A stretch of DNA of 64,000 bases from the NCBI GenBank assembly GCA_019915015.1, contig JAHBBC010000028.1, forward strand, positions 1 through 64,000, written 5' to 3'. The notes beneath the pieces are model-generated. The model saw nothing but the letters and a program-made list of their open reading frames with translations, did no database searches and was not told the origin of the DNA. Shown here one piece after another: positions 1 to 64,000 of the stretch (position 1 is the stretch's first letter; the number at the start of each line of letters is the position of its first letter). Made by a program: the position numbers and the translations under genes. Origin of the DNA: Auriscalpium vulgare. Its lineage: Eukaryota; Basidiomycota; Agaricomycetes; Russulales; Auriscalpiaceae.

Positions 1-19
1 GCTGCGCAAGTCAAATCGT

Positions 20-3000
20 TCACTGCTGGTCGAAGACCGCCCACCAACTCCGTCTGCATTCTCTGCCTTCTTCAACCATTTTCAATCTGGAGCATCTCGG
101 CTCGTCTTCGTCCATCTCAGGACCCTCGTCTTCGGAATCGGACTGGCCATAGATTGCATCCAAGCCTCCTGCGAATACCAACTCGACAACGATGGGAATG
201 CGCGAACACGGTGAGCTTGATTCTGCAATTTGTCCAGAAAATCCGGGTCTAGTACGAGAGCGTCCCACAGATTCGCTGCCTCCGAATGGGCCTGTTGTGT
301 TGCTTGCTCAATGTCGTGATCAGAAAGGAATGTGGAGAGGGCATGGAGGTCGAGATGTCGATTGTCGGTATAGGTATGATTGTATCCATTCGCTCTTTCC
401 TTGCCCTCAGATGTCTTTGCAAGGAAGAGATGCTCGCGCAAGCGGACTGAGAGCTTCGGAATCATATGATAGAAGTCTTGCAAGGTGAAGTCCTTCACAA
501 GCTGTCGACAAATGCCGAAGACATGCACAGACTTCGGTTGATAGAAGCCAGGGCAGCAATGGGTATCTGCCGTCGAGTGGTCCCGATAGATGATCACCAA
601 CTGAAGGAAACCAACGACTAGGAAGTTTGTGATGTCGCGTGCCTCGGGAGATATGAAGTGTTGAGCTTTTCGGTAGCCCGCGATGTCCATGAAGTCGGTC
701 CACATTTCCATGAAGAAGTGCGCACGCAGCACCATGCGAACACGTTCGATAATTGGGATCGATCGATTCTGGTATGCATCCACGAGCTCTCCAAACACAA
801 AGAGGTAGATAATCGAGCCGACCATTTCACGATGCTCGTTGGTGAACCATGCTAGCGTATGACCGGAGAAGAGACGGGTCGCAGCATTGTCGTCTTGTCG
901 ATCAAGTTTCTCGACATCCCTCCGAAACAATGTCCCTGTTGCTTCAATTGCTGCAAGGCGGAAGTGGCTGTACGACGTCGTATAGCTGCCCAAAGTAAGT
1001 ATCCGGGCACCTGAGAATGCGTTGTTCCGTACGTCTTGCGCCCATGGTTCGAATCTTGAATGAGTGCGACAGGCTGTCGCCCTGCGCCGATGAGAGGAAT
1101 GTGGAGGTTGATGTCACGATGTGAGCGAATAGGGTGCCTGAGGGTGTAGTCAATGTACGCAACGGCGTGAGCGACCAGGAGACGTTGAAGGGAGCGCTCG
1201 ACAGCCGTGCCGTCTGCGGCGTAGGATACAACGTTGATCTTGCGGGAGAGAAGGCCATTCAATATTAATTCCAGGTGGACGAACAGTTGCTCCGCCGAGT
1301 TTGACTCTGAGATAGGGAGCGCCGCAACGACGATAGTCGGAACGCCGGAAGAGGATCTGGAGGGTCCATACGCGTATCTGGCATGTGTCGGTGAGCTGCA
1401 TGCCTCCGAAGTATTCGTAGAACTCATACCTTCTTAGCCTTCTCGATCTTCCTGGTGCGGATGAGGGCATCGAGTGTGTTGATGTCGCTCACGACGACGG
1501 GATCGCCAGGACTCCCTAGAAGCACGTAGCACTTTCGTATTGGGTCCCAGTGAGGCCTCAAAGACTCTAGCAGCTTCGTATCATCACATGCGAGGCCAAC
1601 GGGACCACAAGGTAGTCCAATGATTTCAGCCGTTCGTAGATAAATTCAAATGTTGCCTCTGTGATGCCGATGGGAAACTGCACTTCGTGCGCACGACGTT
1701 TCCTTCGGGTCATTTATCAGTCAATTGTATCAATGCAATCTTGTAAACACTGACTGGAGTGTCCGTTCTGCGGGTACGGGTAGCACATTCATCATGGATT
1801 CATATGCTCGCGGGCTTAAGACGTGGATAATTTGCGCCCACTCCAATGTCATGGCTGAATATCGCATGCCGTTCAAAGGGACACCTCGTTCTTCTAAATC
1901 TTTCTTCTTGACGAGATCGTTCATCAAGGCGACAAACAAGGAATTGCCATGCTTGCCCTCGATAACGCCTCTTGCGAAGACTAGGCATGCACTATGAGGG
2001 TTCTGTGCAGACAATGATCAGAAGCTGTAACGTGGGGATACTATGAACTTGAAGCTACTGACATCTTCGTATGCCTCCAGAAGAGGTGCAAGGTCGGGAT
2101 GAGTAAGAGCATATCGATGGAGGGCCTGTATGTCGTCTTTCTGAGCATGATTGGGGGTGAAGCGGCGATTCTTAGGCTCGGGGACTGGCTTGCGAGTCGC
2201 ATTCTGGAATACGTGGACATGCAGCAGAGCGAGGCAGTTGACACAAGTAACATCCTCAGTTGACTCTTCCGGCACCCTTACAGTGCGAAGACAATCTGTC
2301 GCAAGGACATGAAGGGGAGGCGACCGATAGTTCTTCCACTGCCACCGATGCTCTTGCTCCGTGTCGACTACTTGCTTTCTGGCCTTATCCAACGAACGAT
2401 AATCTGGTGCCGAATACAACTCTAACGCCAAATCGGCGAGGGAAGGCCCGCCGCCCCCGCCGTATGGTGTGCGCTCCAAATATTGACGCACACGAGCGTA
2501 TTTTGCTGCGCGAAGTCCGAAACAAGGACGATCTATCATTCTCGGAGCGGGGGCCTGCGTCGATGAGGTTGATGCCCAGATGTGGCCCAGTGTATGTGAT
2601 CGCATTGTGCCCTTGCAAACTTTCTGGTGCTGTTTGAATGCCTTGGTGTGATACGCCCCAGTCATAAGCATGTACTTGTTGCATCGAGAGCATCGGACCT
2701 TCCGAACATCGTCTAGACAGAACTCGGCCATGTCGTCAAGCGCAAGGATTTTCTCCTTGAATTTGGTATACGCCTTTGAGTTGTCGTCCCTACCGCGTTT
2801 GACGAAGGAATTGGCCAGGCGCGTGCTGATTGCTCCAGACGATGGCCCAACATCAGCGCTTGCGGTGCTTGCAGACACGGTAGCAATGACATCCTTATTC
2901 TTTCCCTTGGGCGCGAAGAACGGATGAATGGGCCCAGGGACAGTGCGTGTGCGTTTTGCAGGATGGATAGGCGCCTGAGCCTCTGAGTCGTGGTCAGATT

Positions 3001-3217
3001 GAGCGCTTGTTGCTTCACTCGCGCTCGCAGCCGTCTTGTCGTCTGCGCTCGAGCTCCCTTTCCTCCGCCTTTTCAGTAAGCCCCGCGCAGCCTTCAGTGT
3101 CGTCCCAATGGAACTGATGATCTTCTTAGATGCCCTTGACAGTCGACTTCCATCGGATGCGCAATCCTCCGCCTCACTTCCACCGACGACACCCTTCTTG
3201 ACGACATTGACGCAGCA
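20..3217 (-). pseudogene. Decayed zinc-finger protein of a repetitive basidiomycete family
   Basis: I do not know a function; the layout (basic N-terminus, zinc finger, long conserved C-terminal body) resembles multi-copy, transposon-associated Agaricomycete proteins. The frame opens at 3217 with a Lys/Arg block (KRRRK, an NLS candidate), then HPFFAPKGK, then a C-x2-C...H-x5-C finger (CSRC...HQKVC) near 2670. Coherent coding continues to about 20 through GLACDDTKLL (about 1590), VVSYAADGT (about 1215), NNAFSGAR (about 1020) and an acidic tail. It is broken. Reading frame is lost by one base near 1605, 1350 and 1031, and probably again near 190. An in-frame TGA at 2018-2020 lies in a 39-nt gt..ag stretch that may be a very short intron. 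It may be the 3' half of one long gene with the protease just upstream, or a separate gene. Pseudogene status assumes the indels are not sequencing errors. Confidence 0.6.
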
Positions 3218-5148
3218 TCAGAAGTCCCATTTTCCAAATGGCTTCTCCATTCTGTGATACTGCCAGGCCCATCCTGGTCCAGCATTCCACCACGCGGAAC
3301 TGGTGGGAGATCATCGTCGACAGTGGATGGAGAGAGCAACGACCGGCCGTATGCGCAGCTGGTATCGGTGGTATCGGGCATAGGTATGTCGTCGCAGTCG
3401 CTGTCATAGCCACTAGCAGATGCAAGTACTGAATATGATGATGTAGGAGAAGGTGGCATTGACAGAGGTGGAATTGACGGATCGTATTTGCTGCCTTCGT
3501 CCATGTCTCCGCGTCGCCCCATCTGCTTTTCTTCCACCTCTGGACTGAATCCTTCAAGTAGACATTCAGCATCTCTGGTCGACTCGCCGGGTTCGGAAGC
3601 TTGAGGATTTAGAAGGTGGGCCATCCCGCGAGGGATATGATGCGCAACAGGCTCATCGCGTCCGGCGCCGCCTGTCACAGCATCAGACCGTCGCTGATGA
3701 CTTGATACCTGCGCAGAGCACCTGAGTATCGTCGTCCTCATGTCGCTAATGAGCAAAATATAGCGTACCGATTGAATATGGTCGGCAGCGAGCCTCTCGA
3801 ACCACGCCAACCGTTCGACGTGGCGCCTTGAATCATCCCAAAGCTGCCAGCCCAGTGTTTCGTGTGCGACCGCATTCACGGCGATCACGCCACACGATAC
3901 GTGATCTGTCTGTCTCGCTGTCGTAAGCGACTGTCCCTCCCACTTGTACTCAATGCCGAATTTGACACGCGTCCACCAGAGCAATTTCTTCTCGATGTCT
4001 TTAGGCAGGCGCAGTCCCTGATGGTAAAGGCCGTCGCCTTGTTTCACAGGAATGGTAAGATTGCATTCCCATTGGCGACATAGTAACGTACTCACCATAG
4101 GATATTGTTTCCGCTTGACCGTCGATCTTCACGACAACAAAATGCTTGTATTTGGCGAGGAAAACAGGGAAGAGGAGTACCTTCCTATGGGTGCGCAGAT
4201 CGTCTTCAATTCTCTTGAGGTAACGAGGTGAGTCGGGAACAGGTCTTCTATTACTGTGATCTTTGAAATTGCATTCCAGAACTCGTGTCCGGCGATCTCG
4301 AAGTTGTTGGCAATTCCTGGCGTGCTCCGAACGCGGCTTCTCAACCACATGAGCATCATGTCAACGATGGTGTCGGTGAGAAGGCCGTCTGATAACAGCG
4401 GAGCAAGGGCTGATGTTGTCGTAAATGTGGCGGCACCGGGTATCATGAGTTGCTGGCGCCAGGGAAGCGAGTGGATAAGAGCAACAGTGCGTTCGCTTTC
4501 CATAGAACCGTCAGCGACTTGTAGCAGCCACCGCACGCTCGCCGTCCACGTCTCCTGTGCCAGGAGGACCGTACGCATCCGTTGCCAGTAAGTGATCATC
4601 CACAGCGGGGATGCACCACTTGCATATCGTGGGTCCATGATTGATTGTGCGCCATCCAGGATGGCCTGCGGTGCGAGTGCAGCAAGCTTGTCCACGAAGG
4701 CATCCGTAGGAAGGCTTCGTGATTTTGTAAGTGTGGTTATGGGGAAGACTGCCACGTCATGGCTAAAAACAGCTTTGGTTGAGGGGTGTATGAGCTGCTG
4801 ATCGCGACGAGGGAGTGGTGTAGATACGAAGGAATGAACATCCTCGGTGCCGCTGGGGAGCAAAGAAGTCTCGGGAGCGTTGGGAATCCTGAGGAGCTGC
4901 TCGATGTAGGCCAGCAGCTCCGGCGGTGGGTTCTGGGGATAGCTTTTGCCTTGCGAGATCCATAATTCGGGACGGAACATAGGTATTTCATCGTCGTTGT
5001 AGATTGTGATGGACTCATCCATTGGCACGATGCCGGGATGGCTGCGAGGGTGATGCGCTGCACAGAAGAAGCAGGTTCGGTCCGAGGCGTTGTCGTAGAA
5101 TGTCGTACGCAGCAGGCCACGTAAATTTCTACCTAATGTCTCAACTTG
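3094..5148 (-). CDS. Ulp1-like (C48) cysteine protease domain protein, 5' end incomplete
   Basis: Predicted deSUMOylase-like cysteine peptidase. Proposed exons are 5148-4255, 4213-4096 and 4037-3094, with introns of 41 nt (4254-4214) and 58 nt (4095-4038); a third, frame-keeping 60-nt intron is possible near 3765-3706. After the second splice the protein reads KYKHFVVVKID...SYGDGL...QTDHVSCG. His and Asp are 17 residues apart and Gln and Cys six apart, which is the spacing of yeast Ulp1 (His514, Asp531, Gln574, Cys580). The Asp exists only in the spliced reading. Upstream is a conserved-looking N-terminal region (FFCAAHHPRSHPG, PMDESITIYN) with no ATG before a stop at about 5155, so the true start is lost or lies in an unseen exon. 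The low-complexity acidic C-terminus ends at 3094 or joins the downstream zinc-finger gene. Fungal Ulp1-like genes are often transposon cargo; that role is inferred here. Confidence 0.6.
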
Positions 5149-8100
5149 TACGAATTATACCGGTAATTATGGGGTCAAAATCTTCTGCCGCCAGTACTTA
5201 GTCCAACTACCTCTGTGATCAGACATCGGTTCACCGCGCCCCTAACTACCACCATCAGGATCATACTTTTGCCCCAAATTCTAGCCCCCAGCTACCTCAG
5301 ACCCCTCAGAGCTTCCGGCGCAAAGCGCCGTCTAGCTACCGTGCGAAAATCATACCCCTGGCGTGAGTTACGGGGGTCCTACCGACCCAGACGCCGACAT
5401 CACAGGCATGGTCAACGCGTTGGCGGCTCGGACGTTGCGCAACGCTCACCTCGTCAGTGGGAAATTCCGGCAATGGCCACGGCTATTGCGTGCCGGTGAG
5501 CCAGGCCCCCGTCGACTCCTCTCCGATTGACGGCCATCCCAACGGCCATCCCAACAATTCGAGCCATCCATTATGGCTCTTGAAATTTGCGAATCCTCCC
5601 ATTCAATGACCTGTCATTCGCCGGTGTCTGCCAAAAAGAGCTGTCGTTGGCGGAGAGACCGTGACAAGCCAGCTGGGCACAGCCACCCCGCCTATCACGA
5701 TTGAATCTCCCGATCCGGAGTGGGCAGGCACGTTCAAACGCTGCTTCAATGCTCTCCCTGCAGCAACCCGACTCACATAGAAAAGCCATCCCCTTGAAGA
5801 ACAAGGTCAGAGCTGTGCAAGCTGAGTCCATCGCGCATACGACCTGTTCCCCGAGCGCATTGTCGCTCGGAGGAGGCGTGCGGACACCTGCCCCGGCTCC
5901 CGACTATCCATGCGAGATGAGCGCATCGTCACTGCCCACGCCTCAAGTATAAGTGCGCGCAAAGATGCATCCAATTAAAAGGGCACACCTGCACATTCGA
6001 CATGCATCCCAGGCGCAACTGGCCAGTCAAAGCTACGCCCCTCGGTGGCTCGATCTTCACGCCTCGGCGCCGCGCCCATCTAGGTAAGCCAGGGGCGCAC
6101 TCCTACACGTTTCAGCCCGTCTCACTGGCACCTGTGACACCCGCCGATCCTTCCAAACATGGCTTCGCGGACGTTGATCCTGAGGCCTGAATACGGGACC
6201 AGCGGGCGGCAGCGAAGGCGGCGACTGCCATACGCGGTGCGCATCGACGCCAGTGCCGCGGTCGGAGCGAGCGGGGGCCGCTCCCCGACACAACGGGGTG
6301 CTCTGCGCGCCTTCGCCACCGGTGAATGTTCGTACCACGACACAAGCTCATGCGCACCTCCGGAGCCGATTTGAGCGCGATTCGCCGTCGACGTTCAGCA
6401 GGGAGGGGCAGAAAACTGCTGGGGCCGCAGGGGCGAGAAATTTGCTCCGTGTCGCGCTAGACGGCGGTCAGTAACGTCGCCGCGAAATGAACTGTCTGAG
6501 GGTGCAGGGGTCAAAATGAGATGCACGCAGAGAAAACGGCCCATGCTTACACGGGTTGGCCTTGTACTCATCGACGCGCCGCATGGCCCGCCGATTTTCT
6601 TCCTGGTGAGAGAACGGCCTATACCCACGGCACGACGATGCCGCAGACAGTGAATAGGCCGGTGGTCTGTGTCGATTAGGGACACGCCATCATGGTAAAA
6701 GCAGAGGAGAGGGAGAAAGCGAAAACTCGGCAACGCAGCACAATCACCTGGCGTCTGTCAAATAACCCGGCACTTGCCTGTCCGCATGCGCCGGAACCGC
6801 CATTTATGTCTGCCCTCGCATACGGGCATGGGGGGGCACGGGCATAAATTATACCGGAACTTATTCCATGACACGAAGACAAAAAAACCGGCCGGTGGAC
6901 CGCGCAAACGCCACGAGAGACCGTGACCCCCTGCGACCCTGTCCACCGTGAATAGCTGCCCTCCTGCAAGCTGCGGCAAGGCAAACTCTGCACGCACCGA
7001 CATCGCCGAAAACGCATTACGCTTGATCGGCGAGCGTCGGCGTTGCTGGTGGGAAGTATGCCTGTGCAACGCACCATCGACTTGATCCCGCTGACATCGC
7101 AAATTGCGACTTTAGCGGGAGTCGAGCCGAAAAGTGAGGATAGGGGATGGGGCGTCAGAAGGCGTGGACGGTGTTTCCGGGGAGTCGAGTCGGAGGCCGG
7201 GGAGTCGAGTCGGAGGCCGGGGGATGCGAAGCGGTTGGCTGCCGCCGCCAGGCAGGCAGTCTGTCAAAGCACACTGCAGGGCCAGCGACCTATAACAAAT
7301 GACACACGGCAATCAGCATTATTTGTCTGCATACGGAACCATCGCCGGCGCTTCTCACCGACACATCCACCATGGTCGTGGGGAGCATCCCAACCGCTTC
7401 AGAGAGTGGGTCTTGTGCAGAGTGGGTCTTTTGCACCAGATGGGCCTATTGTAGCCCGCGGCCGCGGTATGCTGTGCGAAGCATGCCACGCAGAGCCCCT
7501 GTTACATATCGCAGAGCGCGAACATAGAGCGGAAGTGGTGCCGAGATGTCAGGATGGGGGATGAGGCGTTAGAGGGCGAGGACTGTGTTTCCGGGAGATT
7601 GGAGCCCGCGGGATGCGGAGCGGTTGCCCGCAGGGACTGCGAACTTTAGACAAATTACAGACGACGATCAGCACTCTTCGTCTGCATACGGAACTATAGT
7701 CGATGATCCTCACCACACGTTCATGACGGCCGTGGGGAGCGTTCCAGCCACTCAGTCTCCAGCGAGTCGGTCTTGTGCACCAGATAGGCCTACTGGCGTG
7801 CGCCAACCTGAAGAATCAATGAAGAAACTGCCAGCTGTCGGCATTGCGTGCGTTTCCGCATCTCACCACTGTGCCAGCCACGGCATATAAAAACACATGG
7901 AGGGTACGTCCCGATCATTTGCCATCTTGTCCTATTGGCAACGTGTCCGCTCGTCGGATCGCCACTAGGGCGATTGCTTGCGTGTGGCGCGTTGGCCGGC
8001 GTGCCGCGCTCCCGCGGCCTTGGTATTCGTTCACCTGCAAGTGCTTGTCCGACGCACGCATCATTGAGAAAAAGGTCTCCCTCTGGTCTCCTTGCTCCTT

Positions 8101-8241
8101 GTGCAAGCAGCGCTGGACAGTGACTGGGTACTGTAGTAGGCCGCACGGAAGAGCTAACATCACGTGATACAATTCCTGCAATACAATCTATAACGCGAGA
8201 AATCGAAACAAATCAGAAACCATAGCAAGCGAAAAAGAGCA
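5149..8241. other. Gene-poor stretch
   Basis: I see no conserved protein motif in any frame. Open frames here are short and contain no recognisable domains. The only structure I can support is the diverged direct repeat at 7155-7806, listed separately, and a small tandem duplication (two copies of a 21-nt GGAGTCG-rich unit) around 7176-7220. Confidence 0.5.
7155..7806. repeat. Two diverged direct repeat copies
   Basis: Copy 1 (about 7155-7470) and copy 2 (about 7566-7806) share an ordered set of blocks: GTGTTTCCGGG, GCGGTTG, ATCAGCA, TCTGCATACGGAAC, CGTGGGGAGC, TCTTGTGCA, CACCAGAT and GGCCTA. Spacing is similar but there are many substitutions and small indels. This points to an old tandem duplication or two relics of one repeat family. 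No coding signal is shared. Confidence 0.6.
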
Positions 8242-8294
8242 GTGCCATCAGCAAAATCGAAATATTTTTATGTAGCATTATAATCGATTATAAT
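8242..8294 (+). repeat. Short palindrome-bearing repeat, copy A
   Basis: A 15-nt tag GTGCCATCAGCAAAA (8242-8256) is followed by a perfect 18-nt palindrome ATTATAATCGATTATAAT (8277-8294). The same tag occurs inverted at 38005-38019, again next to a TTATAAT palindrome-like block. The pair looks like termini of an old MITE-like family. The other end of this copy could not be fixed; AT-rich TATAAT-type sequence continues to about 8470. Confidence 0.45.
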
Positions 8295-8997
8295 GGCCAT
8301 AATCCGACCTTTCGCTGTAATGCGCTGGAATCCGGTAGGGGGCATTATAGCCGATAAGCATAATGCTCTTTTGGTTGTGATTCGGCCGCCCTGGTTATGA
8401 AACAACGCCCTGTTTCATAATTCTGCGCTCATATTATAGGGATCCAGCCCACTTTATAATCAATTATCATACAGTGAGGTAGATCATAATCATATCATAT
8501 TGAGGGCGCCGTCCACGAGCAGTACAATTATCACAGCTGATTACAATGAACGGGCGGACAAGCATGAGAGCATAGAATACAGCAAGATGATATTGAGGGT
8601 ACGGTAATACAGAGCTAAGTATAGTACGAACTACGGAGTCTCGTGAAAGGGCGGTGCATATATGCGCACGGAGAGTCGCAGAGGATGGGTGGTAGGAGTC
8701 AACAAACGTCGGAGACACTGGAACAGATGTTAGGCACTAAAAAGAGTGAGTGGCGAGTGGCGAGCGTACCTCATAAGCTTATCGGAGTCGTCGCGAGCGT
8801 GGGATTGTATATGTGCTGTCAGAGTGGAAAGTCGAACTACCACGAGCAGCCGAGACACTGCTGAGAAGCCGACGTCAGCATCGCCAAAGAATTGCCTGCA
8901 TATATGCGCTTACCTAGACGTCTGGGGCTTCGAGGCAGAGTACTAGTGATGGGAGCTGGAATTGTCGTCAGTCGTACGCGAGATTGTGAGTGTGCGA
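8295..8997. other. Gene-poor, AT-richer stretch
   Basis: No supported gene. The first 170 nt are AT-rich and palindromic and probably belong to the repeat beginning at 8242. The last 30 nt (CGCGAGATTGTGAGTG) match sequence next to the other GGTTC element near 33320, so the flank itself is repetitive. Confidence 0.4.
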
Positions 8998-9168
8998 GTA
9001 GTGCTGCCACGGTTCGGTTCGGTCCGGTTCAGGCCAAAATTTTTGGAACCCCGAACCGGACCATCGGTTCAGTTCACAAAAATTCTGAACCCCGAACTGG
9101 ACCACACCGAACCGGTTCAGCTGGTTCGGTTCTGGTTCAAACTTGGTTCGAACCAAGAACCAATTCAA
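8998..9168. repeat. GGTTC/GAACC-rich repeat element, copy A
   Basis: About 170 nt made mostly of GGTTC and GAACC pentamers in both orientations, beginning TAGTGCTGCC-ACGGTTCGG. The same terminus, inverted (GGCAGCACTA), closes the second element at 33258. Self-complementary pentamers would let the whole stretch fold. It is noncoding. Confidence 0.65.
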
Positions 9169-10014
9169 ATTTGCTTATTTTTCAGTCAGAAACATAAGAA
9201 GGCTATATGTCATTGCCAAGTGTAGCTAAGAACCACACAGGTGCCTGCCTCCTCAGGAATCAGGATATTGAGCAAGTCAGGCAACTCAGGTGGACTGGCC
9301 ATGGGATTACTTCAGCAAGCGCACATACAACAAGTGTACATGCGCACTCACAGCACTTTACGAAGGCACAAGCAACTTAGCACATTCTCTCTTCACTCTA
9401 GCTCAATGCTCAAGGATTTCTCAAGCTCAATGGGAGTCGCTCTTTTTTTGAGACCTCTTCAGCCTCGTGACTGGTCCTTTTGGTTAGCTTCAGGGACATG
9501 CACCTTGTGGATTCCGCAAGGCACTGTTCCCTACACAATTGTTACCCAATCAACCATTTCCCTATTTGTTATCCTTCGAGCGTGTTGCACCCTCTTGTCA
9601 TAGGTCATGCGGACCTGATTTTCCCAAAAAGGTGGAGAGAGAGAGAGAGGATGAACGAAGAGCCGTTCCCTCAAGCAGGCGACTGGAATACCTCAATGGA
9701 GCATGCAAGGTGAGGGAAGGAAAGCAAGATTGCTTGTATTCCATAATAAGATTTCCGTCTCGTCAATTGATATTACGCTCCCATGCCATAATTCCCCCAC
9801 CGTGTTCGCCTAAGCCCGTTTGACTTGGCGACTCTTCGCTAGGTCTTTTCTTGGTCTCGGAAAGTTCGTTCACGTGTTCAAGCCATGGCGTCCCATTATG
9901 GTGATTCACTATGGTGCCCGAGGAGCGCTACTTGTGGATTCTTGAGCTGTGAAGTCTCGGGTGTCGACTCCCAAGGGTAGATTGCTTAGTCATCACTTGT
10001 ACCAGTACACTCTA
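9169..10014. other. Gene-poor stretch
   Basis: No recognisable gene or domain. It contains a short GA microsatellite (about 9634-9648). Open frames here are under 125 codons and resemble no family I know. Confidence 0.4.
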
Positions 10015-10393
10015 TGTGTGCGCACATAGGCTACTTCTCACGGTTCACCAGCACCGCGCCCCTCCCTGCCACCTACCCGACACTTCCCACCGTGTCACCT
10101 CCCTCCGCTGGCTCTCTCTCTCGCCTTGGTTCGCCGAACCTTCGCCGCCCAGCTCCGCCCTCATCAGATTTCCATCAGAACGCACAGCCCACGCCCTCCC
10201 AACTTATCGCTGACATTGTGACTCGCAACATTCCCACGCAACTCGGGTACCGCCCCAGTTGGCCATTGTCCCTGCAACCATTTTTCTCCTCATTGTTCCG
10301 GCTGTTCCCGCCTCCCGCGACCCGGCGCCCTCCAGCGCTCTAGGATTATGGTTATAGACAGCTTACCACCCTACTACCTGTGGGTGCCCATCA
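10015..10393 (+). mobile_element. Diverged, shortened solo LTR of the element 1/2 family
   Basis: The block shares ordered segments with the 1.3-kb LTR of elements 1 and 2: CATCAGATTTCCATCAGA, CGCAACTC..GGGTACCGCC, CATTGTCC, GCGCTCTAGG and the terminal CCCTACTACCTG...CCATCA. It is under a third of full LTR length, so much of the middle is deleted. The left edge (TGTGTGCG at 10015) is approximate. No target duplication is recognisable, which fits an old insertion. Confidence 0.6.
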
Positions 10394-10663
10394 CCGCCAC
10401 CCATAGTAATTTCCTCTGCTAGTGCTACATGTAGAATGCAGCACATCACATGTTCAACCTTCCTCAATACGCAACCAGCAGGTGCCGTGCAGCTGACATC
10501 AACGGTGACTCGGAGCCTCCTGCGCACGATTGTAAGGGCAGATGATCCATTTGATTGAGATTCTTTTTTGGATTTGTCCCCTCATAGCAATTCATGTACT
10601 CATCCACCATTTATTCTAGTAAGCACATTGTATTTCCTATTAATTTTGCCAACACAGAGGTTG

Positions 10664-10729
10664 GGAAAAACTTCATGGTTCGGTTGGTTCGGACCAGGTT
10701 CGAACCATACCCTTTGGTTCACCACCCGC
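10664..10729. repeat. GGTTC-rich element copy B, left part (split by element 1)
   Basis: GGTTC/GAACC pentamers run up to the first base of the element 1 5' LTR and resume at 33130 after its 3' LTR. The 4-nt CCGC ends the left part and begins the right part, so this is one repeat split by the retrotransposon. Confidence 0.7.
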
Positions 10730-12022
10730 TGACAAGCCCCGTCCCGCGCTGGGAGGGGATCTCGACTGTCTTTTCGCATTTTCGACCAAGTCCTCGGTCA
10801 CGTGACCTCGGCCTTCCTGCGCCACGATCGGAACGCCCCGCCGACTCCCACGCTGCTCGCACCACGCGCCCCCAGTCGCCACACGCTCGCCAGCACAGCA
10901 TTTCCCACGCCCGTCACGACGCATCAGATTTCCATCAGACTCGCACAGCCTGGTCGCACGACAGACACGTTCGGCGCTACGCAACTCCGGAGCTCTCACG
11001 CCATACGAGTACCGCCTCAGTCGCACATTGTCCGTTCGCCCATTGTCCGCCACACGAGTCCGACTACCCCGATGTCCTCCGATTCAACGCTACCGACTCG
11101 CCCGCTTCCCTCCGATGCGCCCTAGCGCCCTACGACTTGCGCTACGCCCTCGCAGTCACGACGCGACTTGCGATCGACACGTGACCCAGTCGCGACGCGC
11201 GTCGGAAGCGTTGCTTTCCGAACGTTCGCAATCGGAAGGCGCATCCTCGTGTCCTCGTCATCGGACCGCCGCTATCGTGCTCGATATGGTGCTCCTTGTC
11301 TATTCCCGCGCTCCCCGACGCTGTTTCCCACAGTCGACGACAGAGCGGATCGTTTCCCGCACCGTTTCCTTTGTCCTTTGACAGCGCTGATCGTTCGCTC
11401 GACATCGTCCCCCGCTCGTTCCTCGTCGTCTGACCGTCGCATGACTCTCGCACATTGTCCGCACCATTTGATACGACGCCGCTATCTTTTCTTTTGTCTT
11501 TCCGATGTTTCCGTACTTATTCGATCGGACACGCACTGTACTCGTCGCAACGTATAAATAGTCGTCGGATACTCTGCGAAATGCAAGTTACGTTCCCCCC
11601 CTCATCGCTCCGAGCACAAGTCGTGCACTCTCGCCCTCGTCGTATCGTATAGCGGTCAATATCGGTTGACTGCTCTCGCGCCTCAGCCTCAGCCATCGCC
11701 TTAGCCTTTGTTCTCGCTTCCCGTCTTATCGCCCTCATCTTGTTCCATCGTTGTTGTCCCTTTGCCCAAGTCCTCGATCGCAGTCGCGTCGCAGCCTTCC
11801 GACGTCGTACGTCGAAGCCTCGCTTTCCGATCGGTCGGAGAGTCGATCGATCGCCTCGTCGCTGCTGCGCTCTCGATCGGATCGCAGTACGATTGATCGG
11901 AGACGGTCGTCGCTTACTCGGGACTCCTGACGCTCGCTCGCACACACACCGACATCTCTGCAGCGCTCTAGGGATTGGTGCTACGTTACGCATTCCGCCC
12001 TACTACCTGGTTGTGTCCATCA
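10730..12022 (+). repeat. 5' LTR of element 1
   Basis: 1293 nt, TG...CA ends (TGACAAGCCCC ... GTGTCCATCA). It matches the 3' LTR at 31835-33129 except for one missing C near 11410 and another near 11930. Open frames inside it are chance frames of a GC-rich, CG-dinucleotide-rich sequence. Confidence 0.93.
11553..11560 (+). promoter_or_regulatory. Candidate TATA box in the 5' LTR
   Basis: TATAAATA, about 460 nt before the LTR end. It is kept in all four family LTRs of this window (also 32659, 52955 and 63687). It fits a U3/R promoter for the genomic transcript. Confidence 0.55.
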
Positions 12023-14771
12023 CTTTTGGAGCCCACCGCGAGGGTTTCAGTCAGGATTCCTCCGAAGCAAGCGCCAGCGCCTTCCCCCTTCTCCAATCGA
12101 CGCCACACCCGTTCCTCCGCTCTCGCCGACGAAGTCCGACAAAGCTTCGTCGTACCCCCACCTGCTATCCCCGGATCCCCCACGCTCGCCGGAGATCTCT
12201 TCGACGAAGTCCCCAGCCCGGACGCGACTCACAATCACCTTCCGAGTACCTCCGAAGCGAGTCGTTCGAGCTACTCGATCACCCACACATCCCAGGCGGG
12301 TTCCGAACACCGTCGCCTGCTCTCACACCTTTGACCCCATCGACTCCTTCACGTCCATCGCACCCTCCGACGCCGATCACTCCACCCTCTCCGACTCCCA
12401 ACGTCGGACCAGTCACAGCTCCGATCACCTTTATCCCCCCTCCCGCAACAACCATAGCTGCCGTACCCCCCGTCGCACCGCTTCCGATGGCTACTCCTAT
12501 GCCCCCCCGCGGTTCGAAGACCGCCCCCGTTTTTGATGAAGAAACCCGCGATCCATCAGGCGATTCTTTTCCGACCTCGAGACGCTTGCGGCGCAGTCTG
12601 GTCTCACCGACCAGCAGAAGAAAGATTGGGTACAACGCTATGTCCCGATCGAGGTCGCCGATTGTTTCGAGGCTCTGCCAGGCTTCGCGGGCACGTACGA
12701 CGTGTTCAAGGCCGAGATCAAGGCACTCTACCCACCCACCGCCGATGAGGATCGCACCTACTCCACTTCCGACCTCGAATCGCTCATCTCCGATACGCGT
12801 CGCACGTACATGGTCACGCTCGACGACTTCGCTGCCTACTACCGATCGTTCATTACGATCTCCGGATTCCTCATCCGGCATCATCGGTACTCCGACATGC
12901 AGCAGAAGAGCGATTTTCCGCGTGGGATCCCCGACTACCTTTGGCCGCGCATCGAGGCGCGACTGCAAGTCAAGAAGCCCGATGTGGTCCCAGGCGACAG
13001 CTACGAGGTCGCCGACGTCAATAGCGCTGCTCGCTTCGCGCTTCAGTCGGTCTCGAGGGACATCCGAGGAGCCACCACCGCTACCTCTACGACTGCTCCG
13101 ACCATCGTCGCAAACCCGCCAGCCCCAGTGCCACAGTCGCAGACCCCTCCGCCCGCAATTAAGGCCGAGGACATCATCGCATCGTTCGTCCGAACGCTGA
13201 TGCAGGGAGGCGCACTCCCAGGCGTGACTCAACAGGCTGCGGCGGCACCAGTCGCAGTCGCAGTTCCGGCAGTCGCAGTCGCCCCAGCGGCTGTCCCCAA
13301 TGCGAACATGCAGCGCCTGGCAGGTCGATGTCTGTACGATGGAGCTTCCGATCATCGCATCTCAGCGTGCCCCGCAGTCGAAGAAGATATTCGGGCAGGC
13401 ATAGTCGCTCGGAACGCGGACGGAAAGGTTACCCTGCCCAACGGTACCTTCGTGCCCAGTCGCATCACAGGCGACTTCCTTCGCGATCGGGTTAGAGAGT
13501 GGTCGTCAGCGCGAGCAGCGGAGCAGCGGGCTGCCGCCCAACTGTTCGTCGGCGTAATCCCGGAGGAGCCCCTCCAAGTCTTCACCCTCTCGACTTCCGA
13601 TCGCATCGCCACGCTCGAAGCGGAGCTCGCACAGCTACGCGGCGAGAGGACTGCCTCGACCAACGCACAAGTCTTTGACGGTGTGGAGATCACGCGTCGC
13701 GCTAAGCCCAAGCAGGCTGCGGCCGCTCCGACGGCTTCCGATCAACCAGCCAAGTCCTCCGATCAGTCGGCGCCCGCACCGGCGCATCCCTTTCGAGGAG
13801 CACGCGATGCGACCGACGCGCCGGTGAAGCCCAAGACAGTGCCAGCCGACCCGCCCAAGGCGACTCGCGAGCCCAACTATCGCAACCTGCCTCCGGTCCA
13901 TCGATCGGAGATCGCAGAGCAAGTCTTCGCTCGCGCTATGAAGGACTCCCAGATCGTCATCACGCCGGAGGAGCTTTTGTCGCTCGCCCCCGAGGTCCGC
14001 GCCAAGTACCGCGACGCAGTCACCCCACGTCGCGCAGTCAACGAGGCAGCAGCCGCACCCGTCGCGACCACGAACTATCATCGCGTCACAGTGGAGGAAG
14101 TCCCCGACGAGGAGCTCGTGTCACCGGCCGCTGCGATAAGGCAGGCTGAGGAGCGCGTCTTCTCCAACTACGCCCCCGATCCCCGAAAGGCCTCCAAGGA
14201 GCAGCTCTGGTCGAACGAATCGAAGGAGTGCGTCCTGTACATGTCCGACCCTATCGAGATGTACCTCAACGATCTCGGCCCCGGCGAGTGCCCCGACCCC
14301 GACATGCTCACAGTCGCTCGCGACTCGCACGCTCTCCGATCGATCGACGGTCTCGTCGCCGGTCGCGCCACGATCGAGTGTCTGCTGGACCCCGGCTCGC
14401 AAGTCATCGCGATGTCCGAGGAGGTCGCCCATTTCCTGGAGCTCGCCTACTCCCCCAACGTCAAGATCCGACTTCAGAGCGCCAATCGACAAGTCTCCAG
14501 TTCGCTGGGCATGGCGCGCAATGTTCCGATCAAGTTCGGGAACATGACCCTCTACCTGCAGGTGCACGTTGTCCGCGACGTCGCCTACGACATTCTCCTC
14601 GGTCGCCCCTTCGACGTGCTCACCGAGAGCATCGTCCGCAACTACCGCGACGAGGATCAGACGGTCACCATCCGCAACCGAACTCCGAACGACGACATCT
14701 TGACGATCCCGACCTTCCCGCGAGGCCATCATCGGTTTCGCAAGGCATGCCATAGCGGCTCCCACCTTTGA
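12023..14771 (+). pseudogene. gag-pro of element 1 (frameshifted)
   Basis: Encodes capsid, zinc knuckle and retropepsin in one frame. Seen: a proline-rich N-terminus; a capsid-like core (RYVPIEVADCFEAL, about 12640); a knuckle-like C-x12-C with a His at the right place but Asp for the second Cys (about 13330); and protease motifs LLDPGSQ (about 14385) and ILLGRPF (about 14590). The first ATG in frame is 12487 (MATPMPP). Compared with element 2 the C run at 12502-12508 has seven bases, keeping frame, but the A run at 12542-12544 has three instead of four, breaking it just after the start. The protein therefore resumes one frame over (from about 12545) and ends at TGA 14769-14771. Otherwise it is almost identical to the element 2 copy. 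Confidence 0.88.
12027..12044 (+). other. Primer binding site of element 1
   Basis: TGGAGCCCACCGCGAGGG starts 4 nt after the LTR. It begins with the TGG expected to pair with a tRNA CCA end. The identical 18-mer at the same spacing follows the 5' LTRs of elements 2 and 3. I cannot name the tRNA. Confidence 0.75.
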
Positions 14772-17036
14772 TGATCTAGGTGAAGATGAAGCCATCGCCA
14801 TGATCATCGAAGGCGATGGCGACGACGCGCGCATCATTGCATATACCCCATCGACGCCTCCGACGACTCCGCGATTCAAGCTGCCTACGTTACCGCCTCC
14901 GAAGCCCGCACGCATTTGCCAGAATACGCAGCCCCGTCTTTCTTGAACAAAATATGTCCCGCAGAGCCTTGTAAATCACGTACGACTCCCGAATCAAATC
15001 TTGGTCACCAGTATATGTTGTCCGATCGCAAACCATCTCCGACTCAGAAACCGCGCTATCGACACCCACATCTTGACGACGATACTCAGCAATATCTTGG
15101 ACATTCCCCGCGACCACCGACCACTTTCTTGAACTCGTCCACATCGTCGCCTTCGCCTTCCGATCCCGAACCAGTCGACATCTTTCTTGGCAAGAAGAAG
15201 TACAAGCCCGTCGCAGACAAAGTCCGACCCGTTCTTGGCACACTTCCTGACGGGTTTCGCATCGAGCGCAACATCATCGGAGACCCCCTCGCATCCATGC
15301 CACCATTATCGACGCATCCCCCGCCCTTCGTTCCCACCGGTCGATACACCCAAGAACGTCACGACAAGATGGACGCGAACCCCAGCTACGAATTCCTCAC
15401 CCCGACCGAGCGCGATCTCTTGCACGACATTATCGTAAAGCAGAACGAGGCTTTCGCATGGGACGACACCGAACGCGGCAGCTTCAAGCCCGAATACTTC
15501 CCTCCGATCCAGATTCCCGTTGTCGCACACGTCCCATGGGTCGATCGCAACATCCCCATACCCCCGGGCATCTACAACGACGTCTGCGCCATGATCAAAC
15601 GGAAGATCGCGGCAGGTGTCTACGAGCCCTCGAACTCTTCCTATCGATCGAAGTGGTTCTGCGTCGCAAAGAAGGATGGCAAGAGTCTACGTATAGTCCA
15701 CTCGCTCGAGCCACTCAACGCTGTCACGGTCGCACACTCCGGCGTCCCTCCGATCCAAGAACAACTTGCGGAACAGTTCGGCGGACGTGCCTGTGGTGGC
15801 ATTCTCGACCTCTACGTCGGATACGACGAGCGACTCATCGACCCCCGATCCCGCGACTTCACGACCTTCCAGACGCCTTACGGAGCTCTTCGCCTAGTCA
15901 CCCTTCCGATGGGGTGGACGAACTCGGTCCCCATATTCCACGACGGACGTCACGTTCATTTTGCAGGATGAGATCCCGACCTTCACAGTGCCCTTCATCG
16001 ACGATGTTCCCCTCAAAGGCCCCAAGTCCGACTATCGACTTTCCGATGGATCTTACGAGATGATCCCGGAAAACAAGGACATTCGTCGCTTCGTCTGGGA
16101 GCACCTCACCAACGTCAATCGGATCCTCCAGCGCATGCGCTACTCCGGCGGTACCTTCTCCGGTCCCAAGTCGATACTCATCGCTCGCGAATTTACCGTC
16201 CTCCGACACCTCTGCACTCCGGAAGGTCGCCGCGCAGATCCGACCACAATCTCAGCCATCACGAACTGGGGTCCTCTCAAGGATCTTTCCGACGTTCGCG
16301 CCTTCCTTGGCACAGTCGGAGTCTGCAGGATATTCATCAGGGACTTCGCGAAGCATGCGTGGCCTCTCACCAAGCTCACACGGAAGGGTACGGAGTGGGA
16401 GTACGGTCCCGATCAGCACAGGGCGCAAGAGTACCTCAAAAACGCGCTGGTCAAGTCGGACGCCCTTCGAGCGATCGATTACGAGTCGCAAGCACCAGTC
16501 GTACTCGCAGTCGACACATCCTACATCGCCGTCGGCTACATTCTCGCCCAAGAGGAACTGAACAACCCGAAGAAGCGTTACTACAGCCGTTTTGGATCGA
16601 TCTCGCTCAACGATCGCGAACGACGCTTCTCCCAGCCCAAGCTCGAGATCTATGGACTCTTCCGATCGCTTCGCGCCCTTCGCATGTACCTCATCGGACT
16701 AAGGAACTTCATCGTCGAAGTCGATGCCAGCTCGATCGGAGGAATGCTCAAGAACCCCGATTTGGTTCCGACGGCTAGCATCAATCGCTGGATCATCGGC
16801 ATCCTCGTCTTCAAGTTCCTCCTGCGACACGTCCCAGGCATCGCACATGGTCCCGACGGACTGTCGCGTCGCGTCCGACAACCAGGCGATCCAGAAGAAC
16901 CCCCCGACGAAGACTACGACGATTGGCTCGACAACCTGTACGGATTTTTGTTCGCAGTCCCCACGCATAGCTCCACAGTCAAACCCGACCAAGCTCCCTC
17001 CCTCCCCGCCCCAGGACTCAACGCTGTGTTCGCATT

Positions 17037-17073
17037 GACCGCGGACGGTCAAGATCTCAGTGAGGAGGAGGAG
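17037..17073 (+). other. Internal (central) PPT-like tract with hairpin, element 1
   Basis: A hairpin GACCG-CGGA-CGGTC (17037-17050), then a spacer ending CTCAGT, then 12 purines GAGGAGGAGGAG (17062-17073). It lies in pol between RNase H and integrase (peptide DGQDLSEEE). It copies the 3' PPT region at 31800-31834. Confidence 0.6.
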
Positions 17074-17275
17074 CCCGAGCTATCGTACGACGAAGTCCCA
17101 CGCAGCGACGCAGCGATCAAAGCCGACGAGCGACTAGTCCATGTTCGCGAATGGTTAGAAGATCCCGTGCGACCAGATCACCTTTCCGACCAAGAATTTG
17201 CGACTTTCGTCCGATACGCCCTCCGATTCTTCAGCACCGGCAATCGACTCTATCGACGCTCAGGAGATGGCGCGC

Positions 17276-17932
17276 TGATAGGTTCAGGCCGCGGGCAAGC
17301 GTGTAGCGAGACGTCGCGAGACGGGGAAGCAGCATGCGAGGCGCAGGGTCGCGGGAGCGGGGGTGATGGGAACGTGGTCCGGCGACCCAGGAGCAACCGG
17401 GACTGGCGACGGAACGGATCACCGGAACGGGCTAGATCGGGAGGGCTTAGCGACGTAGGTAGAGCCACTACTTAGGGAGCTGCGCGAGACGTAGCAACCC
17501 AATCAACCTGTGGGCGGCGCAAGCCACCCACACCCTTTACCTCACAGAAACTGTAGCCTGAGGCGCTACCAGACTTAGGAAGGAAGGACCCCACCGATGT
17601 GGGAACAGGTAGGCAGGCGGACAGGCAAGAGGGGGTGCGACGGCCCATAGGCGGACGCTTCGCACACGGGTGCGAAGCACTCGGAGGAGGATCCCGTAGA
17701 GGGCATCCCCAGGCAGGTGAGTGTTTAGTTTGGTGTTTAGGCGGTAGGAGGTGGCCCCGCACGACCGCGGGGGGGGCACGAAGCGCAACAGCGACACGAA
17801 CACCTTCCCCCCTCAGCAAGACTAGTCACCCGGACTGGATCGCGACGTATAGGAGGCAGTGTTGGTGGTTGTTGTCCTGTGAGGCACTCGCCGCACGCCC
17901 CGCTAGGGTCCGTCCCGGGTGATAGCGTATCA
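17276..17932 (-). mobile_element. Solo LTR of a third LTR family
   Basis: 657 nt with TGATAG...GTATCA ends, absent from the same site in element 2. It is flanked by the 4-nt GCGC duplication (17272-17275 and 17933-17936). On the minus strand it starts TGATACGC, like the element 3 LTR, but the body is different. No internal coding sequence remains, so LTR-LTR recombination after insertion is likely. Confidence 0.85.
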
Positions 17933-18580
17933 GCGCACAAGCTCATCCCCCACCCAAAGCGCCGTATTCAAGTCCTAGTCGACTGCCACGACAAAGTCGG
18001 ACATCGCGGAGTCTTTGCGACTCGATCCCTAGTCGGAGAACGCTTCTGGTGGCCGTCCTATGAATCGGACGTTATGTGGTATGTTCGCACATGCCACCTC
18101 TGTCAACAACGCCAGAAGCGACAGATCCTCATCCCTCCGACCGTCGCAACTCCCGCTCCCTTGTTCGCAAAGATCTACGTCGACACGCTGCACATGCCCG
18201 TCTCAGGAGGATACCGCTATATCGTCCAAGGTCGCTGCTCACTTACGACCTACCCGGAGTTCTCCCTACTCAAGAAGGAGAACTCCGTCGCGATCGCGGA
18301 CTGGATCTTCCAAAGCATCCTCTGTCGCTGGGGTTCCCTGTCAGAGGTCGTCACTGACAATGGCGGTCCTTTTGTCAAAGCCCTGGTTCATCTTGAGAAG
18401 AAATACCACATACGCCACATTCGCATCTCAGGCTACAACTCTCGTGCTAACGGAATCGTCGAACGTGCTCATTATGACGTTCGGCAAGCACTCTACAAGG
18501 CCGCGAATGGTGACCAGACCCAGTGGGCGCGCTGCGCTTTCTCGGTGTTCTGGTCGGAACGTATCACGGTTCGGAAGCGC

Positions 18581-20192
18581 TGATGACCAAACTCGTCGGA
18601 CAGGCGGTCAGATGACAAAACCAAACCCTGCTCGTCGAGTAGTACTGTTTTAGTTGGGGGGCGTGTCCCAGGTCTACCAGAGGGCTCGGAGAGTCGCAGC
18701 TGTCACTGGGGAAGTGTAGCGAGCGACGGGGGATGAGGGGGAGTGTCGGCGAAGGTGTGGGCGGCAATACAAGGCTTGGGGTGGCGTAGCGAGAGTTGGG
18801 GAGGTAGGGCGAAGGTCGGGGACGGTAGGCGACGCTGGGCGACGATGGGCGACGATAGGGCGAAGGTTCTCAATATGCAAGTGCGTAAACGATGCGCTGC
18901 GAAGGTGAATGCAATGTCGATGTCGATAAAGGGCTAAACGATGCGCTGCGAAGATGAAAGACGATAGTTCTCGAGGTTGAGGTGCTGTCTCTGGGGGGAG
19001 AAGTTCCTATCGCATGCAAACACTGCTAGCTACACTTATACATGGGAAAATGCGTCGGAGTAGCTACACGAGTCATGCATGCAGTCAGCGAAGCCGTGCG
19101 AAGCATCGGCGAATTATAGCGAATGAGAGAGAAGAGATATCAAAGGCCTAGACACAAAAGCGGAGATATCTCCAGCAAGTCTCCGGGACACTCGGGGCGC
19201 ATCAGCGACGCGTCAAAAGTGGTCGTTGATCCGGGTCACTGATGGCTCGGGCTTGGGCACTGTCTCCTACGTTGCTGAGTGATATCTCGATGTTCAGCGA
19301 GTCACTGTATCGTTGGCGAGTTGCTGAGAGACCCTAGACATGTAGCTGAGCTCGCTGAACATAGGCGAACGTCGGTGAACGGCTGCGACATGAGGGGACA
19401 GTATCGCGACGGTCTAGGCGCAACTATGATGCTATCTTCGGCGAAACCTCCGGGATGCTCGGGATGCAACAGCAATGCATCAGAAGTGGTTGATGATCCG
19501 GTCCGCTGATGTCTCGGGCTCGGGGATCGTCTCCGATGTCGCTGGGCAATAGCTCGATGGTCTGCGAGTCTGCGCTGCATCTCTGAGTCGCTGGGAGGTC
19601 GGGCATGTGCAGCTGTGTCCGCTGAGTACAGGCGAGCGCCGGCGAACGACTGCGACGACGTGGACGGGGTTGCTATCTCATGGCTCTGGCTTCGGTGATG
19701 TGGGCTAATTGATGTGAGACATGGCCAAGATCCGACGGACTATGCAGTTGATGGATTGCTCTAGATGCTCGGACGAGTCGGGCAACCTCGGCGATGACGT
19801 GGCTGGCTCAGGCGAACGATGCAAACGTGTAGCGATGCTCGGGCGAAGCAGCGATGTCGAGTGCGAGTGTGCACGAGCTGTGTATGCACGCCTGAACGTA
19901 TAGCGAGTCGGTGCGACCTTGGGAGAACATTGTCTGACTGCTGATGAGTGACTAGGGTGCAGGGGACGTGGCGTGACTTCGGCGACTGTCGTAGGATGAT
20001 GTGCGAGTGAGAGCGAGCGTCGGCGAACTGCAGCGAACGATTGCGCGGACAGCTACAGAGCTAGCTGTTGTGCGAGTGTTTCGGCGAGAACGATAGAGTC
20101 GGGGATGCATGGCAACGGTCGGAGCCACTGTGCGAGTGCCACAGTGCATCGAAAATGCGCAAACAGTAGCCACACGCGTAGCAGGCGTATCA
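18581..20192 (-). repeat. 3' LTR of element 3
   Basis: 1612 nt. On the element's own strand it starts TGATACGCCTG and ends GGTCATCA. It carries a 19-nt segment (around 19160) that is missing from the 5' LTR. It contains short GGGCGACGAT-type tandem units near 18833-18860. Confidence 0.92.
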
Positions 20193-20227
20193 TCTCCTCC
20201 TCACTGAAGTCTTGACCGTCCTCGGTC
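20193..20227 (-). other. 3' polypurine tract and hairpin, element 3
   Basis: On the minus strand: hairpin GACCG-AGGA-CGGTC (20227-20214), spacer ending CAGT, then GAGGAGGAGA (20202-20193) directly against the 3' LTR. This is the plus-strand priming site. The same arrangement is repeated inside pol at 21943-21909. Confidence 0.75.
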
Positions 20228-20457
20228 ATTGCGTATGCCGTTGGCGAGTGCGTCCTAGATCTCGGGGAAGTGTGGCGATGAAACGGAGCAAAAAGGGAAG
20301 GCATAGGAGAAGTAATCACATAGGTAAAATGTCCCTTCTTGGTCTCTGGAATAGTGAGATGAACAAAATGAACTGGGAAAAGGGTGAAACAGATAGAGGG
20401 AAATAAAGGGAAGTCATTGGCAAACGAAAGGGTATCCTGGCGATGTTTGACTGGTGC

Positions 20458-23400
20458 CTAGTCTTCAACTTGTGCATGATCGGGCTCGTCGTTTTCGGCG
20501 ATTGGTAGTGTTTCAAGATCGTCGTCATCTCCTAGGGACTGCGAGGCTTCGAGGTCACGGAGTCGGGCTGTGTCTATGTCGATAGCGTCGAGACTGAGCT
20601 TAATCTCCTTGCGTGCAAAGAATGGGATGACTCGGAATGCTGCTATAGGGCGATCGAAAACAGAACCGTCGAGCTCGGCGACAAGATAGGCACCTCCACG
20701 GTTCCTTGATATGACTACGAGCGGACCAAGGTACCGAGCGCGCATCTTGCGGTTCAGCGACTTCTCGATTGCTGTGTGACGAATAAGCACTAGCGCTCCT
20801 TGCTTGAAGTCGAAATCTCGGATGGTAGCGGCGTGTTCTTGCTCAAAACGTTTCGCGGTGGCAAGCCGATGTTCATAGACTGTTGAGCGAAGTTCTGCGA
20901 CATGTTCATGTCGTTTCTGCAGTGCTATAGCGCGGCGCGCGATGAGATCGGTGGTCGAGAGGATCGATGTTGGTGCAGGAAGAAGGTACGTTGCCTCCGA
21001 GATATCGAGTGGAATCAGCGGGTGGCAGCCTGTAACAGCGAAGTAGGGCGAGCAACCCATGCGACGGCGAGTCGTCAGTCGCTCGGACCAGAAAACGGTG
21101 TGCGCCGCTGTCGACCAGCGATTCTGTTCTCCATCGCAGGACTTGTATAGGGCTTGTCGTACGTCGAAATGTGCACGTTCTACGATTCCATTTGCTCGGG
21201 AGTTGTAGCCACTGATGCGAATATGTCGGACGTTGTACTTCTTCGATAGGTAGTCGAGAGCTTTGACAAATGGACCGCCGTTGTCTGTAACAATCTCGCT
21301 GAGCGAACCCCAGCGACATAGGATGTCTTCAAAGACCCAGTCTGCGATGGCTTTGGCTGTCTCGCGTCGCAATAGGCGAAACTCGGGGTAGTGCGTGAGC
21401 GAACAGCGACCTTGAACGATGTAGCGATAACCATTCGAGGGCGGCATATGCATAGTGTCGACGTAGATCTTGGCAAAGAGTGCGGCAGGCGGTGCGACGG
21501 TCGGGCGCATAAGAACTTGTCGCTTTTGGCGTTGCTGGCAGATGAGGCAGCTGCGAACATACCACATGATGTCGGCCTCGGACGCCGGCCACCAGAAGCG
21601 TTCCTGTATGAGCGATTTTGTAGCGAAGATTCCGCGATGTCCAGCTCGATCGTGACATTCTGCGAGTACTCTGAGTCGACTGGCTGGCTGAATTACGAGC
21701 TTGTGTGCACCGTCGGGACTGCGGCGCCATAGGCGAGTGTCGTCAATGAAAAAGCGAGTCGCGTAGCGGATGAATGTTGCTAATTCTGCCTCGGACATCT
21801 GAGCTGGGCGTACTGGGTTCTCGTGCCAATCGTGGACTGCTTGTACGCGCTTGTCGTGGGCTTTCGCCGAGTCAGAGCGAGGGACGTCGTCGTAGCTGAG
21901 CTCGGGCACCTCCTCCTCACTGATTTCAGGACCGTCCTCGGTCTGCGAGAACGTAGCGAGTATCGGCGAAGGGTGGGTGGGCGGGGCGAGTATGCGCGAT
22001 CGAAAGGCTGAAGGCGAGGGATAAATTATATGAAGGAAGCCGTGTACATTGTCTAGCCAGTCGTCGAAGTCGTCGTCGTGCTCGGACTGCTTAGGCGATT
22101 CGTCGCGATGTCTTGAGAGACCGTCGGGGCCATGGCTGATACCTGGTACGTGGCGGAGGACGAAGTGGAAAGTAATGATAGCGAGAATCCATCGGTTGAT
22201 GCTGGCGCTGGGGACGAGGTCGGGATTCTTGAGCATTCCCTTAATCGCAGTCGCGTCGACTTCAACTATCAGGTTGCGGACACCGATTAAATAAAGGCGG
22301 AGTGTGCGCAGAGAGCGAAATAAGCCATAGATCTCGAGTTTAGGCTGAGAGAAGCGACGCTCTCGGTCGTTCAGCGTGATCGACCCGAAACGATTGACAT
22401 AGCGAATCTTCCTTTTGGGTGTCTCGACGTCTTGAGCTAAGATATACCCGATAGCGATGTAGGACGAATCGACAGCGAGGATAACAGGGTCGGGCGACTC
22501 GTAATCAATAGCGCGCAGTGCTGGCGATGCTAATAAAGCTGCTTTGAGATCCTCTTGCGCTGCTATGTGCTGCGGTCCGAACTCGAACGGGACACCTTTG
22601 CGAGTGAGATGCGTCAAGACGTGTGCGCGTTTGGCGAACGAATCAATGAATATGCGACAAACTCCGATGGTTCCTAGGAATGCGCGAACGTCCGAGAGGT
22701 CTTTACAAGGGCCCCAGTTGCGGATCACTGAGACGGTCGAGTCGTCGGGGCGACGTCCGTCTGGTGTGCATCGATGCCCTAGAACGGTGAACTCGCGGCT
22801 GATGAGGATCGACTTGGTTCCAGAGAACGTTCCTCCAGAGTACTTCATGCGCTGCAATATGCGATTGACGTTCTGGAAATGCTCCCAGACAAATCGGCGA
22901 ATCCCTGCGTTCTCGGGGATAGCTTCAGCGATGCCATTTTCGTCGGGGTACTCGGTCGCAGGTCCTTTGAGTGGTACATCGTCGATGTAGGGGACTGTAA
23001 TCGCTGGAATCTCGGGCTGCAGAATATGTGTGACATCGTCGTGGAAAATAGGCACTGAGTTCGTCCAACCCATCGGAAGGGTGACAAGTCGTTGGGCTCC
23101 AAAGGGCGTCTGGAACGTCGTGAGATCTCGGGAGCGTTCGTCGATAAGTCGCTCGTCGTAGCCAACGTATAAATCGAGGATTCCTCCGCATGCGCGACCA
23201 CCAAACTGTTCGGCGAGATGCTCCGGCGTCGGGGGGACTCCAGAGTGCGCGATTGTGACGGCGTTGAGAGGCTCGAGACTGTGTACGATTCGCAGCGACT
23301 TTCCGTCTTTCTTTGCGACACAAAACCAGCGAGAGCGATAGGATGAGTTCGAAGGCTCGTAGGTGCCCGCATCCATCTTGCGACGAATGAGTGCACAGAC

Positions 23401-24112
23401 TTCCTTGTAAATGCCAGGTGGAATCGGAATATTTCGCTGTACCCAGGGTGTATGCGGTACGACAGGGATCTGTACAGGTGGAAAGAACTCTCGCTTGAAG
23501 CTGCCTCGCTCAGTGTCGTCCCAGGCGAATGCGTCGTTGTGCACTGCGATTACATGATGAAGCAGGTCGCGTTCAGCTGGCTGTAGGAACGCATAGCACT
23601 CTTGGCGATCAACAGTGCCTTTGCGTTCTTGTGTGTAGCGTCCTGTGGGAGTAAACGGCGTCGGATGTGTCGGGAGATAAGGTAGCGATGCGAGCGGGTC
23701 TCCTTTGATGTCTCGGATGATGCGAAATTCTTCTGCGACTGAACCTAGGATCGGCTTGACCTTCTGCGAGACAGGTTTGTACTTGCGCTTGGCGAACGTG
23801 GAGCGAGTTGGGAGGTCGGGGGTATCGGGCGAGAACTCAGGCAAAGTGTGCGAACAAATATTTGGCTTAGAAGCGGTAGGGAACGTTGGGCGAGTTGCTG
23901 CAATAGTCGGGGCGGAATCGGGAGATAATAGAGTGAAAGAGGAAGGCATAGCATGATCGGGGAGTAAAGAGCGAACGTCGGAAGCGGTCAAATAGGCGAA
24001 TTGAAGCGAAGACTCGTCCGCCGAGTCGAGTGTGGTATATGCGATAGCGCGGACATTTTGATCGTCGCCTTCTAGAATGAGGGCGACTTCTTCTCCGTCG
24101 GCGAGATGTTCA
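20458..24112 (-). CDS. Pol polyprotein of element 3: RT, RNase H, integrase
   Basis: About 1215 codons after the gag-pro stop, in the +1 frame, uninterrupted. The frame is also open for roughly 70 nt upstream of the stop, so it is expressed by frameshifting rather than from its own start. Domains in order: an N-terminal linker (HLADGEEVALILEGDD, matching the element 2 pol start); RT with LPMGWTNSVPIFHDDV and catalytic YIDD (about 22990); RNase H (AVDSSY, LEIYGLF, EVDATA, HGPDGLSR); integrase with H-x4-H-x29-C-x2-C, then D...TDNGGPF...GIVERAH; and a C-terminal GPF/Y-like module. No chromodomain is seen. All catalytic residues I can place are present. The C-terminus is acidic and ends 265 nt before the LTR. 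Confidence 0.93.
21909..21943 (-). other. Internal (central) PPT-like tract with hairpin, element 3
   Basis: Minus strand: hairpin GACCG-AGGA-CGGTC (21943-21930), spacer ending CAGT, then GAGGAGGAGG (21918-21909). It encodes EDGPEISEEE between RNase H and integrase, the same place as in elements 1 and 2. Confidence 0.6.
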
Positions 24113-26758
24113 AGCAGTGAATATTGTCTCAGCGGGGACTCGAAATCGATGCTTCCCTCGGGCGAACGTAGGCACGGTCGTCACGCTCGTCGAGTTCGGG
24201 CAACGCAAGGTAATCGTCTGATCTTCATTCTTGAAGTTGCGCACGATGCTCTCTGTCAACGCGTCGAATGGGCGACCAAGTAGGATGTCATAGGCGACGT
24301 TGCGGATGACATGTATCTGCAAATAGATGGTGATGTTCGCTATTTTGACTGGGACGTTGCGAGCTAAACCAAGCGAGCTGTCGAAATGTGTATTGGCACT
24401 TTGAACGCGAATGCGAATCGAGGGGTCGTAGGCGAGACCGAGATGATGGCAAATTTCCTCAGACATAGATATGATCTGCGAGCCTGGGTCCAGCAAACAT
24501 TCAACTGTATCCTTGTTGTCGATGATCGCGTCGATCGAGCGAAGCGCTGCCGATTCTCGGGCGACTGTGAGGGTCTGTGGCTCCTCCTCAGGCGAGAGAT
24601 CCATTAGATATGATTCGTACGGGTCGTCGAGGACTAAAACACCAGGCGGAGGGTTGCTTCGATCGGGTGCGATGACGCGAGGAGCGGGGACAAAGTTGGC
24701 AAAGGTCCTGGCTTCAGCTTCTGCGATAGCTGCCTCGGGCGAGACGACAGCTTCTGCGACTTCGTCGAAAGTGGACATAGTGTACGTGACTTGCTCATTT
24801 GCTGATCGGCGAGGTGTTACGGCGTCGCGGTACTTGGCGCGAACCTCTGGCGAAAGCGATAGGAGCTCCTCGGGTGTGAGCGTAATCGAACTGGCTTTCA
24901 TCGAGCGGGCGAAGACTTTGTCTGCAATCTCTGCCTTGTGTACCGGCGCGTTTGTCTTGTATGCACCGTCGCGAGCGTTTGCCGGTGGTCTAGGCGGGTC
25001 CGCTGGGACGAAACGAGGCTTGACTGGGGCTGTAGTAGCGTCGCGTGCTTCGGCGAAAGGGTGCACTGGTGCTCGGGGAACTTGCGGCGTATGGCTCGTG
25101 GCTGGAGCGCGAACGTCTCGGGTGGAAGCTGCTGGGTTATGCGCAGGCTTTGCGGCCGCAGGTCGACGAGAGGGCACTTCAACGCCGTCGAAGACCAGCT
25201 TGTACGACTCGCGTGAGCCTCGCAGTGCAGACAGCTCAGCTTCGAGAGCAGCGATGCGGTCGTCGGTGGAGAGCGTGAACGTCGATAGCGGTTCGATTGC
25301 GACCATCATCTGCGCTTGGGCGCGCTGGCCTGGATTTCGCCTGTGCCATTCCATAACACGTTCGCGAAGATAGCTGCCGACAATCGAGGTCGGAACGAAG
25401 GCACCGCTGGCTAGGATAACACGACCTTCATGATTGCGCTTGACATATCCTGTGCGAATGTCTTCGTCGACGGTGGGGCATTGCACTATACGATGCTCGG
25501 CGATGCCACAGTAATGGCAGCGATTGTCTCGACGAGGAGCGTCGGTGGACGCGGGCGAATTCGTGGTGGACGTCGCTGGAGCGATAGCGTTCGCCTGGAC
25601 TGCTTGCGTGAGCGATCGGACGAGCGTAGCGAGTAGCTCCTCGGTCTTGATTGCTGGAGCGGACGCTAGCGACGAACTGGCGATGCTGGTCGAGTCGGTG
25701 TGCACGGACGGTGCTGCTGTGTCATGGAGAACATAATTGGCTGCGTCCTTAACGTCTGCGACGAGATACGGGTCCTCAGGCTCGTGATCTGGTTTCTTGA
25801 CCTGCAAGCGAGCATGGACGAACTTCCAGAGCTCGGGTGGGAATGCACGAACGAACTCGCGCTGTTGCTGCAGGTCGGAGAGTCGGCGATGGCGGATGAG
25901 GTAGCTGGAGATGGCTAGGAAGTCTCGATGGAACGCAGCAAACTCTTCGATAGTTGCGATGCCTCTCCGATGGCGGTCAGCGACCAAGCGCTCGAGATCG
26001 GCGACAGAGTACGCCTTGTCTTCACTAGCTCCTGGGTAGAGCTTTGCAACGGCTTCCTTGAAGTCCTTGTACGTCTTGGTTGCGTCGGTGAACTCGGGCA
26101 TAGCGTCGAAAAGGTCGGCGACTTCAATTGGGACATAGCTCTGCGCCCATTGCTTCTTTGCTTCGCCATCGGCGACGGCACAACGCAGGAACAAGATCTC
26201 GAGGTCGGCGAAAAATCGCCTAATCGATCGGGGCTGCTCGGGCGTAAATGTTGGAGCGGTGCGATCACCACGGGCGGGCATAGCGGGAGTAGCCATGATG
26301 CGACGAGGTAGGGGATTGACTGGAGTGGGTAGGGCAGTTGTAGGGAGTGGATTGACGATAGACGATGTCGGACGTGATGCAAGGCGATCGGTGAGATTAC
26401 GAGGTGGCGATAACGGCTGTGGCGACGGCGACGGGGGTGTGCGATCGGGTGTGCGATGCGATTGCGAGCGATGCAAAGGCGATGGTGTAGCGGCTCCAGG
26501 GAACGGTGAAAGGTCTCCTAAAATTTGCTGAACCTCGCTGTCGCTGTGCGAGACGTCGGAGAGGTTGTTGTGTGTTGCAAAAGGACTGGGAACGGAGGAA
26601 AAGAGTTCTCCTGGACTGGGGGGCCAAACGACAAACGATTCACGTAGCTCCTCTGCGAGCGACGAGACGCGAGTCGGATAGCGATGTCGACGAGAGGGGG
26701 GAGTCGAGGATGAGCGTCCTGGAAGAATTCTGGTAGTGCCCCTCGCGGTGGGCTCCAC
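24110..26758 (-). CDS. Gag-protease of element 3
   Basis: About 880 codons, open from the PBS region to TGA 24112-24110. The frame begins with non-AUG codons (GTG at 26758); the first ATG is 26296-26294 (MATPAMP), directly before the capsid-like domain (PRSIRRFFADLE..YVPIEVADLF). A canonical CCHC knuckle is present: CHYCGIAEHRIVQC, C-x2-C-x4-H-x4-C. The protease has LLDPGSQ and ILLGRPF. The segment upstream of the first ATG resembles that of elements 1 and 2 (SSLAEELRESFVV against SALADEVRQSFVV), so it is probably translated. The final codons are GCT TGA, with pol in the +1 frame. Start site uncertain; the rest is secure. Confidence 0.9.
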   Translation of the reverse strand: MEPTARGTTRILPGRSSSTPPSRRHRYPTRVSSLAEELRESFVVWPPSPGELFSSVPSPFATHNNLSDVSHSDSEVQQILGDLSPFPGAATPSPLHRSQSHRTPDRTPPSPSPQPLSPPRNLTDRLASRPTSSIVNPLPTTALPTPVNPLPRRIMATPAMPARGDRTAPTFTPEQPRSIRRFFADLEILFLRCAVADGEAKKQWAQSYVPIEVADLFDAMPEFTDATKTYKDFKEAVAKLYPGASEDKAYSVADLERLVADRHRRGIATIEEFAAFHRDFLAISSYLIRHRRLSDLQQQREFVRAFPPELWKFVHARLQVKKPDHEPEDPYLVADVKDAANYVLHDTAAPSVHTDSTSIASSSLASAPAIKTEELLATLVRSLTQAVQANAIAPATSTTNSPASTDAPRRDNRCHYCGIAEHRIVQCPTVDEDIRTGYVKRNHEGRVILASGAFVPTSIVGSYLRERVMEWHRRNPGQRAQAQMMVAIEPLSTFTLSTDDRIAALEAELSALRGSRESYKLVFDGVEVPSRRPAAAKPAHNPAASTRDVRAPATSHTPQVPRAPVHPFAEARDATTAPVKPRFVPADPPRPPANARDGAYKTNAPVHKAEIADKVFARSMKASSITLTPEELLSLSPEVRAKYRDAVTPRRSANEQVTYTMSTFDEVAEAVVSPEAAIAEAEARTFANFVPAPRVIAPDRSNPPPGVLVLDDPYESYLMDLSPEEEPQTLTVARESAALRSIDAIIDNKDTVECLLDPGSQIISMSEEICHHLGLAYDPSIRIRVQSANTHFDSSLGLARNVPVKIANITIYLQIHVIRNVAYDILLGRPFDALTESIVRNFKNEDQTITLRCPNSTSVTTVPTFARGKHRFRVPAETIFTA
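26740..26757 (-). other. Primer binding site of element 3
   Basis: The same TGGAGCCCACCGCGAGGG as elements 1 and 2, 4 nt inside the 5' LTR boundary, although the LTRs themselves are unrelated. Confidence 0.75.
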
Positions 26759-26761
26759 AAA

Positions 26762-28356
26762 TGATGACCAAACTCGTCGGACAGGCGGTCAGATGACAAA
26801 ACCAAACCCTGCTCGTCGAGTAGTACTGTTTTAGTTGGGGGGCGTGTCCCAGGTCTACCAGAGGGCTCGGAGAGTCGCAGCTGTCACTGGGGAAGTGTAG
26901 CGAGCGACGGGGGATGAGGGGGAGTGTCGGCGAAGGTGTGGGCGGCAATACAAGGCTTGGGGTGGCGTAGCGAGAGTTGGGGAGGTAGGGCGAAGGTCGG
27001 GGACGGTAGGCGACGCTGGGCGACGATGGGCGACGATAGGGCGAAGGTTCTCAATATGCAAGTGCGTAAACGATGCGCTGCGAAGGTGAATGCAATGTCG
27101 ATGTCGATAAAAGGGCTAAACGATGCGCTGCGAAGATGAAAGACGATAGTTCTCGAGGTTTGAGGTGCTGTCTCTGGGGGGAGAAGTTCCTATCGCATGC
27201 AAACACTGCTAGCTACACTTATACATGGGAAAATGCGTCGGAGTAGCTACACGAGTCATGCGATGCAGTCAGCGAAGCCGTGCGAAGCATCGGCGAATTA
27301 TAGCGAATGAGAGAGAAGAGATATCAAAGGCCTAGACACAAAAGCCTCCGGGACACTCGGGGCGCATCAGCGACGCGTCAAAAGTGGTCGTTGATCCGGG
27401 TCACTGATGGCTCGGGCTTGGGCACTGTCTCCTACGTTGCTGAGTGATATCTCGATGTTCAGCGAGTCACTGTATCGTTGGCGAGTTGCTGAGAGACCCT
27501 AGACATGTAGCTGAGCTCGCTGAACATAGGCGAACGTCGGTGAACGGCTGCGACATGAGGGGACAGTATCGCGACGGTCTAGGCGCAACTATGATGCTAT
27601 CTTCGGCGAAACCTCCGGGATGCTCGGGATGCAACAGCAATGCATCAGAAGTGGTTGATGATCCGGTCCGCTGATGTCTCGGGCTCGGGGATCGTCTCCG
27701 ATGTCGCTGGGCAATAGCTCGATGGTCTGCGAGTCTGCGCTGCATCTCTGAGTCGCTGGGAGGTCGGGCATGTGCAGCTGTGTCCGCTGAGTACAGGCGA
27801 GCGCCGGCGAACGACTGCGACGACGTGGACGGGGTTGCTATCTCATGGCTCTGGCTTCGGTGATGTGGGCTAATTGATGTGAGACATGGCCAAGATCCGA
27901 CGGACTATGCAGTTGATGGATTGCTCTAGATGCTCGGACGAGTCGGGCACCTCGGCGATGACGTGGCTGGCTCAGGCGAACGATGCAAACGTGTAGCGAT
28001 GCTCGGGCGAAGCAGCGATGTCGAGTGCGAGTGTGCACGAGCTGTGTATGCACGCCTGAACGTATAGCGAGTCGGTGCGACCTTGGGAGAACATTGTCTG
28101 ACTGCTGATGAGTGACTAGGGTGCAGGGGACGTGGCGTGACTTCGGCGACTGTCGTAGGATGATGTGCGAGTGAGAGCGAGCGTCGGCGAACTGCAGCGA
28201 ACGATTGCGCGGACAGCTACAGAGCTAGCTGTTGTGCGAGTGTTTCGGCGAGAACGATAGAGTCGGGGATGCATGGCAACGGTCGGAGCCACTGTGCGAG
28301 TGCCACAGTGCATCGAAAATGCGCAAACAGTAGCCACACGCGTAGCAGGCGTATCA
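26762..28356 (-). repeat. 5' LTR of element 3
   Basis: 1595 nt. Same ends as the copy at 18581-20192, lacking 19 nt of it and differing by four one-base indels (near 27110, 27160, 27260 and 27950). Confidence 0.92.
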
Positions 28357-28982
28357 GCGCATGGGCTGCTCCCCATACTTCGCTGTCACCGGATGTCACC
28401 CGATCATTCCCCTCGACATCTCGGAAGCGACGTACCTCCAGCCCCCTCCCGAATCTCTTCTCTCGACCACAGACCTCATCGCACGACGGGCAATCGCACT
28501 GCAGAAACGACATGATCAAGTCTCCGCTCTCCGATCGGACGTATACGCTGAGCGACTCGCGAACGTTAGGAAGTTCGAGAAGGAACATTCGCACGTCATC
28601 AAGAACTTCGACTTCAAGCGAGGCGCTCTTGTACTCATCAGACACACTGCGATCGAGAAGTCACTCAATCGGAAGATGCGCCCGCGCTACCTAGGGCCCC
28701 TAGTCGTCGTCTCCCGCAATCGGGGAGGAGCATACATCGTCGCGGAGCTTGACGGCTCTGTACTCGACCGTCCGATCGCCGCATTTCGAGTCATCCCCTA
28801 CTTCGCTCGCAAGGAGATTCCCTTCCACCTGTCCGACGTCGACATCGACACTCATCGACTACGCGAGTTAGAAGCCTCGACGCAGCATGGCAACGACGAC
28901 GGCGAAGAGCCACCCCTTCCCGACGCACCCGACGACGAAGACGAAGTCACCGACCAAGGGTAGAGAGTTCCGATCGCATCAT

Positions 28983-29002
28983 CCCCCCCCCCCCCCCCCC
29001 CC
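28983..29002 (+). repeat. C20 homopolymer after pol of element 1
   Basis: Twenty consecutive C where element 2 has only CCCTCC (about 59941). It lies in the gap between the convergent pol and accessory genes. It is probably replication slippage after insertion; the length may be unreliable in the assembly. Confidence 0.85.
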
Positions 29003-29319
29003 GACATTCCTTTCCTTTTCCATCCCCATCACCAAGTCGCTCGCGTCGTATCGCTGTAGCGCAGGCCCATTCAAGATAAAGGGCCTTAGCCTATGAAGGA
29101 TTACTGAGGCTTAAACAAAAGTCATTAGTTCGACTTAGTCGGACGCCCACATTCTTTTATCATCAATTAGTCGGAGTCAAGTCGCAATTCCCACGAGTTC
29201 ATCCAGACAGTCGGAGCAGACAAGAAAGTCGTATTCAATTCAAGTCGCAAGTCAACAAGAACGAGTCGCGCTACAAATACAGGGTATCTACAAAGTCGCC
29301 TCACATCCCCGACCGTCGC

Positions 29320-31345
29320 CTACTCCTCGAACACCTCGTACCACTCGTCCTCCTCGCGCATAATCCTCGGCACCTGCCCCGCCTCGTACGCCCTCCAGAG
29401 GGGCGCGTTGATCAACCGGACGTCGCGCCACCAGCCGTCGATGAACGAGTCGCGGAGTGCGAACATGTTGGCGAGTTCCTCCGATCGCGTCTTGCGCACC
29501 TCCTTGACGATGAGCGTGATGCCCCCCGGAGTCCTGGCGCCCGAGATCGTCTCGATCGGCCCAGCGACGAGGTCTTGAAGAGAGGCGAATGAAGGGAACG
29601 CGATGAAGTCGCGTGGACGGGGACCGGGAGGTAGGATGTGTCGTCGGCGCGCCTTGCCTTTGCCCTTGCCCTTGCTGGCGGTCGGACGTGCGGTAGCCGG
29701 TGCGGAGGGACCTAGTCAAGAGTCAACGCAGCTCCCCCAGAGTCGAAAGCATTACTCACCGGCGACGGGTTCTTCGGGGCCCGCGAACACGTCAACAGAG
29801 GGCGTGCGCCACTCCGCGGCTTCCTGCGCCCACGATCCTGCGCGTTCCGATCCTGAGCGCGGCGCGTCAGTCGTCGCATCGGGACTCGTCAAGAAGAGCG
29901 GACTGCTCTCACCTGGCACCGTCCGTTGCGTCTGCGACTCGGGCAGCGCGGCTTGCGGCGCGTCTTGGACAGGCTGCGATTTGCCGGCTTCTTGCGTAGA
30001 GTCGACGTCCATGTTGACCGGCGCGGGAACGGTCGGAGCCGCAGGAGGCGGCGGTCTGCCTACGAACTGGCGCGGCGCGACTAAAAGGGATTCAAAACGG
30101 AGTCAGCAAGTGAATCGGAAGACGCACAAGACACTTACCTTGGGCCAACGCCCTCGTCTCTTGGCGCGGCGTCTTGTGCGCCATCTTCGGAGCCTTGAAC
30201 GATGGATCGTCGCGATCGGGAGACGACTCAGCCGGTCGCTTCTGACCCACTGCTGGATCGGCAGGCGCGGCAGCCTCTGCCGCGGCCGCGGCCTCTCGCT
30301 GAGTGCGCGACAAGACTAGGCAAAAGAGTTAGCAAGCGACGAAGATCGGACGATAAAGCGACTTACCTTGTACGTTTCCCTCGTCCCATCGGCACCCTTT
30401 CTTCGCCTCCCGGCACTTCTCGCACTCCACGGTCCACCCCGACGGCTTGAGGGTCGCTCTGTAGCGACAGTCGATGCGCCCGTCCGAGCCCGTCTTCGCG
30501 CAGTAATCGCAGGCCTACGGAGTGATCAGCGCGCGATAGGAGAAGACCAGCGATCGCGACTTACCGGAGTACCCCTGAAGTTAAACTCCCCGCGCTCGAT
30601 GCGAAGCACGAGGTCGTTGGCGCGCGCCTTCTCGAATCGGAGGCGGATCGCCAAAGTCGCGTCCGACTCGCCTCTGCGCTTCCGAGCGGAGACCTGTTCC
30701 CCAGCGTCTTGAGAGCCGTCGTCCAGCTCATCGCGGTTGTCTTCGTCGCGATCTCCCGCCACAGGAGGCTCCGTCGCGGGAACCTCCGCGACCTCGATCG
30801 GCGCCAAAGACATAGCGCGGTCGGCAGTCGGCTGCGCAGGTGGAGGAACAGGGAGTGGCGTCGGCGATGGAGAAGCGACGGAGGCGGCCGGCGCGTCGTC
30901 ATCACTAGCGAGGAGGCGATCGAAGAACGTGTCCTCATCCTCCTGGGCAAACAAACGCAGTCAGTGAGTGGTCGACAACGAACGGGCGCGGACGTACCTC
31001 CGATTCTTCCCCCGACTCGAACTCTTCCTCCGGGCACAACCAGTGCGGGGCGAGGGCGGTCCACTCAGGCGTGCCGTGTGTCCGGAAGATCGCCTGGAAC
31101 TTGTTGAGGACTGGGAGGATGCGCGGCTCGGCGTTCGGATATTCATAGCCGATGTTCTATGGATCGCACGTCAGTTGATTGGTCAAGAGCGGAGTCGGAC
31201 GTAGACTTACCAAAGCTTTCGCCATCCGACGAGCCCATTCGAGTTGCGCAGCCGGAGTCGCATCTTCGGACCACTTGGTGAACTGTCGCTCGACTTGACG
31301 GACGACGCTGTCGTCAGAGAGGCGGCGAGGAGTAGGAGTGGACAT
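29320..31345 (-). CDS. Antisense accessory gene of element 1 (six-Cys cluster protein, seven exons)
   Basis: Function unknown. Predicted 569 aa from exons 31345-31211, 31156-30998, 30942-30565, 30514-30367, 30315-30139, 30080-29760 and 29711-29320; all introns are GT-AG, 48-58 nt. It starts MSTPTPRRLSDDSV. Exon 3 is Pro/acid-rich. Exon 4 carries a cluster C-x2-C-x10-C-x14-C-x2-C-x6-C (residues 226-265); its last half (CEKCREAKKGC) looks like half of a Zn2Cys6 DNA-binding cluster. Then come basic, NLS-like stretches, a GKGKGKGK block and a conserved C-terminus (FPSFASLQDLVAGP, SFIDGWWRDVRLINAP). It lies tail-to-tail with pol, with a TATA-like CTTAAAAGG 63 nt before the ATG. The same gene with the same intron phases sits in element 2. 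A nuclear, nucleic-acid-binding role is inference only. Confidence 0.85.
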
Positions 31346-31407
31346 GTTTCAACGAGCGCCAGATGAAGGGACGTGGAGAGTTGCCTCCGACTAGCGATCG
31401 CATACCG

Positions 31408-31416
31408 CCTTTTAAG
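31408..31416 (-). promoter_or_regulatory. Candidate TATA box of the accessory gene, element 1
   Basis: CTTAAAAGG on the minus strand, 63 nt from the ATG at 31345. The element 2 counterpart (62391) is 64 nt from its ATG. Conserved placement supports a promoter internal to the element and facing away from the 3' LTR. Confidence 0.45.
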
Positions 31417-31799
31417 CGATTCGGCCCTCCTCAAGGCGCGCACGCCAATCGATCGACTTCGACGTATTTTCGATCGCTCCCTAGCGTGCCCACTATTGTC
31501 CGACTACGGCCCAGCCTCGACTCCGATCGCCTTTGGCATCCAGGTATACTGTTCAAGAAGCATGACGCGCCGCGCCTAGCCCATGACATCACCACGGCGC
31601 CTACGTCTTCATCCAGTATAGACGCTTCCTTCGACGACCCTCTACGCTCACACGATCGCCCCCGACTTTCGAATTACTCGCCGACTTTGCCCGCCGCAGT
31701 CTTCCGATTCCGACCGACGCAGCTATTCGCCTCCGATGTCCCCGCCGTTCGATTCCCCTTCCGACCATTGCCCGCATACCCCTAGCGTCTCGTCGCACT

Positions 31800-31834
31800 G
31801 ACCGGGGACGGTCAGGTTCTCAGTGAGGAGGAGG
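31800..31834 (+). other. 3' polypurine tract and hairpin, element 1
   Basis: Hairpin GACCG-GGGA-CGGTC (31800-31813), spacer ending CTCAGT, then GAGGAGGAGG (31825-31834) abutting the 3' LTR. It is the expected plus-strand primer and resembles the internal tract at 17037-17073. Confidence 0.75.
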
Positions 31835-33129
31835 TGACAAGCCCCGTCCCGCGCTGGGAGGGGATCTCGACTGTCTTTTCGCATTTTCGACCAAGTCCTC
31901 GGTCACGTGACCTCGGCCTTCCTGCGCCACGATCGGAACGCCCCGCCGACTCCCACGCTGCTCGCACCACGCGCCCCCAGTCGCCACACGCTCGCCAGCA
32001 CAGCATTTCCCACGCCCGTCACGACGCATCAGATTTCCATCAGACTCGCACAGCCTGGTCGCACGACAGACACGTTCGGCGCTACGCAACTCCGGAGCTC
32101 TCACGCCATACGAGTACCGCCTCAGTCGCACATTGTCCGTTCGCCCATTGTCCGCCACACGAGTCCGACTACCCCGATGTCCTCCGATTCAACGCTACCG
32201 ACTCGCCCGCTTCCCTCCGATGCGCCCTAGCGCCCTACGACTTGCGCTACGCCCTCGCAGTCACGACGCGACTTGCGATCGACACGTGACCCAGTCGCGA
32301 CGCGCGTCGGAAGCGTTGCTTTCCGAACGTTCGCAATCGGAAGGCGCATCCTCGTGTCCTCGTCATCGGACCGCCGCTATCGTGCTCGATATGGTGCTCC
32401 TTGTCTATTCCCGCGCTCCCCGACGCTGTTTCCCACAGTCGACGACAGAGCGGATCGTTTCCCGCACCGTTTCCTTTGTCCTTTGACAGCGCTGATCGTT
32501 CGCTCGACATCGTCCCCCGCCTCGTTCCTCGTCGTCTGACCGTCGCATGACTCTCGCACATTGTCCGCACCATTTGATACGACGCCGCTATCTTTTCTTT
32601 TGTCTTTCCGATGTTTCCGTACTTATTCGATCGGACACGCACTGTACTCGTCGCAACGTATAAATAGTCGTCGGATACTCTGCGAAATGCAAGTTACGTT
32701 CCCCCCCTCATCGCTCCGAGCACAAGTCGTGCACTCTCGCCCTCGTCGTATCGTATAGCGGTCAATATCGGTTGACTGCTCTCGCGCCTCAGCCTCAGCC
32801 ATCGCCTTAGCCTTTGTTCTCGCTTCCCGTCTTATCGCCCTCATCTTGTTCCATCGTTGTTGTCCCTTTGCCCAAGTCCTCGATCGCAGTCGCGTCGCAG
32901 CCTTCCGACGTCGTACGTCGAAGCCTCGCTTTCCGATCGGTCGGAGAGTCGATCGATCGCCTCGTCGCTGCTGCGCTCTCGATCGGATCGCAGTACGATT
33001 GATCGGAGACGGTCGTCGCTTACTCCGGGACTCCTGACGCTCGCTCGCACACACACCGACATCTCTGCAGCGCTCTAGGGATTGGTGCTACGTTACGCAT
33101 TCCGCCCTACTACCTGGTTGTGTCCATCA
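31835..33129 (+). repeat. 3' LTR of element 1
   Basis: 1295 nt, TGACAAG...CCATCA, followed by the CCGC duplication and the other half of the split GGTTC element. Confidence 0.93.
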
Positions 33130-33258
33130 CCGCTGAACCGTGAACTGGACCGCTGGTTCAGGTTCAGCTCAACCTTGAACCTGAACCGGACCAAGCCCCG
33201 AACCGAACCTGGTTCAGGTTCGAACCATGGTTCAGAACCGAACCGCGGCAGCACTATG
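33130..33258. repeat. GGTTC-rich element copy B, right part
   Basis: GAACC/GGTTC pentamers ending GAACCGCGGCAGCACTA, the inverted form of the start of copy A (8998). With 10664-10729 it makes an element of roughly 190 nt. Confidence 0.7.
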
Positions 33259-33380
33259 TGCGAGGGGACTCGCCTGCAGAGCTTAGCAATCGAAGAGAGA
33301 CCCGGTCGGCAGTCGTGGCACGCGAGATTGTGAGTGCGAGGGGACTTGCCTGCAGAGCTTAGCAATCAAAGATAAACCAG
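33258..33380. repeat. Short direct duplication
   Basis: GTGCGAGGGGACTCGCCTGC followed by AGAGCTTAGCAATC occurs twice, about 77 nt apart (near 33261 and 33336), with few mismatches. Copy 2 is preceded by CGCGAGATTGTGAGTG, also found beside GGTTC copy A near 8980. Confidence 0.65.
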
Positions 33381-34413
33381 CTGCAGACATGAGATCAGGC
33401 AGCGGAGACACGGGCAGATGGGTCCTTGCGGGATGAGGGAGGGAGGGAAGGGGCATTGAGACAACGAATGCGCTCCACGGTCTTATGTATACGTGAGGAG
33501 CGGAGTTTAAAAGCGCGACGCGACGCGTCTTGCCCTTCACATCGCCCAAGTCCTACTTCGCACGCCCCTACACCCGCGTCCCACCCAAACTGTCCCTCAT
33601 GCCTGCCAAACAGGCTGCCGACGCTTTACTCGCTCCGCCGCTCGGTTCTCCTTTCCCCCTTGCAACTTCCTCTCCCGGAAGAAAATAGCAGCAACTCACA
33701 CTGGGCCATCCGAAAAGCTCGACCCAGTCGCAGGAACGATCGCGAAGACTTGACGACAAGGTGTGTCTCGCGACGACGATGTCGCTCTTGTGACTGATTG
33801 TCGCGTCTTGTAGCCATAATAGCACGGTCTCACGCAAGTCCTCAGCCTTCTGTTGCAACAATCTCGTCCGCGACTCGAAGTCCGGCGCTGGGGTTGGAAG
33901 TCGCCGAGCTCTGACGTGCGCATTCCGCGCCGCCGTCGCGTCCACAATGCACCGAGCAACGCAATGAGGTGCGTTCAAGGCTTGAGATCCGTGCGTCAAC
34001 ACTCTGCTGACATTTTTGCAGCGCTCTCTCAGAACCAGCCAAATTTCGTGACGCTGTCGAGCGTCCGCGGATGCAACATTGTCATCGCCTTACTGTACCC
34101 CCGCCAACTGCGCTGAATAGAGGCGCCTCAGGCTGTGCGAGACAAGGAGCTGTCCAGCCCTGGCCTCGCGCTTGCCGCTACGACACCGCATCAAGACGGC
34201 GCGTCCCGTTCTTCCGCACTTTTTGCTCGACCACGGCTAGCGCAAGTGTGCAGGAGGCCGCGCAGAGCAAATTACACCAGCGAGGGCAGCATCCCCGTGC
34301 GAGTCAGCTCAGCGTGGCTTCGCGCTTGAGCTGCCGACACTGGGCACGACAAGGTGCGTAATGCAGCGCGCGCTACGCATCCTCGGCGATCCGCTGACAC
34401 TTACACCTGTGCA
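33381..34413. other. Possible upstream exons of the MYND gene
   Basis: Coding-like fragments on the plus strand (EENSSNSHWAIRKAR near 33700; VATISSATRSPALGLE near 33855) and plausible GT-AG pairs (for example 33762-33812) suggest 5' exons of the gene below. I could not join them into one frame. They may be decayed. Confidence 0.3.
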
Positions 34414-35258
34414 GCGCTACTTTGCTGCCGCCACCCCCGTTTCCAGTGTTCTGAGACAGACGTTCTGCTCATGGAGTTCGGCGCCGACCTGGAGATACCA
34501 GACGCGGACGGGACAAAGCTCTCTAGCAGATACATGTCGAGCGGGCCGCAGATCGCTGCTGCGGTGCGCAAATGGCTGCGCGCGGGGGCGGGCGAGAGGG
34601 CCCCGCACGAGAGCATGGCATGCGCCGCGTGCGGCAAGACCCAGGGCTCGCTCAAGCTGTGCGGTGCCTGCCATTCCGTGCTTTACTGCACGGCCGCCTG
34701 CCAAAGTACATCCCACCTACCCTTTCAATATAAGCGCGACGACTCATAAGTGCGATAGAAAGACACTGGAGGAAGCACAAACCGTCCTGCCAGTCCTTCT
34801 CGACAAAGAATATTGTGGCCATCAAGCCCATGCACATCGACAGCGCGAGCATCGTGCCCTCTGCTCTTGTCATCCGCGCGTTCACTGGCTGGCGCGAGCC
34901 GCCCTCCGAGAGCGAGACGCGCGGTCAGCGCGGGCAGCCGAAGCGATACCCGAAGAGCCTGGTGGTGAAGGTACAGGTGCCCGATGGCACGGGCGACCTG
35001 CTGATATTCAGCAAGAAGCGCGAGTTCGTGTGCTACGTCACACACGAGAGCGGCGCGGCGGCGTATGACTGTGTCGCGGCCGAACAGGGCTATCGCAGGC
35101 ACTCAGCCGTTCTGCGCGCGTCCAGCACGAATCCGCCACGGCCACGCTGTGTCCAGCGTTCACAGAGATCACACGGCCCTTGCAGTCACGCAGCTGCCCG
35201 TGGTTCCCCTGCGAGCGTCCAACGCGAGTCGTGGCCGCCATGCCCGCGTGCAGGATAG
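34414..35258 (+). CDS. MYND-type zinc-finger protein, 5' part unresolved
   Basis: An ankyrin-like segment (MEFGADLEIPDADG, about 34475) leads into a MYND finger whose second half is completed by splicing. CAACGKTQ..LKLCGACHSVLYCTAACQ, then a 53-nt GT-AG intron (34706-34758), then KRHWRKHKPSC gives all seven Cys and the His of the family. MYND fingers bind proline-rich partners; ankyrin-MYND proteins are common in Agaricomycetes. The downstream part (SLVVKVQVPDGTGDLLIFSKKREFV) looks conserved. After about 35070 the frame turns into arginine-rich nonsense, so the true 3' end may be another exon or lost. The 5' exons are unresolved. A real or recently damaged gene. Confidence 0.6.
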
Positions 35259-36824
35259 AAACAGCCACCTTGCATGTGTCGGGTGATCGGACCGACCGTG
35301 CATCAAAGTGGATAGCAATTGTTGAGTATGTTTCTCATGCTCCTCGCGTGCGGCCAGACTGGCCTGATATATTTTCTAGGACAGTCTTGTGATAGCAGCT
35401 TGCCTCATCACAGGAAACAGGAGCAGATCGTGCTGCATAGTACACTCACCACAGCCGTCGCAGCACTCCTTGGGTCAAGTCGTGGACCGTGAATCCAATG
35501 CATAGCTCGCCAGTGAGCTTTTCTTCCTTGTCATGCCCGGATCAAAAGCTCATGGCGTGCTGCTTTCAGGTACAAATTCGCCCTGCACTCGATGCAGCGT
35601 CTCGCAGCCCGCTGTGCAGATTATGCCGGCCGCGGCGCTGCAGTCGGTCGGTCGCCGTGGCCGTCTGCCAACTTTAGGTGCTGTCGCTGCGTGGCAGGGA
35701 TCGCTCAACGGTACGCCTCGCACCTCTTTACTATTGTGTGTGCTAAGCTGACGGATTGCGCCGTAGATGGGTGACCAGACCGCTCTCGCAGGCACGCAGG
35801 CGTCCATGGATGCCCTACTACCACGCGTCTACGTTCCGCCGCCACACCGCCTGGACGAGGAGTCCGAGTGGACGGCGTCCCCAGGTGACATCACTGAAGC
35901 AATTGGCGATGCATGTGCGAGCAGCACAGTTGTCCTTATGCTGCTCGTTGAGTCCTGACGAGGTCTACCAGTCGAACCAGGCTGTACTGGCGCGATGCGC
36001 GCCCGTTCATCTCCTTCAAGTAGCTCCTTGTACTCTGTATCCAAGGGATTCACCGGCGAGGGCGGCTACTTCGAGGCCACGAACGTCGGCGACGCGGCAA
36101 GTCGGCCTCATGTACAAGACGGTCTCCGTCGGGCGCTCGTGGGTCCAGATCGGCATCGACTGCATGGTGTGACCGCCCAAGTCCGGCTACAGGAGCTACC
36201 CGCTCTAACAGAAGGAGACGGAGGGGACGCACCATCACAGGCACACATCCGTTCTGTGCGCATCGAGCGAGGCCCCACCGCTCACGCCGTATTCCGATAT
36301 ATTGCAGCTCCGCAGTCGTCCGTGCGCCCTGCGCACATCTCACGCAACTCGGACGCCGCCATGCTCACGTCCATGATGGGAGCAACAGCCGCATTGAGCA
36401 TCTCGGGCTCAGCGAAGACGGAATGGATAGACCTTGTGGTAGAATTGGTGAGTCATCTACATTTTCTGAATCCGACAATGAGCTTACTTTGCGGGTGCCG
36501 AGCAGACCGCGCTGCAAAAGTACGGCGGGACCGTTTCCCTTGGCTTCCATGCCGACGTCTTTGCATCCAGGCGCCAGACCGTCACAGCCCCCCAACTCCT
36601 GACTGCGGCGCCCGCCGGCCCCCCAGCTCCACATCCTGATCATGAACCACGACGCGCATGTGAATCTCACCACAGTCCCTAATTGAGGGGTCCGCACGGT
36701 CCTCAGAGTCCTCCCGCACCATGCCTGGCGATCAGTGATGCGCACAATGGTCGCGGCGCTGTATTCAATCTTGCGTCGGAAGGCGCAACGGACTGATGCT
36801 GTCGCTGCTCGGGGTTCCTTTTTA
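35259..36824. other. Coding-like debris, no gene assembled
   Basis: Short plus-strand pieces look protein-like (GEGGYFEATNVG near 36055; YKTVSVGRSWVQIG near 36110; LQKYGGTVSLGFHADV near 36510), separated by stops and frame changes. I recognise no family. Probably relics of one or more genes. Confidence 0.35.
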
Positions 36825-37561
36825 ATGCACGGTACGTCTTGCTTCGCCTTGATAGTCAATTTATGTGTGCTAGACTGACAGAGTGCGCGTGTTCTTCTAG
36901 GCATAACCGTTGGCGACATCGAGATCGAGCTGTGTTGAAAGATGCATCGTGCCATCCGCAACCTCTCGTCCCTCACCAACCCCTCGCGACACCCAACACA
37001 TGCGGGAACTTCATCGCGTTCGCCACGGAGGGTGAGCACCTCGCATACGCGCGCGTGCGGTCAGCAAGCTGACTTCGTGCCGGCAGGCTAATACTACGCC
37101 GACGTGTTTCCACCGGGACGTCGCCTGCTGCCTGCGCCGGCCCACGCACGCGCACAGGCTCACCGCAGTACATCATGATGCCCGACTTTTCTCCTGCAGA
37201 CGGGCAACCGCACGGGCGCCGGGCGCAGCGGAAAGTTGCTCTACGCAGCCGCAGCGCGGCCAGGCTGGTTCCAAAGTGACCGTCACTGACTCAGGCTGGC
37301 GTGCGCAGAGCTGTTCGAGGACAAGGGCGCACCCGCGCCTACGCTACACGCACCGCTGGCTGGTCGTCATTGCTGGGTGAGGGCCATGCGCGCGCCGTGT
37401 GCGGATGCTATGTGCTGCAGACAGCACAGAGCAGCTGTATGGGAAGCACACGCTGTTTGGGCGATGCGTCGGCGACACCCAATATACGTTTTGTCAGCAT
37501 TGGACCGACAATGACGGGAAGTCCAAGCCCTGTCAGCGCGAACGTTGAATTCTGGAACTAG
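36825..37561 (+). pseudogene. Cyclophilin-type peptidyl-prolyl isomerase relic
   Basis: Exon 1 is MH (36825-36831), followed by a 69-nt GT-AG intron. Exon 2 starts GITVGDIEIEL, the usual cyclophilin beta strand, but reaches TGA at 36935. In other frames follow CGNFIAFATE (about 36998), TGNRTGAGRSGKLLY (about 37200), ELFEDKGAPAP (about 37310) and LYGKHTLFGRCVGDTQY (about 37437). These correspond in order to the CxNFI.L, GTGxGG, FxDE and KHTxFG blocks of cyclophilins, the last most like the spliceosomal CWC27 type. Stops and frame changes between the blocks mean it is dead unless heavily mis-assembled. Confidence 0.5.
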
Positions 37562-37619
37562 ATTGGGGCGCAGGTAAGGCTACGTAGGCGGTCTGCTGGA
37601 TGTGCTTATTATTGTGTTC

Positions 37620-37806
37620 CTAGAACCCCGGAACCCGACGACAACCGGCGACCTCGGACGACAGCGAGGGCGAGCAGGACGAGGACGAAGACGACCGGAA
37701 CAGCGACGATGACGACGAGGAAGACCGGAACAGCGACGACGAGGAGCCCCAGGGACTCGCCCTTGACGAGCAGTTGCTCGACTTGGTCGGGTTTGCGCCT
37801 CTGTAG
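37620..37806 (+). other. Acidic C-terminal coding fragment
   Basis: An open frame rich in Asp, Glu and Ser (SDDSEGEQDEDEDD, repeated DDRNSDD) ends LLDLVGFAPL-stop at 37806. It could be the tail of the cyclophilin relic or a separate lost gene. Nothing else supports it. Confidence 0.3.
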
Positions 37807-37872
37807 CGGAACAGGCGCGCATTTGTATTATTTTGTACCCCGTAGCATTACTGTACATTGTGATACCTATGT

Positions 37873-38019
37873 AAAGCCTCGGGTACGTTAGAATACCTTT
37901 GTCAAAGCCTCGGGTACATTAAAATAGCATTATAAAAGATTATAACCCGCCGCGCGTATTATAGCCGCTGTAACCGGCTGTAACCGGCTGTGACATTTCG
38001 GCGGTTTTGCTGATGGCAC
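37873..38019 (-). repeat. Short palindrome-bearing repeat, copy B
   Basis: The inverted counterpart of 8242: GTGCCATCAGCAAAA on the minus strand (38019-38005) with a GCATTATAA..GATTATAA block at about 37928-37947. A 30-nt tandem duplication (AAAGCCTCGGGTAC twice) lies at 37873-37925, and a short CTGTAACCGG tandem lies near 37970. Confidence 0.4.
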
Positions 38020-38034
38020 ATAGTATACATCACG

Positions 38035-39016
38035 TCAAACGCTCATCTTCATCGCAATGCTCGGATGTGGGTTGTACCCGTCCACGATGAAATCGTCGTA
38101 CACAAAGTCGTCAATGTCCTGCACGTCCCTCCTCCAGCGCAGCTTCGGGAATGCGCGCGGCGCACGCTGCAGTTGCACCTCCAGCGCGGCGACGTGGTCG
38201 CGGTACACGTGCGCGTCGCCGAGCTGTATGACGAGCTCGTGCGCGTCGGTGCGCGTGACTTGCGCGATCATGTGCGTGAGCAGCGCGTACGACGCGATGT
38301 TGAACGGGATGCCGAGTCCCAGGTCCGCAGAGCGCTGGTACATCAGGCAGGAGAGGCGCGGGCGCGCGGTGGGGGCGTCGGGCGGGGGCAGATGCACGTA
38401 GAACTGGCACATCATGTGGCAGGGCGGGAGCGCCATCTGCGGAATGTCTGCCACCGCGAAATCAGGAGGCGTGCTGCGATGGAAAAGGCAGCAGAGCAGA
38501 CGCACCGGCGGGGTTCCACGCGCTGAGGATAATGCGCCGGTCGGTAGGGTCCTCCTTGATCTTGCGGATGACCTCGCGCAGTTGGTCGACGCCCTCGCCT
38601 GCATAGTCCTTGTCCGCGTCCACGTACTGCGCGCCAAAGTGGCGCCACTGGAAACCGTACACGGGCCCCAGGTCGCCCTCGCGGCGGTGCCCCAGCCCGC
38701 GCTTCTCCAGGAACTCCTTGGACCCGTTCCCATCCCAGATCTTCACGCCCCGCTTGGAGAGCTCCGTCGAGTCCGTCGCACCCTTGACAAACCATAGCAG
38801 CTCCTCGACGATGCCGCGAAGGAAGGTCCGTTTGGTCGTGAGGAGCGGGAGCGTCGCGTCGGCGAGGGAGAAGCGCAGGTTCGGGGGCGCGAACAGCGAG
38901 ATGGTGCCCGTCCCTGTGCGGTCTGGACGCGTCTCGCCGGTGTCGAGGACTGTGCGAATGAGCTTGAGATACTGCAGCTCATCGTGAGATGTGGAGGGCA
39001 CGTTTGCGTTGGTCAT
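38035..39016 (-). CDS. TMP1/CDC21-type: Thymidylate synthase
   Basis: Converts dUMP and 5,10-methylene-tetrahydrofolate to dTMP and dihydrofolate, the only de novo source of dTMP. Two exons, 39016-38506 and 38447-38035, with a 58-nt GT-AG intron (38505-38448), give 307 aa, the usual fungal length (yeast 304). Seen: [13 protein letters not shown] near the N-terminus, LLTTKR, the dUMP-binding [25 protein letters not shown] across the splice, catalytic ALPPCH (Cys about 180), [20 protein letters not shown] and a C-terminal [12 protein letters not shown]. All key residues are intact. The gene faces away from the desaturase across 158 nt holding two MluI boxes. The start is the only good ATG before [16 protein letters not shown]. 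Confidence 0.97.
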
Positions 39017-39174
39017 CGTGGTTGGAAAGAAGGTGAATAGTACTCGACGCGACGCGTTTTATGTGTACTCGACGCGACGCGTTACATAAACCGCGTATAT
39101 TATGTAATATACACGGTGATCTCGTTCGACAATATTTCTGCGGTGCTGCGGACGCATCATCAACGCACACGGCC
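39017..39174. promoter_or_regulatory. Shared promoter with two MluI cell-cycle boxes
   Basis: The 158-nt divergent spacer holds two copies of TACTCGACGCGACGCGTT, each containing ACGCGT (39052-39057 and 39077-39082), 36 and 61 nt upstream of the thymidylate synthase ATG. ACGCGT is the MBF (Mbp1-Swi6) site that gives G1/S expression to yeast TMP1. A TATATTATGTAATATAC palindrome-like block follows (about 39096). Confidence 0.65.
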
Positions 39175-40792
39175 ATGGCGCCATCCCCAAACATCCCGGA
39201 CGAAGTTGGTGGGTGTCAGTCTACTCTGCAGTGATTTCTCTGACCTGATGGTCCGTCAGATTTCAGCCTGTACGGCGGTGCTGAATCTCTGGTGGAGGGC
39301 AGGAAGCCTGGCAACGCCGGTCGGACACGACGGACGCACATCGTGAATCCTACCAATGCCGCGGGCGTGTATGACAAGCCGCCCCAGGACCCGTCCGACT
39401 TCCTGTGGCTCATGACGGAGGAGCCGCATCGTTCCCGGAGGAAGGTTATTATGAAGGCACATCCTGAGGTGCGTGCATGTCATTTCGAAGCGGTTGTGAA
39501 ACTGGGGGTCTGCGCAGTGTTTCTCTGTGCTGCACAGAAGCTTTTTTGGGCATCAGTCTCGCGAACGCTTCGCACAGCAGATGATTTCGTGCCCATGTCT
39601 GCAGCTCAGCCCGCGACCATCTCTGCGAGTACACCATTACTAACCTTCATTAGGTGACAAAACTCATGGGCCATGAGCCACTGACAAAATACGTTGCGGT
39701 ATCCGTTGTTCTCCTGCAGTTGACGACCGCGTATCTGCTGCGCCATACGCACCCAATATCCTGGAAGTTTCTCATGGCGGCCTACGTGATTGGTGGCACT
39801 GCAAATCATAACCTCTTTCTCGCCATTCACGAGATCACCCACAATCTTGCCTTCAAGGGCGTCAAGGCGAACAAAGCGCTCGCGATTGTCGCCAATCTGC
39901 CCATCGGCGTTCCGTATGCAGTGACGTTCAAGGTGGGAGCGATGCTCTATGTAAATTCGGAATGTACTGATCACCTGCGCTACTAGGGATATCATATGGA
40001 ACATCATAAGTACCTGGGGGAGGATGGTGTGGATACAGATCTCCCGACGCGGTTTGAGCTTTTGTGCCTCAACAATGTCCTTGGGAAGGTGTTCTTTTGG
40101 TGCGCCTCCCGACATACCCCCGCTTCTTGATAGTCATCTGATGTTACCTGTAGCACGTTCCAAATTCTCTTCTACGCCCTCCGCCCAGGCTTTGTGCGCG
40201 CCCAGAAGCAGTCGTACTGGCACTTCGTCAGCATAGCCGTTCAGCTGTGCTTCGACTTCATCCTCTTAGCATACGTCCCGGGCGGCAAGCGCATGCTCAT
40301 ATACCTCATCATGTCGAGCTTCTGGGCCGGCAGCTTGCACCCGCTGGCCGGGCATTTCATCGCCGAGCACTACCTTTGGGACGGGCTCGAGCAAGAGACG
40401 TACTCGTACTACGGCTGGCTGAATATTTTCGCCTACAATGTGCGTACTCTCTGTTTGCCTCGCGCCATCGCTCACGTCGGTTGTCACAGGTCGGATATCA
40501 CAACGAGCACCACGACTTCCCTTCGGTGCCTTGGACGCGATTGCCTGCTCTGAGGGCCTTGGCGCCTGAGGTCTATGACACGATCCCCTCGCACCCATCG
40601 TGGCCGATGATCACGATCAACTTCATCCGGGACAGTGAGGTTGGAATCTTCGCGCGCGTGAAGCGTCTGTCGCGGGAGGCACGGGCAGCGCTACCCAAGA
40701 TTGAGCTGGATGGTGGGGCAGCAGACGAGGATGCGCGAACGAGTGGAAGCGAGGCTGAAATGAAGGAGGACGGGGCGAGGCGAAGAAAGTAG
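39175..40792 (+). CDS. DES1-type: Sphingolipid delta-4 desaturase (dihydroceramide desaturase)
   Basis: Introduces the 4,5-trans double bond into the sphingoid base of dihydroceramide in the ER membrane. Six exons, 39175-39208, 39260-39468, 39654-39932, 39987-40099, 40154-40439 and 40490-40792, with GT-AG introns, give 407 aa. Seen: the N-terminal lipid-desaturase signature ([24 protein letters not shown]); hydrophobic membrane segments ([16 protein letters not shown] and after FRAQ-like 40190); and the three di-iron histidine boxes [15 protein letters not shown] (completed by the exon 3-4 splice) and NEHHDFP (exon 6). [14 protein letters not shown] is typical of the family. The C-terminus is charged. 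Intact. It feeds glucosylceramide synthesis. Confidence 0.95.
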
Positions 40793-41397
40793 ACCTGTAA
40801 GAGATAATTAACTGCATTATTTATCGACACTACTTACTTTGAGATCATGAAAGACTTCCGTTGTGGCTCTTTTCCGTCCTTATTAGAGCTGGCGCGCAAT
40901 TTTCGGAACAAAACGATTGACTTCTGTGGGTATGTAAGGTCAGCCACGAAGAAGTACTACAATTATCGCGATCTGCTCGCGCTTCTTATCTGCCATTCAG
41001 CGACTCAATTGTACAGAGATGTCTCGGCTCTCACCGCCGCGCCGGACGTGCAACGCGCAACTCCGGCATAGGATCACACAGTGATGAGCCTGTGCTCACA
41101 CAGGTTAGGAAGATGCCAATGGAGGGCGCTGGGCGCATGTAGACACGATCCTGATTTGGCTTGTTCTGATCATGGCAGACTCTCCGTTCAATAAATGTCG
41201 CAGTGCTAGACGACATCTACGAGGCTTCACCAGGATACTAGTCGTTTCTATATCTTCAGAATGTTGTCTTGATTTTCTTTTCCGGGCCACTGCAATTGCC
41301 TGATGCCTCGCCTTGCGTCACGTGATGGAGACGGCCATGACAGACGCTGAGGCGGCAGATCGTAGCCCTCCGCCTCATGTTGCACTTTGCCTCCACC
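40793..41397. other. Intergenic, nothing recognised
   Basis: No gene-like frame. It should hold the desaturase 3' end and the promoter of the next gene; no distinct motif stands out. Confidence 0.5.
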
Positions 41398-42954
41398 ATG
41401 CCCTATCCCACCGCACGGCCAGTTCCAAAGAGAATCGACAGCGTCAACGCCGTAAAAAATGCGCAGTTCTTCACCAGTATCGACGAAGAGCTCCGCGACG
41501 CCAAGCGCGTACAGCGCCAGGGCCAGGAGGAGGATCTGCGTGAAGCCCTTAGTCGCATCATGGCCCGCCTCGAGGAAGTGGTGAGCAGCTCCATCGTCTC
41601 TTCAACGCCTACGATCCCCTAACGCCCACCCACAGTGCTCTATGCTCAGAGCATCATACCAATCCAATGCCGATCTCGAGACGTCGCATACGCTCGCGCA
41701 GTCCAATCTGAAGCTCGCGCTCGCGAACAATGAGATGCTGGAGGACGCGCTCAAGCACAACTCGACCGCGAAGGATGTTGGCTGGCGGCGATCCTCGCGC
41801 GACACCGGTCCGATGATGGCCCCGCCCACGGGCACCCCGCGGGAGAGCCTCGATGGGGCGGATGCTCGCCCGCGCAGCAGTTCCGACGTGCACGTACATA
41901 CGAGCGCGTACCCACACTCTCCAGACCTCGATAGCGCGCCATCAAGCAGCGTCGGGTCGCCTGTTGCGCAACAGAGCGAGTCACGCTTCTTCCGCTTTGG
42001 CTTCTCGAGCGGGCGCTCCACCCCGACGCAACCACACACTGGTCTTCCTGCGCAGAAAAGCACGTTCAACGGTGTACGCGCATCTTTGCCTTCGGGCGCG
42101 ACGGGTCCCCTGACGAGCGCGTCCTTGCCTTCGCTCGTGCCGACGTCTGCGGAGCAGGTGCGCGAGCTGGAGGAGCTGCGCGCGAGTCTGGATGCGGAGA
42201 AGCGCAAGCGGGAGAAGCTGGCCGGAGAGAAACAGTCGCTGGAGGGCGAGCTTGAGAGCCTCAGTCAGGCGCTTTTCGAGGAGGTACGCAACATATCTGA
42301 CCTGAAGATCCTCACGTTACTGAGACTGGGTTATGTACAGGCGAACAAAATGGTTGCACAGGAGCGTATGAAGCGCGCAGAAGCGGAGGAGGAGCTCCGC
42401 GAGGCGCGTCTGGAGAAGGAAGCGTTACGATCTGCTCTTCGTCTCATTGAAGACGAGCGCATGCGCGCCGTCGAGAGCCACACACAAGACATCGCGCGCT
42501 TTACAGATAAACAGGCCACGCACTCGCGATCGTCCTCACGCACTGCTCTCAAATCACCGCCCATGTCGCCTCCGCCGTCCGCATCCTCGTCTTCCTCGCT
42601 CCCTCCGAAGCCACGCCCACATTGTCGTTGTCAACGTTGGCCAACGGCGACGGCGACACCTCCCCCGCTCCCGCCTCCCCGGCCCCACTGTATGTACCGC
42701 CGCCGGCGCCTCTCGACGACCCAACACCGCGCAACAGATCCCCGCAGCCCCTCCCGCATCCACATCGGCCAACACCACTGCGTCCGACCAAGCCCCCAGC
42801 CCCGCCGCCACCGTCCGCCGCTGATGGCTACGCCGACTCGCCCTGGGGCCGCCGCCCCTCCGACGAGGAAGTAGCGCCGTCATCATCCTCGATGCTGCGG
42901 CCGACGGTGTTTACACCGCCGCCGGAAGACGACATGATCTCTCCATGGAGTTGA
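41398..42954 (+). CDS. SEC2-type: Sec2-like Rab guanine-nucleotide exchange factor
   Basis: Predicted exchange factor for a Sec4/Rab8 GTPase on secretory vesicles. Exons 41398-41580, 41636-42283 and 42341 onward, with GT-AG introns of 55 and 57 nt. The N-terminus (SIDEELRDAKRVQRQGQEEDLREAL) and middle are heptad-like. The diagnostic Sec2 helix runs across the second splice: LESLSQALFEE then ANKMVAQERMKRAEAEEELR, then LEKEALRSALRLIE. The C-terminus is Pro/Ser-rich. Near 42610 the natural frame shifts by one base: the sequence before reads SSSLPPK, the one after reads TLSLSTLANGDGD and runs to ..EDDMISPWS, stop 42954. Read without a shift it ends at 42874 in arginine-rich sequence. The shift is a real mutation or a base-call error in a C-rich stretch. 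An alternative in-frame ATG lies at 41377. Confidence 0.85.
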
Positions 42955-43345
42955 AGGCTCGACGCGCCGGTCGACGACCCTGGTTCCGATGTATACCTCG
43001 TGGGGAAGCCGACGCAGTGCAGCTATCTTGTCATGACATCACTACTAACTGCTATTACACATCTTCCTGCTGTCTTTTTTCAATTTCTGCGTGTGCTCTG
43101 TAGCGGACAGGTCATGAGTGGGAATATCTGCGTTCCCAGAGGCGCGCTTGCGGTCTCCGTGGGCTGAGGCATCCCAAGCTGTGCCAATCGATTACCGGGT
43201 GGACTTCACGGACGGCGGCAACGTTGTGAACAGAAAACTAAACGACTCTATGTAGAGTCTACCGGCGAGGCGGCCCGAGGTCGCGCACAGCCACTGGCAT
43301 GCGCGCCTGGCGCGTTGTCGGCGCTTGAGCTTCCTGCCTCCTACC
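42955..43345. other. Intergenic, nothing recognised
   Basis: No supported feature; presumably 3' end of the Sec2-like gene and promoter of the F-box gene. Confidence 0.5.
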
Positions 43346-45919
43346 ATGACTATGCCCAGGACGACCCGCAGCAAAACAAAGGGTGCGTCACAGTCAGGCC
43401 ACCAAGCGGTGGTGAAGCATACATCAAGCGATGACAGTAAGTACTGCGAGTCTGCGAGAAGATTCGCGCCCTCACTGAGTTTGAGAAGGTCTGCCAACCG
43501 CGGCAGAATCAAAGCAATGCATGGACAGTAGCCAGGGGAGGCGGTCAAAGAAGAGCAAGTCTTCGACCGCTGCTTCGTCTCTTCGCCGGAAGGGTCGATT
43601 AAGCTTACTTCCTTCTATGCCTCTTGACATACTATACGAAGTACGCTCCTCAGTAGACCACCTCGGCAATCGTGAATACTGATCGCTTTAAACTTTTGAA
43701 CAGATCTTTGGGTACCTCCCACCTTCTGACTTGATTCAGCTCTCGCGCGTTACCCGAGGGTTTCGGAAGGTCCTGTTGTCGCGGCAGTCTCTGACGCTAT
43801 GGAGAGCTTCGTACCGACTAGTGGTCGACACGCCACCTCCGCCGTGCCCAGAAGATGTTTCAGAGCCAGCCTGGGCGCACCTCCTCTTTGGCGGCCCTTA
43901 CTGTCACGTGGGTCTATGCTCAGCTCCCGTTTACGCGGAACTCAGATGACTCTCTCAGTCGTGTGGCACGAAACCAGTGAATAAGATCCTGTTCATCTAC
44001 CGTCGTCGGGCCTGCCAGTCCTGCATGGAGCAACAGTGAGTTGCAGACTAGCCATATTGCTCCAATTTTGGAAGAGCGACAATGTCATTCAGTTTGGTTG
44101 CTGCTCATAATCTCCGCTCGCGCTTTCGAGTACGTCTAGCGGACATCGATATGGTACCGTATTGGCAAGGTAGGACTATATGCCAACCCGCTGCTTCCTA
44201 GCTAATGTTTCATTGTAGATAAAACCGCAAAGCAATATAGCTATCTATGTTTCTGGTGGGATGACGACGTATTGGCACTTCGCCGTGACCTCGAAGCTCT
44301 TCTGGAAAGGCATGGCAGCGAGGAATCGGCGGCGTACCTGGAAGAACTAGAAAAAATGCGAAGCGAAAGGAAGCAATTGCGAAGCGCAAGATGCAGGTTA
44401 GTCTCGCCTCTCCTCGCGTGTCGGACCCATTCGACACTTCCACCACAGCACAGTCGGGAATGTCAGAAATGGGAGGACAATAGAGTGCAGGAACGCGCTC
44501 GCGCACTTGCTCAAATCAAGATGAAGCGGATGGAAGGGTACACGTTACATTCAACTCTGCCAGCTCTGTCACGGCTGAACTGTTTACTCAGGATAAAATC
44601 TCGCTTTATGGCCCTTGGCTATTCCGAAATCGACGTTGACTCAATACATAGACACCCTGAAGTAAATATTTCGAAATTGTTGACGGACAGAGGTAAGCAG
44701 TGATCTATCTTATGGCGCATAATTCTCACCATAGCTCGATACGCAGTATGGAAGCGCATTCTCCCTATCCTGCGAATCGAAGTTGAGAAGGCCCATGCTG
44801 AGCGACTTGATAAAGAGCGCGCGGCCCGGCGGTCCCAGAGGGAAAGGCACATCGAACGTGCTTGGATCGACCACTTGCGTGGGCGACCTCCTCGCTTCGC
44901 TGCCCTTGCCCCTCCTCACTACGATTCCATCTCTTGGCCGACACTCTGCGAGCTCATCGAACACGATGGGTCAGTCACTCCAGACTTCGAGGACCGAGTC
45001 AATACTGCCTTTCAAGAACTTGGACCCGCACTTCAGGAAACCGTGAGGAAGAAGGCTCAACACCTCGTTTCCCTCCTTCCTCAAGATAACGACTCCCGGA
45101 TACCCTTATGTCTCAGGTGTTAACGCTCGAACAGCTGCAGAGCCCCGACTTCTTCTCCAAAGCGTCGTCAGGGCTCGGCTTAGCTTCCTCGTACTTTGCG
45201 TGCGGCTCGCATCCAGACAATGCTCTGAACAAATTCCACGGGTTTGGCATGCTCGCACACTACTGTGGCGCATACGAGCCACACTTTTGTGAGACTAAGC
45301 GAAATGTTGTCCTTCAACTCCTGGAATCGTTGCGAATGGAGCCGGCGAGCACGACCGCACTTGACTTGGACCGTGTGGACGCACGGTTCGTCTGCATGAC
45401 ATGCGACGCTCAGGACTACTGGGTAGACGGCGGGATGATCACAGCTAGGCAACCGCTGGTATGGCGCGCTTGTGTAAGTCCGTTTTGCGATTGTCATTGA
45501 AACGAGTCCTGCGCTTAGGATCCGTATCGTCTCAGGTTAGACATGACAATGCAGCGCATCAAGGCCATGCCCGATTCCAACTACTCGACACGACTCAAAC
45601 GACGTTGGTCAAGACGCGCGAGTACTACGCATCGCGTATTTGGGGCTGTGGACACTGTAATGTGCGCCAGGAGCCGAGCGCGTTTACATGGCCCGTGCTA
45701 TGGTACAACAGAGCCAATATGAACGAACATCTCTTGGCAGAGTACGTGCGGATCCCGTACTTGGACTTGCTGCTGTCGTTGACAAAGTATCACAGGCACG
45801 GAATTTCAGAAGCAATGCAGGGAACCGACTTCTTCGCCGACCCACGCGCAACCTCAGACTCTGTGGGCGGCTACATAATAACAGATCCCCCCGAGGCTGG
45901 ATTTTCAAGCGCGACCTAG
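43346..45919 (+). CDS. F-box protein A (basidiomycete family), one frameshift
   Basis: Predicted substrate receptor of an SCF-type ubiquitin ligase. Exons traced: 43346-43436, 43489-43640, 43704-43907, 43959-44035, 44093-44169, 44219-44396, 44454-44537, 44592-44692, 44735-about 45105, then in another frame to 45473, 45536-45741 and 45796-45919. The F-box is formed across a splice (LPSMPLDILYE + IFGYLPPSDLIQLSRV..FR). Next come WAHLLFGG and a four-Cys motif CHSCGTK...RRRACQSC typical of Agaricomycete F-box proteins, long charged helices, and a C-terminal WGCGHC. The break near 45105 moves frame by one base (DNDSRIP then VLTLEQLQSPDFF); the paralogue reads through this place. Either slightly damaged or a sequencing error. 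Substrate unknown. Confidence 0.75.
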
Positions 45920-46093
45920 AATCATGGCACGGACGCTCACAATTTATTCTTTCTCCGAGCATATCGAGCGTTTTGATTGATTCTTCATGAACAACAAACT
46001 GCTGATGCTTATGATGACGTATTGTATGTACAGATAGTGTACATACCGTTGTCCAAATGAGGCACAAAGATGAAATGTATCCTGCTCTGGCTG

Positions 46094-48593
46094 CTAGACA
46101 AGATAACCTCCCTCGTCGTCGACGCCAGTGAGCGGATTTTGAACATAGTCCACTTCAAGGATAGGTTCCTCTACCGCATGCCTGATAAGGGATGAGCACT
46201 TCGAACAACACAAGATAAACCGGAAGAAGCAGGAACTCACTGTGTCTCGACGTGTATAAGCACATCCGCTTTAAAGCACCACGTCGACCCAGGAAAGGGA
46301 CCAATGTGGTAATTACAGTGGCCACAACCCCATCCCCGGTCACTTCCCGTTGGCACATAGTTCTCCCGTGCACGCCTTGCCTCGTCATCATTGAGCAGTC
46401 TCCACTGGTCAGCACGGGACTGGCCTCCGTGCTGATAGGTGGAATGATAGACCTATGAAGGATACGAAGCTCAGTATCTCTCACTCGCAAGAGGCATAAT
46501 GGACTCACACAGGAGCGCCAATTCATCGACTTCCGGCCAACGGGTCCAAAGTGTCCTGAACCTGGCGGGCAATCCATGCAAATAATTTGCGCCTCAGCAC
46601 GGTCCAGCTCCGAAGCTGTGGTGCTGTCTGGGTCCATCTGCAGCAGCCCAAGTAAATGTGACACGACGGTTCGCCTCGCCTCAGAGAATTGCGGGCGCGA
46701 GCAGAAGTGTGCGAGCATCTCGATGCCCGTGGACCCAACGGGCTGATGCAGACATTCATTGCCGCACCTGAATTGTGAGGTAGCGAGACAGAGCCCGCCA
46801 GCTTTCCCTGTGAAGAAGCCGTCGCTGAGTATAGCCTCCGTCGAGAGAGAGGGCGCCGGACCCGTGCGTGGAAGGAGCGCGAGGAGGCCTACGGCGGCCA
46901 CGCGAATAAACTCGATGGCCTGTGGAGTGGCTGCCACGCACGCGGCATTCATACGGGCAGTGAGCTCCGCGCTCTCCGGCTCATCAGCTTCAATTGATGC
47001 ATCGAGTATGGAGAGGGAGAGCGGCTTGATCCCGAGCGCAATGGGAGCAATACGGACCGGAAGCGTTGATACATGGGCTTTCCAAGTCTCGCCTAAGGAT
47101 GCCGCTCTGTCGGCTCGGCGCTTGAGCCGTCCGGACTGCAAACGTTCTTCCTTCTTCCGCGCGAGCTCAACCTGGAGGATGGGGTAGACACGCGCCCATA
47201 CTGAATACCGCTGATAAATTGGTTCAAGCGCACAGTCGAAACGATCCACTCACCGCGGTCGGTCATGGGCTTGGCTACAGATGTTTCCCGATGGCCCCAG
47301 AGCGCTTCTATGTCTTCACTCTCATAATTGAGGGCAAGCAAACGTGTCTTGATGCTGAAGGCGAAGTCAGGTTTGAATGCAGGGCGACTGAGCGTTCTTA
47401 CTTCATGAAGCGTTTGGCCTTTTCTTTGGCTAGGTGATCGCTGCGGTTCTGAGCTTCCCTGTCTTCCCACTCCTTGCACAAATGGCTATGCTGCCCGCGG
47501 CGTCAGACAAGATTTGCTTCTGCAGCAGTGATAAAACTCACATTCAGCTTCACAGTCATCGCCGCTTTCTTCGCAGCACGAAATTCGCTCAAGTGCATAC
47601 TAAAAGCCTCCGATAGCACACTCTCGTGCTGCGCCCGTAGGAAATCAAGCTCCTTTGCAAGGCGCGCTACGTCTTCATCCCACCAGCGGGGCTCGGCACG
47701 CCTACCTACTGCGTCTGGTATACTTTCAAATCAGTAACGTCGATTTCCAGTGGATTCTAGACGCACGGTCTACACTGGGCAAACCCTGAAGGTCAATTGT
47801 CGCCACGCCAAAACGTGCCGATGCTTCGGCCTCACTCAGTAAACTGTATGACAAGCGTCAATATTCGACCTTGCGACAGGCTGCTCCCCACATACTGCCA
47901 AGACACACACGATTTGCACGCGCGTCTTCGGAGAATAAACAAGGCCTTTGCAGCAGATTTGGCTCCACATGTCTACGAATGGAATGGATAAGTAAACAAG
48001 GTAATAATGCATGAAGGCAGGTCTCACGAAGCAAGAGGTGCCACCGAAAAGCAGATTTGCCCACGCAGGGGTTGACATATCATCCGGGCGGGGCGGAGCA
48101 TCTGGGACGCGACTGAACGAACACTTCCACAGAAAAAGAGACCGCCGCGACAGCAGCATTTGACGGAATGCTTTCGTCGTGCGTGCGAGCTGGAGGAGAC
48201 CTCCTGGAGGCAGATTCCCGAAGATCTGGGGCCATTTTACACAGAGCTAGTATGATCAGGGAACTATCCGTACCTCATATAAGATGTCGAGGGGCAAGGA
48301 GGGCAGGGCACTGAGCCGGCCCCGCTTTCCCGAGTTGTTCCCTTCGCCGGCTGCTCGTACTTCACAGGTGCAGTCTGCGCCCGCCTGAGTGGCCTGGGAG
48401 TCGCGGCGGCGGGCGAAAGTGACAGGGCGAGTGCAGGCGCTATAGTACCGAAAACGGTTAGAGCGTTGGTCGTGGTGGCAGATTGGAAGAAGAGGGGTCG
48501 GAGTGGCCAGAACGATGGGGCGACGCTACGCCTAATAGTATGAGACGTACTTTCGTGATCGTTCGCTTGCTGTGCGCTGAGGTTTGATGCCAT
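46094..48593 (-). CDS. F-box protein B, tail-to-tail paralogue of A
   Basis: Same family and layout as the gene at 43346-45919, on the opposite strand, 174 nt from its 3' end. It starts MASNLSAQQANDHE (48593). The F-box is split by an intron as in A (LPSLPLDILYE + IFGNLPPGGLLQLART), followed by WANLLFGG, the Cys motif CFTCGAK..RRRACKSC, a WWDEDVARLAKELDFLRAQHE helix, IKTRLLALNYES, and RYSVWARVYPILQVELARKKEERL. The last exons carry SCVYHS (after a GT-AG intron), WGCGHC, then HAVEEPILEVDYVQ to the stop at 46096-46094. Unlike A, I find no frameshift in the 3' half. The first two splices near 48550-48370 are uncertain. Function: probable SCF adaptor. Confidence 0.75.
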
Positions 48594-49990
48594 GACACGC
48601 CGTGTCCGGGGGTGATGGTTGCCTAACAGCGGGCGATAGTTAAGAGGAGATCGAGTGTGTTAATGAACTTGACGGCACATTATATCTTGGTGGGATGACC
48701 TTCCCACGCAGTTGCACAATGGTCAACGTTTGTTACGATTCCCTGAGTTTACGAAGTTGAATCGTTTACTAGGGGGTTTTTCGACGTCGTGCCTGCATCT
48801 ATTCGGTCATGGTCGCCGGGTGCCGGTTGATTGCCTGTTTGATTGCCGGCGCCTTCCGGTGGTGTTTGTCCGGCCGGCCCGGCCTCGCGCCCGCGTTCTA
48901 CCAATGCTGCCCATCCCCACCCCTTACTTGACTCCCGTGCTCTCAAATTGCTCTCGACACACCTGCCAACACACATCGGTGCCCGCCCATCGACTCCATG
49001 CCTGCCACGTCACTCGTCTGTGTCGTCAGATTCGACACCGCGTCTCCTTGACGACGGTGACTCTGCAACGACTCTACGCCTGTGCGCGCATCATCGCCGA
49101 GCCTTTCGCCACCATACAACATCCATCGCCATACTCCCACCCTGCCAGCAACCAACTGAGCTACGCTCACAGCGGCACGCTCTACAAGACCGGCCCATGC
49201 CAGCACACGCGGCTTGCCTGCACGTCGCGCGTTGTCGGTCGCCGCGCACAACTAACCAGGCACCTCCATCCTGCACTCTCATCCACCAGCGACGCACCCA
49301 CGCGCGTCCTCCTCACCACGGCCCTCCGCTTCTCCTCCTTCGTGCACAGAGTTGGATGTCACGAAATCGCCGGCCGATGCCGAGCCATCACGGCACTGCC
49401 GCGCATGCACTCGACGCACTGCACATCAAGATGCACTCGAACGCCAACGACGTGCCGCGCACCGCCGCCACGTCACCGCGCTCAGCGGCGCCAGCGCATC
49501 GACATGCACTCGACGACGTATCGCGCGCTGGCCCCACGTCAGCCGTGTCGCACGTGCTCGGGAGGAGGAGAAGGATGAAGGGCGAAGGAGTGAAGAGAGG
49601 AGGAGCAGGTTGAGGAGACGAGCCCAAGGGGCTCGAGGCCGGTGAGCAGGCGTCCCGCGAGACTCATACAACCCCAAACCCGCACTCGTGCCAGTCCTCG
49701 TCGCCCCACCACCCTGCTGCACGCCCAGGCCCGCGTCCACGTCCGCGTCCGCGTCCCCCGCACCCGCTCGACGCAAGCCCACGCCCGCGTCACCGCTCAC
49801 GCCGAAGTCGCAGGCCCACATCAACATGGCAAGCGCGACCGAGCCCCCTGCGTCTGCTCGACATGCGCCAGTCAACACCGCGCTGTCCCGCGCCGCCCCA
49901 ACACTGGCCGGCGCGCTCACGCACCAGCATGGCCACACCGACTCCCTCTCGCCGCCGCCCGGGTCTCCCAGATGATCATAACGGCCACCT
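48594..49990. other. GC-rich, low-complexity stretch
   Basis: Long open frames occur on both strands (for example 48712-49578 plus and 49426-50568 minus), but all are Arg/Ala/Pro/His-rich and show no domain. They look like by-products of high GC. No gene called. Confidence 0.45.
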
Positions 49991-50293
49991 ACAGTCGACT
50001 GGAAATCATTCACCAACACCATCGAGTTGATGCGCGCCATCCTCGAGACGATGCCGCTCCTCGACATCCCCCTCTCGCCGCAGAACGATGCAGCCCGCCG
50101 CGCAGTCATCCTCTCCCTGCCCCTACAGATTGAGGCCGACGTTTTGCCCAGCGACGTGTCCGGCGCTATCAAGGGGCTTTGGCGAGACAACGGTGTTCGC
50201 GAGGCTGTCAGCCGTTCGCACGAATTCCAACTCAACGACTCGGCGGTGTACCACTTCAACCCGATTGACCGCCCTGCAACGTCACTGGGCCTC
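49991..50293 (+). pseudogene. G-protein alpha subunit fragment (helical domain only)
   Basis: One open block reads VDWKSFTNTIELMRAILETM ... IKGLWRDNGVREAVSRSHEF then QLNDSAVYHF. The order of a helical-domain RAI helix, LW.D.GV.EA..R and QLNDSA.Y matches the alpha-helical domain of fungal G-alpha subunits. The N-terminal P-loop (GxGxxGKS) and everything after the helical domain (switch I/II, NKxD) are missing nearby. After about 50293 the frame loses similarity. Probably a truncated duplicate. It cannot be a working GTPase as seen here. Confidence 0.55.
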
Positions 50294-52127
50294 GCCACTC
50301 CTGTGCGTTGCTTTCTCGCGTACAGCGCCATCCTGGACATGGCCTCCTCCGACCTCTGGCTGGCGGGAATCTCGCGCACTTGCGCAACCTCATCGTGGAG
50401 CTTGATAGCCTCGTGCGCGAGCTGCATAGTGAGCCCGCTTCCATCTCTCCTCGCCCGCCGTCCCGTCCACTCATGTAGCAGTGCAGGCAAACTGCACCTT
50501 TGTGAGGCCAACACTAACTTCTGCGATGGCGATCCAAACAAGAAATGGCACTCGCGAGTCGCGCGCATCCAAGCGGCCGACGCGCATGCGCCTCAACCTG
50601 CAGCGACCGCACGGCCCCACTACAATAACGCCGCGGCCAGGCCCGCACCATTCAAGTCCCAGCCCGGCGGCAAGCTGGCGCAGCAACCGTAGTTCCCGTG
50701 CTCATCGCTTCTCGATGTCGGCCGACTCCGCCTCCGCGTCGTCGTACCACGCGTGCCCGCCTGCCTCCGCCGCGCCATACCACAAGTACCATCTGCAGTA
50801 CGGAGCGGGAGCTCTCGCTTGTCGTACAGCCCGTACACGTAGACGCTCGGCCCCGCCGCCGCGTACGTGTACTGCGATGCCGCCTTCTGCCCATGCGACG
50901 CGAACCTGTGGGCCACTCGATGGCCGCGCTCATGCGGCAGCTGCGCCAAGCACTCAACATCCTGCGCGGCCTGCTCGCTGTGCTCGGGCAGGGCGCGCAT
51001 GCAGGAGCTCCTTGACCTTAGCAGTAAGCCCCGCTCACACGCTTCATGTTACTGCGTGAGTTCTGATTGCGCGCACGCACCCGCAGGCCCGCGGAGGGGC
51101 CTGGGGTGCTCGTCCGGAACGTCTGTGTGCCTTTAAATGCTACGCAAGTAGAACAGATAGGACATGAAGAGGCGGTTAGCGAGGGCGCAGGCGGGACATG
51201 GAAGCACATGTGGATGGCAACCAGAGAAGCTCACTATACGTATACAGCGCGGGTGTGCCATCGGTTTTGATTGATCATGTTTGTAGCTGCAATGGAGAGC
51301 CTCCCCTTTGCTGAGTGCAGTGGTCTTTCGCTCAGAGTTTGTTGACTCAGGTATCATATATAGCCAAATGAATTACGCCCTCTGCTTTACAGAACTGATA
51401 CATGCTCGGCAGAGGTTGGCAGCTGAGCGAGGCGGTGGTGGCTTTGCTCGGACCAGCCTGGCAGTCGGACTTGAGTTGGTGCCCTTTGGTGCCTCATCTG
51501 GGACAATGCCGGACACAGCTAGACGATGCCCAGTGAAAAGGGCTGGACAGACGCAGATTCCTTACGTGTGTGTCTCAGGACATAAATTTCTGTCCAGTCT
51601 CAGTGATGCCTGTGGGCAGAACTTGGAAATTTCCGCAATAACACAAGTCATATGCAATACTTACTGTAGGTCAAGTTACTGAATGGAATCGTATTGCCAT
51701 GCTTGAGCATTGGCTCTCTTCAAGCTAGTTCGAAAGGTAAACAAGTATCAAAGTGACACACTGACTGTGCGTTGGTTCTATGCATTCCACGCCCACAATT
51801 AAGCCTTTGTTCGGATTTGGCCGGCGAGACCCGCCCCGTTGTTTGACGTTGGCCACTTGGCCACAGGCTCATGCTGCGGTGAGATGGAATCGAAAAAACG
51901 GTGGCTCGACGATAACGAGCAGAACTTCGTCCAGATGATTCAACTGTCGAGGTGCTGGTGCGACCACGCTCGATCACGACTGGCCACCCAGTGGGGTCGT
52001 ACTGGGCTGGAGAGACCAACCCGGGACAAAAAATCAGTGCTAAAGCCAAATACATCAGACACGGTGTGAACACACTGACAACTTCCTTGCGAATTCGCCT
52101 CCAACTTGATCTTAAATTGGTCCCCGT
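50294..52127. other. No recognised gene
   Basis: A short helical-looking segment (LAHLRNLIVELDSLVRELH, about 50367-50424) and a MRQLRQALNILRGLL-like one (about 50920) are the only protein-like pieces. From 51000 to 52127 I see nothing but unremarkable sequence up to the LTR. Confidence 0.4.
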
Positions 52128-53424
52128 TGACAAGCCCCGTCCCGCGCTGGGAGGGGATCTCGACTGTCTTTTCGCATTTTCGACCAAGTCCTCGGTCACG
52201 TGACCTCGGCCTTCCTGCGCCACGATCGGAACGCCCCGCCGACTCCCACGCTGCTCGCACCACGCGCCCCCAGTCGCCACACGCTCGCCAGCACAGCATT
52301 TCCCACGCCCGTCACGACGCATCAGATTTCCATCAGACTCGCACAGCCTGGTCGCACGACAGCCACGCTCGGCGCTACGCAGCTCCGGAGCTCTCACGCC
52401 ATCCGAGTACCGCCTCAGTCGCTCATTGTCCGCTTGCCCATTGTCCGCCACACGAGTCCGACTACCCCGACGTCCTCCGATTCAGTGCTACCAACTCGCC
52501 CGCTTCCCTCCGATGCGCCCTAGCGCCTTACGACCCGCGCTACGCCCCCGCAGTCACGACGCGACTTGCGATCGACACATGACCCAGTCGCGACCGCGTC
52601 GAGAGTGGTGCACTTCGCACGTTCGCAATCGGAAAGGCGCAGCCTCGTGCCCACATCATCGGACCACCGCTATCGCGCTCGATATGGCGCGCATTGTCCG
52701 TTCCCGCGCTCCCCGACGCTGTTTCCCACAGTCGACGACAGAGAGGATCGTTTCCCGCGCCGCCTCCTTTGTCCTTTGACAGCGCTGATCGCTCGCTCGA
52801 CACCGTTCCCCGCCTCGCTCCTCGTCGTCTGACCGGCGCATGACCTCTACTCATTGTTCGTATTATTTCATATGACGCCGCTATCTTGTTTTCTTTGTCT
52901 TTTCCGATGTCTCCGTACTTACTCGATCGGACACGCACTGTACTCGTCGCAACGTATAAATAGTCGTCGGATACTCTGCGAAATGCAAGTTACGTTCCCC
53001 CCTCATCGCTCCGAGCACAAGTCGTGCACTCTCGCCCTCGTCGTATCGTATAGCGGTCAACATCGGTTGACTGCTCTCGCGCCTCAGCCTCAGCCATCGC
53101 CTTAGCCTTTGTTCTCGCTTCCCGTCTTATCGCCCTCATCTTGTTCCATCGTTGTTGCCCCTTTGCCCGAGTCCTCGATCGCAGTCGCGTCGCAGCCTTC
53201 CGACGTCGTACGTCGAAGCCTCGCTTTCCGATCGGTCGGAGAGTCGATCGATCTCCTCGTCGCTGCTGCGCTCTCGATCGGATCGCTGTACGATTGATCG
53301 GAGACGGTCGTCGCTTACTCCGGGACTCCTGACGCTCGCTCGCACACACACCGACATCTCTGCAGCGCTCTAGGGATTGGTGCTACGTTACGCATTCCGC
53401 CCTACTACCTGGTTGTGTCCATCA
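52128..53424 (+). repeat. 5' LTR of element 2
   Basis: 1297 nt, TGACAAG...CCATCA. By eye about 95-97% like the LTRs of element 1 and identical to the visible part of its own 3' LTR. Confidence 0.93.
52955..52962 (+). promoter_or_regulatory. Candidate TATA box, element 2 LTR
   Basis: TATAAATA in the same context as in element 1 (GCAACGTATAAATAGTCG). Confidence 0.55.
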
Positions 53425-56171
53425 CTTTTGGAGCCCACCGCGAGGGTTTCAGTCAGGATTCCTCCGAAGCAAGCGCCAGCGCCTTCCCCCTTCTCCAATC
53501 GACGCCACACCCGTTCCTCCGCTCTCGCCGACGAAGTCCGACAAAGCTTCGTCGTACCCCCACCTGCTATCCCCGGATCCCCCACGCTCGTCGGAGATCT
53601 CTTCGACGAAGTCCCCAGCCCGGACGCGACTCACAATCACCTTCCGAGTACCTCCGGAAGCGAGTCGTTCGAGCTACTCGATCACCCACACATCCCAGGC
53701 GGCTTCCGAACACCGTCGCCTGCTCTCACACCTTTAACCCCATCGACTCCTTCACGTCCATCGCACCCTCCGACTCCGATCACTCCACCCTCTCCGACTC
53801 CCAACGTCGGACCAGTCACAGCACCGATCACCTTTATCCCCCCTCCCGCAACAACCATAGCTGCCGTACCACCCGTCGCACCGCTTCCGATGGCTACTCC
53901 TATGCCCCCCGCGGTTCGAAGACCGCCCCCGTTTTTGATGAAGAAAACCCGCGATCCATCAGGCGATTCTTTTCCGACCTCGAGACGCTTGCGGCGCAGT
54001 CTGGTCTCACCGACCAGCAGAAGAAAGATTGGGTACAACGCTATGTCCCGATCGAGGTCGCCGATTGTTTCGAGGCTCTGCCAGGCTTCGCAGGCACGTA
54101 CGACGTGTTCAAGGCCGAGATCAAGGCACTCTACCCCACCGCCGATGAGGATCGCACCTACTCCACTTCCGACCTCGAATCGCTCATCTCCGACACGCGT
54201 CGCACGTACATGGTCACGCTCGACGACTTTGCTGCCTACTACCGATCGTTCATTACGATCTCCGGATTCCTCATCCGGCATCATCGGTACTCCGACATGC
54301 AGCAGAAGAGCGACTTTCCGCGTGGGATCCCCGATTACCTTTGGCCGCGCATCGAGGCGCGACTGCAAGTCAAGAAGCCCGATGTGGTCCCAGGCGACAG
54401 CTACGAGGTCGCCGACGTCAATAGCGCTGCTCGCTTCGCGCTTCAGTCGGTCTCGAGGGACATCCGAGGAGCCACCACCGCTACCTCTACGACTGCTCCG
54501 ACCATCGTCGCAAACCCGCCAGCCCCAGTTCCACAGTCGCAGACCCCTCCGCCCGCAATTAAGGCCGAGGACATCATCGCATCGTTCGTCCGAACACTGA
54601 TGCAGGGAGGCGCACTCCCAGGCGTGACTCAACAGGCTGCGGCGGCACCAGTCGCAGTCGCAGTTCCGGCAGTCGCAGTCGCCCCAGCGGCTGTCCCCAA
54701 CGCGAACATGCAGCGCCTGGCAGGTCGATGCCTGTACGATGGTGCTTCCGATCATCGCATCTCAGCGTGCCCCGCAGTCGAAGAAGATATTCGGGCAGGC
54801 ATAGTCGCTCGGAACGCGGACGGAAAGGTTACCTTGCCCAACGGTACCTTCGTGCCCAGTCGCATCACAGGCGACTTCCTTCGCGATCGGGTTAGAGAGT
54901 GGCATCGTCGCAAGGCAGCGGAGCAGCCAGGGGCTGCCGCACAACTGTTCGTCGGCGTAATCCCGGAGGAGCCCCTCCAAGTCTTCACCCTCTCGACTTC
55001 CGATCGCATCGCCACGCTTGAAGCGGAGCTCGCACAGCTGCGCGGCGAACGGACTGCCTCGACCAACGCGCAAGTCTTTGACGGTGTGGAGATCACGCGT
55101 CGCGCTAAGCCCAAGCAGGCTGCGGCCGCTCCGACGGCTTCCGATCAGCCAGCCAAGTCCTCCGATCAGTCGGCGCCCGCACCGGCGCATCCCTTTCGAG
55201 GTGCACGCGATGCGACCGATGCGCCGGTGAAGCCCAAGACAGTGCCAGCCGATCCTCCCAAGGCGGTTCGCGAGCCCAATTATCGCAACTTGCCCCCGGT
55301 CCACCGATCGGAGATCGCAGAGCAAGTTTTCGCTCGCGCTATGAAGGACTCCCAGATCGTCATCACGCCGGAGGAGCTTTTGTCGCTCGCTCCCGAAGTC
55401 CGCGCCAAGTACCGCGACGCAGTCACCCCACGTCGCGCAGTCAACGAGGCAGCAGCAGCACCCGTCGCGACCACGAACTATCATCGCGTCACAGTGGAGG
55501 AAGTCCCCGACGAGGAGCTCGTGTCACCGGCCGCTGCGATAAGGCAGGCTGAGGAGCGCGTCTTCTCCAACTACGCCCCCGATCCCCGAAAGGCCTCCAA
55601 GGAGCAGCTCTGGTCGAACGAATCGAAGGAGTGCGTCCTGTACATGTCCGACCCGATCGAGATGTACCTCAACGATCTCGGCCCCGGCGAGTGCCCCGAC
55701 CCCGACATGCTCACAGTCGCTCGCGACTCGCACGCTCTCCGATCGATCGACGGTCTCGTCGCCGGTCGCGCCACGATCGAGTGTCTGCTGGACCCCGGCT
55801 CGCAAGTCATCGCGATGTCCGAGGAGGTCGCCCATTTCCTGGAGCTCGCCTACTCCCCCAACGTCAAGATCCGACTTCAGAGCGCCAATCGACAAGTCTC
55901 CAGTTCGCTGGGCATGGCGCGCAACGTTCCGATCAAGTTTGGGAACATGACTCTCTACCTGCAGGTGCACGTTGTCCGTGACGTCGCCTATGACATTCTC
56001 CTCGGTCGCCCCTTCGACGTGCTCACCGAGAGCATCGTCCGCAACTACCGCGACGAGGATCAGACGGTTACCATCCGCAACCCGAACTCCGACGACATCT
56101 TGACGATCCCGACCTTCCCGCGAGGCCATCATCGGTTTCGCAAGGCATGCCATAGCGGCTCCCACCTTTGA
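53425..56171 (+). CDS. Gag-protease of element 2 (single C-run frameshift)
   Basis: Capsid-like domain (NPRSIRRFFSDLETLAAQSG; RYVPIEVADCFEAL), a degenerate knuckle (CLYDGASDHRISAC, Asp for the second Cys), a Pro/Ala linker, then retropepsin with LLDPGSQ and ILLGRPF. It ends with CTT TGA at 56166-56171, pol following in +1. The first ATG (53890, MATP) is followed by a run of six C (53905-53910). Element 1 has seven here, and with six the ATG-initiated frame leaves the capsid frame. Upstream of the ATG the frame stays open back into the LTR and is conserved as protein with element 3 (DEVRQSFVV, GDLFDEVPSPDATHN). Start codon therefore unclear. Protease Asp lies in D-P-G-S rather than D-S/T-G. 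Confidence 0.88.
53429..53446 (+). other. Primer binding site of element 2
   Basis: TGGAGCCCACCGCGAGGG, 4 nt after the LTR, identical in elements 1 and 3. Confidence 0.75.
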
Positions 56172-56172
56172 T
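56166..56172 (+). promoter_or_regulatory. Candidate +1 frameshift site CTT-TGA-T
   Basis: Gag-pro stops at TGA directly after CTT, and the pol frame is open from about 56105 in +1. CUU UGA is the slippery codon plus stop used by bacterial release-factor-2 mRNA; slipping to UUU would keep pairing. Element 1 has the same site at 14766-14771; element 3 has GCT TGA at 24115-24110. Confidence 0.5.
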
Positions 56173-59100
56173 GATCTAGGTGAAGATGAAGCCATCGCCA
56201 TGATCATCGAAGGCGATGGCGAAGACGCGCGCATCATTGCATATACCCCAATCGACGCCTCCGACGACTCCGCGATTCAAGCTGCCTACGTTACCGCCTC
56301 CGAAGCCCGCACGCATTTGCCAGAGTACGCAGCCCCGTCTTTCTTGAACAAAATATGTCCCGCAGAGCCTTGTAAATCACGTACGACTCCCGAATCAAAT
56401 CTTGGTCACCAGTATATGTCGTCCGATCGCAAACCATCTCCGACTCAGAAACCGCGCTATCGACACCCACATCTTGACGACGACACTCAGCAATATCTTG
56501 GACATTCCCCGCGACCACCTACCACTTTCTTGAACTCGTCCACATCGTCGCCTTCGCCTTCCGATCCCGAACCAGTCGACATCTTTCTTGGCAAGAAGAA
56601 GTACAAGCCCGTCGCAGACAAAGTCCGACCCGTTCTTGGCACACTTCCTGACGGGTTTCGCATCGAGCGCAACATCATCGGAGACCCCCTCGCATCCATG
56701 CCACCATTATCGACGCATCCCCCGCCCTTCGTTCCCACCGGTCGATACACCCAAGAACGTCACGACAAGATGGACGCGAACCCCAGCTACGAATTCCTCA
56801 CCCCGACCGAGCGCGATCTCTTGCACGACATCATCGTAAAGCAGAACGAGGCCTTCGCATGGGACGACACCGAACGCGGCAGCTTCAATCCCGAATACTT
56901 CCCTCCGATCCAGATTCCCGTCGTCGCACACGTCCCATGGGTCGATCGCAACATCCCCATACCCCCGGGCATCTACAACGACGTCTGCGCCATGATCAAA
57001 CGGAAGATCGCGGCAGGTGTCTACGAGCCCTCGAACTCTTCCTATCGATCGAAGTGGTTCTGCGTCGCAAAGAAGGATGGCAAGAGTCTACGTATAGTCC
57101 ACTCGCTCGAGCCACTCAACGCTGTCACGGTCGCACACTCCGGCGTCCCTCCAATCCAAGAACAACTTGCGGAACAGTTCGGAGGACGTGCCTGTGGTGG
57201 CATTCTCGACCTCTACGTCGGATACGACGAGCGACTCATCGACCCCCGATCCCGCGACTTCACGACCTTCCAGACGCCTTACGGAGCACTTCGTCTAGTC
57301 ACCCTTCCGATGGGGTGGACGAACTCGGTCCCCATATTCCACGACGACGTCACGTTCATTTTGCAGGATGAGATCCCGACCTTCACAGTGCCCTTCATCG
57401 ACGATGTTCCCCTCAAAGGCCCCAAGTCCGACTATCGACTTTCCGATGGATCTTACGAGATGATCCCGGAAAACAAGGACATTCGTCGCTTCGTCTGGGA
57501 GCACCTCACCAACGTCAATCGGATCCTCCAGCGCATGCGCTACTCCGGCGGTACCTTCTCCGGTCCCAAGTCGATCCTCATCGCTCGCGAATTCACCGTC
57601 CTCCGCCACCTCTGCACTCCGGAAGGTCGCCGCGCTGATCCGACCACAATCTCAGCCATCACGAACTGGGGTCCTCTCAAGGATCTCTCCGACGTTCGCG
57701 CTTTCCTTGGCACAGTCGGAGTCTGCAGGATATTCATCAAGGACTTCGCGAAGCATGCGTGGCCTCTCACCAAGCTCACACGGAAGGGTACGGAGTGGGA
57801 GTACGGTCCCGATCAGCACAGGGCGCAAGAGTACCTCAAAAACGCGCTGGTCAAGTTGGACGCCCTTCGAGCGATCGATTACGAGTCGCAAGCACCAGTC
57901 GTCCTCGCAGTTGACACATCCTACATCGCAGTCGGCTACATTCTCGCCCAAGAGGAACTGAACAACCCGAAGAAGCGTTACTACAGCCGTTTTGGATCGA
58001 TATCGCTCAACGATCGCGAACGACGCTTCTCCCAGCCCAAGCTCGAGATCTATGGACTCTTCCGATCGCTTCGCGCCCTTCGCATGTACCTCATAGGACT
58101 ACGGAACTTCATCGTCGAAGTCGATGCCAGCTCGATCGGAGGAATGCTCAAGAACCCCGATTTGGTCCCGACGGCTAGCATCAATCGCTGGATCATCGGC
58201 ATCCTCGTCTTCAAGTTCCTCCTTCGACACGTCCCAGGCATCGCACATGGTCCCGACGGACTGTCGCGTCGCGTCCGACAGCCAGGCGATCCAGAGGAAC
58301 CCCCCGACGAAGACTACGACGATTGGCTCGACAACCTGTACGGATTTTTGTTCGCGGTCCCCACGCATAGCTCCACAGTCAAACCCGACCAAGCTCCCTC
58401 CCTCCCCGCCCCAGGACTCAACGCTGTGTTCGCATTGACCGCGGACGGTCAAGATCTCAGTGAGGAGGAGGAGCCCGAGCTATCGTACGATGAAGTCCCA
58501 CGCAGCGATGCAGCGATCAAAGCCGACGAGCGACTAGTCCATGTTCGCGAATGGTTAGAAGATCCCGTGCGACCAGATCACCTTTCCGACCAAGAATTTG
58601 CGACTTTCGTCCGATACGCCCTTCGATTCTTCAGCACCGGCAATCGACTCTATCGACGCTCAGGAGATGGCGCGCACAAGCTCATCCCCCACCCAAAGCG
58701 CCGTATTCAAGTCCTAGTCGACTGCCACGACAAAGTCGGACATCGCGGAGTCTTTGCGACTCGATCCCTAGTCGGAGAACGCTTCTGGTGGCCGTCCTAT
58801 GAATCGGACGTTATGTGGTATGTTCGCACATGCCACCTATGTCAACAACGCCAGAAGCGACAGATCCTCATCCCTCCGACCGTCGCAACTCCCGCTCCCT
58901 TGTTCGCAAAGATCTACGTCGACACGCTGCACATGCCCGTCTCAGGAGGATACCGCTATATCGTCCAAGGTCGCTGCTCACTTACGACCTACCCGGAGTT
59001 CTCCCTACTCAAGAAGGAGAACTCCGTCGCGATCGCGGACTGGATCTTCCAAAGCATCCTCTGTCGCTGGGGTTCCCTGTCGGAGGTCGTCACTGACAAT

Positions 59101-59922
59101 GGCGGTCCTTTTGTCAAAGCCCTGGTTCATCTTGAGAAGAAATACCACATACGCCACATTCGCATCTCAGGCTACAACTCTCGTGCTAACGGAATCGTCG
59201 AACGTGCTCATTATGACGTTCGGCAAGCACTCTACAAGGCCGCGAATGGTGACCAGACCCAGTGGGCGCGCTGCGCTTTCTCGGTGTTCTGGTCGGAACG
59301 TATCACGGTTCGGAAGCGCATGGGCTGCTCCCCATACTTCGCTGTCACCGGATGTCACCCGATCATTCCCCTCGACATCTCTGAAGCGACGTACCTCCAG
59401 CCCCCTCCCGAATCTCTTCTCTCGACCACAGACCTCATCGCGCGACGGGCAATCGCACTGCAGAAACGACATGATCAAGTCTCCGCTCTCCGATCGGACG
59501 TATACGCTGAGCGACTCGCGAACGCTAGGAAGTTCGAGAAGGAACATTCGCACGTTATCAAGAACTTCGACTTCAAGCGAGGCGCTCTAGTACTCATCCG
59601 ACACACTGCGATCGAGAAGTCACTCAATCGGAAGATGCGCCCGCGCTACCTAGGACCCCTAGTCGTCGTCTCCCGCAATCGGGGAGGAGCATACATCGTC
59701 GCGGAGCTGGACGGCTCTGTACTCGACCGTCCGATCGCCGCATTTCGAGTCATCCCCTACTTCGCTCGCAAGGAGATTCCCTTCCACTTGTCCGACGTCG
59801 ACATAGACACTCATCGACTACGCGAGTTAGAAGCCTCGACGCAACATGGCAACGATGACGGCGAAGAGCCACCCCTTCTCGACGCACCCGACGACGAAGA
59901 CGAAGTCCCCGACCAAGTGTAG
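56172..59922 (+). CDS. Pol polyprotein of element 2: RT, RNase H, integrase
   Basis: Open for 1250 codons after the gag-pro stop (first ATG 56200, 1240 codons from there) and intact. RT: FAWDDTERGSF, SKWFCVAKKDGKSLRIVHSL, LPMGWTNSVPIFHDDV, catalytic FIDD at 57394-57405. RNase H: VLAVDTSYIAVGY, SQPKLEIYGLF, VEVDASS, HGPDGLSR. Then an internal PPT-like tract (58437-58473). Integrase: H-x4-H-x29-C-x2-C from about 58720, catalytic Asp in KIYVDTLH, Asp in VTDNGG and Glu in GIVERAH (34 residues between the last two by my count), and a C-terminal GPF/Y-like module (RYLGPLVVVSRN...AELDG) without chromodomain. The acidic tail ends 336 nt before the convergent accessory gene. Expressed from the gag mRNA by +1 frameshift, by inference. 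Confidence 0.96.
58437..58473 (+). other. Internal (central) PPT-like tract with hairpin, element 2
   Basis: Hairpin GACCG-CGGA-CGGTC (58437-58450), spacer, 12 purines (58462-58473). Over 40 nt it matches the 3' PPT region (62822-62859) at 36 positions. Confidence 0.6.
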
Positions 59923-60258
59923 AGAGTTCCGATCTCATCATCCCTCCGACATTCCTTTCCTTTGCCATCCCCATCACCAAGTCGCTCGCGTCGTATCGCT
60001 GTAGCGCAGGCCCACTCAAGATAAAGGGCCTTAGCCTATGAAGGATTACTGAGGCTTAAACAAAAGTCATTAGTTCGACTAAGTCGGACGCCCACATTCT
60101 TTTATCCTCATTTAGTCGGAGTCAATTCGCGTTTACCAGGAGTTCATCAAGACAGTCGGAGCGGACAAGAAGTTCGTATTTAAGTCAAGGCGCAAGGAAA
60201 CAAGTCGCACTACAAGTACAGGGTATCTACAAAGTCGCCTCACATCCCAGACCGTCGC
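59923..60258. other. Gap between convergent pol and accessory genes, element 2
   Basis: Noncoding. The first 150 nt are near-identical to element 1 (28964-29150); divergence then rises toward the accessory gene. Probably holds both 3' ends. Confidence 0.6.
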
Positions 60259-62327
60259 CTACTCCTCGAACACCTCGTACCACTCGTCTTCCTCGCGCAA
60301 GATCCTCGGCACCTGCCCCGCCGCGTACGCCCTCCAGAGTGGCGCGTTGATCAATCGAACGTCGCGCCACCAGCCGTCGATGAACGAGTCGCGGAGGGCG
60401 AACATCTGGGCGAGTTCATCCGAGCGCGACTTGCGCACCTCCTTGACGATGAGCTTGATGCCCCCCGGAGTTCTGGCGCCCGAGACCGTCTCGATCGGCC
60501 CAGCGACGAGGTCTTGAAGAGAGGCGAAAGAAGGGAACGCGACGAAGTCGCGTGGACGTGGACCGGGAGGGAGAATGTGTTGACGGAGCGCCTTGCCCTT
60601 GCCCTTGCCCTTGCTGGCGGTCGGACGCGCGGTCGCTGGTTGCGACGGACCTAAGAAAACGGTTAGCGTAGCCTCGATCAAAGTACAAGACGGGACTCAC
60701 CTGCGACCGGCTCCTCCTCTGCCTCGAACACGTCGACCGGCGGCGTTTGCCACTCCGCGACCTCTTGCACCCACGAGCCTGCGCGTTCCGATCCTGAGCG
60801 CGGCACGTCAGTCGTCGCCTCGGGACTCGCCAAGAAGAGCTGGCCGCTCGTACCTGGCACCGTCCGTTGCGTTTGCGACTCTGGCGGCACGTCTTGACGC
60901 GCTCCTTCGACTTGATGCGACGGTCCGGCCTCTTGAGTCACGTCGACGTCCATGTTGGCTAGAGCGGGGACGGCGGCGGCGACAGGCGGCGGAGGCTTGC
61001 CGACAAAGGAACGTGGAGGACCTAAGAAGGGATCAACAACGAAGTCAGTAACGATCGGAGGACGTCACAGGAAGTACTCACCTTGTGCCGACGCCCGTGT
61101 CTCCTTGCGCGCGGTCTCATGTGCCCTCTTCGGAGCCTTGAAAGCAGGGCCGGAGTCTTCTCGATCGGGAGTTGCTGACGCGACCCGCTTGTGGCCTGCG
61201 ACTGGTGCAACCGCCTCTGTCTTGTGTTCGGCCGCTGCGGACGCCTTGCGAGCAAGCATAATCGCTACGATCATAGGTCAACAGCTGCGACAAGAGGAAA
61301 GAGAAGGAGACGTACCGCGTGCTTCTGCTTCGCTCCACCGACACCCCTTCTTCGCCTTTCGACACTTCTCGCACTCCACGAACCATCCCGACGGCTTGAG
61401 GGTCGCCTTGTACCGGCAATCAATCCCGCCGTCCGACCCAGTGCTCGCACAGTAGTCGCAAGCCTATCAAAGAGTCAGCACACGATCGGAACGACCAGGC
61501 GATCAAGACGTACCGCGGTCCCCTTGTAGTTGAACTCCCCGAGTTGAATGCGGGTTACGAGGGCGTCGGCGCGTGCCTTCGCGAACTGCAGCCGGGTGCT
61601 GAGCTGCTTGTCCGACTCGCCTTTGTGCCGGCGAACTACGACGGCCCCCGCAACTTGAGGCGCGACCTCGACGATCTCGTCGTCCTCCGACCTGTGTACC
61701 TCGCCGTCTTCCGACGACTCTGTCTCCGGGACCTCCTCGACCGCGATCGGAGCCAGTGACACTGCACGAGCAGGAGTCGGCTGGTAGGGTGGAGGGACCG
61801 AGCGGCGAGGCTGGACAGGGAGAGGTGCGGGCGAAGGAGCGGCAGACGGCTGCGCAGGAGCAAGCGGTGCGACGAACGCGTCCGGCGCGGCGTCGCTGGC
61901 GAGCATCTGCTGGAAGTACTCGTCATCGTCTACCTGGAGGAAGAAGTCAGTCGCAAAAGCATCAATCAAGAAACAAGGGCGTACCTCAGACTCTACGGCC
62001 AGCTCCGACGCGTCGTAGAGAGCTTCCCGGGCCAGCGCCTTCCACTCAGGACGGCCGTGCGCCCGGTAGATCGCGCGGAAATCCACGATGATTTCTGCGA
62101 GTCGCGCCTCGACGTTCGGATAGGCGTGGCCGAAAGCCTGACGAAAAGTGGATCAGTCGCAATGTCGCGCAGAAGATCGCAAGGTTACTCACAATTGCCT
62201 TGGCCATGTTGCGCACCCATTGGAGTTGTTCGGCGGCGCTTGCGTCGGCCGACCACTGATTGAAGACGCGTTCGAGTTGGCGAACAACGCTATCGTCGGA
62301 GAGTCGGCGAGGAGTAGGGGCGGACAT
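60259..62327 (-). CDS. Antisense accessory gene of element 2 (six-Cys cluster protein, seven exons)
   Basis: Predicted 583 aa from exons 62327-62193, 62137-61985, 61933-61514, 61463-61316, 61264-61082, 61021-60701 and 60650-60259; introns are GT-AG, 50-60 nt. Exon lengths against element 1 are 135/135, 153/159, 420/378, 148/148, 183/177, 321/321 and 392/392: every difference is a multiple of three and all phases match. The Cys cluster C-x2-C-x10-C-x14-C-x2-C-x6-C is kept, although four of six Cys codons differ synonymously (TGC/TGT). By-eye protein identity with the element 1 copy is about 71% in exon 1, 80% in exon 4 and 92% in exon 7. Function unknown; nuclear DNA-binding, regulatory or host-interaction roles are guesses. 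The six-Cys motif only partly fits Zn2Cys6, because its spacing is longer. Confidence 0.87.
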
Positions 62328-62390
62328 GTTTCGATGAAGCGCCAGAGGTAGGAAGGCAGGAGAATGATGCCTCCGACTCGCGATCGCACG

Positions 62391-62400
62391 CCTTTTATGC
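62391..62400 (-). promoter_or_regulatory. Candidate TATA box of the accessory gene, element 2
   Basis: GCATAAAAGG on the minus strand, 64 nt before the ATG at 62327, matching the placement in element 1 although the surrounding sequence has diverged. Confidence 0.5.
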
Positions 62401-62824
62401 GATTCCGGCGCCCCCATTGTGCCCTTGCGACTTGTTCGACTTCGTCAAATTTTGCGATCGCGCCCTTGTGCTGCCTGCGACGTGCCGACGAATACCGGAC
62501 TCCGACCACACGTCTCCGCCTCACCTGCGATCGCCTTTGGTAGCCAAGTACACCTTCCCGGCTGCATGACGCGCCGCGCCTAGCCCATGACATCACCACG
62601 GCGCCTACGTCTTCATCCAGTATCGACCCTTCCTGCGACAACCCTCCAGACTCGCACGATCGCCTCCGACCTGGGACTTTTCCGCCGACCTCGCCCGCCG
62701 CAGTCATCCGATCCCGACCGACCCCGCTAATCGCTTCCGACATGCCCGCTATGCGTCTTCGACTCCCCCGCCATTCAATTCGCTTTCCGACTACTCCCGT
62801 ACGACTGCATCGCCTCGACGCACT

Positions 62825-62859
62825 GACCGTGGACGGTCAGGTTCTCAGTGAGGAGGAGG
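62825..62859 (+). other. 3' polypurine tract and hairpin, element 2
   Basis: Hairpin GACCG-TGGA-CGGTC (62825-62838), spacer ending CTCAGT, purines GAGGAGGAGG (62850-62859) abutting the LTR. Confidence 0.75.
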
Positions 62860-64000
62860 TGACAAGCCCCGTCCCGCGCTGGGAGGGGATCTCGACTGTC
62901 TTTTCGCATTTTCGACCAAGTCCTCGGTCACGTGACCTCGGCCTTCCTGCGCCACGATCGGAACGCCCCGCCGACTCCCACGCTGCTCGCACCACGCGCC
63001 CCCAGTCGCCACACGCTCGCCAGCACAGCATTTCCCACGCCCGTCACGACGCATCAGATTTCCATCAGACTCGCACAGCCTGGTCGCACGACAGCCACGC
63101 TCGGCGCTACGCAGCTCCGGAGCTCTCACGCCATCCGAGTACCGCCTCAGTCGCTCATTGTCCGCTTGCCCATTGTCCGCCACACGAGTCCGACTACCCC
63201 GACGTCCTCCGATTCAGTGCTACCAACTCGCCCGCTTCCCTCCGATGCGCCCTAGCGCCTTACGACCCGCGCTACGCCCCCGCAGTCACGACGCGACTTG
63301 CGATCGACACATGACCCAGTCGCGACCGCGTCGAGAGTGGTGCACTTCGCACGTTCGCAATCGGAAAGGCGCAGCCTCGTGCCCACATCATCGGACCACC
63401 GCTATCGCGCTCGATATGGCGCGCATTGTCCGTTCCCGCGCTCCCCGACGCTGTTTCCCACAGTCGACGACAGAGAGGATCGTTTCCCGCGCCGCCTCCT
63501 TTGTCCTTTGACAGCGCTGATCGCTCGCTCGACACCGTTCCCCGCCTCGCTCCTCGTCGTCTGACCGGCGCATGACCTCTACTCATTGTTCGTATTATTT
63601 CATATGACGCCGCTATCTTGTTTTCTTTGTCTTTTCCGATGTCTCCGTACTTACTCGATCGGACACGCACTGTACTCGTCGCAACGTATAAATAGTCGTC
63701 GGATACTCTGCGAAATGCAAGTTACGTTCCCCCCTCATCGCTCCGAGCACAAGTCGTGCACTCTCGCCCTCGTCGTATCGTATAGCGGTCAACATCGGTT
63801 GACTGCTCTCGCGCCTCAGCCTCAGCCATCGCCTTAGCCTTTGTTCTCGCTTCCCGTCTTATCGCCCTCATCTTGTTCCATCGTTGTTGCCCCTTTGCCC
63901 GAGTCCTCGATCGCAGTCGCGTCGCAGCCTTCCGACGTCGTACGTCGAAGCCTCGCTTTCCGATCGGTCGGAGAGTCGATCGATCTCCTCGTCGCTGCTG
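62860..64000 (+). repeat. 3' LTR of element 2, truncated by window end
   Basis: First 1141 of about 1297 nt. Matches the 5' LTR of the same element without visible difference; TATAAATA at 63687-63694. Confidence 0.92.

Follow-up and report, generated by a model that had tools for sequence, protein, structure and literature searches.

An antisense gene exchanged as an allelic cassette among Ty3-type LTR elements of a basidiomycete genome

The elements and their antisense gene

What is a gene with six introns doing inside a retrotransposon, on the strand opposite to gag and pol? The window, by which we mean the whole stretch of 64,000 nucleotides analysed here, holds two long LTR elements of the same family, both on the plus strand. 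The 5' LTR of element 1 (10730..12023, +) is 99.85% identical to its 3' LTR (31835..33130, +), as found by comparing the pair. The 5' LTR of element 2 (52128..53425, +) is 100% identical to 62860-64157, which is its 3' LTR; the part within the window is 62860..64000 (+), and the repeat continues past the window end to 64157. Element 2 has a gag-protease frame (53298..56171, +) with an aspartyl protease domain (PF13650, E 1.3e-7) and a pol frame (56104..59922, +) with RT RNase H (PF17917) and integrase H2C2 (PF17921) domains. In the 1272-aa pol frame the Pfam profiles place RNase H at residues 569-698 and integrase H2C2 at 864-919, so RT-RNase H lies ahead of integrase, which is the Ty3-type order. 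The Pfam profiles for the RT and the integrase core gave no score on this frame. Element 1 is split by a reversed, related LTR element at about 18581-28250. This nested element has direct repeats at 18581-20084 and 26762-28248 and a gag-protease frame at 24113-26788.

A 42-nt hairpin with a polypurine motif precedes the 3' LTR in both elements (31793-31834 in element 1, 62819-62859 in element 2). The motif is found again inside pol, where it is about 90% identical, and also in the nested element, with further positions at 58430-58471, 17031-17071 and 20184-20234 (-). By its sequence, the one inside pol may be a central polypurine tract. In 4 of 4 copies tried the hairpin folds, little better than shuffled sequences do (z -0.7 to -1.8).

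The gene lies between pol and the 3' LTR. We rebuilt both models from splice sites. In element 1, which carries a class A allele, the gene occupies 29320..31345 (-) and is one open frame of 569 aa with exons at 31345-31211, 31156-30998, 30942-30565, 30514-30367, 30315-30139, 30080-29760 and 29711-29320. Its exons measure 135/159/378/148/177/321/392 nt and its introns 54/55/50/51/58/48 nt. In element 2, which carries a class B allele, the gene occupies 60259..62327 (-) and is one open frame of 583 aa with exons at 62327-62193, 62137-61985, 61933-61514, 61463-61316, 61264-61082, 61021-60701 and 60650-60259. Here the exons measure 135/153/420/148/183/321/392 nt and the introns 55/51/50/51/60/50 nt. 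All 12 introns have GT-AG borders. The first-pass annotation had described a seven-exon antisense gene in both elements, with exons that differ by 6, 42 and 6 nt and with six cysteines common to the two proteins, and the rebuilt models agree with it on each of these points. It had also placed a TATA-like box 63-64 nt from the ATG. The box begins 71-72 nt before the ATG and hence ends about 63 nt away, as described. It reads TTAAAAG or ATAAAAG and is present in 24 of 25 gene copies (L055 lacks it), including those of element 1 (31408..31416, -) and element 2 (62391..62399, -). Such conservation suggests that the antisense gene has its own promoter.

A 60-nt stretch of exon 6, 29853..29912 (-), may be an optional intron. 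The stretch has a GTGAGA donor, a CTGAC branch-like site and a CAG acceptor, its length is a multiple of 3, and its GT and AG ends are present in 24 of 24 copies. It is missing from both of the homologous protein models discussed below (P0001 and P0002). The peptide LFL.SP that it encodes is also kept in the gene of a sister element family, which argues for the stretch as coding. Nearby, the 57 nt at 29882-29938 are 84% identical between the two element families and are the gene's best DNA match, for proteins that are only about 30% alike. This match is a candidate for constraint at the nucleotide level or for a short linear motif, SQTQ.T.PG.

Copies were sought in the 51.6-Mb genome with the gene of element 1 as query, and 40 of the 45 candidates were scored. 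The gene had been noted in two copies; there are instead at least 26 loci, of which 24 are full length, one is interrupted by an insertion (L010/L057) and one is partial, with the 3' part only (L056). Complete pol matches, taken from the 40 of 101 candidates that were scored and paired with genes by position, number 25. The gene is close by in 24 of them (22 full length, 1 interrupted, 1 partial), and at the other, C4:431550, no antisense gene was found in the 4.6 kb read.

All seven exons are open in 21 of the 24 full-length copies. The broken copies have frame shifts (L013 and L055) or one stop (L019), and the open copy L012 has AT in place of GT at the first intron donor. Across the open copies the exon lengths vary by threes only. 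In five of the six introns there are also length differences of one base or of other numbers not divisible by three (e.g. 54/55/56 or 48/49/50), and intron 3 has either 50 or 51 nt. A chance open frame was considered and rejected because of the open copies and the exon lengths.

The ratio dN/dS was estimated without the broken L013, L019 and L055, and L010 and L056 were left out of the codon work. The median NG86 omega is 0.086 within A (9 open copies, 36 pairs), 0.198 within B (12 open copies, including two of sub-class C; 66 pairs) and 0.311 between A and B (108 pairs). By exon, the A-B omega is 0.14 in exon 1, 0.12 in exon 4 with its cysteines, 0.16 in exon 7 and 0.77 in exon 2. The last value means that some parts of the protein are loosely constrained, and the median is below 1 in every exon. 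Substitutions between A copies fall 12/11/77% on codon positions 1/2/3, and the introns diverge by 10% within A, 16% within B and 38% between A and B. The earlier claim that the protein is under selection therefore stands: median dN/dS is 0.09-0.31, far from the value near 1 that had been named beforehand as grounds for abandoning it. Intact frames, dN/dS well below 1 and presence in 24 of 25 complete pol-bearing elements together support a spliced, protein-coding antisense gene of the element family. It has the properties of an aORF-3R, since it lies between pol and the 3' LTR, is antisense to gag-pol, occurs in most copies of the family and is conserved like the other element proteins. On the sequence evidence, then, the antisense gene is a real, old and selected gene of the element.

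Gene and promoter as an allelic cassette

The first-pass annotation recognised the gene, but it missed that the gene has diverged far beyond the element that carries it (62% versus about 97-98% identity). Identity between elements 1 and 2 is 97.35% over 10725-17275, 99.7% over 17933-18580 and 62% in the antisense gene. Fixed differences between classes A and B delimit a cassette at 29620..31793 that begins inside exon 7 and covers exons 6-1 and the promoter side. Its right end, 31793, is the start of the polypurine hairpin before the LTR. In bins 29600-31799 there are fixed A-B differences at 449 of 2179 sites. Outside there are 2 of 1187 in 28400-29599 and 0 of 400 in 31800-32199, for a total of 2 of 1587. 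The bin counts use all 13 B copies with a per-bin identity filter and leave out the C copies L011 and L012, and the first and last fixed positions were taken from B without L018, L052 and L055, again with L011 and L012 left out. Thirteen positions in a poly-C run at 28990-29002 were taken for an alignment artefact and were not counted as cassette differences.

Over 84 pairs the A-B dS is 0.72 for the gene, against 0.059 for pol; the pol comparison leaves out L005 (899 bases), L009 and L055 (no complete pol). Single pairs make the same comparison. Between L006 (A) and L014 (B), 3 of 900 sites differ in pol and 567 of 2001 in the gene; between L007 and L008 it is 24 of 900 in pol and 4 of 2025 in the gene. 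Over 21 copies, distance in pol does not correlate with distance in the gene (r 0.05, p 0.27). Distances in two parts of the gene agree closely (r 0.94), partly owing to the deep A-B split itself, and those in the two halves of the pol stretch barely agree (r 0.15, p 0.16), which means that the backbone recombines freely. The allele classes are A and B, the latter with a sub-class C (L011 and L012). They are not two haplotypes, since A and B occur on the same contigs (C2, C5, C12 and C28). LTR pairs are 99.85-100% identical in 6 of 6 elements examined, so elements with A and with B are both young. These comparisons of aligned copies show that gene and promoter have been exchanged as an allelic cassette between near-identical backbones.

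At LTR positions 440-800 (11169-11527, 32274-32633 and 52568-52927) at least two types of sequence occur, shuffled among elements. A strict pairing of cassette class with this segment was tried and rejected (Mantel r 0.15, p 0.09, 11 elements). Of the elements with A, 2 of 10 have LTR type 1, and of those with B or C, 10 of 15, a weak association (Fisher p 0.04) in which the row for L011 is uncertain, its assigned LTRs lying 60 kb apart. The physical closeness of LTR and cassette could be its cause.

Relatives and the protein

A second element family, with a pol 77% identical, has a homologous gene in the same place and on the same strand. One copy was read (L101). Only models with six introns and certain anchor peptides were accepted for it, 24 candidates in all, of which the longest has 546 aa. 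Its intron phases, 0,0,0,1,1,1, are those of element 1 and are common to the ten stored models. The sister gene is 23-33% identical by part and has the same six-Cys spacing plus one extra Cys. Its 14 full-length copies out of 14 are 95-100% alike and form one allele class only. This uniformity argues against deep alleles as a general feature of the antisense gene, and also against local hypermutation.

The homologues found are two Auriscalpium vulgare (Russulales) proteins, P0001 and P0002, on contigs of 3.5 and 2.8 kb that are too short for element context. The best exon match of P0002 to the window's genome is 62-63%. The N-terminal half of P0001 recurs as a large internal repeat, either genuine or an error of assembly or annotation. 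We take P0001 and P0002 as coming from a species other than that of the window's genome, and all that is said here of a second species rests on this. It had been stated in advance that a single captured host gene would count against a gene of the element; the sister family and the second species, which both have the gene, contradict such a capture.

Trees were built from 14 of the 21 open copies, P0001, P0002 and the sister gene. The N-terminal part of P0001 is 80% identical to class B and joins B with support 95, its place inside B being unsettled in the tree, and A and B are 55% identical there. For the C-terminal part, identity is 89% between P0001 and P0002 (support 100), 92% between A and B, and 62-67% between the species. 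N-terminal alleles thus appear to cross species while C-terminal parts follow species, with P0001 and P0002 taken as above. The alleles that cross could be old and shared or could have been transferred horizontally, and two sequences from one species fit both.

Exon 4 (30367..30514, -, in element 1; 61316..61463, -, in element 2) holds a six-Cys cluster, C-x2-C-x10-C-x14-C-x2-C-x6-C in element 1. The Cys columns are invariant in 5 sequences. All six are kept in 18 of 21 open copies, and one is lost in 3 of 21. The second gap is x10 in elements 1 and 2 and in the sister gene, and x12 in P0002. The first half of the fungal Zn2Cys6 cluster (PF00172) is C-x2-C-x6-C. The antisense protein resembles this cluster in having six Cys with a second half of C-x2-C-x6-C, but its first half has x10 (x12 in P0002) rather than x6, and the PF00172 profile gave no row at E up to 1 or 10. 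The product as a whole found no Pfam match, and there was no Pfam row for PF04195 (the Transposase 28 domain of Retand TRP28). AlphaFold models have a mean pLDDT of 47.4 and 46.1, with only the helical N-terminal domain confident, and structure searches returned common helical arrangements only. Basic patches are visible in the protein sequence. The six-Cys module and the basic stretches suggest a zinc-binding nuclear protein, a suggestion drawn from the residues and not from a family or a fold.

What the antisense gene may do

We lean towards the view that this is an accessory gene of a Ty3-type lineage, carried as an exchanged cassette, that codes for a nuclear regulator of its own element. 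The gene would be read from its own promoter, opposite to gag-pol, and then spliced. The genomic RNA would carry the introns reversed, and they would stay unspliced through retrotransposition. It is reasonable to suppose that this orientation is why the introns survive, and it fits with their being kept in all copies. The product may be a regulatory protein of the nucleus that consists of a helical N-terminal domain, a disordered linker rich in acidic residues and proline, the putative zinc-binding six-Cys module and a C-terminal domain that is basic and helical. It might act on the element's transcription or on particle assembly. A cassette that comprises the gene and its promoter would circulate within one genome in two diverged classes (A, and B with C). 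It could move between backbones by template switching between co-packaged RNAs, a known exchange route of LTR elements. A cassette that moved in this way would leave the backbones about 98% alike and would itself keep old alleles.

Regulation of the own element is our best guess by analogy with plant antisense proteins (PMC7264820, PMC11963269) and with Ty1 (PMC7055915, PMC12530519). The antisense genes known from plant LTR elements share with ours the position, the orientation, presence in most copies, an own promoter in Grande and a suggested nuclear or DNA-binding role (PMC7264820, PMC11963269). In contrast, the fungal gene has six conserved introns and divergent alleles on near-identical backbones, and its protein is unrelated to theirs as far as the absent Pfam match shows. 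An antisense additional gene in a fungal LTR element is already in print as well: brtn of the Boty-like elements of Botrytis cinerea (Zhao et al. 2011, as cited in PMC7264820 and PMC8365987). Its host is an ascomycete, however, and the likeness drawn here is one of position and orientation. The novelty claimed by the first-pass annotation therefore has to be narrowed. Neither an intron-rich or basidiomycete antisense gene of an LTR element nor an accessory gene swapped as an allelic cassette was found in the literature searched, with subscription journals mostly outside it. HBZ of HTLV-1 is a spliced antisense nuclear regulator of a retroelement (in part PMC11963269). Judged by the TATA-like box, the promoter here is instead upstream of the gene and outside the LTR. 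In Ty1 the segment that moved between subfamilies, by transfer and recombination, is a divergent gag with copy number control (PMC7055915), and that control is subfamily-specific (PMC12530519). Both cases have a divergent segment that moved into otherwise similar elements, with consequences for self-regulation in Ty1. The Ty1 segment is gag, the source of p22/p18, whereas here it is a separate antisense gene whose self-regulation is supposed by analogy.

One can imagine that recombination with a divergent element, acquired by hybridisation or horizontal transfer, left the A-B split behind as a neutral relic. The gene would then be an ordinary accessory regulator whose alleles are not maintained. 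Recombination alone yields a divergent block within a uniform backbone, the Ty1 gag case was such a transfer (PMC7055915), and the sister family has a single allele class only. However, B-like and other alleles coexist among the A. vulgare proteins too, and both classes are intact, constrained and recently mobile. We consider this scenario possible but unlikely. A little less likely still is that the gene is an allele-specific self-recognition locus. Each class would restrain its own class, so that a rare class escapes restraint and spreads, and frequency-dependent selection would keep alleles older than the host species.

It is doubtful that the protein is a counter-defence factor that would inhibit a silencing pathway of the host and diversify through an arms race with it. 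The N-terminal part does change rapidly (A-B identity 55%, against 92% in the C-terminal part), and the A-B omega of exon 2 is 0.77. No exon has a median omega that reaches 1, though, and the intron divergence (0.38 between A and B) matches the age of the split, so age and not positive selection explains the difference. A captured host gene with a host function, riding as a passenger, was considered and rejected as very improbable. Its intron-rich structure does resemble a nuclear gene, but no stand-alone copy is among the at least 26 loci, the sister family has it in antisense as well, and its only two homologues are unplaced A. vulgare proteins on short contigs. We also reject, as scarcely credible, the idea that the antisense RNA alone matters through double-stranded RNA control and that the frame is incidental. 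Antisense transcripts can regulate retroelements (PMC7264820), but selection acts on frame, splice sites and amino acids here, and dN/dS contradicts the idea. Local hypermutation would suit a divergent block limited to the gene, but it is rejected with near certainty since near-identical gene copies sit on backbones with 1.8-2.7% pol differences and the sister gene is uniform.

For decades LTR elements have been known to carry antisense accessory genes to which no function was assigned. In this genome one of them can be studied through its evolution: two allele classes, both intact, sit on near-identical, recently mobile backbones and amount to a natural swap experiment. If the alleles act class-specifically, this would be a retroelement with a balanced polymorphism, following a logic like that of Ty1 copy number control with a dedicated gene. 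The case also shows that a retroelement can carry a gene with many introns over a long time if that gene is antisense.
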